This document shows, piece by piece, positions 1-64,000 of a stretch of DNA of 64,000 bases. The translations under genes and the position numbers were made by a program. The notes under the pieces were generated by a model. The model searched no databases. It was not told where the DNA came from and saw only the letters and a program-made list of their open reading frames with translations. How positions within the stretch are numbered: the stretch's first letter is position 1; each line of letters starts with the position of its first letter. The stretch spans positions 186,001 through 250,000 of the forward strand of contig CAIMRY010000019.1 of NCBI GenBank assembly GCA_903843965.1. The letters are read 5' to 3'. Source of the DNA: an uncultured delta proteobacterium. Its GTDB lineage: Bacteria; Desulfobacterota; Desulfovibrionia; Desulfovibrionales; Desulfovibrionaceae.

Positions 1-859
1 GCAGGGCCGCTGCCAGAAGCGAGCGGTACCGGTCGCTGAGCCTGCCCCTTTCGGCGTTCCAGGCAGGCAGCCGGGACAGCTGGGAAAGCCCCAGCGCGGC
101 CCTGAGTTCATCCATGCGGCAGTTCAACCCGGGTTCAGTCACGTCGTAGCCAAGCAGGGGCTGATTGTGCCGCACGGTCGTGGTGCTGGTCATGCCGTGG
201 CAGCGCAGCAAACGGCAGCGTTCCTGCAGCCGCTCGTCCCTGGAAAGGATCATGCCGCCCTCGGCGGTGGTCATGTTCTTGTTGCTGAAGAAGCTGAAGA
301 CCGCGATGTCGCCGATGCCGCCTGCTCCGGGCGCCAGGGGGGCGTGGGCGGCGTCTTCGATTATTTTCAGGCCGTGGTCCGTGCGCAGCGCGTCCCAGGG
401 CTCCGGGGCCATCATGTAGCCCGCGTAGTGCATGACCATGACGGCCTTGGTGCGCGGCGTGATGCGCTCGCGAACGCTTGCCGGGTCGAGGTGCGGGGTC
501 TCCAAGGAGAGGATGTCCGCCGCAACGGGGGTTCCGCCGGCGGCAACCACGGTGTTGGCTGCGGCCACAAAGGTCAGCGAGGGGATGATCACCTCGTCGC
601 CGGGGCCGATGTCAAGGACGGCCAAGGCGAGGTGCAGGCCTGCTGTGCAGTTCGATACCGCCGTGGCCTGATCAAAGCCGTGGGCCTGGGCAAAGGCTCG
701 CTCGAACTCCTCGACCTTGGGGCCCATGGTCAGCCAGCCACCGCGCAGCACTTCCGCCACGGCCTGGACGTCCTCTTCAGTGATGACCGGGCGCGACAGC
801 GGAATGGGGACATTCCCCCCGGAGTTGCCACCGCCTGCGTGCTTGTCTGATGTCTTCAT
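1..859 (-). CDS. DegT/DnrJ/EryC1/StrS-family sugar aminotransferase (C terminus cut by window edge)
   Basis: PLP-dependent aminotransferase expected to aminate a keto-sugar nucleotide in the cytoplasm. The reading frame starts at ATG 859-857 and runs open through position 1, so the C terminus is missing. Visible family hallmarks are PLSRPVITEEDV near the N terminus, GPGDEVIIPSLTF, the PLP-phosphate-side IIEDAAHA segment, and FFSNKNMTTAEGGM, whose SNKN lysine is the expected Schiff-base lysine. The start overlaps the stop of the upstream GSCFA gene as ATGA, so the two are probably translationally coupled. Its place at the downstream end of the nonulosonate island suggests a PseC/LegC/SpsC-like role. 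The substrate cannot be read from sequence, and ArnB/WecE-like roles are alternatives. Confidence 0.88.
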   Translation of the reverse strand, partial: MKTSDKHAGGGNSGGNVPIPLSRPVITEEDVQAVAEVLRGGWLTMGPKVEEFERAFAQAHGFDQATAVSNCTAGLHLALAVLDIGPGDEVIIPSLTFVAAANTVVAAGGTPVAADILSLETPHLDPASVRERITPRTKAVMVMHYAGYMMAPEPWDALRTDHGLKIIEDAAHAPLAPGAGGIGDIAVFSFFSNKNMTTAEGGMILSRDERLQERCRLLRCHGMTSTTTVRHNQPLLGYDVTEPGLNCRMDELRAALGLSQLSRLPAWNAERGRLSDRYRSLLAAAL

Positions 860-2244
860 GCCTTCCTGGTCACCACCCTGTTGCCGCCGAACCTGTGAGG
901 CGATTCCATGAACAAAAGGTCGTCCATGACGAGAGGCGGACCGGCCTCATCGAGCCTGGAGCGCAGAAATGCGGTCATGTCCTTGAAATGCTCGGCCCGT
1001 CTGTCAAAGGCGTTTTCGGCGAAGAAGAGATTGTTCCCGCCAAAGAGCACATGATTCTCCCGCGCGACCCCCGAAAGAATGGCCTGGGGGTTTTCCTGCA
1101 ACAGGCGCAGGGCTTGTTCATACCGCCTCCTTGCCTCCACCGCATCCCCGGACACATCCAGGAGGGCGCCGATATTGAGCAGCACGGCCGGGGACTGCTC
1201 CCGCACGGACACGGCCTCAAAAGCTCCCAGGGCGGAGCGCGTATCCTGCCGCCTGACGGCCAGGGCCGCCCTCTTGACCAACAGGTTGTCTGCTGGGAAA
1301 CCCAGCCGTTCAATCTCGTCGAGGGCCGCTCCGGCCTCTTCGACCGGGCTCGTCTCGAAGGTGTTGATATGCTCCATTATCAACCTGGTCTCAGGAGTAC
1401 AATAGGATTGGACGAAAGAGGACATGACCTTGACCATGGCGTGGTCGTTCACGTGGCGGCAGTCATGTTCAAAGCATGGCGCATGCACGCTCTCATAGTG
1501 AACGAGGTCGAAACTGGGGAAGAAATGGACATTGGCGTGCTTTTCCGAAAATTCGCTGGCCGCAACGTAGACGGTGAACTTGGACTTGTTGTTGGCCACC
1601 AGGGCGTCCTCATCCCTGAACGTGGCGCGCAGCGGAACCGGCGAAATGGTCAGGATGATCTCCAGCCCAGGATTCATGCCCATGAGCAGACTGTAGATTT
1701 CATCGAGTTGCGCCGAGTTTTCGGCCACGGACATGAAATGGATCTCCAGGTTCTCCTTGAGGTTCATCACGCCTGGATAGGGGTGGAGGATGAACTCGCC
1801 TGTGAGCAGGTTCCGCCAAACCTCATTCTGTCCGAGGGTGATGACAAGGATGTCCGCCTTGGGCAACATCCTCTGGGCATTGCGCTCCATGGCGTTGATG
1901 ACCTTCAAGGCGTCTTCCCTGGTCTGGCCGCAGACCCTGTGATGGTTCAGGTCCGTATAGCCCGAGCGGCCCAGGTACAGCTGCTCCGGCCCGGTCAGCC
2001 GACCCTCAAGGGTGTTGCGGACCTCCCGCAGCACGGAGTGGGTTCCATATTTGTACCCCCAGAAGGGATCCTCAATGTTCAGGGCATACTTGTCCAGACA
2101 ACGCAGGATGTTTTCAGCAAAGCAGCTGCCAATGGTCAGCATGGTCTTGTCATAGTCCACGATCTCGCAGTCGGGCACGAAAAGATCACGATACGTCAAG
2201 GGCCACTGCCGGTGACGCGGGATGGTGCCGAAATAGGAATTCAT
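856..2244 (-). CDS. GSCFA-domain protein with C-terminal TPR-like region
   Basis: Protein of 462 aa. The N-terminal part carries the family-defining GSCFA motif (MLTIGSCFAENI) and a TLGQNEVW segment typical of SGNH-like GSCFA proteins, an esterase/acyltransferase-like family of unproven substrate found in polysaccharide loci. Residues from about 300 on are helical and repeat-like (AEEAGAALDEIERLG, SPAVLLNIGALLDVSGDA, EARRRYEQAL), consistent with TPRs. ATG 2244 is chosen because a strong AAGGAGGGAGG ribosome site lies just upstream; the frame stays open further upstream but looks non-coding there. The gene ends in an ATGA overlap with the aminotransferase. GSCFA identity is confident; the reaction is unknown. 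Confidence 0.85.
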   Translation of the reverse strand: MNSYFGTIPRHRQWPLTYRDLFVPDCEIVDYDKTMLTIGSCFAENILRCLDKYALNIEDPFWGYKYGTHSVLREVRNTLEGRLTGPEQLYLGRSGYTDLNHHRVCGQTREDALKVINAMERNAQRMLPKADILVITLGQNEVWRNLLTGEFILHPYPGVMNLKENLEIHFMSVAENSAQLDEIYSLLMGMNPGLEIILTISPVPLRATFRDEDALVANNKSKFTVYVAASEFSEKHANVHFFPSFDLVHYESVHAPCFEHDCRHVNDHAMVKVMSSFVQSYCTPETRLIMEHINTFETSPVEEAGAALDEIERLGFPADNLLVKRAALAVRRQDTRSALGAFEAVSVREQSPAVLLNIGALLDVSGDAVEARRRYEQALRLLQENPQAILSGVARENHVLFGGNNLFFAENAFDRRAEHFKDMTAFLRSRLDEAGPPLVMDDLLFMESPHRFGGNRVVTRKA

Positions 2245-2757
2245 GCCTCCCTCCTTGTCCAATGGCATCCGGCCTGGCCGACGCCTTGGGCGCCGTGGCG
2301 CGCGCCTCTCTTTTGCATGACGCACAGCTCTCCGGGGGTATTCAGGCCGCAAAGCCCACGGCCACGGTCGTGTCGGTCCTGATGTCCCGCGTCGATCATC
2401 TTCGGTTGGCGGGTGTTAGCGCCCTTGATGTGCCTCATGTGCGTCTTCTCCAGGGTGCTGAAGTGTTCCAAGCGTGTTGTTCTGGCCAAAACATCCCACC
2501 GTTCCCGCGTCTGTTCCGGGGCAGCCGTCCCCGGTCCCGCAAGGCCCTTCGGTTCAGCGGCTGCAGGTTTCCGGCGCGCTGCTCCCCGCATTCCCGGCTG
2601 ACGCCGCTCCCCTGGGGAGCGTGGAGGACGGTCCAGGGGCAGGCCTTGCCGTGGGTCCCCCAGACGGCGGGTGCTCAACGGAATACCTGCAAGGACCAGA
2701 CCAGACAACCGCGCAAACTCGTGGCACGTCCAGGAGGCGGAAGCGCCCGCTGCCCCG

Positions 2758-2851
2758 GCCGGACGGCACGCCGTTGGGCCGAGAGCTGGAAGCCTCCTGC
2801 CCCCGCCGGGCGGCACGCCCTTGGGTCGAGAACTGGAAGCCTCCTGCCCGC
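2758..2851. repeat. Tandem direct repeat, two imperfect 47-bp units
   Basis: Copy 1 (2758-2804) and copy 2 (2805-2851) align without gaps and differ at only about five positions. Both contain GAAGCCTCCTGCCC. The repeat lies in non-coding sequence. Confidence 0.8.
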
Positions 2852-3010
2852 CAAACAATAGCCATGCCGCCCCCTGCCATCCAGCTCACCTGCGCGCCCG
2901 GGCCAGCCGGGCCGGACACGACATCCTGGCCGCAGCCCCGCGCCATCACCCCTTCCCCAAACCTTGCGCGGCTCTTCGGCCCCGATGTCCAGGCACCCCA
3001 AGGTTCGCCC

Positions 3011-3034
3011 CCTGGCCGGACCCTTCCGGCCAGG
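3011..3034 (-). terminator. Stem-loop downstream of the PseG-like gene
   Basis: Perfect 10-bp GC-rich inverted repeat CCTGGCCGGA / TCCGGCCAGG with a 4-nt loop, starting 16 nt past the stop of the minus-strand PseG-like gene. No T-run follows on the minus strand, so it may be a weak or Rho-assisted terminator or an RNA-stabilising hairpin at the operon end. Confidence 0.45.
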
Positions 3035-3049
3035 CCCTGCGCCTCATCT

Positions 3050-4006
3050 TTAGGGCCGCCGGTCGCCACCGGCCCCACGCCCTTGCTCAAGGGCGCTGGC
3101 GACCAGCCCGGAAAACCGAACCGGCTCGAACCGCTCCAGCCCGGCCAGCACGTAGCCCTTGGCCTCAAAATCCGCCACGGCCCTGGCCTCCTCAGCGGTG
3201 CTGGCCACGGCCAGCATGGGCGCGCCCAGGCGCCGGAGCTCGTACATGGTGCGCCCGCCCGCGCACACAGCCAGGTCGCACCCGGTGAAAAAAGGGAGCA
3301 TGTCGCCGGGCGCGGCGGTCACGGCGCATTCCCGGCCCTTGAGGGCGGACGCCAGCCGCATGATCTCCCCGGCCTCGCCGAATCCGGGCCCCAGGATGAC
3401 CTCCAGGCGGCAGGGGGCCTCCACCAGGGCCATGGCCGCCAGGGCCCTGGCAGTAAGCCCGGTGGGGTCTGAGCCGCCGAAGGTGAGCAGCACCGTGGGC
3501 GGCCGCCTCCCGGACCCGGCATGCCTGGCCCGGCTGAAGGCCTGGTCAAGGATCAGGAATTCCGGGCCAAGGAGCTTCCTGCGCGCCCTGGGATAGGCCT
3601 CGGGGCTGGCCAGCACCGAGGAATTGAGCACCACGTCGCACGGGCACAGGTCCCTGCCGGTGTCGTCCAGAACCACCACCTGCCAGCCCTCGGCCCGGGC
3701 CTGGGCAAGCAGCTCCGGCTCCGGGTCGCAGGGCAGGTCGATGACCAGCGCGCCAACTCCCTGGACCTGCGGCGCGCCCTCGTGCTGCGGGACCACCCGC
3801 AACCCCAGGGCCTTGGCCCTGGCCATGCCCTCCGGGTTGGGCCGCATGAGGAAGACCGTTTCGATGCCGTGCTCCTCCTGCAGGGAGCGCGACACAATGG
3901 CCGTGCGCTCCAGGTGGCCGAAGGAAAGTCCGGGAACCTTTCCCGCATCGACCCGGAACAGGACCGCCCCGGACAGGCGTGCGAGGTCGAAAAGCTGCTC
4001 AACCAT
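3050..4006 (-). CDS. PseG/SpsG-family UDP-sugar hydrolase (nonulosonate pathway)
   Basis: Protein of 318 aa of the PseG/SpsG type, a GT28-like fold. In the pseudaminate pathway PseG removes UDP from the UDP-2,4-diacetamido sugar before condensation by the NeuB-type synthase. Visible are an N-terminal FRVDAG element followed by a GHLERT segment in place of the usual GxGHxxR, LLTFGGSDPTG in the middle, and CDLAVCAGGRTMYEL in the C-terminal nucleotide-binding half. It overlaps the upstream SpsF-like gene by 8 nt and follows it and the NeuB-like gene directly, the SpsE-SpsF-SpsG order known from nonulosonate loci. The altered glycine motif means substrate could differ (Pse or Leg hydrolase); a transferase role is less likely. 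Confidence 0.8.
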   Translation of the reverse strand: MVEQLFDLARLSGAVLFRVDAGKVPGLSFGHLERTAIVSRSLQEEHGIETVFLMRPNPEGMARAKALGLRVVPQHEGAPQVQGVGALVIDLPCDPEPELLAQARAEGWQVVVLDDTGRDLCPCDVVLNSSVLASPEAYPRARRKLLGPEFLILDQAFSRARHAGSGRRPPTVLLTFGGSDPTGLTARALAAMALVEAPCRLEVILGPGFGEAGEIMRLASALKGRECAVTAAPGDMLPFFTGCDLAVCAGGRTMYELRRLGAPMLAVASTAEEARAVADFEAKGYVLAGLERFEPVRFSGLVASALEQGRGAGGDRRP

Positions 4007-4676
4007 GGAGCCTCACGATGTCCTGGAGCCCAAGCGGGACGCGCCCTCCGGGACAGGCGGACACGAAGCGGGCCAGGGCTTGGTGATCCCTTGACGTGTC
4101 CACGGTGAAGCGCAGGTCCCCCCGCTGACACGCGGGCGGGAGGGTGGGCACAGCCACGGAATACCGGCCCGGGTTGTTCAGAACATGCAGGTTGATGTGC
4201 TCCCGCTCCGGGCCGGGCGCGGCCTCGCGGGCCAGACGCCGCAGGACGGGCGCGGCAAAGGCGTCCGCGCCCAGACCAACGGGACACCCAGTGGGCAGGG
4301 CGGCATAGTCCGCCCCGGCGCACACGGCCCGTGCGGCCAACGTCACCAGCTCCGGGCAGGTCAGCGGATTGTCCCCGGTCACCCGCACCACAGCCACGGC
4401 CCCGTGCGCATCCAGGCAGCGGACATAGCGGGCCAGGACATCCTCGCCCTCCCCCCGGACAACCGGCACGCCAAGGGCGTGGCCCCAGGCGGCCAGGGCG
4501 TCGTCCTCCGGCCCCTCGGTGGTGGCCAGGCACAGCCGCCAGGGCCCGCCGCCAAGGCGTTCCAGGAGGTAGGCCAGCATGGGCCTGCCGCCCAACGGGT
4601 AGAGGGCCTTGCCCGGCAGGCGCGTGGAGTTGTATCTGGCCTGGATGACAACCAGGACGCCGTCCATTTCCTTCAC
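3999..4676 (-). CDS. SpsF-type cytidylyltransferase (CMP-nonulosonate synthase family)
   Basis: About 225 aa of the CTP_transf_3 family. The N-terminal nucleotide-binding signature VVIQARYNSTRLPGKAL is diagnostic, followed by LCLATTEGPEDDALA and VVRVTGDNPLTCPEL. It probably activates a nonulosonic acid as its CMP derivative. GTG 4676 is preferred: it overlaps the NeuB-like stop as GTGA and has GGAGG about ten bases upstream; ATG 4667 is the alternative but leaves GGAGG too far away. The order NeuB-like, SpsF-like, PseG-like supports one pathway unit. A second SpsF-type gene lies at 18462-19313, so the two probably serve different sugars. Confidence 0.85.
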   Translation of the reverse strand: MKEMDGVLVVIQARYNSTRLPGKALYPLGGRPMLAYLLERLGGGPWRLCLATTEGPEDDALAAWGHALGVPVVRGEGEDVLARYVRCLDAHGAVAVVRVTGDNPLTCPELVTLAARAVCAGADYAALPTGCPVGLGADAFAAPVLRRLAREAAPGPEREHINLHVLNNPGRYSVAVPTLPPACQRGDLRFTVDTSRDHQALARFVSACPGGRVPLGLQDIVRLHG

Positions 4677-5668
4677 CCCGCAAAATCCTCCAGCGCCAGG
4701 GCCGCGTTCCTGCCCACGGCCCGTTTCAGGGGCCTGCCGGCCAGGGGCTCCATGTCCGCCGGGGACAGTCCGGCCAGGGGCCGACAGAACAGCAGGTCGC
4801 CGGGGCCGGGCACCTCGCCCGCAGCCAGGTCCCTGGCCGCATGAACCCCGCGCCTGTAAGCCGGAGCGAACTCCCTGTCCGGACGGACGGCAAAGAAACC
4901 GGGGCGGCCTTGCAAGGCGGCGCAGAGGCGGATGTCCTCCACCAGGCCGCGCAGCATGGCCGGGTCCAGCGAGTGCGCGTGGTCGCCTCCCTCCGTGGCG
5001 GTATCCAGGGTGAAATGGGTCTCGATGATCTCCGCCCCGGCGCAGAAGGCCGCCAGGCAGGCCTTGGGGCCCGGAAAGTGGTCGGACCAGCCCGTGGGCA
5101 GGCCAAAGGCCTGCTTCAGCTCGGCCATGGCCGCCAGGTTGCAGTCCTCGGCCCGGGCCGGATAGAGCGAGAGGCAGTGGAGCAGGCCGATCTCCTTCGC
5201 GCCCGCGCGGCCAAGCCGCTCCACGGCGGCGGCGATCTCCTCCAGCGTGGCCATGCCGGTGGACAGGATCACGGGCTTGCCCGTGGCCGCCACGGCGTCC
5301 AATAGATAGGGCGTGACCAGGTCCATGGAGGCGATCTTGTAGGCCGGGACCCCGGCCTGCTCCAATATCTCCACGGCCTGCAGGCTGAAGGGCGTGGAGA
5401 AGAACTCGATGCCGCTGGCGCGCGCCTCTGCGGCAAGGAACAGCGCGTCGTCGCTTTGCATCTCGCCGCTGCGAATGAGCTCGAAGTGGGCGGCCGTGGG
5501 CAGCGCCAGGTCTGCGGCCCGGAAGGTCTGGAACTTCACGGCGTCGGCCCCGGCTTCCGCTGCGGCGCGGATCATGGCCGCTGCGGTCTCGCGGCTGCCG
5601 CCGTGGTTGAAGCCGACCTCGGCCACCAGCAGCGGCAGGCCGGTGCGTTGGCGTTTGCGCAAATCCAT
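4673..5668 (-). CDS. NeuB/SpsE-family nonulosonic acid synthase
   Basis: About 331 aa. It is expected to condense phosphoenolpyruvate with a six-carbon amino sugar to a nine-carbon sialic-like acid. Signatures: LLVAEVGFNHGGSRE at the N terminus, DAVKFQTF, FFSTPFSLQAVEIL, YKIASMDLV, KPVILSTGMATLEEI, then GWSDHFPGP and ETHFTLD; the C terminus has an antifreeze/SAF-like segment (AARDLAAGEVPGPGDLLFCRP). The second ATG (5668) is chosen because GGGAGG lies six bases before it, whereas the first ATG (5674) directly abuts the ribosome site. Neighbours on both sides are nonulosonate genes. Whether the product is pseudaminate, legionaminate or another acid is not resolvable here. Confidence 0.92.
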   Translation of the reverse strand: MDLRKRQRTGLPLLVAEVGFNHGGSRETAAAMIRAAAEAGADAVKFQTFRAADLALPTAAHFELIRSGEMQSDDALFLAAEARASGIEFFSTPFSLQAVEILEQAGVPAYKIASMDLVTPYLLDAVAATGKPVILSTGMATLEEIAAAVERLGRAGAKEIGLLHCLSLYPARAEDCNLAAMAELKQAFGLPTGWSDHFPGPKACLAAFCAGAEIIETHFTLDTATEGGDHAHSLDPAMLRGLVEDIRLCAALQGRPGFFAVRPDREFAPAYRRGVHAARDLAAGEVPGPGDLLFCRPLAGLSPADMEPLAGRPLKRAVGRNAALALEDFAG

Positions 5669-5686
5669 CAGCATCCTCCCAGTGGC

Positions 5687-6496
5687 TCACAGGTCAAAGA
5701 CATAGAGGGTATACTTGTCCGGGCCTTCAAAGCCTTCCCAGCGGTCCAGCGCGCCCGTGACCCGCGCCTCGTGCTCCCGAAAGGCCTGCCCGAAATCCTT
5801 GTGGGTCAGGACCTTGGAGGCCTTGACGCCGAGTCCGGCGTAGAGGTCGTCATAGTCGTGCGAAACGATGTTGGTCTTGAAGGCCCGCTTCTCCGCCAGC
5901 TCAGGGGTGGCGTGGCGGGCGGACCATTCCACGTGGATGATGCGCCTGCGGCACACGCGCACCATCTCCGAAAGCGCCGTGCGAATTTTTGCGGGGTGGA
6001 TGTTCATGAACACGCCCAGGGTGAAGCCCACGTCAAAGGCCTTGTCGCCAAAGGGCATGTTGCAGGCGTCGCCCTGGACGGCGTCGACCGCCAGCTCCGG
6101 TTTGTACCCGCGCATGTTGCCCAGCTGCGTCAGGCTGAAGTCCAAGCCCCCCACATGCATCCAGGGGAACTGCTCCTTGACGCGCTTGACGTTCCAGCCG
6201 AACCCGCAACCGGCCTCGAAGGCCGAGGCATAGCGCTTCTGCGCCAACTCCTGCGGCAACTCCTGCGTCAGCTCGTGCATGATCAGGTCCTGGAAGAACA
6301 CCTCCCGCTCCAGATAGCCCGAGGCCAGGATCTCGTCGCGGTAGGCCTCGCCCCGCCAGGCCCAGTAGTCGCTCTGGTCGCGCAGCTTGGGCAGGGAGAT
6401 GCCGAAGGTCTTGTACAAAAACTCCTTCAGCCGGTATTCGACCTTGAACAGCTCGATCCCGCAGAAGGTCTTCCAGTGCCTGCCAGGGCCGCCCAT
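5687..6496 (-). CDS. Class I SAM-dependent methyltransferase
   Basis: About 269 aa. A glycine-rich motif I (AFEAGCGFGWNV), an acidic motif II (VGGLDFSLTQL), VQGDACNMPF and FDVGFTLGVFMNI show a Rossmann-type SAM methyltransferase. ATG 6496 lies one base past the stop of the upstream radical SAM gene, so the much longer upstream frame is not needed. Its location between a radical SAM gene and the NeuB-like gene suggests it methylates a glycan or a pathway intermediate; no substrate clue is visible in the sequence. Confidence 0.82.
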   Translation of the reverse strand: MGGPGRHWKTFCGIELFKVEYRLKEFLYKTFGISLPKLRDQSDYWAWRGEAYRDEILASGYLEREVFFQDLIMHELTQELPQELAQKRYASAFEAGCGFGWNVKRVKEQFPWMHVGGLDFSLTQLGNMRGYKPELAVDAVQGDACNMPFGDKAFDVGFTLGVFMNIHPAKIRTALSEMVRVCRRRIIHVEWSARHATPELAEKRAFKTNIVSHDYDDLYAGLGVKASKVLTHKDFGQAFREHEARVTGALDRWEGFEGPDKYTLYVFDL

Positions 6497-6497
6497 C

Positions 6498-7529
6498 TCA
6501 GTTCTCTTCCTTGCTTTCGTAGGTGTAGTCCTCGCGGCGTTCGCCATCGAGCTCCACCGTGACCTTCTTTTTCATGGCCCCATGGTGGCAGACGGAACAG
6601 ACCGGGCTCTCCAGCCGCCGACCCTCCAGGTGCAGGCGGCGCTGGCGGCCCTGCAGCTCGTCCCAGGCCTGCTTGACCCCGGTCACAGCCGCGTTGCCCA
6701 GCACCTGCTGCATTTTAAAGTCCGAGGGGCACATGAGATAGTTGCCGGCGCTGGTGATGCACAGGCGCTGCCACAGGCGCGGGCAGACGAATTTCGGGTC
6801 CGGAACCACGGTGTTGTGGTCGAAGTGCATGTCCGGGTTGTAGGCCACCCGGTCCACGATGCTCTTCATGAGCCGGATGTAGCCTTGCGGATCATGGCTG
6901 ATGGCCGACCAGATGGCCTGGACGTTGAGCAGGGTGTTGGCCCCAAGCTCATCCCGCACGCGGCGCAGGATCTTCAGCTTGGCCAGGGACTCCTCGTACT
7001 TGAGCGGGATGCGCACGGCCTCGTAGTGCTCGCCCAGGCCGTCGAAGCTCATGGTGATCCAGTCCACGCCCGCGCCGATGATGCCCCGGGCCAGCTCCTC
7101 GGTGATTGCTCCGCCGTTGGTGTTGATCCAGACCTCCTTGATGCCTGCGGCCTTGGCCAGGCGGACCATCTCCACGATGTCCGGATGCAGGAGCGGCTCC
7201 CCGCGCATGCTGAACTTGAGGGTGAACAGGCCCATCCGGCCGCACTCCTCGACAATGGCGCGGTACATCTCAAGCGGCATGAAGCCGTTCTCGCCGATGT
7301 CCATGTACTGGCGGAAGCAGTGCGTGCACTTCAGCTGGCAGACGCTGCTGACCTCGATGTCCACGTTGAGCGGAAAGGGGGCGACCCTGCGCTGGCCGGG
7401 ATACCTGCTCCAGGCATAGCGGTTGGCCAGGTAGGCCAAGAGCTTGCCCCGGCCCCGGCGCCATTCGTTCTTCAGATATTCCCAGCGGGTTTCGCAGCTG
7501 AACTGGGCAAGGGTCTCTGATCTCTTCAT
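6498..7529 (-). CDS. Radical SAM protein with C-terminal SPASM-like cysteines
   Basis: Protein of 343 aa. The radical SAM CxxxCxxC motif is CQLKCTHC at about residues 65-72, followed by KFSMRGEPLLHPD and VWINTNGG, typical core strands. C-terminal cysteines (FVCPRLWQRLC, YLMCPSDF, PVCSVCHHG) fit an auxiliary SPASM/Twitch cluster. The gene starts in an ATGA overlap with the formyltransferase and ends one base before the methyltransferase start, so it belongs to the same unit. Its resemblance to the radical SAM gene at 8158-9432 in layout and motifs suggests two related enzymes acting on the same glycan; the reaction is unknown. Confidence 0.85.
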   Translation of the reverse strand: MKRSETLAQFSCETRWEYLKNEWRRGRGKLLAYLANRYAWSRYPGQRRVAPFPLNVDIEVSSVCQLKCTHCFRQYMDIGENGFMPLEMYRAIVEECGRMGLFTLKFSMRGEPLLHPDIVEMVRLAKAAGIKEVWINTNGGAITEELARGIIGAGVDWITMSFDGLGEHYEAVRIPLKYEESLAKLKILRRVRDELGANTLLNVQAIWSAISHDPQGYIRLMKSIVDRVAYNPDMHFDHNTVVPDPKFVCPRLWQRLCITSAGNYLMCPSDFKMQQVLGNAAVTGVKQAWDELQGRQRRLHLEGRRLESPVCSVCHHGAMKKKVTVELDGERREDYTYESKEEN

Positions 7530-8158
7530 GTCACGTCCTCTTTGGGGCGGGGGGCATGGCTGGCCCGCGATTCGTCCTGCGGCGCAGGTTTGAAGCCAGG
7601 ATCAAGGAGCCGTTTCACCGTCCCGCGCACAAGCGGGGCAGCGGCCTCCTTGGACTTTTCCAAGAGACTCTCCAGGGACTCCTCCGGGGAAACAGGGACA
7701 GGCACCTGATGGATGATCGGCCCGGTGTCCAGTCCCTCGTCGACGAAATGGCTGGTCAGCCCGGTGAGCCGCTCCCTGTTCCTCAAGACCCACTGCTGCG
7801 GCGAAGGGCCGCGGTAGGCGGGCAAAAGCGAGGCGTGCACGTTGACTGTGCCCAGCCTGGGCGCGGTAAAGGCCTCTCGCGGCAGGCGGCGCATATTGGC
7901 GTGCAGCCACAGCACGTCCGCGCCGAGCCTGCGGGCCAGCGCGCCCAGCTCCAGCGGAGGCAGGGCCGCCTCGTCCCAGACCGTCAGTCCGGCTGCCTCG
8001 GCTCGGCGGCGCACGGCGTCCGCCCAAGGGTCGCCGCCGCCAGACTGCGCGCGGGTGACCACCCCGAGCAGCCGCACCTCCGGACAGTCCAGCAGGGCGG
8101 CCAGCAGCCGTTCGCCCAGGCCCCAGTTGGCCGCAAGCAGCACGCCCAGCCGCGCCAC
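7526..8158 (-). CDS. Formyltransferase-family protein (sugar N-formyltransferase-like)
   Basis: About 210 aa with the formyl-transferase catalytic core: WLHANMRRLP supplies the expected Asn, NVHASLLPAYRGPSP the His, and HFVDEGLDTGPII the Asp. It lacks the long C-terminal tRNA-binding domain of methionyl-tRNA formyltransferase, so a sugar-amine formyltransferase (10-formyl-THF donor) is more likely in this glycan island. GTG 8158 overlaps the upstream TAG stop as TAGTG, with GGAGG five bases before it; the longer frame upstream runs inside the neighbouring radical SAM gene. The end overlaps the next gene as ATGA. Confidence 0.8.
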   Translation of the reverse strand: MARLGVLLAANWGLGERLLAALLDCPEVRLLGVVTRAQSGGGDPWADAVRRRAEAAGLTVWDEAALPPLELGALARRLGADVLWLHANMRRLPREAFTAPRLGTVNVHASLLPAYRGPSPQQWVLRNRERLTGLTSHFVDEGLDTGPIIHQVPVPVSPEESLESLLEKSKEAAAPLVRGTVKRLLDPGFKPAPQDESRASHAPRPKEDVT

Positions 8159-9432
8159 TACCACCTCCGGCCCACGATCTCGTCGATGGTGACGTCGGGA
8201 TCGCCCTGCGAACCATGGCGGCACTCGCGGCAGCTGGCCAGCTCCGTGCGGCGGCCCTCCTGGTGCAAACGGCGCACCTCGCCCTGCCTTGGGGAATGCC
8301 ACATCTCGCGGATGGACACCACGCGCGCGTCGCCCAGGGCGATGTCCGTGGCGTTCCAGCCGGTGCAGCACTGTCCCGTGCCGTCCCAGCCCACCACGAT
8401 GCGCTCCCAGGGATACTGGCAGACAAAGCCCTGCTTGAGGGTCATGCGCCCCTTGAAATTGATGTACGGGTTCTTGACCATGTAGTCCGCCACCTCGCGC
8501 ATGGTCTGCTGATAGGCCCCGGGGTCGTGCCGGATGGCGGGCCAGATGGTGCAGGTGCGGATCTGCGGCAAGAGCGACCCGGCGGCCTCGCGCATGGACC
8601 GGAGCATGCGCAGCCGCGCCATGCTCTCGGCGAACTTGGCCGGGGCGCGCACAGTCTCGTACACCTCGCCGATGCCGTCAAAGGACACCGCCACATAGCT
8701 GACGCGGTTTTCCACCAGGCAGGCGCAGATGCGCTCGTCGATGAAAAAGGCGTTGGTCAAAAAGGAGACGTTGGGGATGCGCGCGGCGACGTAGGCGATC
8801 ATCTCGGTGATGCGCGGGTGGGTCAGGGTCTCGCCCCGCCAGGAGAGGCGCACGGAGTACAGGTCGCTCGCCGCGCATTCGTCGATGAGCCTGCAAAACA
8901 GGTCGAAATCCATCTGCCCGGTGGTCTTCAGCATGTCGCGGTAGCACATGGGGCAGTTCATGTTGCAGGTGCTGGCCGACTCCAGGTCCACATGCAGCGG
9001 GAAGGGCGTGACGATGCGGTATGTCGGGGCCAGGTGCCAGGCCAGGCGGTTGAAGAAATAGTCCGCAAAGCGCCCCTGGTTGAGGATGAACCGCCAGGCG
9101 CGTTCAGCCGTGTCAAAGGGGTGCTGGTGGTGGTTGATCTCCAGCCCCTGCCCCTGGGACCTGGCCGCATGTGCGGCGAGGGACCGGCAGATGGCTGTCT
9201 GGCACTCGACGCTGCCCCTGGGCAGGACTGGGGAGAAGGCCTCAATGAGCTGCGCATACGGCACTGCAAAGGCCTCGTGCAGGTCTTCCCGCAGGGCGCG
9301 CAGTCCGGGAACCTGCCCGAGCCTTTCAAAAAACGCGGCGTATTCCGGGCAGTTCCGGACGCTCAGCGGAGGCGGGCTGTCCCAGGTGACGGCGAGCTCT
9401 TGCCGGGCGGAGTCGTATGCCAAGTGTATCAT
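8158..9432 (-). CDS. Radical SAM/SPASM-domain protein
   Basis: Protein of 424 aa with about 150 residues of N-terminal extension before the core. Radical SAM motif CNMNCPMC, then VRLSWRGETLTHPRI and VSFLTNAFFID; the C-terminal third has FVCQYPWERI, GTGQCCTGWNAT and ASCRECRHG, a SPASM-like cysteine set. The order resembles 6498-7529, including a shared TFPFPLHVD-like lead-in (TPFPLHVDLE here, APFPLNVDIE there), which argues for paralogy. It is flanked by a GNAT acetyltransferase upstream (6 nt gap) and the formyltransferase downstream (1-nt overlap). Substrate is unknown; a glycan or glycan-bearing peptide is plausible. Confidence 0.86.
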   Translation of the reverse strand: MIHLAYDSARQELAVTWDSPPPLSVRNCPEYAAFFERLGQVPGLRALREDLHEAFAVPYAQLIEAFSPVLPRGSVECQTAICRSLAAHAARSQGQGLEINHHQHPFDTAERAWRFILNQGRFADYFFNRLAWHLAPTYRIVTPFPLHVDLESASTCNMNCPMCYRDMLKTTGQMDFDLFCRLIDECAASDLYSVRLSWRGETLTHPRITEMIAYVAARIPNVSFLTNAFFIDERICACLVENRVSYVAVSFDGIGEVYETVRAPAKFAESMARLRMLRSMREAAGSLLPQIRTCTIWPAIRHDPGAYQQTMREVADYMVKNPYINFKGRMTLKQGFVCQYPWERIVVGWDGTGQCCTGWNATDIALGDARVVSIREMWHSPRQGEVRRLHQEGRRTELASCRECRHGSQGDPDVTIDEIVGRRW

Positions 9433-9438
9433 CGCGCT

Positions 9439-10191
9439 TTATCCTCGTCTCCAAAAGTGAAGCACAACATGCTCGGCCACGGGGCTGAAGCCAACGGCGC
9501 GATACAGGCCCACTGCCGCCTGATTTTCGGCGAAGGCCTCGACAGTGACGGCGCGGGCTTCGCCATGACGGGCAAGAACCGCCCGCATGAGCCGCGCTCC
9601 CACACCGCGCCCCCTGGCCCAGCCGAGAACGCCGACGATGTGCAGCCGCGCCGCGCCGTCCTCCAGGTGGATGGTCGCCAGGCCGGCTGGCCGTCCCCCA
9701 AGGGAAGCCACCGCGATTTCCTGCGCAAAGCCCTGGCAATGGCCGGTGATGGAGGCCTCCCAGACTGCAAGCGCCCGGTCCTCCCCCACGTCAGGGTCGA
9801 GGTAGTAGCGGCTGTGCCGCATGTCCGCCGCCAGGGGCAGAAACGGCACGGGGTCCGTGCCCCCGTTTGCTGCCCGGGCAAAGGCCACGTTCTCCGGCAG
9901 CGGCCCCGCGAACGCTCCGGCAGGGCTCCTGAAGGTCCATTCCCGCCCGAGGGCGACGATCCGGCGGTCCGGCGCTTCCTCGGACAGCATGCGGACATCG
10001 CAGTCCTCCGGCTGTATCTTTGCAGCCACGAGCTCCGCCCGCACACCGGCCGAAGCCCCCGCCGCAAAGGCCCGGCCAACTGCGCTGGCAACGGCGCGCG
10101 GACCCAGCCCGCACTCTTCGGCGAACTCAAGCCGGGCGCAGCTTAAGCCCAGCAGGCGCGAATCCCACTCCAGCGGGACCAGTGCGGACAC
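9439..10191 (-). CDS. GNAT N-acetyltransferase, WecD-like
   Basis: Protein of 250 aa. The C-terminal half is a GNAT domain: LHIVGVLGWARGRGVGARLM is the acetyl-CoA-binding A motif and NQAAVGLYRAVGFSPVAEH the B motif. The N-terminal part begins LEWDSRLLGLSCARLE, resembling the WecD/RffC amino-sugar acetyltransferases. It probably acylates an amino sugar made by the neighbouring aminotransferases. The start is GTG with AGGAG six bases upstream. A 189-bp gap separates it from the WbqC gene, so a separate promoter is possible. Confidence 0.82.
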   Translation of the reverse strand: MSALVPLEWDSRLLGLSCARLEFAEECGLGPRAVASAVGRAFAAGASAGVRAELVAAKIQPEDCDVRMLSEEAPDRRIVALGREWTFRSPAGAFAGPLPENVAFARAANGGTDPVPFLPLAADMRHSRYYLDPDVGEDRALAVWEASITGHCQGFAQEIAVASLGGRPAGLATIHLEDGAARLHIVGVLGWARGRGVGARLMRAVLARHGEARAVTVEAFAENQAAVGLYRAVGFSPVAEHVVLHFWRRG

Positions 10192-10380
10192 AGTATACTC
10201 CTATCGGTCGGGTCTTCTCCAGCAACAATATGCTTTGCAAATTCGACGCCTGAACCTGCGTTTTCTCATCCTGGCCGAAAAATTGTTCATTCACTGTGCT
10301 AACGGTTTTCTCTGCGCCTCTTCGGCCTGATCAGCGGTTCGCAATAGGTGCGCCCGAAAGGGGACGCGTTGGAAGCATCT
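10192..10380. other. Short AT-richer gap upstream of the WecD-like gene
   Basis: This gap is noticeably less GC-rich than its surroundings and could hold a promoter for the downstream minus-strand unit. I found no sigma-54 consensus and no clear -35/-10 pair in it. Confidence 0.3.
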
Positions 10381-11055
10381 CTACAGCCCCAAAGCCTGCA
10401 GCGGCCTGCTGTCCATCATCAGATAATCCAGCGCGGAAAGGTTCGGCACAAACTCCCCGTGCAGTTGGGGATAACACGGCGGCGTGAAGCTCTGCCACTC
10501 CACCCGAACCCCCTGGGCCCTGAACAGCGCCTCGTCCAGGTAGGCCCGGGACCCTGTGCCCGTCAGGTAGGTGCGCGCGCCGTGCGCCGTGCACAACTGC
10601 ACCAGCCGCTGGGTGCCCTCGGTCTGCACGGCGCTGCTTGAGGCCAGGACCACGGGCGTCGTTATGCCCAGGAGCTGCGCAAAGAGGTGCAGAAGATCAA
10701 GGTTCAGCTCCAGAAGCCGGTCGTGATTCCGGCCGTAGACCTCCTCCAGCAGCGGAAACACGCGGGAGAAACGGGGGGCGCGGGCATAGGCCGCGCGGAT
10801 GGCGGCCAGGTGCCTGCGCCGCCAGGGGCCCTCCGCCAGCACGGCCTCGCGTATCTCCTGTTCGAAACGGCCCTTGTTCAGCACCGGAACAGTGAGCCAG
10901 GCGGCCCCGGCTGCGGTCTTGATCCTGTCCCGGTGGTGCCAGCCACGGCGCAGGAACTGCACGTCGTCAAGGACCACATAGAGGCCGCTTGCCCGCCAGC
11001 GGTCGAAAAAGCCCAGCCAGGGCATGAAGTCGGGCTGGTGGATGGTGACGGTCAT
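10381..11055 (-). CDS. WbqC-like family protein
   Basis: Protein of 224 aa beginning TVTIHQPDFMPWLGFFDRW, the characteristic opening of the WbqC-like family, which is found in O-antigen and capsule loci and whose chemistry is not established. Further conserved-looking segments are VVLDDVQFLRRGWHHRDRI, WLTVPVLNKG and TYLTGTGSRAYLDEALF. The predicted start is six bases past the stop of the nucleotidyltransferase upstream. The family assignment is firm; the function is inferred only from context (amino-sugar and nonulosonate genes on both sides). Confidence 0.87.
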   Translation of the reverse strand: MTVTIHQPDFMPWLGFFDRWRASGLYVVLDDVQFLRRGWHHRDRIKTAAGAAWLTVPVLNKGRFEQEIREAVLAEGPWRRRHLAAIRAAYARAPRFSRVFPLLEEVYGRNHDRLLELNLDLLHLFAQLLGITTPVVLASSSAVQTEGTQRLVQLCTAHGARTYLTGTGSRAYLDEALFRAQGVRVEWQSFTPPCYPQLHGEFVPNLSALDYLMMDSRPLQALGL

Positions 11056-11061
11056 GGCGCG

Positions 11062-11829
11062 CTAATATCCCAGGAGGATGTCCATGCGCTCGGCCATCAG
11101 CTCCTGGGCCTTGGCGAAGTCGTCCGGGCGACCGATGTCCATCCACAGGCCGGCGTGCTCAAAGACCCGCACCGGCAGTCCGCGCTCCAGCATGGTGGTC
11201 ATGAGGTCGTCGAAGCCGAAGGGCACCCCGGCCGGGATGAGCCCCAGGACCTCGGGCTCCATGCAGTAGATGCCCATGCTCACGGTGAAGCAGAAGGTGG
11301 GCTTCTCCTCGAAGCCGTTCATGACCCCGTCCTGCACATGCAGCACGCCCAGGTCCACCTTGACCTCTTTCTTTGTCACGGCGACGGTGACCGGGGCGCC
11401 GTGCCCCCTGTGGAACTTGATGAAGGCCGAGAGGTCCAGGTCCGTGACCAGGTCGCCGTTCAGCACCAGGAAGGTCTTGTCCAGGCGCTCGTGCCCGATG
11501 AGGCGCAGCGGCCCCATGGTGCCCAGGGGTTCGCGCTCTTCGCTGTAGTGCACGGCGATGTCCCACTGGGAGCCGTCGCCGCACACGGCCTTGATCAGGC
11601 TTGAGAGGTGGCCCAGGGTGACGATGGTCTTGGTGATGCCGTTGCGGCGCAGCCATTTGAGGGTCAGCTCCAGCACCGGGGTGCCGCAGACCGGCATGAG
11701 CGGCTTGGGCAGCACCAGCGTGTAGGGCCGCAGCCTGGTGCCCAGGCCGCCAGCCTGGATGACGGCGGTGACGTCCTTCATCAAGCCGACTTTGCCGCCT
11801 TGCTCCATCCGGGGCAACACACTGTTCAT
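11062..11829 (-). CDS. Sugar-1-phosphate nucleotidyltransferase
   Basis: About 255 aa of the NTP_transferase family. The signature AVIQAGGLGTRLRPYTLVLPKPL is followed by NGDLVTDLD, the metal-binding GD motif, and GLWMDIGRPDDFAKA near the end. It makes an NDP-sugar from NTP and sugar-1-phosphate. ATG 11829 overlaps the stop of the 4,6-dehydratase gene as ATGA, which fixes the start. Paired with a LegB-like dehydratase it may play the role of the GDP-GlcNAc-forming enzyme of legionaminate pathways, though it has no CBS domains. Mannose- or glucose-type specificity cannot be excluded. Confidence 0.87.
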   Translation of the reverse strand: MNSVLPRMEQGGKVGLMKDVTAVIQAGGLGTRLRPYTLVLPKPLMPVCGTPVLELTLKWLRRNGITKTIVTLGHLSSLIKAVCGDGSQWDIAVHYSEEREPLGTMGPLRLIGHERLDKTFLVLNGDLVTDLDLSAFIKFHRGHGAPVTVAVTKKEVKVDLGVLHVQDGVMNGFEEKPTFCFTVSMGIYCMEPEVLGLIPAGVPFGFDDLMTTMLERGLPVRVFEHAGLWMDIGRPDDFAKAQELMAERMDILLGY

Positions 11830-12842
11830 ATCACGTACCTCGCGCATCCGCTCTGGCCGCCAGTGCTCCGGGTGTTGCTCTCGGTGCTGCTCCGGGTGTC
11901 GCTGCGGGTCCAGGCGATGGTCTTTTCAAGCCCCTGCTCCAGGGTGTGGCTTGGGGTCCAGCCAAGGAGGTCCTTGGCCAGGGAGGCATCGGCCACCAGG
12001 GCCAGCACCTCGCTCTGGCGCGGGCGCAAACGGTCTTCGTCCAGGACGATGTCCGCGTCCGAGCCGCACAGGGACAGAATGATCCGGGCCGTCTCGCCCA
12101 CGCTGACGCCGCGCCCGGTGCCCAGGTTCACCACCCGGCCCACAGCCCTTTCGGCACGGGAGGCGGCCCAAAAGCCCTCCACCGTGTCCGCCACGAAGGT
12201 GAAGTCCCGCACCGGGTCAAGGGCGCCGAGGCGTATCTCCCGGCTCCCGGCCAGGGCCTGGCGGATCACCGTGGGGATGACCGCCCGGGCGGATTGCCTG
12301 GGGCCAAAGGTGTTGAAGGGCCGCACGGTGACCGTCTTGAGCCCGTAGGTCAGGTGGTAGGACTCAACCAGTCTGTCGGCTGCGATCTTGGTGGCCGAAT
12401 AGGGCGACTGGGCCGTCTGGGGGTGGTTTTCGTCCATGGGCGTGTAGCGGGCGGTGCCGTAGACCTCGGAGGTGGAGGTGTGCACGAAGCGCTCGACCCC
12501 TGCGGCCAGGCTGGCCATGAGCAGGTTCAGGGTGCCGCCCACGTTGGTTTCCACATAGGAGGCCGGGGCCGCGTACGAATAGGGGATGCCGATGAGCGCG
12601 GCCAGGTGGAAAACGCACTCCACCCCCTGGACAAGACTGGCTGTCTGGAACGGGTCGCGCAGGTCCCCGGCCACAGTCTCCACGCTGTCCAGAAGGTCTG
12701 CGGGCAGATGCTCAAGCCAGCCCTTGGCGTTGGCCGAATTGTATTTGTACAAAGCCCGGACGGAATACCCCCCGGCGACAAGCCTGGCCACGAGCTGGCT
12801 GCCGATGAATCCCCCCGCCCCGGTGACGAGCGCCTTGGACAT
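11826..12842 (-). CDS. NAD-dependent epimerase/4,6-dehydratase, LegB-like
   Basis: Protein of 338 aa, extended SDR family. The N-terminal NAD-binding GAGGFIG motif, HLAALIGIPYSY, TSTSEVYG and the catalytic YSATK (Tyr/Lys) are intact; VRPFNTFGPRQSARAVIP and RDFTFVADTVEG match the sugar-nucleotide dehydratase subgroup containing LegB-type enzymes. It likely makes a 4-keto-6-deoxy sugar nucleotide, the substrate for the DegT aminotransferases. The last 25 residues are Ser/Thr/Arg-rich (TRSDTRSSTESNTRSTGG), encoded by an imperfect repeat, unusual for the family. It is translationally coupled to the nucleotidyltransferase downstream. Confidence 0.86.
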   Translation of the reverse strand: MSKALVTGAGGFIGSQLVARLVAGGYSVRALYKYNSANAKGWLEHLPADLLDSVETVAGDLRDPFQTASLVQGVECVFHLAALIGIPYSYAAPASYVETNVGGTLNLLMASLAAGVERFVHTSTSEVYGTARYTPMDENHPQTAQSPYSATKIAADRLVESYHLTYGLKTVTVRPFNTFGPRQSARAVIPTVIRQALAGSREIRLGALDPVRDFTFVADTVEGFWAASRAERAVGRVVNLGTGRGVSVGETARIILSLCGSDADIVLDEDRLRPRQSEVLALVADASLAKDLLGWTPSHTLEQGLEKTIAWTRSDTRSSTESNTRSTGGQSGCARYVI

Positions 12843-12937
12843 GCTGTTACTCCTGGCAGATTGCGGCCCGGCCCGATGCCGTTCAGGATGCGCCCGGGCA
12901 GGCCGCTCTCACGTTATGGCCGCGCTCTGTGCGGCTA

Positions 12938-12979
12938 GGGCTTCGAGCCCGCCAGCCCGGACCCCTGCCAGGGCCGGGC
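12938..12979 (-). terminator. Two stem-loops after the PIG-L gene
   Basis: GCCCGG (12955-12960) pairs with CCGGGC (12974-12979) around an inner CCCT/AGGG stem, and GGGCT-TCG-AGCCC (12938-12950) follows. They begin nine bases past the PIG-L stop on the minus strand. There is no T-run, so termination is only suggested. Confidence 0.4.
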
Positions 12980-12987
12980 CACGCCCG

Positions 12988-13629
12988 TTAGAGCAGGTAG
13001 CGGACGACCTCAAAAATCTCGGCGTACTCGCAGCCGATCTGGAGGCCCAGGCTGCGGTTCTGGTCGGTCACGAAGTCGATCCACTTGTTGTAGACCCGCT
13101 CCAGTTCGGACTCATGCGCCCGGATGGAGTCGATCTTGCGGTCCATTGTGGACGAAATGTCCGAATACACGCGGGAGACGAACTCCACGCCACTGGAGTA
13201 GTAGTTGCTGCGGTATTGCAAAAACCTGGGCACGTGACGCCCGGCCATGAGGGCCGCGCGCCCCGCCAGTTGATGATCGCGGTGCAGGTCGTTGATCCAG
13301 TGGCTGTAGATGGTGTCGATCTCCCGCTCCTGGATGAGCGCGCTGATCCTGCTGGTCAGATGCTCGTCGAACATGACCTCAAAGGTCTTGCACTCCAGGC
13401 AGACAAGGTCCCCGCCGATGATGGCGGCCGCCTTCAGGCCTTCCTGGCGTGCGGTCTCCCCGGAGCGCACCATCACGCCCTTCGGGCTGCGGTATTCCGA
13501 ATCCGTGACCACGAGCATGGTGACCCTGTCGCCCGCGTCCACATGCTTGGACAGGGTGCCGCCGCACCCGAGCTCCAGGTCGTCAAAATGGGCTCCGATG
13601 CCCAGTATGTTGCGCGGCGCATTTTTCAT
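12988..13629 (-). CDS. PIG-L family deacetylase
   Basis: Protein of 213 aa of the LmbE/PIG-L zinc deacetylase family, which removes acetyl groups from N-acetylglucosamine-type sugars. The family metal and catalytic motif GAHFDDLELGCGG is intact at the N terminus (usual form AHPDDE; here HFDDLE), and SHWINDLHRDHQLAGRAAL gives the downstream HxxDH-type motif. It could free an amino group for re-acylation by the GNAT or formyltransferase enzymes. Its ATG overlaps the stop of a decayed propeller-gene fragment as ATGA, a sign that an intact gene once preceded it. Confidence 0.87.
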   Translation of the reverse strand: MKNAPRNILGIGAHFDDLELGCGGTLSKHVDAGDRVTMLVVTDSEYRSPKGVMVRSGETARQEGLKAAAIIGGDLVCLECKTFEVMFDEHLTSRISALIQEREIDTIYSHWINDLHRDHQLAGRAALMAGRHVPRFLQYRSNYYSSGVEFVSRVYSDISSTMDRKIDSIRAHESELERVYNKWIDFVTDQNRSLGLQIGCEYAEIFEVVRYLL

Positions 13630-13800
13630 CGAGTATCCTCAATGCCGAAGGCGTGAACCTGTGAATTCGTCATATCCGCCACATAGAGCCGTGTCCTGCA
13701 GGGGGGACGGCCAGCCCCACGGCCCCCCTCCTCCTTGTCGGCCAACAGGGAAAGATCGTCCTGGAAAAGAACATTGCCCAGCCATTTCCATACCTGCCTA
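13626..13800 (-). pseudogene. Decayed 3' fragment of a propeller-protein gene (paralogue of 21539-24109)
   Basis: The minus-strand translation ends with TRLYVADMTNSQVHAFGIED, closely matching the end of the 856-aa protein at 21539-24109 (TRLHVADMTNSIIHSFGIED). Upstream, LFQDDLSLLA matches LFQADLSLLA. Between them the frame is disturbed by G- and C-run changes: the GAVGLAV reading lies in another frame, implying compensating indels. No N-terminal part remains; the fragment is squeezed between two intact genes and its stop still overlaps the PIG-L start. It is best read as the remnant of a duplicated gene. Confidence 0.82.
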
Positions 13801-13818
13801 CCCTGTTGGTTTCAAGCA

Positions 13819-14781
13819 TCAACGAATCCCTTGTTTCTGGTCAACGAATGCCCTCTCAAAATCGTCCAGGAGGGCGAACATCTCCTCTTTGGTCATCAGG
13901 CAGTCCTGGCCGAAGCACCTATGGATCACTGCGGTCTGTTCCTCCGTGATCGTGGTGGAATAGGTTTGGAACGGCTTGAGCATCTCAATGAAATACGGCG
14001 TGTCGAGTTGGTGTTTGATGGCATCCATGCAGACGGCATCACGCTGATAGATGCTTGCCGAGGGCGCGATAAATGATATGTCCGTATCTATCAGCGCATG
14101 CGGCTTGCCCAGAAGAATGCAGTAGCCCACGTGGGAAGAAAAGTTTGACGACACCGTCATTTCCGAGAGGCTGATGATCGTGCGCAAACGCGGCAGGAAC
14201 TCTGGGTCGTACATGTGCCCGGCCGTGACGCAGGTGAGCCCATAGGCTGCATAGAGTTCGCCGAAACCCCGCAGGACATCCTTCCAGCCCAGGCAAACGA
14301 GGACCCGGTCATACTCCCTGCCCATGCGGAGCACTTCTGTGCAGAACAGGTTGATGTTATAGTCCGCATTGATATGGTGCGTGGAGTGGACAGGGAAGGC
14401 CAGCAGAACCCGCCCAAGCTCGCCCCGCAGCGCCTCTATCTCCTCCAGGCTCACCAGCGGCTCGGCATAGGAGATGAGCGGCCCCACGGCTTCGACACGC
14501 CGTGTCGTCACTGAACGCAGATATTCGCGGCGCTCGGCGCTGAAAACCAGGATGCCCGGCAGTTCCGCTTGCATATCCACATCCCAAACATACTGGGGGA
14601 ACATGGCGAAGCTGTGCTCGATGACGGCTTTGACGGCCTGTTCCCCGGGCCAGCCCGCGTACCGCTTGAGCACCGCGGCATGGCCGTAGTAGTCGTTGGG
14701 CTCATGGATTTCCGGGGTCGCAAGCGGCCGGTCCGCAGCCAGGGCCTCGATGTCTGCCAGCAACTTCAGCAGGCTGTCCAT
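13819..14781 (-). CDS. Uncharacterised protein, possibly GT-B-like glycosyltransferase
   Basis: About 320 aa; I do not recognise a named family. The C-terminal part reads like the donor half of GT-B enzymes: VLVCLGWKDVLRGF, TCVTAGHMYDPEFLPRL, then SSNFSSHVGYCILLGKPHALI, where a helix-rich Ser/His segment precedes a conserved-looking LGKP. No signal peptide or membrane segment is evident. ATG 14781 is chosen because an AGAGGTGG ribosome site lies four bases upstream; the preceding 80 codons of open frame are Arg/Ala-rich and look non-coding. It sits between a GT-B-like gene and the propeller-gene remnant. Confidence 0.6.
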   Translation of the reverse strand: MDSLLKLLADIEALAADRPLATPEIHEPNDYYGHAAVLKRYAGWPGEQAVKAVIEHSFAMFPQYVWDVDMQAELPGILVFSAERREYLRSVTTRRVEAVGPLISYAEPLVSLEEIEALRGELGRVLLAFPVHSTHHINADYNINLFCTEVLRMGREYDRVLVCLGWKDVLRGFGELYAAYGLTCVTAGHMYDPEFLPRLRTIISLSEMTVSSNFSSHVGYCILLGKPHALIDTDISFIAPSASIYQRDAVCMDAIKHQLDTPYFIEMLKPFQTYSTTITEEQTAVIHRCFGQDCLMTKEEMFALLDDFERAFVDQKQGIR

Positions 14782-15004
14782 GATGCCACCTCTCCGGTGC
14801 TCGACGCTTGGGGCGCCACAGCTGCGGGTGTTTTCCGCCACGCCGGGCAGGTGCTTGGCCTTTTCCTGCCCCGTGCGCACGGCAGGGGTCGCAGTCCTGT
14901 TGGCGGGGACTCCCCGGCACCGGCCTGCGGTTGGCGCTCCGTTCGCGGAGGCATTCGATGCGGCCGCGCTCGCCCTCCTCCTCTCCAGTCCAGGCCGAGG
15001 TGGT
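14782..15004. other. GC-rich intergenic gap with no recognised feature
   Basis: About 220 bp between two glycosyltransferase-like genes. Open frames cross it but have biased Arg/Pro translations. No promoter or clear hairpin was identified. Confidence 0.3.
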
Positions 15005-16105
15005 TCATTGCGCCCTCCCGGACGCGAGGTCACGCAGCAGGCAACGCCAGAGGCCAGCGGCCCCGGTCACGACGGGAAATGCCGCCTGACACGTGCGGCG
15101 TTCAGCCCTGAAGTCCTCGTCGCACAGCAGCCGCCCAAGCACTCCGGACAACAGGCGTTCGTCCCGGACCGCAAGGGTTGCGCCGGTGCGGTTGGTCACC
15201 AGCATGTCTTCGCGCTTGAGGCCGGGCTGGATGCTGACGACAGGCAGGCCGCACAGGGCCGCCTCCACCAGGAGGATGGAAAACATGCCGGTCACGGCGT
15301 CGCAGGCCCGCACCACGGCCAGGGGGTCCGGCTCCTTGCGCACCTCGGTCCTGAACGACGGGGTCCGTTCCCGGACCAGGGCGGCCAGCCCGGTCTCGTC
15401 TTCCTCGGGATGCGCCAGGAAGATCAAGCGCAGCCTGTCCCGCACCTGTCTCGGCAGGAGTTCGCAGGCCCGCACCAGGGCAGGGACGACGTCGCGCTCC
15501 GTGAAGCCCCAAGAGAGCCTGTCGTTGAGGACGCGCGCCAGCGGCTGGGAGACGAAGGACAAGACGAGTTCGCCAGGGACGATGCCCTGCTGTGCATGGG
15601 CCGCGCCTGGATTTGCCCCGGCCCCGGCCCGCGCCTCCGCCAGGGAGGCCAGCCAGGGGCTGCCGAGCACATGCAGCCGTTCTTCAGGGAAGGCCAGCGC
15701 GGCCATGTCGGCCCGCGCTATTTCGTCGACCACGGCAATGGCGTCCGGCAGCGGCGTTCCAGCCAGGCTCTCCCCCGGCAGTACAAAACGCTCCAAATAC
15801 CCCCACCAGCAGTCCACAAAGGCCACGCTCGGCACCCCTGCCTCGGCAGCGGCGCGCCAGGCCACATTGCACAGCGCGCCTTCTTGCGTCCGGCTCAGGT
15901 TGATGGTGTCGGTCACGAGGACGCCCCCGGCTCCCGCAGCGAACCGCAGCTCATCCAGAGGCTGGGCCGCGTGCCCGCGGGCGCGCAGATAGCCGAGGAC
16001 AGGCTCACGGCCGTACCAGCGCACCGCGAAGTCCGGCGCGCCTTCGAGAAGCGGCAGAAGGCCGCGCAGCCCGCCCATCTGGCTGAAGCACGCCGTCACC
16101 TGCAT
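15005..16105 (-). CDS. GT-B-fold glycosyltransferase-like protein
   Basis: About 366 aa. The overall pattern is GT-B: an N-terminal half beginning VTACFSQMGGLRGLLPLL, a VLVTDTINLSR strand, and a C-terminal donor-binding half with ELVLSFVSQP, LIFLAHPEEDE, VRACDAVTGMFSILLVEAALCGLPVVSIQPG. That last segment has the helix-then-GxPVVS geometry typical of UDP/CMP-sugar binding. It could transfer the island's sugar to an acceptor. ATG 16105 overlaps the aminotransferase stop as TGATG, so the longer frame upstream is spurious. The donor and acceptor are unknown. Confidence 0.65.
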   Translation of the reverse strand: MQVTACFSQMGGLRGLLPLLEGAPDFAVRWYGREPVLGYLRARGHAAQPLDELRFAAGAGGVLVTDTINLSRTQEGALCNVAWRAAAEAGVPSVAFVDCWWGYLERFVLPGESLAGTPLPDAIAVVDEIARADMAALAFPEERLHVLGSPWLASLAEARAGAGANPGAAHAQQGIVPGELVLSFVSQPLARVLNDRLSWGFTERDVVPALVRACELLPRQVRDRLRLIFLAHPEEDETGLAALVRERTPSFRTEVRKEPDPLAVVRACDAVTGMFSILLVEAALCGLPVVSIQPGLKREDMLVTNRTGATLAVRDERLLSGVLGRLLCDEDFRAERRTCQAAFPVVTGAAGLWRCLLRDLASGRAQ

Positions 16106-17397
16106 CAGGCGCTCAGCTCGACGATCTTGAGCATGGCGTCGGCGATGTCGTCCATGTCCGCCGTGGTCAAGGGAGGATAGATGGCGTTCACGGTGAACAG
16201 CTTTTCCCTGAACAGGCCCTCGACCACGGGGCAGGCGCCCTGGCCGTAGGGCACCTCGTGGCCGTAGTGCGAGGAGTCCCATGGATAGCCCTTGGGGCGG
16301 AAGGTGCGCCGGGTGAATACGGGCTGGAGGTGGATGGGGGTCACAAAGCCGGTGACAGGCGGCACATGCTCCTCGCCCACCTTGCGCGTCTTGATCCCCT
16401 CGGCATCTAGGCGGCGCAGGAACTCATCCCGGCTGATGCCCACGACAGACGCGTCGTACAGCACGGGGAAGAGCAGGAAGTCGTGCGTGCAGCCCTTGCG
16501 CAGGATGGGCGCAGTCAACCCGGCAACGCCTTGCAGACGCCTGGCAAGGTGTGCGCAAAGTTCGCGGCGGGCATCCACCAGACGGTCGATCTTCTTCGTC
16601 TGCTCAATGCAGACTGCGGCCTCCAGCTCCGTCATGCGGAAATTGAAGCCGACCATGTTGATGATGTTCTCCACCTCGTAGCCCGCCACGCAGTTCTCGG
16701 CATGGTTGCGGACCAGGCGCAGGCGCATGGCCAGCTCGTCGTCGTCGGTGACGGCCATGCCGCCCTCGCCGCACTGGATGGTCTTGTGGCCGTTGAAGCT
16801 GTAGCTGCCGATGTGGGCCAGGGTGCCCGCCATGCGCCCCTTGTAGGTCGCCTTGGTGATGTGTGCGGAGTCGGAAAGGACGAGCAGGTTGTGCTTGCGC
16901 GCCAGGTCCATGATCCCGTCCATGTCCGCCGATTGGCCGAAGAGGTCCACGACGATGATGGCCCTGGTGCGCTCGGTGATCTTTTCCCGGATGCTGTCCA
17001 CGGACATGCACAGGCAGTCCGGCTCGCTGTCCGCGAAGACCGGGATCGCGTCGTAGAACAGCGGCGCGGTGGCCGAAATGACATGGCTGTATGGGGTGAC
17101 GATGACCTCGTCGCCTGGGCCGAGGCCGAAGGCGGCCATGGCCGCGATGATCACCGAGGTGGCCGAGTTCATGACCACTGCGTGCTTGGCCCCGGTGTGC
17201 GCGCGCCACATGTCCTCCAGCTGCTGCACGCGGCGGCCGCCCATGAAATATGCGCCGGGCGCGCCGATGTAGTCCGAGATCACGCCCTCGCGGATGACCT
17301 CCACCACGGCCCGCTCCTCGTTTTCGTCAAAGGTCCGGTAGGGCGGGAAGGGCCGGGTGCGCACCGGGGTTCCGCCGTTGATGGCCAGCTTGCTCAT
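16105..17397 (-). CDS. DegT/DnrJ/EryC1/StrS-family aminotransferase
   Basis: Protein of 430 aa, full length for the family. MNSATSVIIAAMAAFGLGPGDEVIVTPYSHV is the substrate/PLP entry region, LLVLSDSAHITKATYKG covers the aspartate contacting PLP, and YSFNGHKTIQCGEGGM contains the expected Schiff-base lysine. N-terminal LAINGGTPVRTRPFPPY is typical of AHBA/StrS-like members. The gene is followed in TGATG overlap by the GT-B-like gene and preceded by a Gfo/Idh/MocA oxidoreductase 21 bp upstream; such oxidoreductase/aminotransferase pairs commonly make amino sugars through a keto intermediate. It is a second, distinct DegT enzyme in the island. Confidence 0.9.
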   Translation of the reverse strand: MSKLAINGGTPVRTRPFPPYRTFDENEERAVVEVIREGVISDYIGAPGAYFMGGRRVQQLEDMWRAHTGAKHAVVMNSATSVIIAAMAAFGLGPGDEVIVTPYSHVISATAPLFYDAIPVFADSEPDCLCMSVDSIREKITERTRAIIVVDLFGQSADMDGIMDLARKHNLLVLSDSAHITKATYKGRMAGTLAHIGSYSFNGHKTIQCGEGGMAVTDDDELAMRLRLVRNHAENCVAGYEVENIINMVGFNFRMTELEAAVCIEQTKKIDRLVDARRELCAHLARRLQGVAGLTAPILRKGCTHDFLLFPVLYDASVVGISRDEFLRRLDAEGIKTRKVGEEHVPPVTGFVTPIHLQPVFTRRTFRPKGYPWDSSHYGHEVPYGQGACPVVEGLFREKLFTVNAIYPPLTTADMDDIADAMLKIVELSA

Positions 17398-17418
17398 GCT
17401 CTTCTCCTTATTGCGTTG

Positions 17419-18465
17419 CTAAAGGCCCTGGGGCGCGGGGATGGCTATCTCCGCGCCGCCGGCCAGGGCCGAAGCCAGGGCCGCCTCGATGATCTCCAGG
17501 TCGCGCGCGGCCTCGCGCCAGCCCAGCGCCAGCTCCAAAGGCTGGCCGCTGGCTGCCCGGGCGAGCTCACGCCCGGCGCGGAGCATGGCCGCGCCATACG
17601 TTTCCTTGGGCCAGGGCGAGGGGGCCTGGGCCAGCCGGGTGAAGCCCGGAAACTCGGCGTAGGGTTCGGCCAGCTCTAGGCTGATGTCCCGGCCCGTAGC
17701 GTCCAGGCGCAGCCTGCCCCGGTCGCCGTAGAACTCCGTCTCGAACAGGCTGTAGGCGTAGCCGGCGCGGTCCTGCGCCGCCACAAGGGCCGTGCAGCCG
17801 TCGGCGAAAACCAGGCGCAGGTCCAGGCTCGGGTCGTCGGCCACGGAGCCCTGCGCCAGGCCGAAGGCCTGCACGCAGAGCGGCTCGCCCACGAAAAAGC
17901 GCAGCAGGTTCACGAGCTGGCAGCCGTTGTGCCGGATGCCGCGCACGTAGTGCCCGACCACCGTGCGCAGCGGGCCGAGGCCGCTACCGGACAAAAAATC
18001 CCGCAGCGCCAGGTGGTTGGAGTCGCAGCGACGCACGTGGTCCACCAGCAGGGCCACGCCCGCAGCCTCGCAGCGCAGGCCCAGCGCCCGGGCCTCGGAC
18101 GCGGTTGCGGCCAGCGGTTTTTCGGTGAATATGGCGCAGGGCCGGGCCAGCTCCAGGATGTCGGCCAAAAGCGCGGCATGCGTCTCGTCCGGCGTGGCCA
18201 GGCAGAGCACGTCCAGACGCTCGCGCGCGAGCATCTCGCGGTGCCCGGCATAGGCGGTCGGCACGCCCCAGGCCGTGCGGCAGGCCGCGCGCCGCTGCTG
18301 GTCCGGCTCGGCGATGGCGACGAGCTCGAACTCCGGCAATGCGCTGAGCATGCCCGCGTGGGTGTAGAGCGGGGCGTTGGCACGGGGGCTGTCGGTCGAC
18401 CGGCCCTCGTCGTAGCGCGAGCCGATGGCCCCGCACCCGATGAGCCCGGCGCGCAGGGCGCTCAC
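17419..18465 (-). CDS. Gfo/Idh/MocA-family oxidoreductase
   Basis: About 348 aa. The N-terminal Rossmann motif LIGCGAIGSRYDE, VAIAEPD, LDVLCLATPDETHAAL and the family EKP motif (AIFTEKPLA) are present, followed by an alpha/beta substrate domain with GIRHNGCQLVNLLRFF, where the His probably acts with the EKP lysine. It probably oxidises or reduces a hydroxyl of a sugar or sugar nucleotide using NAD(P). Start GTG 18465 overlaps the upstream SpsF-like stop as GTGA; the much longer frame that continues upstream is shadow. Works plausibly with the aminotransferase 21 bp downstream. Confidence 0.87.
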   Translation of the reverse strand: MSALRAGLIGCGAIGSRYDEGRSTDSPRANAPLYTHAGMLSALPEFELVAIAEPDQQRRAACRTAWGVPTAYAGHREMLARERLDVLCLATPDETHAALLADILELARPCAIFTEKPLAATASEARALGLRCEAAGVALLVDHVRRCDSNHLALRDFLSGSGLGPLRTVVGHYVRGIRHNGCQLVNLLRFFVGEPLCVQAFGLAQGSVADDPSLDLRLVFADGCTALVAAQDRAGYAYSLFETEFYGDRGRLRLDATGRDISLELAEPYAEFPGFTRLAQAPSPWPKETYGAAMLRAGRELARAASGQPLELALGWREAARDLEIIEAALASALAGGAEIAIPAPQGL

Positions 18466-19313
18466 TGTGCGCCTCCCGGCCCCATGTTCGGCGCGGGCGC
18501 GGCATAGCGTTTGGTGAACTTCTCGCGCTCGACCGCGGTCCAGAACCCGCTCACCGGCACCACGCCAGCGTTTATCGCCGCCCAGTCTGGGTGCTTGGCG
18601 ATGAGCGCCAGGGCCTCGGCGGTGCCGAAGTCCGGATCGGTCGGGTGGAGAGCCCCGTAGATGCGCGAGATGAGCTCGAAATCCTGCGGGTTGTCCAGGG
18701 TCCAGCGGTGCTGCGACGCGTCTGGCCCCTGGCCCACCTGGAGCAGGTCGAACTCCTCGGGATGGGTGTGCATGTAGGGCACCACGTTGCTCTCGTTGAG
18801 GCGGCGCTCCTCGTCGCCCAGGGTGGCCGCGATGGCCGCGATGCGCCGGAAAGCGTCGATGTGGAAGACCTCGGCGTCCAGGCCCAGGGGCAGATATCTG
18901 GCCAGCGTGTTGCTGGCGTAGTCCAGCCGACGCCCGGCGGCGCGCTCGGCCTGAAAAGCCTCCAAGAGCTGCGTGACCACGCGGCGGTCGCACAGCGGCG
19001 AGTCGCCGCCAAGGCGCACCACGGCCTCCATGCCGAAGCGCTCGGCCGCTCCGATGCAGCGCGCCAGCACGTTGTCCTCGTCGCCGCGGAAGCAGGCCGC
19101 GCCCAGGCGCGCGCAGAATTCCTCCAGCACGTCGTCGGCCGGGTTCGTGGTGGTGGCCACGACCAGGCCGCGGTCCACAGGCACGTCGGCGAGTCGGCGC
19201 AGCATGTGCTCCAACACTGGCACCCCCAGGATGGGCAGGAGCACCTTGCCCGGCAGGCGCGTGGAGCCCATCCGCGCCAGAATGATGATGCCTGAGGACA
19301 GCCGCGCGCTCAC
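18462..19313 (-). CDS. SpsF-type cytidylyltransferase, second copy
   Basis: Protein of 283 aa. IIILARMGSTRLPGKVLLPILG is the CTP_transf_3 nucleotide-binding signature; LVVATTTNPADDVLEEF and VVRLGGDSPLCDRRVV complete the core. A C-terminal extension (about residues 185-283) with RWTLDNPQDFELISRIY is typical of longer SpsF proteins. It starts at GTG in GTGA overlap with the radical SAM gene upstream and ends in GTGA overlap with the oxidoreductase. It differs in length and sequence from the copy at 3999-4676, so it is unlikely to be a recent duplicate and may activate another acid sugar. Confidence 0.85.
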   Translation of the reverse strand: MSARLSSGIIILARMGSTRLPGKVLLPILGVPVLEHMLRRLADVPVDRGLVVATTTNPADDVLEEFCARLGAACFRGDEDNVLARCIGAAERFGMEAVVRLGGDSPLCDRRVVTQLLEAFQAERAAGRRLDYASNTLARYLPLGLDAEVFHIDAFRRIAAIAATLGDEERRLNESNVVPYMHTHPEEFDLLQVGQGPDASQHRWTLDNPQDFELISRIYGALHPTDPDFGTAEALALIAKHPDWAAINAGVVPVSGFWTAVEREKFTKRYAAPAPNMGPGGAQ

Positions 19314-20560
19314 AGCCCGGCCTTCCGGACAAAGGCGGCATAGGCCTCGGCTTGGGGTGCGTCGCCCGCGCCGCAGCTGGCCGCTTCAAGCAGCCGGTAC
19401 AGTCGGCCGAGCAACGCCCTGAAGGCCTGCTGCTCTGCGGGCGAGAGGTCCGCGCAGTTGCCCTGGGCCACGGGGCGCATGCTGGCCACGAAGTCCAGCA
19501 GGTCCACGTAGCGCTCAACGCCCAGGAGCAGGCGGTGGAACACGTGCCGGGCCAGGCCCAGGGCCAGGCGCGCGGCCTCGGCGGGCTCTTCGGAGACAAG
19601 CGCCTCTGCCTGAGCTAGGCGCGCCTCGGCCGCGTCCACGCCTAAGAGCGAGTCCTCCTTGATGGGGAAGAACAGGATGTCCGGGAAGTCGCGCGGGAAG
19701 TCCTCCGGGGCGCGGCGCGAGTAGTTGTCGCAGCGCGTGTACACGATGCGCAGGCGGTCGACCCCGTGCTCGCGCGCCAGGCGCTGGTACTTGAGCAGGT
19801 CCGCGTCGGAGTCGTTGTAGTCGAACATGATGTACTGCCAGATGATCTGCGGGCTGGCCGGGCCGCTGCGCGCTGCGGCGACCTGGGCGGTGAACTCCAG
19901 CACGCGCGAAAGCCTGCCGTGCCTGCGGTAGCGTCCGTAGGTCTTCTGGTCCGTCGCGTCAGCCGCGATCTTGAGCTTGTCCAGGCCGCAGGACACGATG
20001 TCCGGGCTGAAGGACGCGTTGCCGTTGGTGCTGAGCAGGATGTCGCCGCCAAGCTTGTCCTTGAGCGCGGCGATCATGGCCCAGACATCGGGATTCAGCG
20101 TGGGCTCGCCCACGCCGCAGATGTTGCCCTTGCCGAGCGTGTAGCCGCGCGCGGCGAAGTCGTCCGCCAGGCGCCGGATGGTCTCAAGCGGCAGCATCCG
20201 GACTTGGCCGGGATCGTGGCGCGCCTGGCCGTGGCACCAGCGGCAGTCGAGGTTGCAGGCGTAGGCCGGCTCGAAGTGCAGCCATTCGAGTCGGCGCTCG
20301 CCGTCCGACAAGTCCGGGGCGTCGGCGTCCACGTCAAGGTAGGTGCACTGCTCGCACACGCCCGGGAAAGGCGCCTTGCCCTGGGCCATGGCCGCGCGGA
20401 TGCGGGTGAATGCCGGCGACTCGAAGACGTCCGCAGCGATGTCCCCGGGCAGGTTTCCGTGGTCGAGCCTGCCCAGGGTCACGGTCTCGCCCGCGCTGCA
20501 GTAGCAGGGCAGGCGCCCGTCGGCCCGCAGGTAGAGCCCGCGCGTCATGATGCAGTTCAC
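19310..20560 (-). CDS. Radical SAM protein with SPASM-like cysteines ahead of the core
   Basis: Protein of 416 aa. The radical SAM motif CNLDCRWC lies at residues 102-109, with NICGVGEPTLNPD and ILLSTNGNASF after it. Unusually, the first 75 residues contain a SPASM-like pattern: Cys3, then GRLPCYC (Cys19, Cys21), a SPAFTRIR segment and CEQC (Cys69, Cys72). In most SPASM enzymes this element follows the core. The C-terminal 120 residues are helical. Start GTG overlaps the GNAT stop as GTGA. The context is amino-sugar genes; the substrate is unknown. Confidence 0.83.
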   Translation of the reverse strand: MNCIMTRGLYLRADGRLPCYCSAGETVTLGRLDHGNLPGDIAADVFESPAFTRIRAAMAQGKAPFPGVCEQCTYLDVDADAPDLSDGERRLEWLHFEPAYACNLDCRWCHGQARHDPGQVRMLPLETIRRLADDFAARGYTLGKGNICGVGEPTLNPDVWAMIAALKDKLGGDILLSTNGNASFSPDIVSCGLDKLKIAADATDQKTYGRYRRHGRLSRVLEFTAQVAAARSGPASPQIIWQYIMFDYNDSDADLLKYQRLAREHGVDRLRIVYTRCDNYSRRAPEDFPRDFPDILFFPIKEDSLLGVDAAEARLAQAEALVSEEPAEAARLALGLARHVFHRLLLGVERYVDLLDFVASMRPVAQGNCADLSPAEQQAFRALLGRLYRLLEAASCGAGDAPQAEAYAAFVRKAGL

Positions 20561-21135
20561 GCGCCTGCGCCCTCCGGTTCATACTGCGCCAGGGGCTTGA
20601 AGTCGCGGCGCAACTGGGCCAGCCAGATCTGGTCGTGGTAGGCCCCGCACGCCCAGATGCGCTCCCGGAACACGCCCTCGCGCACCCAGCCGAGCTTCTC
20701 CACGCAGCGCACAAAGGCCGGGTTGAAGGTGCCGGCGAAGACCCGGTGCAGGTTCATGGTCTGGAAGGCGTGCCGCGCGAGCAGGTACACCGCCTCGCTG
20801 CCCAGCCCCTTGCCGCGCGCGTCGGCCCGGCCGATGAGAATGGCGATCTCGGCGCAGCGGTTCACCAGCTGCACGTTGACCAGCGAGATGTTGCCCACAT
20901 GCGCCTGGTCGCTCTTGCGGATAATGGCGAGCACAAAGCCCTTTCCCGGTTGGCCGGAGAACTGCTGCGCATAGGCGCGCATGTCCGCCCTGTCGCATGG
21001 AAAGGGACGCCGCTGCGACATGTGGTTGGTGACCGGATCATTGAGCCACCCGAGATACTCGTCGGTGTAGTCCTCCTCCAGCAGGGGGCGCAGCCGCAAG
21101 CCGTTCCCCTCAATGTACGTCAGAGCGAAACTCAT
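20557..21135 (-). CDS. GNAT N-acetyltransferase (PseH/LegH-like role possible)
   Basis: About 192 aa, a RimJ/RimL-type GNAT. LRLRPLLEEDYTDEYLGWLNDP opens the domain, VLAIIRKSDQAHVGNISLV forms central strands, GRADARGKGLGSEAVYLLARHAF is the acetyl-CoA-binding motif, and NPAFVRCVEKLGWVREG the C-terminal motif. This subgroup includes sugar acetyltransferases such as PseH. ATG 21135 has AGGAGGGG a short distance upstream, so the longer open frame through the 400-bp gap is rejected. It heads an apparently coupled run that continues through the radical SAM and SpsF-like genes. Confidence 0.86.
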   Translation of the reverse strand: MSFALTYIEGNGLRLRPLLEEDYTDEYLGWLNDPVTNHMSQRRPFPCDRADMRAYAQQFSGQPGKGFVLAIIRKSDQAHVGNISLVNVQLVNRCAEIAILIGRADARGKGLGSEAVYLLARHAFQTMNLHRVFAGTFNPAFVRCVEKLGWVREGVFRERIWACGAYHDQIWLAQLRRDFKPLAQYEPEGAGA

Positions 21136-21538
21136 CGCCGCACCCCTCCTGTCATTGCACGGATGGAAAACGTCTGCCTGCGCGCTGGCACTTTTATCGC
21201 AAATGCGCCATGTCCCAGGCGCGCAGCGCCCCGGAGCCCTCTCGACTCCTGAAAAGCCACTGCCTGCAGAGCTTCCCGCGATGTGCCCGGCACGGCCAGG
21301 GCCGGTACGCCCGGAGCGCAGGACGCGCAGAGGCTCCCCCCACAAACGCGCACGACCTGCGCCAAGGGCCTGGCTTCCAGAGCTACCCTGCTCCCCCGGA
21401 CTGCGGCCTGCTGAGGCCGTGGCCACAAACATGCCTGTCCTGCCGTCCGCCTCCGCAGGCGTGGCGAAGACGCCGTCGCACCGGGATTCCCGGCCCTCAT
21501 AACGGGCCCACGTGCCCGTGCCGTGGCAGGCTGGCTCT
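21136..21538. other. GC-rich gap with stem-loops after the propeller gene
   Basis: About 400 bp without a credible gene. Just beyond the 3' end of the minus-strand propeller gene are two hairpins: ACGGGC/GCCCGT (21502-21519) and CCGGG-ATT-CCCGG (21481-21493). They may end the upstream transcript, but neither has a T-run. Confidence 0.4.
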
Positions 21539-24109
21539 TCATTGAAAATCCTCAATGCCAAACGAGTGGATTATTGAGTTCGTCATGTCGGCCACATGGA
21601 GCCGGGTGTTGCAGGGGGAGACAGCGATCCCCACGGCCCCAACCTCCCTGCCGGCCAGCAGGGAGAGATCGGCTTGAAAAAGGACCGTGCCGCGCAGGTC
21701 GAATTTGGCTATCCCGGACCGGTTGTAGACCGCGTACACGTGGTCGCGTGCGGCGGCCAGACGCACGATGAAGCCGCCGGAGCCATGAATGGCGCGGACA
21801 GAGCCGCCCTCCAGCACATAGACGCCCCCTGTATCCGGACGCGCCGCAGAGTGGGCGAAGAGGTTGCTCTCTGTCGCCGCGATGGAGACGTAGCGGGTCC
21901 CTTCCGGTGCGTGCATAGGCGCGCCGACGGGCGTGTGGGTCTGGGAGGAAAGGGTCTGCAGGACGCTGCAATCCTCGTTTTTGAGGTCAAGGACCAGGCA
22001 TGTTCCTGCGGGTCCGATGGCGACCCAGAGCAGGGAGAAGCTCTCGGCATCCCGGTCAAGGAGCCTGGAGAGCTCCACGAAGGTGGTGCTGCCGTCGTGC
22101 ATGGAGACAAACGCCAACCGCCGGCCCACATGGTCGCACAGGACAATGGACTCCTGGGCGGCGTCAATGCAGAAGGAATGGGTTTGGGCCAGGCGCGGGG
22201 TATGCAGTTCGGCGACGCGGCCGGAAACGAGATCCAGGACATGGAGCCGCTGGGTCTTTGCATCCGACAGGACGATCCTGTCCGCCCCGGCCATGGCTAT
22301 GTCCCGCGGAACAATGCCGTTGGGCAGGTCAATGCCGCCCAGATAGTCCATCCGTGTGGCGGAGAGCCGACGCATGACGCCGGGCAGCCCTGTTTTGCGA
22401 CCCGCCAGCTCCAGGGCCTGGCGGATGGGCGACTCGTTCGGAGCCACCCGCAGGGCGCTCCAAAGAGGCTCCAGAGCCTGCTGCGGCGATGCGGACTCCA
22501 GCAGGGACAAGCCCAGGGAAATGTTGGTTGTCTTGGCTTCGTACCCATCCTGGTCCAGGACGTGCAAATGGTTCTCGATGAGCATTCTCTTGGCTGCCCG
22601 GCAAAAGCCGTCCTTTTCTTTGGCGAATTCCGCTGGTGCATTGCCAATATACGGCATGGCTATGGAAATATTCAGCAGTCGGATACACTTTGCGGTGAGG
22701 GAGGCTTCGCCGCGTTCGTCCATATCGCAGGGGCAGGCCGTGGTCTCGGGACGTCTTTCCGGCTGGGGTGCGGCGGGCAGACCCAGGACCATGTCCTCAT
22801 CGACGCTGACCTGGCCCTGGCGGATGGCATGCCGCAGGAAATCCAGGGGGGAACGCACCTGCAGGTCAGCCCCCTGCGGGAGTTGACGGATCGCCATGTC
22901 CTTGAGCCCCAGTTCCGACATGAGGCCAGGCCCATGGCCTCCCCGGAAGACAAAGAAGCTCCCGTCAAGTTCAAGCAGCGGGGGAAACGCCTGTCGGCCA
23001 TGCATGATTTCGCCATTCGCGGAGTTGCGCAGTTCACCGGAATTTTCGATGCTCCAAAGATCACCGCCTGGGAAGGGGCAGATGAATTCCGGCGAGACCG
23101 CATCGTGAGTCCAACCGCACAGGCCGATGATCATATGCGTGTACTGGCTGGGGGAGTGGAACTCATTGAGGGCGATGGTGTTCTCGCCCGGTGCGCAGGG
23201 AAACTCGTGGTAGGCCAGGAACCCGGAGGAACCGAACACAAAGACGCGCAGCCTCGTGCTCCTGGGCGGCGCCTGAAAACGCAAAAACGTTTTGTTGTTT
23301 GAAAGGTCTCTGTACAGCAGGGGCCTGAATCCCGTTCGCGCGGGGTTCGCGGTGGCGCCTGTCAATCGGGACGGGCCCTGGTACGGGCTGGCGTGCGGAG
23401 GAAGACAGGCTTCGGCCTCTGGCCTCAGGGCCAGACGCGCGAGAAAGTGGTCCTCGCGAATGAAGAGCGGGGCATTCTGCGCAGGAAGGTCCTGCTGGTC
23501 GGCCACGGCTTCGACGACCATGCCCCGATGAGGGTGTTTGGCAAACCGGAAGAACGGGCCGCCTTCAGCGTCATGCACACCCAGAAAGCTCCAATCCAAA
23601 CTGAACGGGCGGGTCAGGACAGCCCCTTCCGGCAGGCCCGGAGGACGGAGCACGTCATCCCCCGCGAACATGTGGACGATATCCAGGGCAATGGCCTGCT
23701 CCATGGAAAAGGCCTGGCAGGGGTGGTCGTGCGGCTGGCGTCCCGAGGCCAGGCACGTCCAGGGTTCGCTTCCCTGTTCCGAGACCGCCTGGAGCGCGAG
23801 CGGCGGCGCGTCCAGGCTGCGGAAGTTCAAATAGACCTGTGTTTCGCTCTGCGCGGTTGACGAAAAGAGCGACCGAGCTGATTCCAATCCAGGCAGATGG
23901 AAGCGCTCCCCGCGCCCTTCCCCCATGACAATGCTTTCGGCCCCGGCACGCTGCGCAATTTCCAGGGCGGCTTTCCAGTCCGAAACGACGCTCACCCTGG
24001 AATAGCTGGCAACCGTTTGCGAAATGAACGCCTCCAGTACTTCCAGCCCCCTGGGGGTTGCCCAGAACGTGTCGGCTTCCTGGCGGAAGATGGGGAGCAC
24101 AGCGTGCAT
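21539..24109 (-). CDS. Large protein: degenerate NeuA-like N terminus plus C-terminal propeller-like repeats
   Basis: Protein of 856 aa with no single recognised family. Residues 1-65 (MHAVLPIFRQEADTF, then YSRVSVVSDWKAALEIAQRAGAESIVM) follow the strand/helix order of CMP-sialate synthetases but lack the RGGSKG motif; QDLP at 206-209 echoes another NeuA element. The middle (about 230-550) is unassigned and includes a possible TPR-like stretch (QALEPLWSALRVAPNES). Residues from about 590 show repeated blade-like units (RIVLSDAKTQRLHVLD, ESIVLCDHVGRRLAFV, NTRLHVADMTNSIIHSF), consistent with an NHL-type propeller. No signal peptide is visible. ATG 24109 overlaps the NeuA-like stop as TGATG. Function is unknown; coupling to NeuA suggests glycan regulation or recognition. 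Confidence 0.7.
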   Translation of the reverse strand: MHAVLPIFRQEADTFWATPRGLEVLEAFISQTVASYSRVSVVSDWKAALEIAQRAGAESIVMGEGRGERFHLPGLESARSLFSSTAQSETQVYLNFRSLDAPPLALQAVSEQGSEPWTCLASGRQPHDHPCQAFSMEQAIALDIVHMFAGDDVLRPPGLPEGAVLTRPFSLDWSFLGVHDAEGGPFFRFAKHPHRGMVVEAVADQQDLPAQNAPLFIREDHFLARLALRPEAEACLPPHASPYQGPSRLTGATANPARTGFRPLLYRDLSNNKTFLRFQAPPRSTRLRVFVFGSSGFLAYHEFPCAPGENTIALNEFHSPSQYTHMIIGLCGWTHDAVSPEFICPFPGGDLWSIENSGELRNSANGEIMHGRQAFPPLLELDGSFFVFRGGHGPGLMSELGLKDMAIRQLPQGADLQVRSPLDFLRHAIRQGQVSVDEDMVLGLPAAPQPERRPETTACPCDMDERGEASLTAKCIRLLNISIAMPYIGNAPAEFAKEKDGFCRAAKRMLIENHLHVLDQDGYEAKTTNISLGLSLLESASPQQALEPLWSALRVAPNESPIRQALELAGRKTGLPGVMRRLSATRMDYLGGIDLPNGIVPRDIAMAGADRIVLSDAKTQRLHVLDLVSGRVAELHTPRLAQTHSFCIDAAQESIVLCDHVGRRLAFVSMHDGSTTFVELSRLLDRDAESFSLLWVAIGPAGTCLVLDLKNEDCSVLQTLSSQTHTPVGAPMHAPEGTRYVSIAATESNLFAHSAARPDTGGVYVLEGGSVRAIHGSGGFIVRLAAARDHVYAVYNRSGIAKFDLRGTVLFQADLSLLAGREVGAVGIAVSPCNTRLHVADMTNSIIHSFGIEDFQ

Positions 24110-24861
24110 CACATATCCTCAACAAAGTCGAACAGCGAGTGTTTGATGATCCTCTCCGCCAGGAGGAAGTCCTCCCTGGTGTCGATATCCACGCGCATGA
24201 CTTCATTTTGCAGCACATGGTAGTAGCTGGGGCGAGGCTGCTTCACGTAGCGAAAACCCGTAAACACGCCGTAGATCCGGAAGTATGGAACATCCTCACG
24301 GTTTCCCCCCGGCTCTGGCGAGACCGGCACGCGCCGCCCCGCATTGGGGCCGCCCTGGAAAACAAGGTTGTAGTGCAACCTGTGCACGGTGTTCACCTGC
24401 CCATGTCCCGCCTGGAGCTTCCCGACCAAAAACTCCATGAGCCGCACGCTTCTGAACGGCGAGGTCGGATACAAGACGACAACACTGCCACCCAGTTGTT
24501 CGCTGAGCCCCAAACCAAGCCGAAAGAATTCGACGCCCTGGCCGATGAGGCTCGTGTCGCTGGCCAGGCTTGGAGGACGAAGAAACGGCACCTCGGCCCC
24601 GTAGTCGCTGGCCACGCGGGCTATTTCCGGGTCGTCCGTGGAAACCACGACCCTGTCGATGGACGGCGTGGCCAGGGCTGTTTCGATGGAGTAGGCGATC
24701 AGCGGCTTGCCGGCCAGATTCAGAAGATTCTTCCGCGGCAAGCCTTTGGAGCCTCCCCTGGCCGGAATGATGGCGACCACCTGGGGCCTCTTCCCGTTGT
24801 CGGAGGGGGGGCCGGGGCTGGCGCCAGGGGACGGGGAGGAGGGAGGCTGCTCGTTGCTCAT
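24109..24861 (-). CDS. NeuA-family CMP-nonulosonate cytidylyltransferase
   Basis: Protein of 250 aa. AIIPARGGSKGLPRKNL is the hallmark of CMP-sialate, CMP-Pse and CMP-Leg synthetases, followed by GKPLIAYSIETAL, RVVVSTDDPEIA, VVLYPTSPFRS and MRVDIDTREDFLLAE. It activates a nonulosonic acid with CTP. The first 28 residues are Pro/Ser/Gly-rich and may be a linker or imply a later start, although no better start is obvious. It is the first gene of the island's upstream end, about 340 bp downstream of a sigma-54-like promoter, and is coupled by TGATG to the propeller protein. Confidence 0.9.
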   Translation of the reverse strand: MSNEQPPSSPSPGASPGPPSDNGKRPQVVAIIPARGGSKGLPRKNLLNLAGKPLIAYSIETALATPSIDRVVVSTDDPEIARVASDYGAEVPFLRPPSLASDTSLIGQGVEFFRLGLGLSEQLGGSVVVLYPTSPFRSVRLMEFLVGKLQAGHGQVNTVHRLHYNLVFQGGPNAGRRVPVSPEPGGNREDVPYFRIYGVFTGFRYVKQPRPSYYHVLQNEVMRVDIDTREDFLLAERIIKHSLFDFVEDM

Positions 24862-25200
24862 GGGTTAGTATCTGCTCCGGTTTCCGAACCGCTTTCGACC
24901 TGACGGACGGCACGCCCACCTGCGGCTCCTGGTTCCGGCAGCAAGCCCGGTCCGGCGCATCCGCAAACGCAGCCCGCCCAACGGCAAGGGATCAGGCGAC
25001 GCTCCATCATGCTGCGGACGGTCTGCATACGCCCATGTTCAACAACCCGCGCCGCGCCGCTTGGTTCATTCAACGAACGGACAATACCAGTCCCTCCGGA
25101 ACGAAGACCACTCCCCTGCGGAGGGTCCGCCGCCTCTCCACCCGTCCGGGCCAGGCCCGGCTGGCGCGTGTGTCCTGCCTGTGGCAAGCCAAGAAAATAT

Positions 25201-25217
25201 TGCAAGGGTTATGCCAA
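25201..25217 (-). promoter_or_regulatory. Sigma-54 (-24/-12) promoter reading toward the NeuA-like gene
   Basis: Minus-strand sequence TTGGCATAACCCTTGCA matches the consensus TGGCAY-N5-TTGCA, with the GG and GC doublets at the right spacing. It lies in an AT-richer patch of non-coding DNA. The predicted start near 25190 leaves a leader of about 330 nt before the NeuA-like ATG. Flagellar glycosylation genes are often sigma-54 dependent, but the cognate activator is not identified. Confidence 0.6.
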
Positions 25218-25371
25218 TACGCCCGTGGCCGCTCCATCGGCGCCAGGCCGACAAGGCTGTTCACCCCCCTGCCGGGCTGCGCCGGAATTGTCCTTGGGGG
25301 CTGCCCCTGACTCCTCGGCAAGGGGAACCGGGGCCGACTCCGCCACGGCGGCGCGGGTTGATCCGGCGAAA

Positions 25372-25401
25372 ACTCTATCCCGCGCATCATACGGTTGTCA
25401 A
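25372..25401 (-). promoter_or_regulatory. Possible sigma-70 promoter
   Basis: Minus-strand TTGACA (25401-25396), an 18-bp spacer, then TAGAGT (25377-25372). The -35 is perfect, the -10 is four of six. It points toward the NeuA-like gene. Confidence 0.3.
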
Positions 25402-26218
25402 ACATTCGACAGGGAAGACCTCCTGACCAGCCCCCCAGCCTGCGGCCTGCCGAATCGGAGCCAGGCGGCATACAACACCGCATCCTGGGGGTCTTGCCGC
25501 CGATGTCCTGAAGCAGGATCTGCCCCCCTCCGACGAACCATTCACTCACAAAACAAACGACCACCCTTTGATTTCTTCACGCTCATATTCCCGGTCCGTG
25601 GCCTCCGCCCTGGCCCTGTCAAGCGACTGGAGAAGAAAGGGGTCGTCGCGCAGGTTGTCCTTCCCGTACGCCAGGGGACCATGCTTGCGGCCAGGGTTTT
25701 TCTTGCGTTACTTCTTGGCTGTAAACCTAGCGTGTTGGCTGCATGTTCCAGATGTCTGGGCGGGAATGGCGCAGGATGTTCCGCCTTGAGCCGGGACGCC
25801 TGTTCCGACGCTCATCCGCTCTCCGCCGAGGCTTCCGCCCACCGGCGCGGCCCCTTGTCCGGCAGGGCCGAAACGGGCTGAACATCCTCGCAAAGGCCAT
25901 GACAAAGCCAACGGATCATTCCGTTGTCAAAACATCTTCCGGCAGCCGCCTCTTGGCTTGAGACACTGGAGGGCCCAGGGCACAGCGTTCGTCCAGGCCG
26001 GGACAGCGCCGGCGGTCGGCGCGAGGCGGAATCCCTGCCCCGCACCGGCCCCGGCAGCGACACGGTGTCCGGGGCGCCGACAAAGACCTTCCCGGCTGGC
26101 GGCCTTCTGCCCTGCCTTCAATCCATATGGTGCGGTCTGCCGGAGATGAGCGGAAGCGCGCGGCCCCCGCACCGGAACAGGGCGCTGCCGAGAATGCCGG
26201 ACGGACAGGGACGGGAGT

Positions 26219-27094
26219 TCAGCCCTGCCGGGCATCCGCCTGGGCCACCACGAACATGCCCCCGGCCGGGAGCACGCAGCGCCTGCGCAGCAGCGCCTGC
26301 GGCAGCGCGGCCAGGGCCGCCCGCGCCGCCCAGCCAAGGCACGGCAGCGGAAAGCGCACGAAATGCAGCAGCACATACTCCGGCGAGAGCGCCTTTCTGG
26401 CTCCGCCCAGCTCCCGCACGGCGAACCCGCTGCGCGCAAGGGCGGTGCGCATGGCCCGCGCCGTGAAGCAGAACAGATGCTCGTCCTTGAGCTCCACCCA
26501 GCGCGCGCCGAGCAGCCGGGCCGAAAGGCTGTCCAGGCTGGGCGTGACCATGACCAGCAGGCCGCCGGGGCGCAGGCAGCGCCGCAGGCGCTCCAGGGCG
26601 TCCAGCGGGTCGCGCAGGTGCTCGATGACGTCCAGCAGCACGCAAACATCATAGCCCGCCTCGGGCAGCTTGAGTTCCTCGGGCGCGCCGCAGCGCACAC
26701 GCTCCGGCCCCACCAGCGTCCCGGCGGCCTGCGCGGAGTCCGGGGCGATGTCCGCGCCCCAGACATCGTACCCTGCGGCCTGGGCCTCGGCCAGGAAGTG
26801 CCCGCGCCCGCAGCCCAGCTCAAACACCTTGGAGCCCGGCGGAACGTGGCGCTTCAGGATGTCCAGCGTCAGCCGCGCGCCGTGGCGCTTCATGTCCACG
26901 ATGGCCGCGTTCTGCCGGGGGTCGTCGGTGCCGATGTGGTAGTCCGCGCCGTAGATGGCGCGCAGGGCCGCGTCGTCGGGCTGGGGGTCGATGAACACCG
27001 CGCCGCAGCCCAGGCAGCGCACGCGCCGCAGGCCGCCGCGCTCAAACCAAGGAGCTGCGGGCTCTGCGCAAAGGGGGCAGTTCCGGGTCGTCAT
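26219..27094 (-). CDS. Class I SAM methyltransferase with N-terminal zinc-ribbon
   Basis: Protein of 291 aa. The first 35 residues hold two cysteine pairs (CPLCAEP and CLGCGAVF), a zinc-ribbon often seen ahead of methyltransferase domains in sugar-modification loci. The SAM domain follows: VFELGCGRGHFLAEAQ (motif I), VWGADIAPDSAQAA, YDVCVLLDVIEHLRDPLDAL and LRPGGLLVMVTPSLDSL. It likely methylates a sugar or glycan-linked group in the cytoplasm. It is 170 bp from the GT-C-like gene upstream, so co-transcription is uncertain. Ubiquinone/menaquinone-type methyltransferases share the core but not the ribbon. Confidence 0.83.
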   Translation of the reverse strand: MTTRNCPLCAEPAAPWFERGGLRRVRCLGCGAVFIDPQPDDAALRAIYGADYHIGTDDPRQNAAIVDMKRHGARLTLDILKRHVPPGSKVFELGCGRGHFLAEAQAAGYDVWGADIAPDSAQAAGTLVGPERVRCGAPEELKLPEAGYDVCVLLDVIEHLRDPLDALERLRRCLRPGGLLVMVTPSLDSLSARLLGARWVELKDEHLFCFTARAMRTALARSGFAVRELGGARKALSPEYVLLHFVRFPLPCLGWAARAALAALPQALLRRRCVLPAGGMFVVAQADARQG

Positions 27095-27264
27095 TCAAAC
27101 CTCGTGCGGGTGTGTGCTGGCATTGGCTGGGCCACCGTCCAGGCCGACGTCCAGGCCATCATCCGGCAACCCGTGAATTTCTTTGGTCCGCACGCGCACG
27201 CCTGCCCCGCGCACGCATCGGGGGTGCGGTCCGACGGCGCTGCGCAACTGCTTTGGGCTTCCAG

Positions 27265-28599
27265 TCACCGCGCGCGCGTCCCCACGGGGGTTGCTCCGGC
27301 GGAGGTCGTGCCGCGCGCCGCGTCTGTGTCCGCGCCCTCTTGCGGGCCGAGCAGCGACAGGCCCACGGCCACGGCCACGGCCAGCAGGATCGCCTCGGCT
27401 GGCAGGATGTAGCGCAAGGAATAGACCCCGGCAAGCAGGATGACCCCGTAGCTCAGGCAGGAGTGCAGGGTCGCCATGGCGAACAGCAGGCACGGGCGCG
27501 ACCCGTCGCGCAGGCCTTGGCCCAGGGCCAGCAGCCCGCCCATGACGATCAGCGCATAGTAGAAGGGCTGGCCGTCGTAGAACTTCCGGGCCAGCAGCTC
27601 GATGAACCGGCCAGGCATGTGCGCCAGCAGGGGCGCGGCGGCGGACATGGCGAGGCTGTCCTCCAGCCGGGCCTGCCCGGCCAGGCCAGCGTCAGCTGCG
27701 GCCACGCGCTGGCTGAGCGCCGGGCGGACCACGTCGAATACAAGCCCCTCCATGGCCACGTCGAAGTGCGCGCGGCTCTTGTCCCAGGTGGCGCGCGTGA
27801 GCCGCCGGGCCTGGGCCTGGGCCAGGGCGTCGAGGAACAACTGCCGCGCAACGGGATCAGCAATGGCGGCTGCGTCCCCGGCCGCGGCGATATAGAGCAG
27901 GCTGGACAGCAGGTGCACGCCCCCGGAAGAGGCGGTGGAAAACGTGCCGTAGCGCGCCTGGTTCTCGGCCCCGCGCACGGCCACAACCCCGGCCAGGACC
28001 AGGGCCAGGAGCGCCAGGCCGACCAGGCTCGCGCCGTCGCGCCGGAACAGCGCCCGCAAAAGCAGGATAACGCCCAGGAACACCGGCAGGAACACGAACT
28101 GCGGCCGCAGAAGAAGGCCCAGGCCGCAGAACGCGCACAGCCAGACGCGGCGGTCCCTGCCGGTCAAGACCTGCTCCGCCAGGAGGGCCCAGAAGACGAG
28201 GAGCAGGACATAGCCCAGGGGCTCGGTGAGCAGCGCCGCCGCAAACTTGAGCCCGGGCAGGGCCAGCAGCAAAAACAGCGCGTGCCGCCAGGCCAAGCTT
28301 AGGCCCAGGGCCCGGCCCAGGCGCTGCGCGAAAAAGGCGCAGGCCGCCGCCAGGCTGGCTGTCTGGGCGCGGGCCAGCCAGGTCCAGGCGCCCGCCCCCT
28401 GGCCGAACAGAGCTCGGAACAGGTCGAGCAGGTAGGGATACAGCGGCGCACGCTCCGGGGAATGGGCCAGGTAGGAGGAGGTGTCCGGCTGGATCTCCGG
28501 GGGCAGGGCCAGCAGCGCCATTGCCGTGGCCACGGAGCAGGCGGTCATGGCGACGGTCGCCCACGAAGCAAGGCAGGCCGCGAGGCGGGACGCGGCCAC
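27265..28599 (-). CDS. Polytopic membrane protein, GT-C glycosyltransferase-like
   Basis: About 444 aa with roughly ten hydrophobic segments. After the first membrane helix comes PDTSSYLAHSPERAPLYPYLLDLF, an acidic residue in the first outer loop followed by an aromatic Pro-rich helix, the arrangement expected for GT-C enzymes using lipid-linked sugars. Further helices include HALFLLLALPGLKFAAALL and GYVLLLVFWALLAEQVL, and YILPAEAILLAVAVAVGLSLL near the end. GTG 28599 overlaps the TAG stop of the radical SAM gene as TAGTG, fixing the start far inside a longer spurious frame. Family assignment is by topology only. Confidence 0.6.
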   Translation of the reverse strand: MAASRLAACLASWATVAMTACSVATAMALLALPPEIQPDTSSYLAHSPERAPLYPYLLDLFRALFGQGAGAWTWLARAQTASLAAACAFFAQRLGRALGLSLAWRHALFLLLALPGLKFAAALLTEPLGYVLLLVFWALLAEQVLTGRDRRVWLCAFCGLGLLLRPQFVFLPVFLGVILLLRALFRRDGASLVGLALLALVLAGVVAVRGAENQARYGTFSTASSGGVHLLSSLLYIAAAGDAAAIADPVARQLFLDALAQAQARRLTRATWDKSRAHFDVAMEGLVFDVVRPALSQRVAAADAGLAGQARLEDSLAMSAAAPLLAHMPGRFIELLARKFYDGQPFYYALIVMGGLLALGQGLRDGSRPCLLFAMATLHSCLSYGVILLAGVYSLRYILPAEAILLAVAVAVGLSLLGPQEGADTDAARGTTSAGATPVGTRAR

Positions 28600-30017
28600 T
28601 AGCGCGCGCCCCTGGTCTGGCGGTTGCGGCCCAGCAGGGTCAGGCCCTGGCGCACCTGGTCCAGCAGCATCCCCGGACGGGAGAGCAGGCGCAGGGCCGT
28701 GCGCGCCAGGTAGTGCGGCCTGGCGTAGAACCTGCGGTTGAAGGACCGGCGCAGGCGCAAGATCTCCTCGGCGGACATGCTGTCGCTGGCGAGCACGCAT
28801 TCCTCGCCGCTCTGGTCCATGGCCTCGCAGGACGCCGATGCCAGGCCGCTGGCGGCCATGCCCGCGCGCAGGCCCGTGCCCGCCCTGGGCACCGCCGTGT
28901 GCACGGAAAGGTAGTCCGGGTCCATGTCCAGAATCAGGCGCAGGGTCTTTTCCACGTCCGCCGGGCCCTCTCCGGGCAGGCCAACGATGACCGTGGCCAC
29001 GGTGGCGATGCCTGCGGCGCGGCAGGCCGCAAAGGCCGTCCGCGCCTGCTCCGGGGTGAAGCCCTTGCGCATGGCGCGCAGGGTTTCGGGGTTGGCCGTC
29101 TCCACGCCCATGATGGCCGTGTGGCAGCCCTTGTGCGCCATCTGCCGGGCCAGGTCCGCGTCGATGCGGTCCGGCCGGGTGAAGCAGGTCCAGCCCATGC
29201 GCCGCGCGGGCAAAGCCTCCAGGAACTCCAGGGCCCACTCCCGCTTCGCGGCAAAGGTCTGGTCCCAGAGCATGAACTCGCGCACGCCCAGGGCCTCCAG
29301 GTGGCGCAGCTCCGCCGCCACCTCGTCCATGGGCCGCCGGTGGTAGGCCAGGCCGGACATGACGCAGAAGCTGCACGAGAACGGGCAGCCGAAGTCCGTG
29401 AGGACCCCGGCAAAGGGGCGGCGGCGGGCAAAGGGGTAGCGGTAGCCGTAGCCCAGGAACAGCTCGTGCGGGGGCAGGCCCACGGAAACCACCGGCTGGC
29501 GCGGCACCGGGGCGGAGAGGACCTGGTCGCCGAAGCGCCCGACAATTCCAGGCAGGGGGCCAGGCAAGGGGCTGGCCGCGCCGCGCGCGTAGTCGACCAT
29601 GCCCGGCAGGTCGAAGTCCAGCACCGCCGCGTCCAGGGTGCCCTGGGCCACCCAGGCCTCTGCGCCCTCCAGCAGCACGTCGCCGCAGCCCAGGAGCACC
29701 AGGCCGGGAATTCGCGCGCGCAGGGCGTTGAGAAAATCTCTGTCTGCTGCTACGGATACAGCGCCGACCAGAGCAAAGACGCAATCAGGCCGCAGGGCCT
29801 CGATGCGCGCCAGGCATTCCTCCGCGCCCAGCCCCAGGGCCACGGCGTCCAGGACCTGGACCTTAAAGCCCCCGGCGGCGAAGACCGCCCCGGCGTGCAG
29901 CAGCGCGATGGGCGCGAACAGGTAGCCCGTGCGCGAGGTCTTGCTGCAGAAATAGTCGCGGATGATGGCGCCCTTGCCCGGAGGATTCAGCAGGAGCACA
30001 CGTGGAGAAGAAGGCAA
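28599..30017 (-). CDS. B12-binding-domain radical SAM protein
   Basis: Protein of 472 aa. The N terminus (PRVLLLNPPG, VLLGCGDVLLEGAEAW) is a Rossmann-like B12-binding domain; the radical SAM core starts at TDFGCPFSCSFCVMSG (CxxxCxxC), followed by EFMLWDQTFAAKREW, IMGVETANPETLRAMRKG and VIVGLPGEGPADVEKTL. This class includes methyltransferases and ring-modifying enzymes acting on unactivated carbons. The start is TTG at 30017, supported by AGGAGGG eight bases upstream. The start codon touches that of the divergent GT9 gene, leaving no intergenic space. Its substrate is unknown; context suggests glycan or lipid. Confidence 0.83.
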   Translation of the reverse strand: MPSSPRVLLLNPPGKGAIIRDYFCSKTSRTGYLFAPIALLHAGAVFAAGGFKVQVLDAVALGLGAEECLARIEALRPDCVFALVGAVSVAADRDFLNALRARIPGLVLLGCGDVLLEGAEAWVAQGTLDAAVLDFDLPGMVDYARGAASPLPGPLPGIVGRFGDQVLSAPVPRQPVVSVGLPPHELFLGYGYRYPFARRRPFAGVLTDFGCPFSCSFCVMSGLAYHRRPMDEVAAELRHLEALGVREFMLWDQTFAAKREWALEFLEALPARRMGWTCFTRPDRIDADLARQMAHKGCHTAIMGVETANPETLRAMRKGFTPEQARTAFAACRAAGIATVATVIVGLPGEGPADVEKTLRLILDMDPDYLSVHTAVPRAGTGLRAGMAASGLASASCEAMDQSGEECVLASDSMSAEEILRLRRSFNRRFYARPHYLARTALRLLSRPGMLLDQVRQGLTLLGRNRQTRGAR

Positions 30018-31276
30018 TGGGAAACCCTCCTGCGGGCCGCAAGTCCGTGAAGATGAAAACCCTGCAGGCCGTCGAGCGGCTCTGCGGGGGGGCCGTGTGC
30101 AGCGTGCTGGGCGCGCTCTCGTGGCTGTTGCCGTGCGGCCCGGTGGCGGCGGATGCGGTCCGCCGGGTGCTGCTGGTCAAATTCTGGGGCATCGGCAGTC
30201 TGGTGCTGGCCGCGCCGCTGTTCAACAAAACCCGCGAGACCTTTCCGGACGCGGAAATCGTGCTCATGACCCTATCCGCCAATCAGGGCGTTGTCAAAAT
30301 GCTCCCCGGCATCGACCGGGTGGAGTTCGTGGACCTGGGGCACAGCCTGGCCTCGGCCGTGGGGGCCTACCTGCGCTGCCTCGTGCGGGCCTTTCGCCTG
30401 CGGCCCGACGTCATGCTGGACATGGAGTTCTACACCAAGGCCTCGGCCATTTTGAGCTTTTTCTCCCGCGCGCCCATGCGCATCGGCTACCACTCCCCTG
30501 GCGTGTGGCGCGGCCGCATCCACAACCACCCCATCGCCTTCAACGTCTACTGGCACGTCTCCAGCAACTTCCTGTCCCTGCTGGAGCCCTTTGGCGTTGC
30601 GCCGGACAGGACCCCCAGGCCTGCGGCCCTGCTGGGGCTGACGCGCTGCCGCAGCCAAGGCCAGCAGGTGCTGGCGCGGCTGGGCCTTTCCGCCGGGGGG
30701 TTCATCCTGGTCAACGTCAATGCCGGGGAGCTGGCCGTGGAGCGCCGCTGGCCCAGGGAGCGCTTTGCGGAGCTCAGCGCGCGCCTCTGGCAGGCCTACG
30801 GCTTGGCCGTGGTCTATGTGGGCTCGCGCGCGGAGGCGCAGTACACCAGCCAAGCCTGGACCCTGGCGCGCAAGGCCGGAACCCAGGGGCACAACCTGGT
30901 GGGCGGACTCAGCCTGGATGAACTGGTGGGCCTGTGCGCCCTGTCCGCCCTGGTCATCACCAACGACTCCGGGCCGCTGCACCTGGCCGTGGCCGCCGGG
31001 GCGCGCACAGTGTCCTTTTTCGGGCCGGAAACGCCGGTGCTCTATGGCCCTGCCGGGCCGGAGCATTTGGTGCTGTTCGCGGGCATCCCCTGCTCGCCCT
31101 GCATCAACGCCGAGCATGGCAAGCGCAGCTTCTGCTGGCGCGGCGAACTGCACTGCCAGTTGGGCGTGGGCGTGCAGCAGGCTGTGGAGGGCATCGCGGG
31201 GCGCTTCGGCCCTGTTCTGGAGCAGGCCGGGCGGGCTGGGCAGAATGGACAGCCGACGGCGCAGGACCGGGGCTAG
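30017..31276 (+). CDS. GT9-family glycosyltransferase (heptosyltransferase-like)
   Basis: About 419 aa. Signatures of the ADP-heptose:LPS heptosyltransferase family: VRRVLLVKFWGIGSLVLAAPLF near the N terminus, FPDAEIVLMTLSAN, VNVNAGELAVERRWPRERF at the domain junction, and LVITNDSGPLHLAVAAGARTVSFFGPETP with the conserved D-SGPLH-A motif. It probably adds heptose or a related sugar to LPS core. ATG 30017 is preferred over GTG 30002 because GGAG lies nine bases before it. The first 50 residues include an amphipathic stretch that may attach it to the membrane. It ends with 670 bp of gene-poor DNA downstream. Confidence 0.85.
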   Translation: MGNPPAGRKSVKMKTLQAVERLCGGAVCSVLGALSWLLPCGPVAADAVRRVLLVKFWGIGSLVLAAPLFNKTRETFPDAEIVLMTLSANQGVVKMLPGIDRVEFVDLGHSLASAVGAYLRCLVRAFRLRPDVMLDMEFYTKASAILSFFSRAPMRIGYHSPGVWRGRIHNHPIAFNVYWHVSSNFLSLLEPFGVAPDRTPRPAALLGLTRCRSQGQQVLARLGLSAGGFILVNVNAGELAVERRWPRERFAELSARLWQAYGLAVVYVGSRAEAQYTSQAWTLARKAGTQGHNLVGGLSLDELVGLCALSALVITNDSGPLHLAVAAGARTVSFFGPETPVLYGPAGPEHLVLFAGIPCSPCINAEHGKRSFCWRGELHCQLGVGVQQAVEGIAGRFGPVLEQAGRAGQNGQPTAQDRG

Positions 31277-31739
31277 GTGTAGGGTTGCACGACGTGTAAG
31301 ACGTTGTTCACTGCGACCCCGATCAGATTCCTGTGTGTCTTCCTCTGGAGCGATCTGTGGGCCCGGCACTCATCACATTCATGAAGCCAGCGGGGCGACT
31401 CGTTGGCTCTTTGGTTTGCGTTCGGGCACGCGGCGTCTTGCGCCCGCGCAGGGCCGTCTGGATGAACCGCTCGGCCTTGCCGCCGCCTGCGGCCCGGAGA
31501 GACTCCCTGGAAATGGACGAGTTGGCCGTGCGGGTCCGGCACGTCCTTGAGCCCCCTCGGGCCAGCCCAACGACGGCCACAAGGGCAGCACAGCCCAGCA
31601 ACCCAGCCAACCTTTCGCGTCCTGCCCCTGGCGAGGGCCTTCCCGCAGGCAGCACTGGACCAAGGCGTCGCGGGCGGCCACCGGCTTGCGGCAGGCCGAA
31701 TCCCGCCAACGCGCCCAGGCCCTGCCCCGCCCGCAGGGC

Positions 31740-31775
31740 AAAAAAAGAGCCGGGCAGGCCCCCCACCTGCCCGGC
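31740..31775 (-). terminator. Strong intrinsic terminator on minus strand, no gene upstream
   Basis: Perfect 10-bp stem GCCGGGCAGG / CCTGCCCGGC with a 7-nt loop, followed on the minus strand by TCTTTTTTT. It is a textbook Rho-independent terminator. The transcript it would end must begin between here and the plus-strand regulator gene at 32006, implying a short RNA. Confidence 0.75.
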
Positions 31776-31936
31776 AGACACGCCGGTCCAACCGACGTGG
31801 CCGCCGGAGACGTTGCCGCCCGGCGCACGCATACGGGCTATCAAGATTCATTCCAACCCGCCCGCTTCAAACTTCTTCTAAAATTTCAGCTCATTGTTTA
31901 AGGCTCCAGACCGCCCCCTAGCCAACACCGCCCGCC

Positions 31937-31962
31937 TCTGGTATGGTTCCACCAGAATTTTT
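31937..31962 (+). terminator. Weak hairpin with T-run ahead of the regulator gene
   Basis: TCTGGT / ACCAGA 6-bp stem with an 8-nt loop, followed by AATTTTT on the plus strand, 43 nt before ATG 32006. It could end read-through from the GT9 gene or act as an attenuator. Confidence 0.3.
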
Positions 31963-32005
31963 CCGGTCAACCCGGAATTCTCGGGCACCACCTGGGGGAG
32001 CGCGC

Positions 32006-33514
32006 ATGGCCAAAATCCTTGTGGTCGATGACGACGATCTCGTGCGTGAACTGCTGGCCGACGCCGTGGACCGGCGCGGGCACACGGCCCTGTGCGCTGG
32101 CACCCTGGCCGAGGCCAGGCGCATCCTGGCGCATGAGCAGCCGGACCTGGTCTACATGGACGTGCGCCTGCCCGACGGCTCGGGCATCAGCGCCCTGGAG
32201 GAGATCCGCGCCAGCCCCGGCGCGCCGGAGGTGGTCATCATCACCGGCCAGGGCGACCCGGACGGCGCGGAGCTGGCCTTGCGCTGCGGGGCCTGGGACT
32301 ACATCGAAAAGCCCAGCTCCGTGGAGGCCATGGTGCTGCCGCTGCTGCGCGCCCTGGCCTTCCGCGAGGAGCAGCGGCGGCGCAATGTGCCGACCCTGGC
32401 CGCAGACTCCGGCATCGTGGGCGCCAGCCCGAAAATGGCCGCCTGCCTGGCGCGGGCCGCCATGGCCGCAGCCAGCGGGGTCGACGTGTTCATCAGCGGC
32501 GAGACCGGCACCGGCAAGGAGGTCTTCGCCCAGGCCATCCACCAGAGCGGCAGCCGCGCGGCCAGCCGCTTCGTGGTGGTGGACTGCACCACCCTGCCCG
32601 GCAATCTGGCCGAGAGCGAGCTCTTCGGCCACGAGCGCGGCTCATTCACCGGGGCCGACCGCCGCCAGATCGGGCTCATCAAGCAGGCCGACGGCGGCAC
32701 CCTGTTTCTGGACGAGGTGGGCGAGCTGCCCCTGCCCCTGCAGACCAAGTTTTTGCGCGTCCTCCAGGAGCGCAGTTTCCGGCCCCTGGGCGGCGAGGCC
32801 GAGATCAAGAGCGACTTCCGGCTGGTGGCCGCCACCAACCGCGACCTCTCGGCCATGGTACGGCGCGGCGAGTTCCGCGAGGACCTGCTGTACCGCCTGC
32901 GGACCTTCCGCATCGAGCTGCCGCCCCTGCGCGAACGCGCCGGGGACATCCAGGCCCTGATGGCGGCCCGCCTGGCCCAGGCCAAAGACGCACACGAGGG
33001 CGGCCTGCGCGAGGCCAGCCCCGAATACCTCGCCCTGCTGGAGACCCACGACTGGCCGGGCAATGTGCGCGAATTGTTGCAGACTGTGGACATGAGCCTG
33101 ATTTCAGCGCATGGTGAGCGTGTACTCCTCCCGCAACACCTGCCCTTGGACCTGCGGGTGCGGCTCATGCGCCGCAGCGTGGCCAACAGGGCCGAGGCCG
33201 GGCGGATGGTCCCCCTGGACCGGGCCCTGGACCAGACCATGGACCAGGCCATGGACCATCCCGCCGCCGGGCTGGCCGGGGCGCTCAAGCCCTGGCGCGA
33301 GCACCGCGCGCAGGTGTTGGAGCTGGCGGAGCGCGCCTATTTTTCCGCCCTGCTGCTGCACACCGGCGGGGAGGTGGCCCTGGCCGCGCAGGTGTCCAGG
33401 CTCAAGTCAGCCAGGCTGTATGAGCTGCTGGCCAAACATGGGCTGCTCAAGGCCAGGCGGGGCCAGACACAGATTCCGGAATTTCCGGAAAGCTGTGCGG
33501 ACAATGACGGATGA
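32006..33514 (+). CDS. NtrC-type sigma-54-dependent response regulator
   Basis: About 502 aa. The receiver domain has the acidic cluster DDDD at 8-11 and phosphoacceptor Asp52 (YMDVRLP). The AAA+ domain shows Walker A GETGTGKE (165-172), the sigma-54-contacting loop GSFTGA (212-217), Walker B LFLDE and ATNRDLSAM/R finger region. The C terminus is a Fis-like helix-turn-helix, less canonical than usual (AAQVSRLKSARLYELLAKHGL). A repeat-like stretch LDRALDQTMDQAMDHP links the AAA+ and HTH parts. ATG 32006 has GGGGAG five bases upstream. It activates sigma-54 promoters upon phosphorylation, probably by the downstream hybrid kinase. Confidence 0.9.
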   Translation: MAKILVVDDDDLVRELLADAVDRRGHTALCAGTLAEARRILAHEQPDLVYMDVRLPDGSGISALEEIRASPGAPEVVIITGQGDPDGAELALRCGAWDYIEKPSSVEAMVLPLLRALAFREEQRRRNVPTLAADSGIVGASPKMAACLARAAMAAASGVDVFISGETGTGKEVFAQAIHQSGSRAASRFVVVDCTTLPGNLAESELFGHERGSFTGADRRQIGLIKQADGGTLFLDEVGELPLPLQTKFLRVLQERSFRPLGGEAEIKSDFRLVAATNRDLSAMVRRGEFREDLLYRLRTFRIELPPLRERAGDIQALMAARLAQAKDAHEGGLREASPEYLALLETHDWPGNVRELLQTVDMSLISAHGERVLLPQHLPLDLRVRLMRRSVANRAEAGRMVPLDRALDQTMDQAMDHPAAGLAGALKPWREHRAQVLELAERAYFSALLLHTGGEVALAAQVSRLKSARLYELLAKHGLLKARRGQTQIPEFPESCADNDG

Positions 33515-33630
33515 TCCCGCATAGACTCAGTGATTTCCTTCGGTTAGCGTCGCTGTAGTTCTTGGAATGATTCTTGATGAAGTGCCCAGACGGCGGGGCG
33601 CCCCGCCTGTGTCTGCGAGGGGAGCGAGCA
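33515..33630. promoter_or_regulatory. AT-richer spacer with a poor sigma-54-like match
   Basis: This spacer before the first single-domain receiver is less GC-rich. TTGGAATGATTCTTGAT (about 33558-33574) resembles a -24/-12 element but lacks the GC doublet at -12, so it is only a weak candidate. Confidence 0.2.
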
Positions 33631-33996
33631 ATGGCCAAGATTCTCATCGCCGAGGACGACACCCTGTCCCAAAAATTCGTGGCCACCGTGGTGGAGCGCA
33701 TGGGCCACAGCGCCTTTGTGAGCCCCGACGGCCGCCACGCCTGGGAAGCCCTGTGCACCGCGAACCATTTCGACATGCTGATCACCGACATCATGATGCC
33801 GGTCATGGACGGCACGACGCTCATCCGCACCATCCGCCAAGACCCGCGCTTTGCCGCCATGCCCATCGTCATCATGTCCGCCTTCATCGGCGTCAAGGAA
33901 ATCGCCGGCCTGCTCGAAATCGGGGCCACCTGGTTCATGGCCAAGCCCGTTGAGCGCGCCGCCCTTGAGGACTACATCAAACGGGCCATCAAATAG
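33631..33996 (+). CDS. Single-domain response regulator (CheY-like)
   Basis: Protein of 121 aa, only a receiver domain. AEDD (7-10) gives the acidic pocket, Asp53 (LITDIMMP) is the phosphoacceptor, VIMSAFIG holds the switch Ser, and FMAKPVE supplies the conserved Lys. It has no output domain, so it probably acts as a phosphorelay intermediate or binds a partner. ATG 33631 has GAGGGGAG six bases upstream. It lies 27 bp before the hybrid kinase gene on the same strand and is probably co-transcribed with it. Confidence 0.9.
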   Translation: MAKILIAEDDTLSQKFVATVVERMGHSAFVSPDGRHAWEALCTANHFDMLITDIMMPVMDGTTLIRTIRQDPRFAAMPIVIMSAFIGVKEIAGLLEIGATWFMAKPVERAALEDYIKRAIK

Positions 33997-34023
33997 CGCG
34001 GATGGCCCCGTGCGGAGAGCCAC

Positions 34024-37000
34024 ATGCCCATCGACCCGCCAGCGCTCCCGCCCAGGGATCGTGAACGCCCCATTCAGGCGGGCCGCACAACGTCTGGCGG
34101 CTTTCCGGGCATACAGACCATCCTTCTCTGCCTGCTGCTGAGCGGCCTTGCTCCCTGCCCCGGCAGCGCGGCCCAAACCGCCCCGGCGCAGGAGATCCTG
34201 GCCGCCGCCCCGGCCAACATGCCCCCGTTCTTCGTCCCCGCAGCCGACGGCAGCCCTGACGGGTTCGCAGTCGAGCTGCTGCGCCGCGTGGCGGCCCAGG
34301 CCGGGTACAGCCTGCGCATCATCCCCACCACAACCATCGCCGAGGCCGAGCAGCTGCTGCGCCAGGGCAGGGTCCAGGCTGTGCTCGGCCTGGGCATCAG
34401 CCCGGCCAGGGAGCAGGCCTTGGGCTTCACCCGGCCCTTTGAGCTGCTGCCCGTGCACATTTTCTTCCGCGCGGCAGCCCCCCCACTGGAGACCCTGGAT
34501 TCCCTGGCGGGCAAGCGCCTGGCGCTGGTGGCCGGAAGCATCCCCGCTGAACGGCTGCTGGACCGGCCGGAGCTCAGCGTCCAGCTCACCCAGACCCTGG
34601 CCGAGGCCATCTTCGAGGTGCTTTCCGGCCATGCCGACGCCCTGGTCTTCGTCGCCCCGGTCGTGCAGCAGGCCGCCCGCTCCGCCGGGGTGGAGCAGAT
34701 CCTTGACCGCAGCAAACGCCCGCTGTTCGAGGTCGGCCGGGCCTTGGCCGTGGAGCGCGGCAACCCGCAGATGCTGGCCCGGCTGGACTCTGCCCTTGGC
34801 GCGTTCCTCGAAACGCAAGAGTTCCGGGATATCTACCGTACGTGGCACCCCGCGCCGCACGCGCCCCGGTTTCCGCCCGTGGCGCGGTGGACCATGACCG
34901 CGCTGGCCCTGGCCCTCACCATTGCGCTTTTGGCCTGGCGCGCCATCTCCCTCTCGCGCGTCAACCGCAGGCTCAAGCTGGCCGCAAGCGAACGCAAGCA
35001 GGCCGAGGAGGCGCTGCAGGAGCAGAACGACGAAAACCTGACCCTGCTCAACGGCGTTCCGGCCATGATCTTCTACAAAAGCCTGGACAACCGCATCCTG
35101 CGCGCCAATGCGGCCTGGTTCAGGGTCATGGGTCTGGACGAGTCGATCCTCGGGCTGCCGCTTGAGCAGGTCTACCACCGGGAGCTGGCCGAAAAGGTGC
35201 GCCAGGACGACCTGGAGGTCTTTGAAAGCGGCCAGGCCAAGATGAACATCCAGGAGACGATCCAGACGCCGAGCGGGCTGCGCCGCTTCACCACCCACAA
35301 GCTGCCCCGGCGCGACGCCAGGGGCGAGATCACCGGGCTGGTCTGCATCGCCACCGACGTGACCGACCTCTACCAGGCCGAGGCGGCCCTGGCCGAGAGC
35401 GCGGAGGAATTCCGCACCCTGGCCGAGGACTCCCCGGCGCTCATCTGCCGGTTTTTGCCCGGCGGCATCCTGACCTACGTGAACCGCGCCTTCTGCGCCA
35501 CCTTTGGCCGCAGCGCGCAGGAGCTGCTGGGCTCCAGCCTGCTCAAGCTCGTCCCGGCGGAGGAGCGCGCCGCGATTCTCGCGCGCCTCGGCTCCTTCAC
35601 GCCCGCAGCCCCGGTGGCCGTGGCCGAGCAGAAGGTGCTGCTGCCGGACGGCCGCCTGGGCTGGCAGCAGTGGACCGACCGCGCCCTGTTCGATTCGGCG
35701 GGCGGCATCATCGCCTACCAGAGCGTCGGCGTGGACATCACCGCGCTCAAGCAGTCCGAGATCGACCTGACGCGCCTGCACCGGGCCATCGAGCAGACCG
35801 CCGAGGGCGTGCTCATCACCGACAAGGACGGGATCACCACCTACACCAACCCCGCGCTGGAGCGCATGACCGGGCTCTGCGGCGCAGGCCGGGCGCCCGG
35901 CCTGTCCGTGCTGGAGGTGCGGCAAACCGTGCTGGCGCACCAGGATTCCGTGGTCCGCCAGGACGAGGGCGGCGGCTGGCGCGGCACCAGCTCCTTTGCC
36001 CGGCAAAGCGGGCTGAACGTGGAGGTTGAGTTCACCATCTCGGCCATCCGCGACGCTGCGGGCGAGGTCATCAGCTTTGTGGCCGTGTGCCGCGACGTGA
36101 CCGAAAAGCGCCTGCTGGAGCGCCAGCTCTGGCAGGCCCAGAAAATGGAGGCCCTGGGCACCCTGGCCGGGGGCATCGCGCACGACTTCAACAACATCCT
36201 GGCCTCGATCATGGGCTTCACCGAACTGGCCCTGGACGACACCCCGCCGGAAGGCCGGGCCAGAGGCAGCCTGGCGCGCGTGCTCAAGGCCAGCAACCGC
36301 GCCAAGGAGCTGGTGCGCCAGATCCTCACCTTCAGCCGCCGGGCCGACCGCGAGCAGCGCACCCTGATGGCCGACCAGATCATCGGCGAGGCCCTGCGGC
36401 TCATGGAGGCCACCCTGCCCAAAAACATCGAGATCACGGCCCAGGTTCAGGCCCAGGACTGCGCCATCCTGGCCGATCCCTCCCAGATCCACCAGATCAT
36501 GATGAACCTGTGCACCAACGCCGCCCAGGCCATGCGCGAAGGCGGGCGCATGGCCGTGCGCACGCGGCTGGCGCACCTGGGCGAAGACGCCCCGGCCCAG
36601 GCCCGCACCCTGCCCCCGGGCCGGTACCTGCGCCTGACCGTGGAGGACACCGGCGCAGGCATCGCCCCGGACATTCTTGGCCGCATCTTCGATCCCTTCT
36701 TCACCACCAAGGACTCCGGCGAAGGCACCGGGCTCGGCTTGGCCGTGGTCCACGGCATCGTGTGCAGCCTGGGCGGGGCCATCTACGCCGAGAGCGAGCC
36801 AGGCCAGGGGGCGACCTTCACGGTGCTGCTGCCCACTGTTGCGCCCCGCCCCACCCCCGCGCACCACTGCGGTCAGGCCAGCCCGGCCAACCCCAAGGGC
36901 CGCGAACGCATCCTGCTGGTGGACGACGAGGCCGACCTGCTCGACCTGGTGGCCCAGACCCTGGAGCCCCTGGGCTACCAGGTGGCCGCCCACAACCTGC

Positions 37001-37290
37001 CGGAGGACGCGCTGAGGGCCTTTCTGGCCAGCCCCAAATCCTTCGACCTGGTGCTGACCGACCAGAGCATGCCCCGGCTCACAGGCATCCAGTTGGTGAC
37101 GCGCCTGCGCGAGGTGCGCCCGGACCTGCCCATTGTCCTGTGCACGGGCTTAAGCCTGGTCATCCCCCCCGACCGGTTCCAGGCCCTGGGCCAGGCCTGG
37201 CTGCTGCCCAAGCCCTTCTCCACCGGTGAGCTGGCGCGCGTGGTGCGCCAGGCCCTTGCAAGCAACCAGGGGGACGCCCATGCCACCTAG
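34024..37290 (+). CDS. Hybrid histidine kinase with periplasmic solute-binding sensor
   Basis: Protein of 1088 aa. A membrane/signal segment lies near residues 30-50, then a family-3 solute-binding domain (about 55-275; AAPANMPPFF, GFAVELLRRVAAQAGY, LGISPAREQALGFTRPF), a membrane helix near 290-310, and three PAS domains (about 335-700). The kinase core has His720 in AGGIAHDFNNIL, NLCTNAAQAM (N box) and DTGAGI and GTGLGLAVVHGI (G boxes). A C-terminal receiver has acidic DDE and Asp1013 (LVLTDQSMP). It probably senses a small ligand such as an amino acid in the periplasm. The 3' end overlaps the next receiver gene by 11 nt. HisKA/BvgS-like architecture. Confidence 0.93.
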   Translation: MPIDPPALPPRDRERPIQAGRTTSGGFPGIQTILLCLLLSGLAPCPGSAAQTAPAQEILAAAPANMPPFFVPAADGSPDGFAVELLRRVAAQAGYSLRIIPTTTIAEAEQLLRQGRVQAVLGLGISPAREQALGFTRPFELLPVHIFFRAAAPPLETLDSLAGKRLALVAGSIPAERLLDRPELSVQLTQTLAEAIFEVLSGHADALVFVAPVVQQAARSAGVEQILDRSKRPLFEVGRALAVERGNPQMLARLDSALGAFLETQEFRDIYRTWHPAPHAPRFPPVARWTMTALALALTIALLAWRAISLSRVNRRLKLAASERKQAEEALQEQNDENLTLLNGVPAMIFYKSLDNRILRANAAWFRVMGLDESILGLPLEQVYHRELAEKVRQDDLEVFESGQAKMNIQETIQTPSGLRRFTTHKLPRRDARGEITGLVCIATDVTDLYQAEAALAESAEEFRTLAEDSPALICRFLPGGILTYVNRAFCATFGRSAQELLGSSLLKLVPAEERAAILARLGSFTPAAPVAVAEQKVLLPDGRLGWQQWTDRALFDSAGGIIAYQSVGVDITALKQSEIDLTRLHRAIEQTAEGVLITDKDGITTYTNPALERMTGLCGAGRAPGLSVLEVRQTVLAHQDSVVRQDEGGGWRGTSSFARQSGLNVEVEFTISAIRDAAGEVISFVAVCRDVTEKRLLERQLWQAQKMEALGTLAGGIAHDFNNILASIMGFTELALDDTPPEGRARGSLARVLKASNRAKELVRQILTFSRRADREQRTLMADQIIGEALRLMEATLPKNIEITAQVQAQDCAILADPSQIHQIMMNLCTNAAQAMREGGRMAVRTRLAHLGEDAPAQARTLPPGRYLRLTVEDTGAGIAPDILGRIFDPFFTTKDSGEGTGLGLAVVHGIVCSLGGAIYAESEPGQGATFTVLLPTVAPRPTPAHHCGQASPANPKGRERILLVDDEADLLDLVAQTLEPLGYQVAAHNLPEDALRAFLASPKSFDLVLTDQSMPRLTGIQLVTRLREVRPDLPIVLCTGLSLVIPPDRFQALGQAWLLPKPFSTGELARVVRQALASNQGDAHAT

Positions 37291-37651
37291 AATCCTCGTG
37301 GTCGACGACGACCAGGACGTGCGCGACATGCTCTGCCGCACCCTCGCGGCCAGCGGCTACGAGGCCTTTCCGGCCTCGGGCGGGCGGCAGGCCGTGGAGC
37401 GCCTGCAATGCGACCCCCCGGATCTGGTCATCACCGACGTGGTCATGCCCGAGGTGGACGGCTTCGAGGTGCTGCTGAAGCTGCGGTTGTTGGCCCCTGG
37501 CGTGCGCGTGCTGGTCATGTCCGGCGGCGGCCGCGTGGAGCCTGCGGTCATCCTGGACCTGGCCCGCCGCTTGGGCGCGCGCTCGGTCCTGCGCAAGCCT
37601 TTCACCAGGGCCGAAATCCTCCACGCCGTGGAGCGCGCCCTGACTCCATGA
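37280..37651 (+). CDS. Single-domain response regulator
   Basis: Protein of 123 aa. VVDDDQD carries the acidic pocket, Asp53 (VITDVVMPEVDGFEVL) the phosphoacceptor, VLVMSGGG the switch Ser, and VLRKPF the Lys. It overlaps the hybrid kinase 3' end by 11 nt, indicating translational coupling, so the hybrid kinase probably phosphorylates it. No effector domain is present. It is distinct in sequence from the receiver at 33631-33996, giving two separate receivers in one signalling block. Confidence 0.9.
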   Translation: MPPRILVVDDDQDVRDMLCRTLAASGYEAFPASGGRQAVERLQCDPPDLVITDVVMPEVDGFEVLLKLRLLAPGVRVLVMSGGGRVEPAVILDLARRLGARSVLRKPFTRAEILHAVERALTP

Positions 37652-37677
37652 ACAGAAGACCCCACCAAGGAGAGCCC

Positions 37678-38172
37678 ATGCCCACATACCTGACGCCGCT
37701 GACCCTGGCCTTTGTGCACCAGTCCCTGGCCGCCGCCAAGAACCACGTGCGTGCGCAAAGGGCCGCCAAGGACGGCCAACCTGAAGCCGCCCAGGCCCTG
37801 CGCGCCCTGGCCGAGGCCCAGGAGGTGCACGCAAAAAAGGCCCTGACCTTCCTGCGCGGGCAGATCGGCAAAAGTTCCGAGAACCTGGCCCTGGCCCTGC
37901 AAGAGGCCCGGGAGATGGCCGTCAACGCCTTGGGCTGGACCCTGCAGTCCGAGGCCGACGCCGACAAGGCCGCCGGATCGCTTTTGACCCAGATGGCCCG
38001 GGCCGTGCAAAGCCACCTGGCCCTGCCCGGCCTTACCCAGGCGGAGCCCGGGGCGCGCTACTACGTCTGCGTCATCTGCGGGCATATTCATGTGGCTGCC
38101 GAAGGCGAAGCTCCGGCCCGCTGCCCCGTGTGCCACGCCGTGCCGGAAAAGTTCAACGCGGTGCAGGGCTAG
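37678..38172 (+). CDS. Rubrerythrin-like protein
   Basis: Protein of 164 aa. The helical N-terminal part contains ALAEAQEVHAKKALTFL, resembling the ExxH iron-ligand helix of ferritin-like rubrerythrins, and the C terminus is a rubredoxin-like zinc/iron knuckle: YYVCVICGHIHV and ARCPVCHAVPEKF. Rubrerythrins reduce peroxide in anaerobes. The helical domain is short and only some metal ligands are obvious, so the di-iron site may be incomplete. ATG 37678 has AAGGAG five bases upstream. It follows the signalling genes by 26 bp, suggesting a stress output or a sensor partner. Confidence 0.8.
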   Translation: MPTYLTPLTLAFVHQSLAAAKNHVRAQRAAKDGQPEAAQALRALAEAQEVHAKKALTFLRGQIGKSSENLALALQEAREMAVNALGWTLQSEADADKAAGSLLTQMARAVQSHLALPGLTQAEPGARYYVCVICGHIHVAAEGEAPARCPVCHAVPEKFNAVQG

Positions 38173-38177
38173 CAGCC

Positions 38178-39068
38178 GTGCTGGCCGAGGCCGTCAAGTA
38201 CGCGGGCGCGCGCCTGCTGGGCCAGGGCGACCGCCACGGGCACCTGGCCCAGCAGGTGGCCCTGTGGGCGCGGCACAAGCGCCACGCCGCAGCCTGGGCG
38301 CCGCACATGGAGCGTTGCCGGGCCCTGGCCCTGGCGGCTGCCCGCGCCTGCCCGGAAGAGGCGCGGCGCACGGCCCTGGTGCTGGGTTCCGGCCTGCTGT
38401 TGGAGGTGCCCCTGGACGGGCTCTCGGCCCTGTTCGAGCGCGTGGTCCTGGCGGACATGGCCTTTCTGCCCGAGGTCCGCGCCAGGGCCGCCCGCCTGGG
38501 CAACGTGGTCACGCTGGAGGTGGACCTCACCGGTCGGCTGGATCAACTGGATCAACTGGATCGGCTGGACCGGCTGGACCGGCTGGACACGGCCCCGAGC
38601 ATACCGCCGGAAATCGGGACGATCGTGTCGGGCGGACCGGTCGAGTCGGCCGGGCTGGCCGCGCTGGCCGCGCAACTGCCGGGGCTGGATTTCGCCTACT
38701 CGGCGAACCTGCTCTCGCAACTGCCGCTGTTCGCACTGGCCGCGCTGCCCTCCGGCATGGAGGAAGAGCGCCGCGCCCAGTTGGCCGCAGAGCTGGTGCG
38801 CCAACATCTGGACGGGCTGCGCAGCCTGGGCTGCCCGGCCTGCCTGGTCACCGACGTGACCGAGCGCGGCCTGCGCCGGGGCGTTGTCGACTACGAGGCC
38901 GACCTGCTTTTCGGGGTCGACCCCGGCCCAGGCGGCGAGCGCTGGACCTGGCGCATGGCCCCGCGCGGAGAGGCCGTGCCCGGCCTGGATGTCGAACGCG
39001 AGGTGCTCGGCATGATGTTGGTCAACACATTGTCCGGGCCGCACGCGCCCGCCCCGGAAACAACATGA
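38178..39068 (+). CDS. Uncharacterised protein, methyltransferase-like fold, with in-frame minisatellite
   Basis: About 296 aa; no family recognised with confidence. TALVLGSGLLLEVPLDGL, ERVVLADMAFLPEVRARA and VVTLEVDLTG resemble the first three strands of a Rossmann methyltransferase, and LDFAYSANLLSQLPLFAL fits a motif IV region, but the SAM-binding glycines are reduced. Six tandem copies of a 9-bp unit encode LDQLDQLDRLDRLDRLD. GTG 38178 is chosen as the start just after the rubrerythrin-like stop, with a weak ribosome site; an earlier start would overlap that gene. It ends in ATGA overlap with the kinase-like gene. Confidence 0.55.
   Translation: MLAEAVKYAGARLLGQGDRHGHLAQQVALWARHKRHAAAWAPHMERCRALALAAARACPEEARRTALVLGSGLLLEVPLDGLSALFERVVLADMAFLPEVRARAARLGNVVTLEVDLTGRLDQLDQLDRLDRLDRLDTAPSIPPEIGTIVSGGPVESAGLAALAAQLPGLDFAYSANLLSQLPLFALAALPSGMEEERRAQLAAELVRQHLDGLRSLGCPACLVTDVTERGLRRGVVDYEADLLFGVDPGPGGERWTWRMAPRGEAVPGLDVEREVLGMMLVNTLSGPHAPAPETT
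38535..38588 (+). repeat. 9-bp tandem minisatellite, six units, in coding frame
   Basis: Units CGGCTGGAT, CAACTGGAT (x2), CGGCTGGAC (x3), consecutive without gaps. Each unit encodes (R/Q)LD. Copy changes would keep the reading frame. Confidence 0.95.
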
Positions 39069-40483
39069 AGCACGAGGACGAGCCAATGCACACAGCCCAG
39101 CGCCGGGACAAGGAACAGCCACGCCAGCTCCGGCCCCCCCTTCCGCCAGATCCGGCCCAGTGTCTGGAAAACGACCCCGCGCGGCGCGAGGACATGATCC
39201 GGCGCGTGCGGCACAAGCTTGACGAGGCCGACAGCTGCGCCTTCAGCGCGAACCAACTGCGCATGCTCACCGTGTTCTTTGAAATGGCCCAGGAGCTGGA
39301 CTCGCGGCGGGACTTCCTGAGCCTCTGCGTGCAGCTGCCCATGCTCTTCTTCGATCAGGACTGCCGCCTGTACCTGCGCACCGGGCCGACCACCTGGAAG
39401 CTTGCCCGCGCGCTGAGCCTGCCCGCCGCCCTGCCGGAGTTCGAGCCGCCGCCCCACCCGGCCGTGCGCGGGGCGGACTTTTACGCTCCCATCACCTGCC
39501 GCAAGGACACCGGGGAGGTTTTGGGCTTTGACGCGCCGGACAACGTCATGGGCTGGATCGAGGTGGCGGGCGGAGCCGCGCTGTCGCGGCACACGCAACT
39601 GTACTTCGAAACATACGCCGGGCGCATCGGCTTCCAACTGCACACCCGCCTGGCCCGGTCCAAGAACCGCGAACACCTGTCCTTCATCCAGAACCTTGTG
39701 GAGGACATCGGCCACAACGTCATCGTGCCGAACATGATCTTCAAGCTCTTCTTCAACCGCCTGAACGCGTCCATCGGCGCCCTGGCCCGCTGCGTGGCCG
39801 AGGCCCCGGCGGAGACCCCGGCGGACTTCACCGCCAGCCTGAACTTCCTCCAGACGCGGCTGTCCTCCCAGTACGCGGAGATCAGCAGCCACTACGCCCA
39901 GACCAGCCTGTTTCTGGAAACCCTGCTGCGGCGCCGACACTTTCAGGAAGGCCGCTACGTGCTGGAAAAACGCCGCGTGAACCTGCTCAAGCAGGTGGTG
40001 GAGCCCCAGGTGGAGCGCTACCGTCCGCGCCTGGAGGACAGGGGCATCGCCATCGACCTGTCCATGGGCGGCATCCCGGACAAGCCCATCCACCTTATGG
40101 CCGACCTGGGGCTCATCGCCCAGGTCTACGCCAATCTGTTCTCCAACGCCGTAAAGTACACGCGCGCCGTCTTCGGACCAGACGGCGCTCCGCTGAAGTT
40201 CATGGCCTACGGCTGGGACATCCTGCCCGGCCACTTCAGCCAGGCCCGTCCTGGCGTGAAGCTGAACGTCTTCACCACCGGGACCTGGGTGCCCGAACCG
40301 GAGCGCGCGGGGCTGTTCCAGCCGGGCTTCCGCTCCGCGTCCACCCAGCGCGAGCACGGCACCGGGCACGGCCTGGCCTTTGTGCAGCAGGTGGTGGAGC
40401 TGCACGGCGGGCAGGTCGGGTACGAGCCCTCGGAGCTGGGCAACAACTTCTACGTGGTGCTGCCGCTGGAGGAAGAAGAATAG
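39065..40483 (+). CDS. Histidine kinase-like ATPase sensor protein
   Basis: About 472 aa. The C-terminal half is a HATPase: NLFSNAVKYTRAVFG is the N box and HGTGHGLAFVQQVVELHGGQVGY the G2 box. The middle is helical; VEDIGHNVIVPNMIFKLFF offers a possible phosphoacceptor His but does not match the usual HE-x-R-TP motif. The N-terminal 200 residues may form a GAF-like domain (FFDQDCRLYLRTGPTTWKL). No membrane segment is seen, so it is probably cytoplasmic. ATGA overlap with the preceding gene shows coupling. It could phosphorylate the nearby receivers or act as a scaffold. Confidence 0.75.
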   Translation: MKHEDEPMHTAQRRDKEQPRQLRPPLPPDPAQCLENDPARREDMIRRVRHKLDEADSCAFSANQLRMLTVFFEMAQELDSRRDFLSLCVQLPMLFFDQDCRLYLRTGPTTWKLARALSLPAALPEFEPPPHPAVRGADFYAPITCRKDTGEVLGFDAPDNVMGWIEVAGGAALSRHTQLYFETYAGRIGFQLHTRLARSKNREHLSFIQNLVEDIGHNVIVPNMIFKLFFNRLNASIGALARCVAEAPAETPADFTASLNFLQTRLSSQYAEISSHYAQTSLFLETLLRRRHFQEGRYVLEKRRVNLLKQVVEPQVERYRPRLEDRGIAIDLSMGGIPDKPIHLMADLGLIAQVYANLFSNAVKYTRAVFGPDGAPLKFMAYGWDILPGHFSQARPGVKLNVFTTGTWVPEPERAGLFQPGFRSASTQREHGTGHGLAFVQQVVELHGGQVGYEPSELGNNFYVVLPLEEEE

Positions 40484-40549
40484 CGGACGGAAAGGCTGCG
40501 GGCTGCGGCACAGGCCAACCGCGCTGCGGACAGGACCGGCCGTCTGGGC

Positions 40550-40759
40550 CTATTTGAGCGCAAAGCCGCGCAGGGCGAACAGCCCGCCCATGACTTCCAC
40601 CGTCGTATCGCCTTCCGCGAGGGTGCCTTTGTTCTTTTCGTAGATCTTCTGCATGTCGTCGAAAACCCTGCCGAGAATCTTGCTCCAGGAGATTTTCCCC
40701 AGCTCGGGGTGGTGCGGACCGTAGGCGAACTTCGGGAGCACGTACTTCGGGTCGTGCAC
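40550..40759 (-). CDS. Small hypothetical protein
   Basis: Protein of 69 aa from GTG 40759, with GGAG seven bases upstream. The sequence is well mixed and looks protein-like (LPKFAYGPHHPELGKISWSKIL, IYEKNKGTLAEGDTTVEVMGG), with normal codon bias. No cysteine motif, signal or membrane segment. The frame remains open upstream, so the true start could be earlier. It lies 50 bp downstream of a GT2 gene on the same strand. I do not recognise it. Confidence 0.55.
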   Translation of the reverse strand: MHDPKYVLPKFAYGPHHPELGKISWSKILGRVFDDMQKIYEKNKGTLAEGDTTVEVMGGLFALRGFALK

Positions 40760-40809
40760 GATGCAGCTCCGGTTGGCCGCATCAGCATTCCTGGGCCGCG
40801 CCTCCGGAT

Positions 40810-41652
40810 TCAGCGCTGCGCGGCAGAAGATCCAGGCCCGGCCCCGGCCATGTGCGCCCGCGCCCGCCGGACCAGCGCCTTGGACTCCTCCAGCAGGCGG
40901 TTCCAGCTCGTGGGCGCGTGGATGTCCACCTCGCGGCGGGCATGGTCGCGCACGTTCATCAGCACGCGCGGGATGTGGACGAATCTCGCCCCGCCCTCGG
41001 CAAAGCGTTGGAACAGCTCGTGGTCGTGGGCCAAAAGCGCCTCGTCATACAGGCCGAAGCGCCCGTGCAGCGCCGTGCGGTAGAGCTTGGCCACGCCGCA
41101 CAGGTACCAGTCGCCGAAACAGCGCTCAAAGGAGTAGTCAGGCAGGGCGAAGCGCCGCACCCAGCGGCCCGCGTCGTCCACGATGGCCATGTCGGCGTAG
41201 ACGAAATCCGCCCCGGCCTGGAGCACGGCCGCCATTTCCGAGACCATGGACGGCAGGAGCGCGTCGTCGGCGGGGACGTACGTGCAGAACTCGCCCGTGG
41301 CCGCGCCAAAGCCGGTGTTCAGGGCCGGGGCCAGGCCCTTGTTGCGCTCGTGCCGGATGACGCGCAGGCTGCGCCCGGACTGGGGAAAGCGCGGGTGCGC
41401 CACGCGCTCGATAAGGTTGTTCTCGGCGTCGAAATGCGCGGCGTAGGACACCACGTCCTCTTTCAGGGTGCGCTCGAACGCGGCGATGGCCTGGGCCGTG
41501 TGGTCTGTGGAGCCGTCGTCGACCAGGATGATCTCAAGCTCGGGATAGTCCTGGAACCAGATGGAATCCAGGCAGATGGGCAGGTACTGGGCCTGGTTGT
41601 ACACCGGCACCACCAGGGAGACCTTGGGGCAGGGGGCGTTGGGGCGGGTCAC
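40810..41652 (-). CDS. GT2-family glycosyltransferase
   Basis: Protein of 280 aa. VSLVVPVYNQAQYLPICLDSI begins the GT-A fold, IILVDDGSTDHTAQAI supplies the nucleotide-binding DDGS, and CTYVPADDALLPSMV is the DxD-like metal site. HNKGLAPALNTG-like spacing (RNKGLAPALNTGFGAATGE) is typical of GT2. GTG start with AAGGAG six bases upstream. It is the distal gene of the secretion/glycosylation operon and may extend the lipid-linked glycan used by the STT3 protein 2 kb upstream. Confidence 0.88.
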   Translation of the reverse strand: MTRPNAPCPKVSLVVPVYNQAQYLPICLDSIWFQDYPELEIILVDDGSTDHTAQAIAAFERTLKEDVVSYAAHFDAENNLIERVAHPRFPQSGRSLRVIRHERNKGLAPALNTGFGAATGEFCTYVPADDALLPSMVSEMAAVLQAGADFVYADMAIVDDAGRWVRRFALPDYSFERCFGDWYLCGVAKLYRTALHGRFGLYDEALLAHDHELFQRFAEGGARFVHIPRVLMNVRDHARREVDIHAPTSWNRLLEESKALVRRARAHMAGAGPGSSAAQR

Positions 41653-41767
41653 GGCGGTTCTCCTTGGCTGCGGCTGGCCAGGTCCTGTCGGGCTGGCCAG
41701 GCCGGTCGGACATTGACGAACCCGGCCTGCGGCTCATGCGCCTCATCGGACGCCCAGGGCTTTTGGG

Positions 41768-42652
41768 TTAGGGCGTTCTGGCGCGGTGCGCGGCTGCGTT
41801 GCCAAGCTCCAGCCTGCGCAGCTGCCCGCCGTTTTGCAGCAGCACCTGCCCTGGCTCCACGGAAATGAGCGTCCAGCCGCGCGCCTGCTCGCCCAGGCGC
41901 AAGGACACCGCCGCCCCGTCCACCTGGAGCATGGCCAGGGGCCGCTCCCCGCCCGCAATGACGCCCACCAGCAGGAAGCCCTCCAGGCCCAGGCGCGGCA
42001 CGGGCTGGGCCGCAGGGGCCTTGGCCTCGACTTCAGAAGTATTGGCCGCAGACGTTTTGGACGCAGGAGTTTTGGCCGCTGGCCGGGCGCTGGCCTGGCC
42101 CGCCGGAGACTTCGTTGCCCCTGCCGCAGCCTGCGCAGACGCCTCGGCAGCACGACCAAGGCCGCTGGCCCCGGGCGGCGCAGCGTTCGCCCCTGGCGAG
42201 ACGGCCTGGCCCTGCACGCTGTGGCCGCCGGAGAGGGGGGCCGTGGCGCTGATGTTGGGGGGAGCCTGGGAACTGGCCTGGGGGTTCTGCGGGGCGGAAT
42301 ACGGCGAGGGACGCGGCGCGGTCGCCCCCTGGGGCGTCACGCTGGTGTCCGCCTGGGCAAAGGCGGCCTGGGCGGGCGGGCCCGGTCGGCCTGGGGTCTG
42401 CGGAACGACCACGGGGGCGGGCGGCTGTCCCAGGGGAAAGAACGGCGAGCTCTCCAGCTTCAGCACGTTGCGCTCCAGGATGATGCGCACAGGCGACTCC
42501 TCGCCGTAGGCCTGGCCCTGGGCGCGCAGCTCCTCGGGCGGGCGCAAAAAGGGCGCGGGCCTGGGCACGAAGCTTGTGGCCAGGTAGGCCAGGCCCAGGC
42601 CGATGGCCGCAGGCAGGGCCAGCTTGGGCAGCGTGCGCCAGACGATCTGCAT
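41768..42652 (-). CDS. Type II secretion GspC/PilP-like protein
   Basis: Protein of 294 aa. A single N-terminal membrane helix (LALPAAIGLGLAYLATSFV) is followed by VRIILERNVLKLESSPFF, a Pro/Ala/Ser-rich linker of about 130 residues, and a small C-terminal domain LGLEGFLLVGVIAGGERPLAMLQ with EQARGWTLISVEPGQVLLQ, the homology region that docks GspC on the secretin. The long low-complexity linker suits spanning the periplasm. It is co-oriented with the secretin-like gene but separated from it by STT3 and an aminotransferase. A PilP-like pilus role is an alternative. Confidence 0.7.
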   Translation of the reverse strand: MQIVWRTLPKLALPAAIGLGLAYLATSFVPRPAPFLRPPEELRAQGQAYGEESPVRIILERNVLKLESSPFFPLGQPPAPVVVPQTPGRPGPPAQAAFAQADTSVTPQGATAPRPSPYSAPQNPQASSQAPPNISATAPLSGGHSVQGQAVSPGANAAPPGASGLGRAAEASAQAAAGATKSPAGQASARPAAKTPASKTSAANTSEVEAKAPAAQPVPRLGLEGFLLVGVIAGGERPLAMLQVDGAAVSLRLGEQARGWTLISVEPGQVLLQNGGQLRRLELGNAAAHRARTP

Positions 42653-42677
42653 GCCTTCCCCCCGCCCCTGCCGCAGC

Positions 42678-43850
42678 CTACCCGGCCAAGGCTGCGGCGA
42701 TCTCCTGCTGGACCTCCGCCGTGAGGTAGGGGTGCATGGGGATGCTGAAGATGCGCGCGGCTAGGGCCTCGCTCACCGGCATGGCGCCCGGCCCGTAGCC
42801 CAGGTTCGCGAAGGCCGGCTGCAGGTGCAGGGGCACGGGGTAGTAGATGCTCGACGGCACCTGGGCCCTGGTCAAACGGTCCAGCAGCTCCTGGCGGTGG
42901 GCCGTGCTCTCGGCCTGGATGCAGTACTGGGCGTGGACCGAGACGTTGCCGCCCGGCACCACGGGCAGGGTCAGGCCGGGAATGGGGCCGAGGAGCTTTG
43001 CGTAGCGCGCGGCCACGTCCTGGCGCAGGCGCACCTCGTCCTCGAAGATTTCGAACTTGGCCAGGAGCACCGCAGCCTGCATGGTGTCCAGCCGGCCGGT
43101 GATGCCCAGGCGCACGTTCTGGTACTTGTCCGCGCCCTGGCCGTGCACGCGGATGGAGCGCAGAAGCTCCAGCAGCTCCGGGTCGTCGGTGAAGCACATG
43201 CCGCCGTCGCCATAGCAGCCCAGCGGCTTGGCCGGGAAGAACGAGGTGCAGGCGATCTGGCCGAAGCTCCCGGCCCGGCGCGCGACGCCGGACAGCTCGC
43301 TCGTGGCCCCGAAGGCCTGGGCCGCGTCCTCGATGACAAAGAGCCCGTGCGCCGCCGCCACGGGCAGGATGGCCGCGTAGTCGGCCAAAAGGCCGAAGAG
43401 GTCCACCGGGATCACGGCCTTGGGCGTAAGGGCTCCGGCGTGCGCGGGCAGCGGGTGCAGGGCCGGGTCGTCGGCGCGCACGGCGCGCACGGCCAGGTCC
43501 AGCCTGGCGGGGTCCATGTTGCAGGTCGCCGGGTCCACGTCCACGAACACCGGGGTCGCGCCCAAGAGCGCCACCACCTCGGCCGTGGCCATGAAGGTGA
43601 AGGGCGGGCAGAACACCGCGTCGCCCGGGCCGACCTTGAGGGCCATCAGGGCCATCATCAGCGCGTCCGTGCCGGAAGCGCAGCCCACGGCGTGGCGCGT
43701 GCCGCAATATCCGGCCAGGCGCTCCTCCAGACGGGCCACGTCAGGCCCGTTGATGAACGCGCCGGACGCGAGCACGGCCTGGATGCCGCGCTCCACCTCC
43801 GCCGCAACGCGGCGGTGCTGGGTCTTCAGGTCGATGAAGGGAATGCTCAT
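42678..43850 (-). CDS. DegT/DnrJ/EryC1-family aminotransferase, WbpE/PglE-like
   Basis: Protein of 390 aa. IPFIDLKTQHRRVAAEVE is the typical opening of WbpE/DegT members; GCASGTDALMMALMAL, LFVIEDAAQAFGA and TSFFPAKPLGCYGDGG (with the PLP lysine) are intact, and the C terminus has SSIYYPVPLHLQPAF. It makes a UDP- or dTDP-amino sugar. Encoded in ATGA overlap directly after the STT3 gene, it probably supplies a diacetamido sugar for the lipid-linked oligosaccharide, as PglE does for PglB in Campylobacter. It is the third DegT enzyme in the window and not part of the nonulosonate island. Confidence 0.9.
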   Translation of the reverse strand: MSIPFIDLKTQHRRVAAEVERGIQAVLASGAFINGPDVARLEERLAGYCGTRHAVGCASGTDALMMALMALKVGPGDAVFCPPFTFMATAEVVALLGATPVFVDVDPATCNMDPARLDLAVRAVRADDPALHPLPAHAGALTPKAVIPVDLFGLLADYAAILPVAAAHGLFVIEDAAQAFGATSELSGVARRAGSFGQIACTSFFPAKPLGCYGDGGMCFTDDPELLELLRSIRVHGQGADKYQNVRLGITGRLDTMQAAVLLAKFEIFEDEVRLRQDVAARYAKLLGPIPGLTLPVVPGGNVSVHAQYCIQAESTAHRQELLDRLTRAQVPSSIYYPVPLHLQPAFANLGYGPGAMPVSEALAARIFSIPMHPYLTAEVQQEIAAALAG

Positions 43851-46108
43851 TGTGTGAAGGCCTCCGTCTGCCCTTGCGGCTCCTGGGCCGGGGGCAAAAC
43901 CTCGTAGATGCGCACCAGGGGAAAGCCCTCGTGCACGAGTTTGAAGTATCTCGACACCTCGGCCCGGCCAGGGTCGCCGATCAGCAGCTGCACGGCCATG
44001 CTGTTGTAGGCCAGGTCGTCCATGAGTTTGACGCTCTTGGCCACGTCATTGATGATGAGATGCGGCGCGACCGGATTCATGGGGAAGAGCACGCGCCTGA
44101 CGCCCTTCTCGGCCAGCAGGTCCACGCTCTTGATGCCGATGGGCGCGCTGTTCGAACGGAAGACCATCAGGCCCTGGCCCTGGTCGACATTGAAGGCCTC
44201 ATTGATGTCCTGGGTTCTGGCGTAGGTTCCCTTGCCGTTCACCAGATCCCAGCTGCCGTAGAAGCCCATCCAGTAGAGCAGGCCCACGTCCTCCCAGCAG
44301 ACCACCAGGTACTGGGTGGGCGGGCGCTTCATGGGCTGGTCCGACACGGCCAGCAGGGCCAGGGACTGCTGCACCTCCGGCGCCGAGAGCTTGTCCCAGC
44401 GGCGCGCCGGGTCCTGGTTCAGGCCCGCGCTCATGTTGATGACCTGGGCCGCCTGGCGCGGGGAGGAGGTCATCAGGGCCAGGGCCGTGGGATAAATGTC
44501 GCGGCCCGCGTGCCGGCCGCCGTCGGTGGGGGTCATGCGCTCGGCGTAGTACTGGGTGGCGTAGCCGAAGTCCCACCAGGTCCAGACCGAGGCGTCCTTG
44601 GGGGCAAAGGTCTTGAGCTGCATCAAGGCCTCGGCGTGGGGCGGAGCCAGCACCGGGGTTGGCGCCAGGTCGCGGTAGGGCCCCACATAGCCCAGCAGGC
44701 AGCCGCCGGCCAAAAGGATCTGCACCAGGGTCAGGACGTTCTCCCGCGCGCCGGTGCGGTGCAGAATGGCCTTGGCCAGCCAGTGCACGCCCAGGCCCAG
44801 GCCCAGGGCCATGGGCGGGCCGCCGAACATGGCGAAGCGCACGCCCATGAACAGGCTGCCCACGCCCAGCACCGTGAGCGGCAGCAGCAGCATGAACGCC
44901 GGGCGCAACGCCAGGACGCACACCAGCCCGAGCCCGCTAGCAACGCCAACCCAGGGCGCGACCGAGGTTCCGGCGAGGAAGGTCGTCCAGTCGACCACGT
45001 TCTTGGCCTCGCGGATGCTCTGGGTGATGCCCGGATACACGGGACCGGGAACAGCCCCCACCCCCGCGCCGGACTTGGCCGCGTCGGCCACGGGCTTCAG
45101 GTAGCTGAACACCTTGTCGACATAGGGCCCAAGGGGCACCAGCATGTCGCAGAACACGGCCAGAAAGATGAGCGCCACCAGCCAGACCCAGGGGTGGTCC
45201 AGCACGAATCCGAGCCGCTGCGGCCTGCGCCAGAGCAGCACGACCAGGGCGATGGCCGCGATCAGAACGCCCACCTCAAAGGGAGTCACGACAAAAACCA
45301 CGGTGGCGTAGCGCCGTATGCCGGCGTAGGCCACGAAGCCATAGACCACAAGCAGCTTCAGGGCGTCCAGCCTGCGGCCTTGGCGGCCGGTGACTGCGGC
45401 CAGCGCCAGGGCCACCCAGAACAGGGCCACGCCGATGATCCGGATGTCGTCGTGGGCGAAGTGCGCCACCCGCGCCACCAGGCCGTAGGCCAGGGCCAGC
45501 CAGGGCAGCGCAGCCGGAAGGGGCTCGGCCTCCTGGCGCTCCTGGGGCGTGGCGCACCAGCCGCGCGTGCAGCAGAACGAGAGCAGGTGCGCCAGCATGA
45601 AGCCAATGACCAGGGGCATGAGCAGGGTGAAGGGGTCTGTGTCGAAATAGCCCAGGCGCGAGCGGTAGTAGAAGCCCGGGGCCAGGGCCCCGATGCAGCC
45701 TGCGGCGATGGCCGCCCTGCGCCCGCCCAGCAGCCAGCCCCAAAAGGCCGTGCCCACGGCCACCAGGCTGGCCAGGTAGGCCGGCGTCCAAAAGGCGACC
45801 TTCCACAGGGGCGCGCCAGACACGTGGCTTAAAAGCCACGCCAGCAGGGACATGCCGTAATTGGTGAACGAGCCCACGCCCTTGGCCCCGGCCAGCCAGC
45901 CGTAGGAGTCATGGGTGGCCAGGAGCTTCTCCCCGCCGACCATGAGACCCGGACCGGCCCAGTTGCCCGCGTCCATGAGACGGATGGCCAGGGTCACCCC
46001 GTAGCTCAACAGAGCGACGACCACGAGCCATTTCCAGTCCTCCCGCCAAACCGGGCGTTCGTCCAGGAACTCGCTTATCTGCGCACACTTTTGAGAAAAG
46101 GCCTTCAT
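43847..46108 (-). CDS. pglB: STT3/PglB-type oligosaccharyltransferase
   Basis: Protein of 753 aa, about 13 membrane helices then a soluble domain. It transfers a lipid-linked glycan to Asn in proteins. Catalytic and ligand motifs are visible: first-loop Asp67 (THDSYGW), the DxD-type Asp156-x-Asp158 in GYFDTDP, a SIRE tetrad (Glu367) equivalent to the TIxE/SVSE motif, and WWDFG (511-515), a variant of the WWDYG acceptor-recognition motif. The size and layout match bacterial PglB. It is flanked by a secretin-like gene upstream (16-bp gap) and an aminotransferase coupled by ATGA, so glycan supply and transfer are co-expressed. Acceptor proteins are unknown. Confidence 0.93.
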   Translation of the reverse strand: MKAFSQKCAQISEFLDERPVWREDWKWLVVVALLSYGVTLAIRLMDAGNWAGPGLMVGGEKLLATHDSYGWLAGAKGVGSFTNYGMSLLAWLLSHVSGAPLWKVAFWTPAYLASLVAVGTAFWGWLLGGRRAAIAAGCIGALAPGFYYRSRLGYFDTDPFTLLMPLVIGFMLAHLLSFCCTRGWCATPQERQEAEPLPAALPWLALAYGLVARVAHFAHDDIRIIGVALFWVALALAAVTGRQGRRLDALKLLVVYGFVAYAGIRRYATVVFVVTPFEVGVLIAAIALVVLLWRRPQRLGFVLDHPWVWLVALIFLAVFCDMLVPLGPYVDKVFSYLKPVADAAKSGAGVGAVPGPVYPGITQSIREAKNVVDWTTFLAGTSVAPWVGVASGLGLVCVLALRPAFMLLLPLTVLGVGSLFMGVRFAMFGGPPMALGLGLGVHWLAKAILHRTGARENVLTLVQILLAGGCLLGYVGPYRDLAPTPVLAPPHAEALMQLKTFAPKDASVWTWWDFGYATQYYAERMTPTDGGRHAGRDIYPTALALMTSSPRQAAQVINMSAGLNQDPARRWDKLSAPEVQQSLALLAVSDQPMKRPPTQYLVVCWEDVGLLYWMGFYGSWDLVNGKGTYARTQDINEAFNVDQGQGLMVFRSNSAPIGIKSVDLLAEKGVRRVLFPMNPVAPHLIINDVAKSVKLMDDLAYNSMAVQLLIGDPGRAEVSRYFKLVHEGFPLVRIYEVLPPAQEPQGQTEAFTQ

Positions 46109-46124
46109 GCCGTTTCCGCCTGCC

Positions 46125-47900
46125 TTAAGGTTTCACATCACTTACGCTCCGGCCCGGGCCCGGTGAGGACTCCCCGTCCCGGACCACCCGCCCCGTGAGC
46201 ACAATGCCGATCCGCCGCGACCCGTGCTGGGGCCCCCGGCGGGAAAACAACGTCCAGCCCGCGCTGGCCTCACCCTGAGATCCGGCTTGGAGCCCCTGCG
46301 CCGGGCCCGGCTCCTTGGCCAGCAAGAGCAGCAGCGCGCCCTCGGGCATGCGTGCCTCGGCCCACTGGGGTCCGGCGCCGGGGTCGGCGTCTTCCAGGCG
46401 CACGCGCACAGACACCTGTCCGCCCTCCGCGTCCTCCAGGGACGTGAACACCAGCCGTTGGCTCTCCACCTCCGGCCCTGTGCCCGCCGGATTTGTCCCC
46501 GCCGGATTTGCTCCGGGCGGATTTGGCCGGGTGATGCTCAGGCGCATCTCGCCGCCGTCCGGGACTACGGCCCTGGGCCGGGCCAGCACCCGCAGCTCCG
46601 GGTCCGCAGCCAGTTGCGCAGCCAGGGCGTCCAGCCCGGTCGGCGCGGCCATTGGGCCAGCAGCCTCTTCCGCCGCCAATACGCCCGCCAATACGCCCAA
46701 CGCGCTTCCGCGCAGGGCCAGGCCCAGGCCCACGGCCGCCTGGTCAAAACCGCTGCTCCCGGCTGGCGAAGCCGACGGCGGATTCGCCACCGCCGCAGCA
46801 CCTCCGGCCGCGCCCATCCCCGCGCCCATCCCCGCGCCAGGACTGACGGACAAAATCTCCCGGCCGGAAGCCCGCGCGGGCAGCTCCAGCACCAGGGCCT
46901 CCAGCAGCACCCTGGGCCGCAGCTGGTCCAGCTTCTCCACCACGCGCTCCGCCTGGGCCATGAACTCCGGCTCGGCCAGGACCACCACGGCTCCCGCCTC
47001 CGCGTTCACGCGCACGTTGCCCAGCCCCTTGTCCGCAGCGGCCAGCCCGCGCAGCACCCCGGCCACCTTGTCGGCCTTGGCGTAGCGCAGCCGAAAGGCC
47101 CGCAGCGCCGGGGCCGCGCGTCCGCCCTCGTCAATCTGCGAGAGCAGGCGGCGGGCCTGGTCCACCTGGTCCGCGCCGCCAGCCAGCAGCACCGAATTGC
47201 TCCACTCCAGGGCCAAAACCACCGGAGCCGGGCCGGGCAGCCCCCGGAAATGCATGCCCAGCTTGCGCGCGGCCAGCCTGGCCTCGGCCCGCTGCAAGGG
47301 CGCAAGCTCAAGCACGGCCCCGGCGGACGCGGCATCCAGGGCCGCCAGCACCGCGCGCGCGCGCGCCACCCGCTCGGCCCTGTCGCGCAGGACCAGCCAG
47401 TGGCCCTGGGCGGCGACAGCCACCTGGCCGTCGTCCGAGCGCAACCCCTCCAGCACGCGGGCTGCCTGGGCCAGGTCCAGCCCCGGGGCCAGCCGCTGGG
47501 CCAAAATCTGCGTGGGCCCGGCCACCTGGACCGGGTGCTTGGGGTCGGGCAGCAGGTACCAGACCTCGCCGCGCGGGATGGCGATCAAGCCCGCAACGCC
47601 CAGCACCAGGGCCTGCATCTCCGCCAGTTCGGCTTCGCCCACGCTCTGGCGCGAAACCAGGGTCACCGTGGCATCAGGCAGCTGGTCCACGCGGTACACC
47701 GGGTTCTTGCCCGAGAACTGACCCATGAACAGAAGAAAGTCCTTGAACGCCGCACCTTCCAGCCCGATCCGCAGCCCCACGGCCCCGGTCTCCGCCCCGG
47801 CCCCGGCCGCAGGCGCGGCCAAAAGGGTCGGCCCGGCCAGCAGGCAGATCAGCAGCGCGGCAATGAGGCCGCAGGTTCCCGGAGCTCCAGGGCGTCCCAT
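46125..47900 (-). CDS. Secretin-like GspD-family protein, degenerate C-terminal domain
   Basis: About 591 aa. A signal peptide precedes AAGAGAETGAVGLRIGLEGA. Repeated N-domain-like units follow (FKDFLLFMGQFSGKNPVYRV; LAQAARVLEGLRSDDGQVAV; KADKVAGVLRGLAAADKG), as in GspD. The secretin part has ELRVLARPRAVVPDGGEMRLSI and GQVSVRVRLEDA, but the usual VPxLGDIPxLG segment is not visible, so pore formation is uncertain. Two short Ala/Gly/Pro-rich insertions are encoded by 15-bp-like repeats. ATG 47900 has GGGGAG seven bases upstream. It lies between the GspN-like and STT3 genes. Confidence 0.62.
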   Translation of the reverse strand: MGRPGAPGTCGLIAALLICLLAGPTLLAAPAAGAGAETGAVGLRIGLEGAAFKDFLLFMGQFSGKNPVYRVDQLPDATVTLVSRQSVGEAELAEMQALVLGVAGLIAIPRGEVWYLLPDPKHPVQVAGPTQILAQRLAPGLDLAQAARVLEGLRSDDGQVAVAAQGHWLVLRDRAERVARARAVLAALDAASAGAVLELAPLQRAEARLAARKLGMHFRGLPGPAPVVLALEWSNSVLLAGGADQVDQARRLLSQIDEGGRAAPALRAFRLRYAKADKVAGVLRGLAAADKGLGNVRVNAEAGAVVVLAEPEFMAQAERVVEKLDQLRPRVLLEALVLELPARASGREILSVSPGAGMGAGMGAAGGAAAVANPPSASPAGSSGFDQAAVGLGLALRGSALGVLAGVLAAEEAAGPMAAPTGLDALAAQLAADPELRVLARPRAVVPDGGEMRLSITRPNPPGANPAGTNPAGTGPEVESQRLVFTSLEDAEGGQVSVRVRLEDADPGAGPQWAEARMPEGALLLLLAKEPGPAQGLQAGSQGEASAGWTLFSRRGPQHGSRRIGIVLTGRVVRDGESSPGPGRSVSDVKP

Positions 47901-48001
47901 GCGATTGCTCCCCACGGCCGCAAGGCTTTTCCCCCGCACAGCCAAGACTTCAGGTGCATGTCAATCGCGTGTTTCTATCCGGTTTTGCGGCGGAGGGCAA
48001 T

Positions 48002-48829
48002 TCACTCCGGCAGGGCGGCCTGGCCCAGGAAATCGCCCAGAATGCCCGAGGAGTTGAAGGGGAAGGTTTCGCGTCCGCGGATGACCTCGCCGCTGACGAC
48101 GTAGGGCGAGCGCAGCAGCGACTCCGGCTTGAGGGCCGCAGTGCCCTCGGCGCGCACCTGCACGGGCTCGCGCAGGGTGAAGGAGCGGATGCGCAGGCTG
48201 CCCTCCTGGTAGGCCAGGGCCAGAGCAGCGTCGCCCAGCCAGAGGTTGCCGGGCAGCGTCAGGGAGACGCCGCGCAGGTCCAGAAAGCCCTTTTCCAGCA
48301 CCCTGGTCTGGCGCAGGAACACGCCATCGCTGCGCACGTCCAGGCTGCCCTGGATGTCGCGGCGGCCCAGGCAGCCCAGGTTGACCTGGCCCTGGATGTC
48401 GAAGGCGCCGGAATCGAAGTACACCAGCCGGGCCTCGCGCCCGCCGCTGTCCACGCGCACGGTGCAGAGCGGGGTCACGCCCAGGCGCACGTCCACCCAC
48501 TGCATCCGGGGCGAAACGTTCCAGCCCGGCGCATCCACCGCAAAGCCGTTGACGCGGAAGCCGAGCGGCCCGGCGCGGTCCACGTTCTGCCAGGTCATGC
48601 GCAGCTCCGGGTGGCTGCCGGCAAAGTGCCGCAGCCCCAGGTGCCAGATGGTGTCCCAGGGCAGGTAGAGCACCAGCCCGGCCAAAAGCCCCGCGCACAG
48701 CGCCGCGAACCCCGCCCCGCCAAGAATGCGCCAGCCGCGCGGGCTGCTGCGCTCCGGGCACTGGGGCGCGTCATTATTCGGCGGGATGTCTGTCGGCGTG
48801 TTCTGCCGGGTGCCCTGCTGTGTGCTCAT
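48002..48829 (-). CDS. GspN-like type II secretion protein
   Basis: Protein of 275 aa. A cytoplasmic N terminus, one membrane helix (GAGFAALCAGLLAGLVLYLPW), and a beta-rich periplasmic domain with DVRLGVTPLCTVRVDSGG, GQVNLGCLGRRDIQGSLDV and YVVSGEVIRGRETFPFNSSG, the pattern of GspN/AsmA-like proteins. GspN supports type II secretion assembly in some bacteria. It is encoded in the order L, M, N, D and sits about 100 bp upstream of the secretin-like gene. Assignment rests on topology and position rather than a strong motif. Confidence 0.65.
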   Translation of the reverse strand: MSTQQGTRQNTPTDIPPNNDAPQCPERSSPRGWRILGGAGFAALCAGLLAGLVLYLPWDTIWHLGLRHFAGSHPELRMTWQNVDRAGPLGFRVNGFAVDAPGWNVSPRMQWVDVRLGVTPLCTVRVDSGGREARLVYFDSGAFDIQGQVNLGCLGRRDIQGSLDVRSDGVFLRQTRVLEKGFLDLRGVSLTLPGNLWLGDAALALAYQEGSLRIRSFTLREPVQVRAEGTAALKPESLLRSPYVVSGEVIRGRETFPFNSSGILGDFLGQAALPE

Positions 48830-48844
48830 CTGCGCCTTTGGCCC

Positions 48845-49339
48845 CTAGTGCGACAGGACCAGCTCCAGGTCCACGCGCTTGTCGTTGTCCGAGCGCACGG
48901 AAATGTGCCCCGACTCGGTGATCAGCCCGGCCTGCAGGCGCAGGTCGCGCAGAACCTCCACCAGCTCGCGCAGGCTCAAGCCCCGCGCCGTAACGGACAG
49001 CCGCTCCGGCCCCTGGAGGCCCGGCAGGGGCAGCACACGCAGGCGCGCAGGGTCAATGCCCACGCCCTGGGCCACCTGCTCCGCAGCCTGGAGCGGAGGG
49101 GCGTCGCCCAGGGTCATCATCCGCCCGCGCAGGTCCATGGCCTCCGCAGCCATGGGGGCCACCATGACGTAGGTCTGGCCCGCGTCCTCGTAGGCCTTTT
49201 CCGCCACGCGGGTAAGGGCCGAGAGCACTGCCCAGGCCGCCAGCAGCCCCACGCCCCAGGCCAGCACCAAAAGCCGCCACAGGCGGCGCTGGGCCTTGGC
49301 CGTCAGGTGCGTCAGGCGCGCCATCCACCGCCAGGTCAC
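48845..49339 (-). CDS. GspM-like bitopic inner-membrane protein
   Basis: Protein of 164 aa: basic N terminus, one hydrophobic helix (LWRLLVLAWGVGLLAAWAVLSAL), a helical stalk and a small C-terminal domain (LSVTARGLSLRELVEVLRDLR, LELVLSH). That layout matches GspM, which pairs with GspL. The start is GTG in GTGA overlap with the upstream GspL-like gene, a coupling typical of L-M pairs. Sequence similarity alone is too low to be sure, so the call depends on gene order. Confidence 0.5.
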   Translation of the reverse strand: MTWRWMARLTHLTAKAQRRLWRLLVLAWGVGLLAAWAVLSALTRVAEKAYEDAGQTYVMVAPMAAEAMDLRGRMMTLGDAPPLQAAEQVAQGVGIDPARLRVLPLPGLQGPERLSVTARGLSLRELVEVLRDLRLQAGLITESGHISVRSDNDKRVDLELVLSH

Positions 49340-49878
49340 TGGTCCACCTTTGGCGGCGCGGCGCGGTTCCGGGCCTTTACGGAAAGTTCAAAGCGCACCG
49401 GAGTCTTGAAGGCGTCGACCGTGCGCAGGCTGAAGGTGAACAGGCTCTCTGTGGCCAGGGCCGACTGGTACAGCTCCAGGTCCTTGGCGCTCTGCGCCGT
49501 GCCGCTGACCACGCCGCTTTGCGCGGCCATGGAGACCTCGGTGATGCGCAGCCCTTCCGGCGCGCGGCGCGAGAGGGCCGCCAGAAGCTCCACAAGATCC
49601 AGACGCTGCGAGGCCTCGGCCCGGAGCTTGCCCAGCTCGAACTGCAGCCGCCCGTAGGGCGACCGGCCCGGATCGCCGCCCAGGGCGCGTTTGTAGACCT
49701 CGTGCACGGCCTGCTCCAGCCGCTGGGCCCGGGAATATTCCTGCCACCAACGCACCATCTGCCCGGCGCAGAACAGCGCCCCGGCCACGGTCACGGCCAG
49801 AAGCATCCGGCCATAGCGGCGGTGCTCGGACTCCGGGAGGCACTGGTGCCCTGTGTTGGTTTCGCCTTGGGTGCTCAT
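49336..49878 (-). CDS. GspL/PilN-like protein lacking the cytoplasmic actin-like domain
   Basis: Protein of 180 aa with a short cytoplasmic tail (about 23 residues), one membrane helix (RMLLAVTVAGALFCAGQMVRWW), a coiled stalk and a ferredoxin-like periplasmic domain (LDLVELLAALSRRAPEGLRITEVSM, ELYQSALATESLFTFSLRTVDAF). It resembles PilN or the C-terminal half of GspL. Full GspL has a large cytoplasmic domain that binds GspE; here it is absent or encoded elsewhere. The gene is coupled by GTGA to the GspM-like gene. Confidence 0.5.
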   Translation of the reverse strand: MSTQGETNTGHQCLPESEHRRYGRMLLAVTVAGALFCAGQMVRWWQEYSRAQRLEQAVHEVYKRALGGDPGRSPYGRLQFELGKLRAEASQRLDLVELLAALSRRAPEGLRITEVSMAAQSGVVSGTAQSAKDLELYQSALATESLFTFSLRTVDAFKTPVRFELSVKARNRAAPPKVDQ

Positions 49879-49919
49879 GTCATCTCGGCCTGGCTGCTTG
49901 ATTCATCTGGCTGATTGGT

Positions 49920-50840
49920 TCATCTGTCCGCCGGTTCATCTGGCGTGGTGTCCATGGGCCCGCACGGTAGTTGATTCCCGCAGCCCGGTCCAGGGTTCTG
50001 CGCCGCCCCCACCTGCCGGTCCAGCCGGACCTGCCCGCGCAGCACCGGGATGAGCCCGCGCGAATAGCCCTCGGCCCAGGGCTCGCCGCGCAGCAGGGCC
50101 CGCGCCCAGGCCCTGGTCCAGGACGGAAAAAAGCCCGGGTTGTCGACCACGATCTGCGCCTTGTTCACGCCGTCCTGCTGAAACACGGTCTGAAAATAGC
50201 CCAGGCCGTGCATCTGGTAGGTGACCAGCGCCCCCGTAACGCGCACGAACCGCGCGCCCAGCAGCGCCGCCTGGACCCAGAAGTCCCAGTCCTCATACCC
50301 CGTGACGCTGCGGTAGCGCGCCCCGCGGTCATAGACCGCGCGCCGCATGAGCGAGGCCGCGTGCATGAAGTTCTGGTTGGCCAGAAGAAGAGGGCTGTAG
50401 TCCGGCGGCGTTATCTCCAGGCGCTGGCCGCCGGTGTCCACGAAATATCCGGTGTAGGCCACATCCGCGTCTGCCAGGGCGCGCAGGCAGCTGGTCAGGT
50501 AGCCCGGCAGCAGCTGGTCGTCCGGGTCCAGGCAGAGCAGGTGCTCCCCCTGGGCCAGGGCCAGTCCGGCGTTGCGCACCGGGCCGGGCCGCCCCATGCG
50601 CGCCAGGCCCAGTGTGCGCCAGGCGCCGAAGGGCATGCGGCTCAAGAGCGCGCGCGCCGTGTCCAGGGACCCATCGCTGCTCTCGTCGTCCACAAAGACC
50701 ACCTCCAGCTTGAGGGGGTCGATGTCCTGAACCAGCAGCGAGTTGAGGCACTGCGGCAGGAACCGGGCGTAGTCGTGGCAGGGGATGACCACGCTCACCA
50801 GCAGACGGCCCGGCGCCGGGCAATTCTTTCCCGCAGCCAT
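49920..50840 (-). CDS. GT2-family glycosyltransferase
   Basis: About 306 aa. VSVVIPCHDYARFLPQCLNSLL and LEVVFVDDESSDGSLDTA form the GT-A nucleotide site, HLLCLDPDDQLLPGYLTSCL contains the DxD metal site, and GYEDWDFWVQAALLGARF is a conserved-looking acceptor-side ED-WDFW element. ATG 50840 is preferred because GGAGG lies eight bases before it, versus two for ATG 50846. It is the first gene of the secretion/glycosylation operon, 101 bp from the divergent hybrid kinase. With the GT2 gene at the other end it may build the glycan for STT3. Confidence 0.88.
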   Translation of the reverse strand: MAAGKNCPAPGRLLVSVVIPCHDYARFLPQCLNSLLVQDIDPLKLEVVFVDDESSDGSLDTARALLSRMPFGAWRTLGLARMGRPGPVRNAGLALAQGEHLLCLDPDDQLLPGYLTSCLRALADADVAYTGYFVDTGGQRLEITPPDYSPLLLANQNFMHAASLMRRAVYDRGARYRSVTGYEDWDFWVQAALLGARFVRVTGALVTYQMHGLGYFQTVFQQDGVNKAQIVVDNPGFFPSWTRAWARALLRGEPWAEGYSRGLIPVLRGQVRLDRQVGAAQNPGPGCGNQLPCGPMDTTPDEPADR

Positions 50841-50941
50841 GCTCATGCCCTCCGGCCCGGTCGGGCATTGTGCCGCCGCTGCAAGGGTGCTATCGTCCCC
50901 GCATGCAGCGCATACGTGCGTTCAGCCAGGGGTGCTCGGGC

Positions 50942-53900
50942 ATGCGATCGTCCTTCTTTCATTCACTCACCTTCCGCCTGGGCCTCTTGGTCCTTATGGC
51001 TCTAGCGCCCGCCATCATCACCGCCGTGTCCCTGCACCAGGACTTCCGCAAGCACCTGCAGGACGAATCCGTGCTGGAGGTGCAGGCCCTGTCCGACCGC
51101 ATGGCCGGGCAGGGTCGGCTGGTTCTCGCCGGAAGCAGGCAGCTGCTCTTTGCGCTGTCCCTGCTGCCAGAGGTGCAGCACCCTGTCGGAACGCCCGTGT
51201 CCACGATCTTGCGCGACATCGTCGCCCAGTCGCCGGGCTACGTGGTGTGCAGCCTGTTCAACGCCCAGGGGGGCCTTGAGGCCTCCTCCCTGCCGGGGAC
51301 GCGGCCCTACTCCGTGGCCGACCGGCCCTGGTTTCAGGACGTTGTGCGCACCCTGGACTGCACCCAGGGCGAATTCGTGGTCAGCCGCACCACCGGGCGG
51401 CCGGTCATTTCGCTGGGCTGCCCGGTGCGGGACTCCGCAGGCCGCCTCAGCGGCGTCCTGGGCGTGGCCACAGGGTTCGACTGGTTCGACAAGCACGCCG
51501 CCTCCCTGAACCTTTCGCCGAATTCCTCGGTCTGCGTCGTCGACGCGCAGGGAGAAATCCGTGCACATTTCCCCATGCGCACAGCAGAATATGCAAAATT
51601 TATTCCCAACGTTCGCGCGGTCATGGGCCAGGTGCGCCAGGGCCGGACAATCCACAAGGAGCTGGGGCAGGACCGGGTGGAGCGCATCTTTGCCTACAGC
51701 CCGCTGGCCAGGCAGCCGGGCCAGGAGCTGTACGTGCGCGTGGGCATTCCCCTGGCCGACCTGCTCGCCCCAGCACAGGCCAGCGGCCGCCGCAACACCC
51801 TGGCGCTCATCGCTGCGGCCATTTTGAGCCTTGTGACGGCCGGACTCGTGGCCAGAACCATCCAGAAGCCTGCGGGAAACATCCTCACGGCCCTGCGGAG
51901 CCTGGGCAGCGGGGACCTTTCCGTGCGCATCCACAGCCGGGCCAAGGGCGAGCTGGCCGAGGTGGCCGACGCCGTGGACGCCATGGCCGAGGCCCTGCAA
52001 CGCTCCGACGCCAACCTGCGCTCCTCGGAACAGCGGCTGCGCGAGTTTTTGGACAACTCGTCCGAGGGCTATTTCGCCAGCACCGTCGAAGGCCGCTTCC
52101 TGGAGGCCAACCCGGCGCACGTCAGCATGTTCGGCTACGACTCCCTGGAGCAGCTCCAGACCGAGATCATCGACATCCGCCGCCAGGCCTACGTGGACCC
52201 AAAGCGGCGCGACCTGTTGATTGACCTGCTGCGGGCCGAGGGCCACGTCAGCCGCTTCGAGCACGAGGCCTGCCGACGCGACGGCGGCGCCTTCTGGGCC
52301 TCGCTCACCGTGCGCGGCCTGTACGACGACACGGGCGTCCTGACCGGCATGCAGGGGTTTTCAACAGACATCACCGACCGCAAGCAGATGGAGACGGAGC
52401 TGCAACGCTCCAACCAGCGCTTCCTGCGCGTGCTGGAGAACCAGGCCGACGCCATCTTCGTGGCCGATGCCGAGTCCGACATCATCCGCTACGCCAACAA
52501 GGTGGTCTACGACGCCAGGGGCCAGGAGATGCTGGGCCGGCCCTGCTGGGAGGTGGTGCGCGGCGGGCGGGCCCAGTGCCAGCGCTGCCCGCGCCAGGGA
52601 CTGCTGGACGAACGCGGCGAGCCCCTGGGCGTGCACACGCGCGAGGAGCACGACGAGACCGCCGGAACCTGGACCCTGGTGCGCGTGCAGGCCCTGCGCT
52701 GGGTCGACGGCCGCCTGGCCCGCCTGGAAACCCTCACCGACATCACGGCCATCAAGCGCGCCCAGGAGGATCTGCGCACCACCAGCGAGCACCTGCGCTG
52801 CATCCTGGAAACCACCCCGGCGCTTATCACCATCCGCGACAACAATGGCCGTTTTCTTCTGGCCAGCAAGCGCATCGAAGAATTCTGGGGCCGCCCGGCC
52901 AGCGAGATCGTCGGCAAACGCACCGAGGATGTCTACCCGCCGGAGATCGCCGCCAGCGCGCGCAAGGAGGACAAGGACATCCTGGACTCCGGGCTGCCCA
53001 TGACCAGGATGGTCGAGCTGCCCATGCCCGGCGGCGGCATCATCACCCTGCTCTCCACGAAATTCCCCCTGCACGGCGCCGCAGGCGCCCCGGACAGGAT
53101 CTGCACCATCGCCACGGACATCACCGAGCGCGTGCGCCTGGAGCGCGAGCTGCGCGCCGCCATGGAGGCCGCCAAGGAGGCCAGCCGCGCCAAGAGCGAC
53201 TTCCTGGCCAAGATGAGCCACGAGTTGCGCACGCCCTTGAACGCCGTGCTGGGCTTTTCCGAACTGGCCGAGATGGCCGCCACGACGGAGGAGCGCAGCC
53301 ACTCCCTGGCCGCCCTGCGCGACTCCGGCCGCACACTCCTGGCCCTGGTCAACGACATCCTCGACCTCTCCCGCGTGGAGAGCGGCGCCATCAGCCTGGA
53401 GCGCATCCCCTTCAACCTGCACAAGCTGGTGCACAGCTCGGTGGAGCATCTCGCCGTCGTGGCCGAGCACAAAGGCCTCCGGCTCACGGCGGAGATCGGC
53501 CCGGGGGTGCCCACCCATGTCAACGGCGACCCCTCCCGCCTGCGCCAGATCCTGGTCAACCTGGTGGCCAATGCCGTCAAGTTCACCATGGAGGGCGTCG
53601 TCAACATCTCCCTGGAACGGGTCGGGCCGGACTCTCCGCCCAGGGCCAAAAGCCCCACCGGCGCGCTCATGGGCGGGGTGCAGCTGCTGCTGCGCGTCCA
53701 GGACACCGGCATCGGCATCCCCGAGGACGTGCAGCACCTGGTGTTCGAGAGCTTCACCCAGGCCGACAGCTCCACCTCGCGCAAGTATGGCGGAACAGGC
53801 CTGGGCCTGGCCATCTGTCGGCAGCTGGCGCGGTTCATGGGCGGAGACATCTGGCTGGTGAGCGAGCCCGGCGCGGGCAGCACCTTCTTCGTCACCCTGC

Positions 53901-54727
53901 CCTTTGCCTTGGCCGAGGCCCCGGCAGAGCAGCAAGCACCGGCCAAGAGCCTGGAGCTCCCCAGGCAGGCCCGCTCCCTGCACGTGCTCCTGGCCGAAGA
54001 CACACCGGCCAACACGGTCATCGCCCAGGCCTTTTTGCGGCGGCTGGGGCACACCAACCGCCACGCGGCCAACGGCCAGGAGGCGTTGTCTTTCCTGCGC
54101 CACGAGGGCTTCGACCTGGTGCTGATGGATATCGAGATGCCCGTCATGGACGGGCTGGAGGCCACCCGCAGGCTGCGCGCCGGGGAGGCCGGGGAGTTGA
54201 ACCGCTTTGTGCCCGTGCTGGCCATGACCGCCCACGCCCTGGCCAGCTACCGCGACTTGTGCGCCGAGGTCGGCATGAGCGGGTTTGTGCCCAAACCAGT
54301 CAGCTTCCAGGACCTGGCCGAGATTTTGGCGGGCCAGAGCGCCAGCGCCCCCAGCACCCGGGCAGAGACCACGCTGCGGGCCAGGCCGGACCTCGTGGAC
54401 CTGCGCACCGCCCTGAGCATGCTCGGCGGGCACCGCGCGCTCTTCGACGAGGTTGTCGGCATCTTCCTGGCCGACCTGCCAGCCAAGCGCCAGGCCCTGT
54501 CCACGTCCCTGGAACAGGGCGATCTGACCACCCTGCGCCTGACCGCGCACTCCCTGAAGAGTTCCTGCGCCAGCGTGGGGGCGGCCCCGGCCAGCCGGGC
54601 TGCGGGCAACCTGGAGGATGCGGCCAGGGACAAGCTCTCCGCGCTGCTGCCGGGCCTGTGCGAGACCCTGGACGACCTCTTGCAGGCCACGCAGCAGGCC
54701 ATGGAGGCCGCCCGGAAGGACTTCTAG
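50942..54727 (+). CDS. Hybrid histidine kinase (Cache-HAMP-PAS3-HK-REC-HPt)
   Basis: About 1261 aa. Two membrane helices (about 10-35 and 285-305) enclose a Cache-type periplasmic sensor (VCSLFNAQGGLEAS, RPWFQDVV). HAMP follows (RTIQKPAGNILTALRSLGSGDLS), then three PAS domains (about 370-745). Kinase core: His760 (KMSHELRTPLNAVLGF), NLVANAVKFT, DTGIGIP and GGTGLGLAICRQL. Receiver: Asp1063 (LVLMDIEMPVMDGLEA). C-terminal HPt: His1203 (TAHSLKSSCASVGA). This is a complete phosphorelay in one chain. One PAS carries a CQRC pair. ATG 50942 is chosen; ATG 50903 is possible. Its output partner is not adjacent. Confidence 0.93.
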   Translation: MRSSFFHSLTFRLGLLVLMALAPAIITAVSLHQDFRKHLQDESVLEVQALSDRMAGQGRLVLAGSRQLLFALSLLPEVQHPVGTPVSTILRDIVAQSPGYVVCSLFNAQGGLEASSLPGTRPYSVADRPWFQDVVRTLDCTQGEFVVSRTTGRPVISLGCPVRDSAGRLSGVLGVATGFDWFDKHAASLNLSPNSSVCVVDAQGEIRAHFPMRTAEYAKFIPNVRAVMGQVRQGRTIHKELGQDRVERIFAYSPLARQPGQELYVRVGIPLADLLAPAQASGRRNTLALIAAAILSLVTAGLVARTIQKPAGNILTALRSLGSGDLSVRIHSRAKGELAEVADAVDAMAEALQRSDANLRSSEQRLREFLDNSSEGYFASTVEGRFLEANPAHVSMFGYDSLEQLQTEIIDIRRQAYVDPKRRDLLIDLLRAEGHVSRFEHEACRRDGGAFWASLTVRGLYDDTGVLTGMQGFSTDITDRKQMETELQRSNQRFLRVLENQADAIFVADAESDIIRYANKVVYDARGQEMLGRPCWEVVRGGRAQCQRCPRQGLLDERGEPLGVHTREEHDETAGTWTLVRVQALRWVDGRLARLETLTDITAIKRAQEDLRTTSEHLRCILETTPALITIRDNNGRFLLASKRIEEFWGRPASEIVGKRTEDVYPPEIAASARKEDKDILDSGLPMTRMVELPMPGGGIITLLSTKFPLHGAAGAPDRICTIATDITERVRLERELRAAMEAAKEASRAKSDFLAKMSHELRTPLNAVLGFSELAEMAATTEERSHSLAALRDSGRTLLALVNDILDLSRVESGAISLERIPFNLHKLVHSSVEHLAVVAEHKGLRLTAEIGPGVPTHVNGDPSRLRQILVNLVANAVKFTMEGVVNISLERVGPDSPPRAKSPTGALMGGVQLLLRVQDTGIGIPEDVQHLVFESFTQADSSTSRKYGGTGLGLAICRQLARFMGGDIWLVSEPGAGSTFFVTLPFALAEAPAEQQAPAKSLELPRQARSLHVLLAEDTPANTVIAQAFLRRLGHTNRHAANGQEALSFLRHEGFDLVLMDIEMPVMDGLEATRRLRAGEAGELNRFVPVLAMTAHALASYRDLCAEVGMSGFVPKPVSFQDLAEILAGQSASAPSTRAETTLRARPDLVDLRTALSMLGGHRALFDEVVGIFLADLPAKRQALSTSLEQGDLTTLRLTAHSLKSSCASVGAAPASRAAGNLEDAARDKLSALLPGLCETLDDLLQATQQAMEAARKDF

Positions 54728-54797
54728 GGAATAGCGCCCGTCAACCGGGCGAAGGGCGACGCAAAGTGCGCCGCGAAAGAGAGGCGAAGGTGGGCCG

Positions 54798-54839
54798 AAG
54801 GGGCTGCTGCCCCCTTCCATACGCCGCGCCCCTGCGGGG
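54798..54839. terminator. Two hairpins between convergent genes
   Basis: AAGGGGC / GCCCCCTT with a 4-nt loop (54798-54816, one bulge) and CCCC-TGC-GGGG (54829-54839) lie between the convergent hybrid kinase and dapF stops. They could act as a bidirectional terminator, but only a short T-pair follows. Confidence 0.35.
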
Positions 54840-54847
54840 GCCGGACT

Positions 54848-55711
54848 TCAGCCCTGCGCGCCGGGCAGAGGCAGCCCCAGGGCCGGAATGTTCAGCTCGC
54901 CGGTGAAGGTCAGCTCCGCCGCGCCCTGCAAAAAAACCTGGCCGTTCTCCAGGCTCGTCACCAGAACCTCGCCGCCGCTGGTGGTGTTCTCCACACGCTC
55001 CCCGGTCCGGCCCAGGGCGCTGGCCACCACCAGCACGGCGGACACGCCCGTGCCGCAGGCCAGGGTTTCGCCCTCCACCCCGCGCTCGTAGGTGCGCACC
55101 AGCGCGCTGCGCGCGTCCAGCACCTGGACGAAGTTGGCGTTTGTGCCCGCCGGGGCGAAGTGCTCGTGGAAGCGCACGGCCCGGCCCAGGGCCGCCACGT
55201 CCACCGCGCGCACGTCATCCACAAAGATCACCGCGTGGGGCACGCCGGTGTTCACGAAGTGCACCTCGGTCTCGCGGCCAAGCACCTGCAGCTTTGCCCC
55301 CAGGGCCAGGCCCTCGGGCCGGGTCAGCTGGACCTTGACCTGGCCGGACTCGGGCAGGACCTCGATGGCGATGGTGCCTGCGTCCGTGGCCAGGCGCTGG
55401 CGCACCCCGGCCAGGCCCAGGGCATGGGCCAGGCGGCCGACGCAACGGCTGGCGTTGCCGCACATCTCCGCGCGGGAGCCGTCGGCGTTGTAGAAGTGCC
55501 AGCGGTAGTCGGCGTCCGCGCCTGGTTGCGGGTGGTCCAGGAAGAACAGGCCGTCCGCGCCCACGCCAAAGGCGCGCGGGCAGATTCGCCGGGCCCACTC
55601 GGCCATGAGGCCCTCGGGCAGGCGCAGCACGCGGTTGTCCAGGGCCACAAAGTCATTGCCGCAGCCCTGCAATTTATAGAAAGGCGCGCGCGCGCCGAAC
55701 ATGATGCTCAT
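54848..55711 (-). CDS. dapF: Diaminopimelate epimerase
   Basis: Protein of 287 aa, normal length. It converts LL- to meso-diaminopimelate for lysine and peptidoglycan. Both catalytic cysteines are in place: Cys84 in MCGNASRC and Cys219 in LACGTGVSA. GCGNDFVALDNR near the N terminus, FGVGADGLFFL and HFVNTGVPHAVIFV are conserved signatures. ATG 55711 has GAGGAG nine bases upstream. The gene stands alone on the minus strand between the hybrid kinase (convergent) and the coiled-coil gene (divergent), and is the clearest housekeeping gene in the window. Confidence 0.96.
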   Translation of the reverse strand: MSIMFGARAPFYKLQGCGNDFVALDNRVLRLPEGLMAEWARRICPRAFGVGADGLFFLDHPQPGADADYRWHFYNADGSRAEMCGNASRCVGRLAHALGLAGVRQRLATDAGTIAIEVLPESGQVKVQLTRPEGLALGAKLQVLGRETEVHFVNTGVPHAVIFVDDVRAVDVAALGRAVRFHEHFAPAGTNANFVQVLDARSALVRTYERGVEGETLACGTGVSAVLVVASALGRTGERVENTTSGGEVLVTSLENGQVFLQGAAELTFTGELNIPALGLPLPGAQG

Positions 55712-55855
55712 CGTCTGGTGCTCCTCGTCGTGTGCTCTTCGTCCGGCATGCTCTGCATCCGGTGTGCTGCGGCAAATAGAAAGCATTCGCCCCCCCTTCG
55801 TCAAGACCTTTGCCCCGGGCCGCGCCTGGGCAGACGCCAAGTGTTTCCCCATGCG

Positions 55856-55884
55856 TGGACACAGGCCGGAAAATGTTGTATGTA
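55856..55884 (+). promoter_or_regulatory. Possible sigma-70 promoter for the coiled-coil gene
   Basis: TGGACA (55856-55861), a 17-bp spacer, then TATGTA (55879-55884), in an AT-richer patch about 65 bp before ATG 55947. Confidence 0.4.
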
Positions 55885-55946
55885 ATCAGCAAGCGATGCG
55901 CGAAATCGACCCCGCTAAAACCCCGCAAACCGCCGGAGGATGGGCC

Positions 55947-56255
55947 ATGGTCAAGCAGCAGTTCATGAGCGACATGGAGACGAGGCTCAAGGAGTTCGAC
56001 GAGAAGATGGCCAAGCTCTCGGCACGGCAAAAGCCCAAGAGCGAGCAGGCCCGGATGGAGCTCGAAAAGACCTACTTTTTCCTGAAGGCCAAGCGCGATG
56101 AACTGCGCGACCAGCTCAAGGCCGCTGAGGCCGCCCCGAGCGACGGCTGGCTGAAGTTCAAGACCTCAGTCGAGAAGGTGTATGAGGACATGGTGCAGTA
56201 CATGGACGAGACCTGCGCCAGGATCGACGGGCCGGAGAACGCCGGGCTGTACTGA
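55947..56255 (+). CDS. Small coiled-coil protein
   Basis: Protein of 102 aa, almost wholly charged helix (METRLKEFDEKMAKLSARQK, MELEKTYFFLKAKRDEL), predicted to form a coiled coil. No signal, membrane segment or cysteine. ATG 55947 is chosen because GGAGG lies seven bases before it; ATG 55896 has no ribosome site. Proteins of this shape occur in Desulfovibrio-like genomes as hypothetical stress or scaffolding proteins, but no function is known. Confidence 0.8.
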   Translation: MVKQQFMSDMETRLKEFDEKMAKLSARQKPKSEQARMELEKTYFFLKAKRDELRDQLKAAEAAPSDGWLKFKTSVEKVYEDMVQYMDETCARIDGPENAGLY

Positions 56256-56278
56256 ACCCCCGCCGGTCTTGGCCGGTC

Positions 56279-57166
56279 CTAGGGCCGCAGCTGGGAGAGC
56301 AGCATGCCCCCGAGCATCAGGCCGCAGCCGACGAGCGCGCGCAGGGCCAAAACCTCGCCCAGCACGAAGTACCCGGCCACGGCCGCGAACACGGCCTCCA
56401 GGCTCAGGATGATGGCAGCGTGCGCCGGATTGGCGTCGCGCTGGGCCACCACCTGCAGCGTGTAGGCCACGCCCACGCTCATGAGCCCGCCGTAGAGGAT
56501 GGGCAGCGCCGCAGCGCAGATTCCGGCCAGGGTCACGGGCTCCGTGGCCACGGCCACGCCCAGGCTGAGGAGCGAACACACTGCGAACTGCGCCGAGGCC
56601 AATTTCACGGCGTCGGTGGCGTCCATGCCGGGCGAGAGCCGCCCGATCAAGAGCACGTGCCCGGCCCAGAACACCGCGCCGATGAGCTCCAGCACGTCCC
56701 CGTACGCGATGCTGAAGTCCTCGTTCACGCTCAAAAGATACAGCCCCGCCGCCGCCGCAACCGCCCCGAGCCACGTGCCCGCCCCGGCCCGCTGCCGCAA
56801 AAACAGCCCGAACAAGGGCACCATGACCACGTACAGCCCGGTGATGAACCCGGCCTTGCCCGCCGTGGTGTAGACCATGCCCACCTGCTGCAGGGCCGCG
56901 CCCGCAAAGAGCACGCACCCGGCCAACAGTCCGTAACGGAGCAGGCGCGGCGTCTCCAGGCCCGGCCTCGCTCCCTCGCGGCTGCGGGTGGCCTGCATGC
57001 GCCAAATCAGCGGCTGGAGCGCAAGCGCGCCGAGCATGAAGCGCACGCCGTTGAAGGTGAACGGGCCGACGTGCTCCATGCCCAGGCGCTGGGCCACAAA
57101 GGCCGCGCCCCAGATGAGCGCGGTGAGCATGAGCAGGGCGTCGGCGCGAAAAAGTCGTGCGTGCAT
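56279..57166 (-). CDS. EamA-family (DMT) transporter
   Basis: About 295 aa with ten predicted membrane helices in two EamA repeats. Repeat 1: LLMLTALIWGAAFVAQRLG to GLYVVMVPLFGLFL; repeat 2: LELIGAVFWAGHVLLIGRL to AAIILSLEAVFAAVAGYFVLGEV. The latter has the Glu-rich P-x-E-like segment of drug/metabolite exporters. It probably exports a small metabolite; the substrate is unpredictable. ATG 57166 sits at the first hydrophobic helix and the upstream open frame looks non-coding. It ends 23 bp from the convergent coiled-coil gene. Confidence 0.88.
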   Translation of the reverse strand: MHARLFRADALLMLTALIWGAAFVAQRLGMEHVGPFTFNGVRFMLGALALQPLIWRMQATRSREGARPGLETPRLLRYGLLAGCVLFAGAALQQVGMVYTTAGKAGFITGLYVVMVPLFGLFLRQRAGAGTWLGAVAAAAGLYLLSVNEDFSIAYGDVLELIGAVFWAGHVLLIGRLSPGMDATDAVKLASAQFAVCSLLSLGVAVATEPVTLAGICAAALPILYGGLMSVGVAYTLQVVAQRDANPAHAAIILSLEAVFAAVAGYFVLGEVLALRALVGCGLMLGGMLLSQLRP

Positions 57167-57353
57167 GTCTGTCCTTGTGCGGTGCGGGCGGAGAGTTGCC
57201 CTGGCTGCCGCACCCTGGCGACAGCCCGGAAGAAATACAGCGCGTCCAACGTCTCCGCAAGATGAATTAGCTCCCTTGCCGTGGGCAAACGCCAGCGTGC
57301 GCCTTGTAGTGGCCCGCCAACCGGGTGGACGCGTCAAAACGCGAGACCAGGCC
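57167..57353. other. Intergenic gap with no recognised feature
   Basis: About 190 bp between the EamA gene and the pentapeptide-repeat gene, both minus strand. I saw no hairpin with a T-run and no promoter consensus. Confidence 0.3.
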
Positions 57354-57953
57354 CTACTTCAAAATGATGTTGAAATTGGAAAGGAGAGAGACGGCCTCCG
57401 GCAAGGAAAATATTGCTTTGTACAGCTTGTTCGAGTCCGCGCTTATGAAGTAATTGTACGAGGTGGAAAAGTCCGCGTGGCTCAGGTCCGTATTGTGAAA
57501 GGTGCAATTACGGAGGTCGCATTCTTCGAATGTCGCATGAGCGAGTTTCGTGTCCATAAAGGATGCATCACGGAATGAACAGGAATGGAACTCGTATTTC
57601 GAAAGGTTCATGGAAGTAAAAGAGCTGTTGTCCATCACGCAGCCGTTGAATGTTGCGGAAAAGAACCCGCTCGTGCTGCTCCAGTTGATGCCGCTCAGTT
57701 TTGAATTGAGGAACTTTGCGCGGATGATTTTTGTTGAATGCAAATGCAGCAGCGACAGGTTGCAGCAATCGAAAACGCAGTGTTCAAAGGTGCAGTTGGT
57801 GAGCTTGGCGAATTGAAAGGACGAGTTGCGGAAGACGCACTGAGAGAAGCTGGCGGAGCGAAGCTCGGAGTTGTCGCCCTCAACACCCGTGAAGGTCTCG
57901 TCCTCATGGTCGCCGCTGAGGGTGGAGATGTCTGTCGGCGTCGCTTCCTGCAT
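57354..57953 (-). CDS. Pentapeptide-repeat protein
   Basis: About 199 aa made largely of A(D/N)LXX-like repeats: SASFSQCVFRNSSFQF, AKLTNCTFEHCVFDCCNLS, RDASFMDTKLAHATFEECDLRNCTFHNTDLSHADF. These fold as a right-handed quadrilateral beta-helix. It has no signal peptide. GC content is clearly lower than in neighbouring genes, suggesting acquisition. ATG 57953 directly follows a possible GTG; no strong ribosome site is visible. Pentapeptide proteins include DNA mimics such as Qnr/MfpA and effector scaffolds. Function here is unknown. Confidence 0.85.
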   Translation of the reverse strand: MQEATPTDISTLSGDHEDETFTGVEGDNSELRSASFSQCVFRNSSFQFAKLTNCTFEHCVFDCCNLSLLHLHSTKIIRAKFLNSKLSGINWSSTSGFFSATFNGCVMDNSSFTSMNLSKYEFHSCSFRDASFMDTKLAHATFEECDLRNCTFHNTDLSHADFSTSYNYFISADSNKLYKAIFSLPEAVSLLSNFNIILK

Positions 57954-57980
57954 CACTCTATGCCTGCCTTCTACCAGCCC

Positions 57981-60914
57981 CTACCACCCCACCGGCAGCC
58001 GCGCCTTTTGTCCGGCCTTGTTGGAGAACAGCACGTGCCCGTTCTCCCGGCCATAGAGGTACAGGTCGCGGGTCACAGCCACGTCCTGGCGGCAGTATGT
58101 GGCGATCTCGTCCAACCGCCCTTCCGCCCACCACTTGAGGGCTTGCAGGCCGTCCGCGCTCTTGCCCACGTTCAGCGTGGCCTGGGCCAGGTTGTCCAGT
58201 TTGAGCCTGTAGCCCAGGCGCTCATGCACGTGGGCCAGCATGTCCAGCGTGGGCAGGCTGGCGTAGGCGAAGGGGTGTACCCCGGCCAGCACGCCGTAGT
58301 CAAACCGCAGGATGTTGAAGCCCACCACAAGATCGAATGATTTCAGGCGTTCGACGAGAAGCGGGATCTCGTGCTCCTGGTAGTCCGTGAACGCGTCCTC
58401 GCCGGAGTCGTACAGCACGGCGATGGACACGCCCATGAGGTCGGGCCGGGTCCAACCGCCCACCTCGGCGGCGCTGCGGCGCGTCTCCACATCGACCACG
58501 GCGAAGCGTTTCGGGATGATCATGGCGGGCATGCCGGTCAATTCGAGGCCGGGCAGCGTTCCTTCCTTGGGCATGGCGGTCTCCTGGGCTTTTGAAATTT
58601 CTGGCGTGATTTCCGGTGAGATATCCGCTCCGGGCGCGCCGGTGGACAGCTCGCGCAGCAGGAACAGGGCCGCGGCCTTGTCGATGGGCCGGTTGCCGCT
58701 GCCGCACTTGGGCGAGTGCACGCAGGAGGGGCAGCCCAGCTCGCAGGGGCAGTCGCGGACGACCGCGAGGGTGCGGTCGAGCAGTTCTTCCGCACTGCTG
58801 AAAGCTTCTCTGGTCAAACCCGCGCCGCCGGGCATGCCGTCGTAGATGAACACCGCCGCGCCGCCGGTTTGCGGGTGCAGGGGCGTGCTGATGCCGCCCA
58901 GGTCGTTTCTGTCCGTCATCACCAGCAGCGGCAGGATGCCGATGGCCGCGTGTTCGAAGGCGTGGATGCCGCCCATGAAGTGCAGGTACTGGTCTTCCGC
59001 TTTCCGGCGGGCCGCGTCCGGCACATCGAACCAGATGCCTTCGGTCTCAAAGACCGACGGGGGGAGATCCAGCAGCACCATGCCCAGCAGATTGCCGCCG
59101 CGCGTGCTGCGCTTCTCGTAGCCGGTCACCTGCTCCGTGACCTTGAGCCGGGCCAGGGTGACGCGGGTGCCGAAGACCTCGCGGCGGTCGAAGATTTCGA
59201 GGATTTCCGTATCCTTGCTGCTGCGCACCCGGGTGAAATAGCCCACGCGGGCCGCGCGGACCTTGGCCGTGGCGCCGGGCAGGTCCAGGCTCTCCACCAG
59301 CCAGGTGCGGCCCCGGTGCAGGTACACCGCGCCAGGGTGGGTCTCGCGGCAGGCGCGCAGGCTGTCCACCGCGCCGATGACCGCGCCCGTGTCCGCGTCC
59401 TCGATGGAAATCTGGCTGCCCGCGCCGCGCAGGTCCACGTCGCGCTGGGGGCGCTTGCGCGGGGAGATGATGTCGCGGCCATCCGCGCTGTAGTAGAGCT
59501 TGCCCGCGCTGATGAGCCCGTCCAAGGCCGCGCGCACCCCGGGCGATTTGAGGTACGGCTCGCCGGGTTGCAGGGGCAGCTCGGCGGCAGCGCAGATGAG
59601 GTGGCGCGGCAGGATCACCGGGTTCTCCGGGTTCAGCACGGCGCGCTCCGCCGGGCGGGCGAAGAAATCCTCGGGGTGGCGCATGAAGTACTGGTCCAGC
59701 GCGTCCTCCTGGGCCACCAGCACCACTGCCGACTCCTGCTGGGCCCGGCCCACGCGTCCGCCGCGCTGCAAGGTGGCCATGACGCTGCCGGGGTAGCCCA
59801 CCAGGATGCACACGTCGAGCCCGCCGATGTCGATGCCCAGCTCCAGAGCGCTGGTGCTGATGACCGCCAAGAGGTCGCCCGAGGCCATGCGGCCCTCGAT
59901 CTCGCGGCGCTCCTCAGGCAGAAATCCCGCGCGGTAGGCGCTGATCTTGTCGCGGTAGTCTCCGCTCTTTTCGCTGGCCCAGAGCGCGATGAGTTCGGTC
60001 ATGCGGCGGCTCTGGGCGTAGACGATGGTTTTCAATCCGCGCGAAAGCGCCGCCTGCAACAACTGAATCGCCGCCGTGGCGGGCGAATCCTCGGGGTTCA
60101 GGAAGACCATGTGCCGCGCCCCGGTCGGCGCGCCGGACTGCGTCACTGCCACGGGCTCGATGCCGGTCAAGAGTTGGCACAATTCCGCCGGGTTGCCCAC
60201 CGTGGCCGAGCAGAACACAAACACCGGGTCCGAGCCGTAGTAGCGGCAGATGCGCTGCATGCGCCGCAGCACCTGGCTCATGTGCGCGCCCAGCACGCCC
60301 CGGTAGGTGTGCACCTCGTCGAGCACGATATGCGTGAGCGTGGCGAATACCTGGGCCCAGGTTCCGTGGTGCGGCAGGAGCGAGAGGTGCAGCATCTCCG
60401 GGTTGGTCAGGATCAGGTTGGGCGGCTTCTTGCGTATCTTGGCACGGGCCGAGGGCTTGGTGTCGCCGTCGTAGATGGCGGCGGTGGGCCGCAACGTCGG
60501 GGACAACCCTTCCGGCAGTCCCTCCAGCAACTCGTTGAACCCGCGCAACTGGTCCTGGGCCAGGGCTTTCAAGGGGTATATCGCCAGGGCCCTGGAATCG
60601 GGACTGGCCAGCACGGCCTCGATGATCGGCAGCTGGAAGGCGAAGGTCTTGCCGCTGGCCGTGGGCGTGGCCACCACCACGTGCCGCCCGGCGCGCACCA
60701 GGTCCGCCGCCAGGGCCTGGTGGCTGTACAGCGCGTCTATCCCTCGCGCGGCCAGCACCTCGCGGATGGCCTTGGGCCAGGGGCGCTTTGGCTCCGCATA
60801 CTCGGCCTCGCGTCCCGGCACCAGCCGGTGGTGGCAGACCTGCCTGCCCAGGCGTTCGCTGGCCAGCAGCGCGGCGATGTATTCGGCGACGGGGGAGGTG
60901 TCATGGGGCGGCAT
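57981..60914 (-). CDS. MrfA-like DEAD/DEAH helicase fused to MrfB-like exonuclease
   Basis: About 977 aa. Residues 80-470 form a superfamily 2 helicase: ATPTASGKT (Walker A), LDEVHTYRG (DEVH), FCSATVGNP, STSALELGIDIGGLD and QRGGRVGRAQQ. A middle DUF1998/MZB region has four cysteines (CPCELGCPSC, then KCGSGN, about 721-737), as in MrfA/YprA and Hrq1. Residues from about 804 form a DnaQ/RNase H-like nuclease (FAVVDVETRR, GFNILRFDYGVL, YCRQDVAVTRDLY), matching YprB/MrfB. In Bacillus MrfA and MrfB are separate proteins repairing mitomycin damage. ATG 60914 is chosen without a clear ribosome site. It is divergent from hicA. Confidence 0.87.
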   Translation of the reverse strand: MPPHDTSPVAEYIAALLASERLGRQVCHHRLVPGREAEYAEPKRPWPKAIREVLAARGIDALYSHQALAADLVRAGRHVVVATPTASGKTFAFQLPIIEAVLASPDSRALAIYPLKALAQDQLRGFNELLEGLPEGLSPTLRPTAAIYDGDTKPSARAKIRKKPPNLILTNPEMLHLSLLPHHGTWAQVFATLTHIVLDEVHTYRGVLGAHMSQVLRRMQRICRYYGSDPVFVFCSATVGNPAELCQLLTGIEPVAVTQSGAPTGARHMVFLNPEDSPATAAIQLLQAALSRGLKTIVYAQSRRMTELIALWASEKSGDYRDKISAYRAGFLPEERREIEGRMASGDLLAVISTSALELGIDIGGLDVCILVGYPGSVMATLQRGGRVGRAQQESAVVLVAQEDALDQYFMRHPEDFFARPAERAVLNPENPVILPRHLICAAAELPLQPGEPYLKSPGVRAALDGLISAGKLYYSADGRDIISPRKRPQRDVDLRGAGSQISIEDADTGAVIGAVDSLRACRETHPGAVYLHRGRTWLVESLDLPGATAKVRAARVGYFTRVRSSKDTEILEIFDRREVFGTRVTLARLKVTEQVTGYEKRSTRGGNLLGMVLLDLPPSVFETEGIWFDVPDAARRKAEDQYLHFMGGIHAFEHAAIGILPLLVMTDRNDLGGISTPLHPQTGGAAVFIYDGMPGGAGLTREAFSSAEELLDRTLAVVRDCPCELGCPSCVHSPKCGSGNRPIDKAAALFLLRELSTGAPGADISPEITPEISKAQETAMPKEGTLPGLELTGMPAMIIPKRFAVVDVETRRSAAEVGGWTRPDLMGVSIAVLYDSGEDAFTDYQEHEIPLLVERLKSFDLVVGFNILRFDYGVLAGVHPFAYASLPTLDMLAHVHERLGYRLKLDNLAQATLNVGKSADGLQALKWWAEGRLDEIATYCRQDVAVTRDLYLYGRENGHVLFSNKAGQKARLPVGW

Positions 60915-60971
60915 GGAGGGAGTGTAGGGGAAATGGGGGTGGGGGTCGAGGGGGGTAAGGGCGAGACGGAA

Positions 60972-61018
60972 ACACAACACAAGTGTTGACTCTGCTTCTT
61001 GCAACACTTATGTTGTGT
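60972..61018. promoter_or_regulatory. Twin palindromic operator ahead of hicA
   Basis: Two 17-bp half-sites face each other: 60972-60988 and 61002-61018, inverted with one mismatch and a 13-bp spacer. Each is itself palindromic (CAACAC-AA-GTGTTG; CAACA-CTTA-TGTTG). The right-hand site ends two bases before the hicA ATG, so a bound antitoxin would block transcription or initiation. It also lies between hicA and the divergent helicase. Confidence 0.75.
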
Positions 61019-61020
61019 CC

Positions 61021-61215
61021 ATGACAGCCAAGGAATTCCAGCGCTGGCTGCGCAAACAGGGGTGCAGCTTCGAGAGCAGCCGGGGCGGGAGCGGGCATCT
61101 GACCGTGCGTCTGGGCGGGCGGAAGTCGATCCTGCCCATGCACGGCCAGGGCAAGGAACTGGGAACCGGGCTGGTGCAGAAGATCAAGAAAGACCTTGGC
61201 CTTGACCAACAGTAA
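61021..61215 (+). CDS. hicA: HicA-type toxin (mRNA interferase)
   Basis: Protein of 64 aa. MTAKEFQRWLRKQGCSFESS and the RGGSGHLTVRLGG motif, with the single catalytic His, plus LPMHGQGKELGTGLVQKIKKDL, match HicA toxins (double-stranded RNA-binding-like fold that cleaves mRNA). ATG 61021 is used; GTG 61015 is possible. There is no Shine-Dalgarno site, and the operator overlaps the leader. hicB follows 16 bp downstream, the standard toxin-first order for HicAB. Confidence 0.92.
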   Translation: MTAKEFQRWLRKQGCSFESSRGGSGHLTVRLGGRKSILPMHGQGKELGTGLVQKIKKDLGLDQQ

Positions 61216-61231
61216 GACGAGGAGAGACAGC

Positions 61232-61648
61232 ATGCTGGCCTATGCCATCGAAATAAGCCCCGACGACAACGTCACCCTGCTGGTGACCTGCCCGGACCTG
61301 CCGGAGGTGACCACCTGGGCCGAGGACGAGGCCGATGCCGTGCTCCGAGCCCGCGACGCCATTGAAGAGGCTTTGGCCGCGCGCATCGCCGACCGTGAAG
61401 AGATTCCCGTGCCCGCGCCCGCCCTGGGTCGGCCCGTGGCGGCGCTGCCCGCGCTGGCGGAGCTGAAGATCGCGCTGTATTGCGCCATGCGCGAGACCGG
61501 CACGCGCAAGGCCGATCTGGCGCGGCTGCTCTCGGCCCACGGCCCGCAGGTGGACCGCCTGCTGGACCTGCGCCACGCCTCGCGCCTGGACCAGCTGGAG
61601 ACGGCGCTGGCCGCGCTCAGTAAACGGGTGGAGGTGCGGGTGGTGTAG
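61232..61648 (+). CDS. hicB: HicB-type antitoxin with C-terminal DNA-binding region
   Basis: Protein of 138 aa. The N-terminal partial RNase H-like fold (AYAIEISPDDNVTLLVTCPDLPEVTTWAEDEADA) is characteristic of HicB; RDAIEEALAARI completes it. The C-terminal 55 residues (GTRKADLARLLSAHGPQVDRLL) fit a helix-turn-helix that would bind the palindromic operator upstream. It neutralises HicA and represses the operon. ATG 61232 has AGGAG seven bases upstream. Downstream lies a remnant of helicase coding sequence. Confidence 0.92.
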   Translation: MLAYAIEISPDDNVTLLVTCPDLPEVTTWAEDEADAVLRARDAIEEALAARIADREEIPVPAPALGRPVAALPALAELKIALYCAMRETGTRKADLARLLSAHGPQVDRLLDLRHASRLDQLETALAALSKRVEVRVV

Positions 61649-61655
61649 GGGCGTT

Positions 61656-61720
61656 GGTGCGCCACCTGCCTACTCAAGCTCTCGCAATTGAGCAGCGCGG
61701 CCATGTATTCGGCTACAGTG
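61656..61720 (-). pseudogene. Diverged remnant of the 5' end of a helicase gene
   Basis: Minus-strand translation VAEYMAALLNCESLSRQVAHQR aligns with residues near the start of the intact helicase (VAEYIAALLASERLGRQVCH). At DNA level about 65 bp align with 60836-60890, sharing runs such as AGCAGCGCGGC and ATGTATTCGGC. It lies just past hicB, in the same orientation as the helicase, with no further helicase sequence beyond. Confidence 0.8.
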
Positions 61721-61748
61721 AGGGGGGGATTTATCTCACAGGTATAGA

Positions 61749-62636
61749 CTAGTGACGGCCCAGGTGTTTATGAAATCTGGAGGCTCGGCTATAAATTAAA
61801 AAATTTCCTTCATAACCCAGGAGCCTTAGCAGATATTCTCGAACAATATCTTGCCCATTATTGTAGTACCCAGTCAAGACTCGGAATGGTTTCCTCGAAA
61901 GCCCAAAATGGATGATCTCGTTACGCAATTCAATTAGCCGCTTTATGCCCGGTTTCATCCCAACTTCGTGAAGCATATCCTTCAAGAGCGTTTCAAAAGG
62001 AATGGTGGGTTCTTTTTTAAGACTGGCCTTTGGGGGAGAACTCACTTTTCTAAATCCTTTGAAGAAGGGGATATGGTGGACGTGCGCATAGGTGCCCTTC
62101 ATGTTCTCAAATATAATAAACAATTGAGCCAGCTTTAGTTCTAGAGGTCGGGAAGGGGCATCTGTGAATGTTAGCATGTCTATAACCGCATACAGCTTTC
62201 TGGGACGCTTAAGCTTTCTATAGCGCGGCCATACTTGCTGTAGGAAGTTTACTACAGAATCACCATTGTTGGTGTCCAGTAGTGGGCGAAACATCATGGA
62301 GACACCACGAACTGAAAGCCTTCTCCATCCACCGCTGACTGTTGAAAACTCAAAAGCAACAACCTGGGACATTGAGGCAAGTGAGAGCAATGCACATATG
62401 TCCCTGACGACATTCTCTCCTTCGATCTTACTCTTTGCGCCCTCAACTTCTATGCTTGTCGTGTGTATAAATTGGCCCACCTGCTTACTGGGCATCATGC
62501 CATGTTTGTTCTGAATGATCTTTACGCTGTATCGGCCAAGTTTACAGGCAATAACATTTAGAAGCCAAGACCCGTCGGCATTGACTGTTGTTGTGTTGCC
62601 AAGTCCATAATAATTTGCAACCTGGGCAATTAGCAT
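61749..62636 (-). CDS. AT-rich HEPN-motif protein (ApeA-like?)
   Basis: Protein of 295 aa with markedly lower GC than its surroundings. The C-terminal third is helical and carries LIELRNEIIHFGLS: Arg238-Asn239-x3-His243, the RNxxxH signature of HEPN RNases. LELKLAQLFIIFENMKG and FETLLKDMLHEVGMKPG look like the other helices of the four-helix bundle. The N-terminal 150 residues are unassigned and beta-rich. ATG 62636 has AAGG six bases upstream; codon-like sequence continues upstream without a normal start, so the N terminus may be lost. Its place beside HicAB suggests a phage-defence or toxin role. ApeA-type single-HEPN proteins are the closest idea. Confidence 0.6.
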   Translation of the reverse strand: MLIAQVANYYGLGNTTTVNADGSWLLNVIACKLGRYSVKIIQNKHGMMPSKQVGQFIHTTSIEVEGAKSKIEGENVVRDICALLSLASMSQVVAFEFSTVSGGWRRLSVRGVSMMFRPLLDTNNGDSVVNFLQQVWPRYRKLKRPRKLYAVIDMLTFTDAPSRPLELKLAQLFIIFENMKGTYAHVHHIPFFKGFRKVSSPPKASLKKEPTIPFETLLKDMLHEVGMKPGIKRLIELRNEIIHFGLSRKPFRVLTGYYNNGQDIVREYLLRLLGYEGNFLIYSRASRFHKHLGRH

Positions 62637-62685
62637 ACTTAACCTTGGGAAGGCGATGCGGTGAATGAACGTCTGGTCTTTCTCC

Positions 62686-64000
<1,315 letters not shown>

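Follow-up and report, generated by a model that had tools for sequence, protein, structure and literature searches.

In the window, by which we mean the whole stretch of 64,000 nucleotides analysed here, genes of a type II secretion system (T2SS) lie in one run with genes of N-glycosylation, and the reading that we favour, with about even confidence, is that of a stripped T2SS: GspC, GspL, GspM and GspN together with a pore-less GspD, encoded in one operon with an STT3 oligosaccharyltransferase and an aminotransferase and handling a glycosylated or lipid partner. The observations that carry it are gene content, conservation, gene losses, co-occurrence and catalytic residues. Nine open frames, read along the window and all recovered by a purpose-written codon-usage gene caller, span 50846 to 40810 on the minus strand (which carries every gene given with coordinates below) in the order GT2 glycosyltransferase, GspL, GspM, GspN, GspD-like protein, STT3/PglB, WbpE-like aminotransferase, GspC and GT2 glycosyltransferase, which bears out the first-pass annotation in placing the STT3, aminotransferase, GT2 and Gsp-like genes on one strand. 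The two GT2 genes, which it had put inside the run, stand instead at its ends: the first (49920..50846, PF00535 at 5.9e-20) is seen next to GspL only in those genus members that have the GspD-like gene, and the last (40810..41652) matches PF00535 at 7e-28. The overlaps reported at the same time, GTGA at the L/M junction and ATGA at the STT3/aminotransferase junction, can be read directly in the letters of the window and are conserved, the former in 13 of 13 relatives' loci (12 by junction comparison, the thirteenth, L055, by the gene caller) and the latter in all 12 relatives' junctions seen. A sequence artefact was considered and rejected, the frames being conserved genus-wide. The host of the window is a sulfate-reducing bacterium.

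Searched by profile HMMs, the Gsp-like genes gave unequal matches: the GspD-like protein (46125..47945) was confirmed by Secretin_N (7.2e-22), whereas L, M, N and C scored weakly. The truncated GspL (49336..49878; a membrane helix and the periplasmic half by domain searches and alignment) matches PilN at 4.4e-5 and NCBIfam GspL at 1e-9 and 2.5e-7, under cut-off. The GspM-like protein (48845..49339) has a weak T2SSM domain match of 0.005 (PF04612, 0.0052), and the GspN-like protein (48002..48829) an NCBIfam match of 0.0044, which is nearly nothing. The GspC-like protein (41768..42652), with a membrane helix, a proline-rich stretch and a C-terminal T2SSC match (PF11356 at 5.8e-5, under its cut-off; NF041515 at 8.2e-6), has no PDZ match and is short in some relatives. 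Profile searches against solved structures returned no relative of L, M or N, and for C only GspC, at E 0.49. The four predicted assignments became firm because homologues sit in T2SS operons with E, D, F or pseudopilins, the GspM homologue in the T2SS operon of L210 matching at 4.3e-10; by gene content alone, the inner-membrane genes C-L-M(-N) are present and homologous to T2SS operon genes. The identity of GspN rests on synteny and on its predicted fold (a single membrane helix and a long periplasmic region, largely of beta structure; helices then strands in a model of pLDDT 85), no structure match being decisive: Foldseek with this model gave nothing under 0.001, and in VIA-align the top rows were taken by porins and OspA, while a Vps13 fragment reached Z 5.1.

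The first-pass label of a GspD-like protein holds for the periplasmic N-domains and fails for the pore, since the secretin domain PF00263, and with it any recognisable barrel, is absent from the window's protein; it occurs in 0 of 7 genus proteins. The secretin motif patterns tried were too strict: the DVG pattern matches 5 of 7 control secretins and none of the 7 genus GspD-like proteins, and the other pattern matches only 1 of 7 controls. Fisher p-values from this comparison take no account of common descent and were given no weight. A structure model of the GspD-like protein was left unused, its mean pLDDT of 50.7 being too poor to judge.

The GspL-like protein, too, was recognised in part, as what is present is the membrane-plus-periplasmic half: it is 180 aa long where full-length relatives have about 370 aa, it covers only model positions 208-366 of 367, and the cytoplasmic ATPase-docking half is absent. 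Full-length GspL occurs in 21 of 288 family genomes, and the identical 21 hold this lineage's GspE (E <= 1e-180, a threshold of our own choosing). Truncated GspL, matched from about 190-213 to 366 of the 367 model positions, occurs in 52 of the 288, in three genera; none of the 52 has this lineage's GspE, and 51 have kept GspN. The 21 and 52 are the 79 GspL-model matches minus six weak ones (G094, G134, G226, G227, G331 and G332; long frames, E 1e-4 to 1e-8). The count of 52 rests on direct reading of the short L in the genus and some neighbourhoods and elsewhere on the model range, which a strongly diverged N-terminal half could escape; the 52 genomes may trace to one ancestral loss and are therefore not independent. 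G023 stands outside the 21, its GspE of 625 bits (NCBIfam cut-off 630) being excluded by the 1e-180 threshold; this GspE, different from that of the 21, and a full GspD adjoin a more divergent STT3.

E and F, found missing from the window at first pass, are missing more widely still. All T2SSE (ATPase) and T2SSF matches in the window's genome, which is listed as 100% complete, lie in pilus and Tad loci, with no T2SS copy of the ATPase; the other genus genomes have 1 to 6 T2SSE matches each, and in a model search none of 15 genus genomes proved to have this lineage's GspE. Pseudopilin G or K models matched nothing in the window and 20 kb on either side. PF03934 (T2SSK) was not used for pseudopilins across the order, as it mostly matched long frames that by length resemble UvrC-type HhH proteins. 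An ordinary complete T2SS whose genes are scattered, E, F and the pseudopilins lying at other places in the genome, would have parallels in the split loci of some relatives, such as G021, where L-M-N with pseudopilins lies about 60 kb from D-E-STT3, but it is scarcely credible in a genome listed as complete whose only ATPases, F proteins and secretins are those of pilus and Tad loci; a distant E-F-G-K set on another contig of G003, a MAG of the genus, falls outside the E <= 1e-180 count. Lacking the motor, the domain that docks it and the secretin pore, the locus is no working T2SS on its own.

The platform might still drive secretion or piliation if E, F, pilins and a secretin were supplied in trans from contig C3 of the same genome, where a type IV pilus-like locus has ATPases, F, a secretin and a pilin. 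We consider this decidedly unlikely: none of the 52 genomes with truncated L has a match to the ATPase-binding half of GspL, C3 carries a PilM-like gene of its own and, ahead of the secretin gene, two short ones, which we read as pilus-platform order, and with models of the same four proteins the E of C3 scores 429 bits against 781-990 for the GspE of the 21 genomes. The loss of motor, barrel and PDZ would also suit a functionless, decaying remnant that lies beside glycosylation genes by chance, as would the absence of the GspD-like gene from 7 of 14 genus genomes, the shortened GspC noted above and an STT3 frame broken in one genus draft genome (G008). Such decay is nevertheless very improbable, given that no stop codon interrupts L or N in the genus, that dN/dS is 0.18-0.64 across the seven genes tested, that mean column identity of GspL is 78%, and that the truncated L recurs through three genera. 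The stripped T2SS that we favour amounts to a natural experiment, with motor and pore gone and the truncated L (52 genomes) and N (51) retained, and because these two were kept, a role of the subcomplex without secretion can be asked about directly.

The glycosylation genes of the run are better defined. The STT3/PglB protein (43847..46108) matches the core domain PF21436 at 1.8e-16 and the STT3 N-terminal domain at 3.4e-9, and the STT3 domains, the WWD motif, and the catalytic acidic residues and arginines are all present by residue comparison, the roles of these residues being those of published PglB work. It is thus a predicted oligosaccharyltransferase that would transfer a glycan to asparagine. 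In the STT3 tree, which left out five of 78 named STT3 loci as too short, it falls in a 29-row clade (SH-aLRT 97) apart from the other Desulfovibrionales STT3 sampled; T2SS parts lie near STT3 in 25 of the 29 rows, against 0 of 45 outside the clade for L/M/N/C/D/F. Alignment A7 lacks row L055 of A6, which has unknown letters and a broken frame. The aminotransferase (42678..43850, DegT at 1.9e-101) had been called WbpE/PglE-like; the WbpE half of that label is upheld by 345 bits to WbpE (3nu7), the closest among solved sugar aminotransferases of named function, and a higher score, 368 bits, was obtained against 4qgr, a DegT-family entry without a named function.

The adjacency of STT3 and gsp genes recurs in related genomes, in all 14 genus genomes that have STT3, with the gene order L-M-N-(D)-STT3-aminotransferase-C. 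In a second genus 18 of 36 genomes retain GspN and the truncated L but have no strong STT3 (7 with weak matches, 11 with none listed), which means that serving STT3 cannot be the platform's sole purpose; in the 18 with a strong STT3 it lies beside N in 6, elsewhere in 11, and at a place not listed in 1. Some of the copies placed elsewhere are on other contigs of draft genomes. L-M-N(-C) could accordingly be an independent, motorless envelope module for lipids or lipoproteins, STT3 and the aminotransferase serving general N-glycosylation and sharing the operon through ancestry only. The genomes without strong STT3 favour such a module, as does the need for GspN for surface lipoproteins in other species, a role only recently reported (PMC12802150). 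We nonetheless find it rather unlikely in view of the linkage in every genus genome with STT3, the 4-base overlaps at every junction seen and the N-STT3 adjacency kept in the 6 second-genus genomes.

What the stripped system may derive from can be read in the relatives with full-length GspL and GspE. In 17 of these 21 genomes STT3 lies within 1.5 kb of GspE, and in L210 STT3-F-E-D-C-N-M-L are consecutive. In 15 of the 21, STT3 is followed by a gene whose protein matches our cargo model through its C-terminal tail; the search covered 267 family genomes and lists no match for G273, which belongs to the 21. The cargo members read contain N-X-S/T sequons, which in the two tested outnumber those of shuffled sequences, and several complete relatives have MrtJ-like proteases and cargo whose tail is Ser-rich, Gly-Cys, hydrophobic, basic. 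This suggests for the complete relatives a T2SS that serves surface proteins which are N-glycosylated and anchored by a tag, the glycosyltransferase and the cargo being encoded beside the machine. In the genus of the window the cargo model found tagged cargo in 0 of 15 genomes, and MrtJ exceeded its cut-off in 0 of 15, the window's genome having one sub-cut-off match of 27 bits. The first-pass annotation had proposed that the machine is itself glycosylated or is dedicated to glycoproteins. The former idea is without sequence support, because the machine parts of the window show no enrichment of sequons (none in D, M and L, 2 each in N and C); the latter fits the complete relatives, by the position of STT3 near GspE, the cargo after STT3 and the sequons in it, and does not carry over to the window, where the T2SS is incomplete.

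We infer that the ancestral system was a T2SS for N-glycosylated, lipid-anchored surface proteins, reduced here to C-L-M-N. In that ancestor, proteins exported by Sec and bearing a C-terminal tag would have been N-glycosylated by STT3 in the periplasm, MrtJ, a protease of the myxosortase type, would have processed the tag, GspN with C-L-M would have handled the lipid-bearing protein, and the T2SS would have put it on the surface; the lineage of the window would then have lost this T2SS's motor E, the docking domain of L, F and the barrel. At present the aminotransferase may provide an amino sugar for a lipid-linked glycan that STT3 moves onto N-X-S/T sites of periplasmic proteins, and C-L-M may anchor the groove protein GspN, which, without ATP-driven secretion, would shield a partner or hand it over, this partner being a lipid or lipoprotein and probably either a glycoprotein or the glycan carrier. 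Complex formation by C-L-M-N, its substrate and its lipid handling are inferred, and the retained function would be a GspN-based handling of lipids or lipoproteins. More tentatively, and with some doubt, motor-free C-L-M-N might be a T2SS-derived, non-secreting station of the inner membrane, at which STT3 glycosylates a protein and the groove of GspN then holds or passes on its lipid anchor. In published work, XpsL complexes survive the absence of E, F or D and are diminished when C or M is lacking (PMC11981180); PulN and PulC/L/M purify together, and the prediction for GspN is an AsmA-like protein (PMC12802150).

Among known systems, the T2SSs with GspN (Pul and the Gsp of Acinetobacter), in which GspN is linked to surface lipoproteins (PMC12802150), share the inner-membrane components C, L, M and N with the window, which differs from them in having no E, no cytoplasmic L and no barrel and in having STT3 and the aminotransferase in the operon. 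With the sorting of MYXO-CTERM and JDVT-CTERM proteins through a T2SS by myxosortases (MrtX, MrtJ), the complete relatives share MrtJ-like proteases and tailed cargo, to which they add STT3 and sequons in the cargo; the genus of the window has neither MrtJ above cut-off nor such cargo. Within an open-access literature library we found no report that joins myxosortase with oligosaccharyltransferase; JDVT-CTERM is mentioned in one paper there, one review mentions N-glycosylation, PglB and substrates along with type II secretion, and oligosaccharyltransferase, type II secretion and Desulfovibrio come together only in a paper on another topic. The STT3 domains and catalytic residues are those of PglB N-glycosylation in Campylobacter and Desulfovibrio (activity of the Desulfovibrio PglB is published; PMC4894442), but unlike in the Campylobacter pgl system, the STT3 of the window stands outside any pgl cluster, among T2SS platform genes. 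Bacterial N-glycosylation and type II secretion, usually studied apart, are linked here by a pattern that covers whole genera. A scan for regulatory sites gave a single promoter-like site, which lies on the opposite strand (0.5 expected), and 10 terminator-like sites over both strands (4.8 expected).

The first-pass annotation described glycosylation genes lying within a gsp-like run, and the locus is as described: nine genes on the minus strand (50846 to 40810) in the order GT2, GspL, GspM, GspN, GspD-like, STT3 (a PglB-type oligosaccharyltransferase), aminotransferase, GspC, and GT2, with a GTGA overlap between L and M and an ATGA overlap between STT3 and the aminotransferase. All nine are also called by a codon-usage gene caller. 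Pfam and NCBIfam support is strong for STT3, DegT, the GT2 enzymes, and Secretin_N, and weak for L, M, and C; N has next to no match. A promoter scan of the run gave none usable. The STT3 aligns by profile to the Campylobacter PglB structures (4.8e-53), and its residues D67, R149, D156, D158, E367, R424, and WWD 511-513 align with the positions known to be catalytic in PglB. Earlier in the window, 12988-19599 carries a second DegT aminotransferase (16105-17397), a Gfo/Idh/MocA oxidoreductase, and a PIG-L deacetylase, which suggests a separate sugar cluster; 57981-61007 encodes a helicase with an MrfA Zn-binding domain and exonuclease-like matches at its C-terminus.

The machine is best called a stripped variant of the type II secretion system (T2SS): four tested features that define a T2SS are absent (GspE, a full GspL, the secretin, and GspF), and C-L-M-N is present. 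A profile search of the GspD-like protein returned three Secretin_N stretches and no secretin domain; all seven such proteins of the genus carry Secretin_N, six with a weak N0 match, and none has PF00263. In the whole genome, matches to PF00263, and likewise to T2SSE and T2SSF, are confined to two contigs: C44, which we read from its gene order as a Tad/Flp locus, and C3, which we read as a type IV pilus-like locus (PilM-like protein, PilQ secretin, N-methyl pilin, and two further ATPases). The G and K models found no match in the window or 20 kb to either side. The window GspC has no PDZ match, a domain found (4.5e-7) in the GspC of the T2SS operon L210 of a relative.

The GspN model has matches in 80 of 348 genomes of the order. 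In 20 neighbourhoods, as far as they were listed, several genera hold T2SS operons that combine pseudopilins, M, and N with a GspL some 370 aa long; L210 has an uninterrupted STT3-F-E-D-C-N-M-L. The seven neighbourhoods read from a second genus, Pseudodesulfovibrio on the basis of a contig match, have short L, M, and N together and nothing more of the T2SS, followed in one (L205) by STT3 and an aminotransferase. When aligned, short and full GspL have the periplasmic half in common, and the short forms are without the cytoplasmic half. The full-length GspL model matched in 79 of 288 family genomes, from which six weak matches were dropped. Twenty-one match almost end to end (starting at position 1-3 in 20 of them, and spanning 7-349 in G273), and these are exactly the 21 of 288 with GspE of this lineage (E <= 1e-180, a threshold of our choosing). 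The other 52 match only from about position 190-213: all 15 genomes of the window's genus, 36 of Pseudodesulfovibrio, and G229. None of these 52 has the lineage GspE at that threshold, which leaves room for T2SSs of other lineages. Genome G003 carries a distantly related E-F-G-K set (E at 432 bits versus about 900), located on a 9.7 kb contig (C64; L230:2147-7902) of a Humidesulfovibrio-group MAG; it is either a second T2SS or a binning error. In G023, which is in neither group, another GspE and a full GspD adjoin a more divergent STT3 (L069:9553-16874); the association of STT3 with a T2SS may be older, or may have arisen twice.

Because the genomes are related, the dichotomy may represent one single loss. 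In a quick STT3 tree (74 rows including the window, from 78 named loci), one 21-row clade (SH-aLRT 99) unites the stripped loci with five Pseudodesulfovibrio-type loci and with L109 of G229. G229 looks like an intermediate state: it has short L, M, and N and no lineage GspE, and its GspD keeps PF00263 (7.4e-26, where two other relatives reach 6.6e-47 and 2.9e-51). Between its GspN and full GspD lies a 324-aa LPG_synthase_TM family protein (L209:8860-9834; PF03706, 1.1e-33), a homologue of which (274 bits) is near STT3 on the opposite strand in L108. The window STT3 falls within a 29-row clade (SH-aLRT 97), 25 rows of which have T2SS parts nearby, five of them only an aminotransferase and a short GspC-like gene. 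The four others are L109, whose L-M-N-D is on a different contig; L116, with an F gene on the opposite strand; L115; and L143. Outside this clade are 45 rows, and no L, M, N, C, D, or F gene lies close to any of them; an E-like match occurs near one (L141) and a pilin-like match near two (L133, L165). The STT3s of two Anaerolineales (Chloroflexota) MAGs (L124, L130) form a long branch among those of Desulfovibrionales, reflecting either transfer or misbinning.

Adjacency of STT3 to gsp genes proved to be conserved within the genus. STT3 occurs in 14 of 15 genomes, own included (it was not found in G007, 82% complete), and in all 14 adjoins L-M-N, directly or past the GspD-like gene, with G012 split on two contigs. 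The GspD-like gene is present in seven; in the other seven STT3 comes next after N. All 13 relatives' loci retain the L/M overlap (one via the gene caller), and all 12 junctions seen retain the STT3/aminotransferase overlap; only the G008 draft has STT3 split into two frames. Mean column identity is highest among platform proteins for GspL (78%), followed by M (71%), N (67%), and C (49%). Counted pairwise by a simple Nei-Gojobori method, dN/dS falls in these ranges: L 0.18-0.33, M 0.26-0.50, N 0.27-0.64, D 0.37-0.59, C 0.41-0.46, STT3 0.25-0.34, and the aminotransferase 0.23-0.49. One genus genome encodes a second STT3-like protein of 833 aa (L073, G010:C1, ~8319-10823), which is very divergent and lies away from the gsp-like genes. 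In Pseudodesulfovibrio, 18 of 36 genomes keep truncated L and N without a strong STT3 (seven weak matches, 11 none listed); in the 18 with a strong STT3 it is beside N in six and elsewhere in 11 (some on other draft contigs), its place in G305 being unlisted. L-M-N therefore serves a purpose even where STT3 is lacking, and part of its linkage to STT3 in the window may be a matter of history; this counts against the joint station proposed below.

In published work, XpsC, L, and M form a complex that remains when E, F, or D is missing, and XpsL binds the ATPase XpsE (PMC11981180); the genes retained in the window therefore correspond to the set able to stand alone. According to PMC12802150, GspN is predicted to be AsmA-like, PulN (GspN) co-purifies with PulC, L, and M, and surface lipoproteins need GspN; the retained genes thus also cover the component linked to lipid-bearing cargo. 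The window GspN model (pLDDT 85) combines a helix of membrane type with an extended series of strands, which agrees with an AsmA-like fold without proving it; fold searches gave no decisive match. We infer a motor-free station at which STT3 would glycosylate proteins and GspN would shield or hand on a lipid or lipoprotein.

The earlier interpretation, that the machine or its cargo is glycosylated or that the machine is dedicated to glycoproteins, stands as to a conserved link between glycosylation and secretion; it fails in that the window machine cannot secrete as a T2SS. No cargo, and no MrtJ (a myxosortase-type protease) above cut-off, was found in the genus genomes searched, which also counts against the proposed station. 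Of the 21 genomes with full GspL, 17 have STT3 no more than 1.5 kb from GspE, one more has it within 4.6 kb, and three have it elsewhere or on other contigs; in 15, a protein matching the cargo model to its last position begins within 0.5 kb after STT3. The cargo of G021, without an NCBIfam match, has 26 N-X-S/T sites (12.1 +- 3.0 in shuffles) and that of G338 has 17 (10.1 +- 2.7); raw counts in three further cargos are 22, 23, and 28. All five C-termini are Ser-rich with Gly-Cys, a hydrophobic stretch, and a basic tail, the Cys being invariant; the G021 tail is presumably JDVT-like. MrtJ in the G021 locus, L057, exceeds its cut-off (80 versus 75 bits). Myxosortase processes tags of this kind, and a T2SS then displays the proteins, as reported in PMC11980579. 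T2SS genes occur together with STT3 at L210:868-11435, L057:5148-13582, and L211 (G097), joined in L057 by MrtJ and a tagged, sequon-containing cargo within ~8.5 kb; these loci are candidates for a system in Desulfovibrionaceae that displays glycoproteins on the cell surface.
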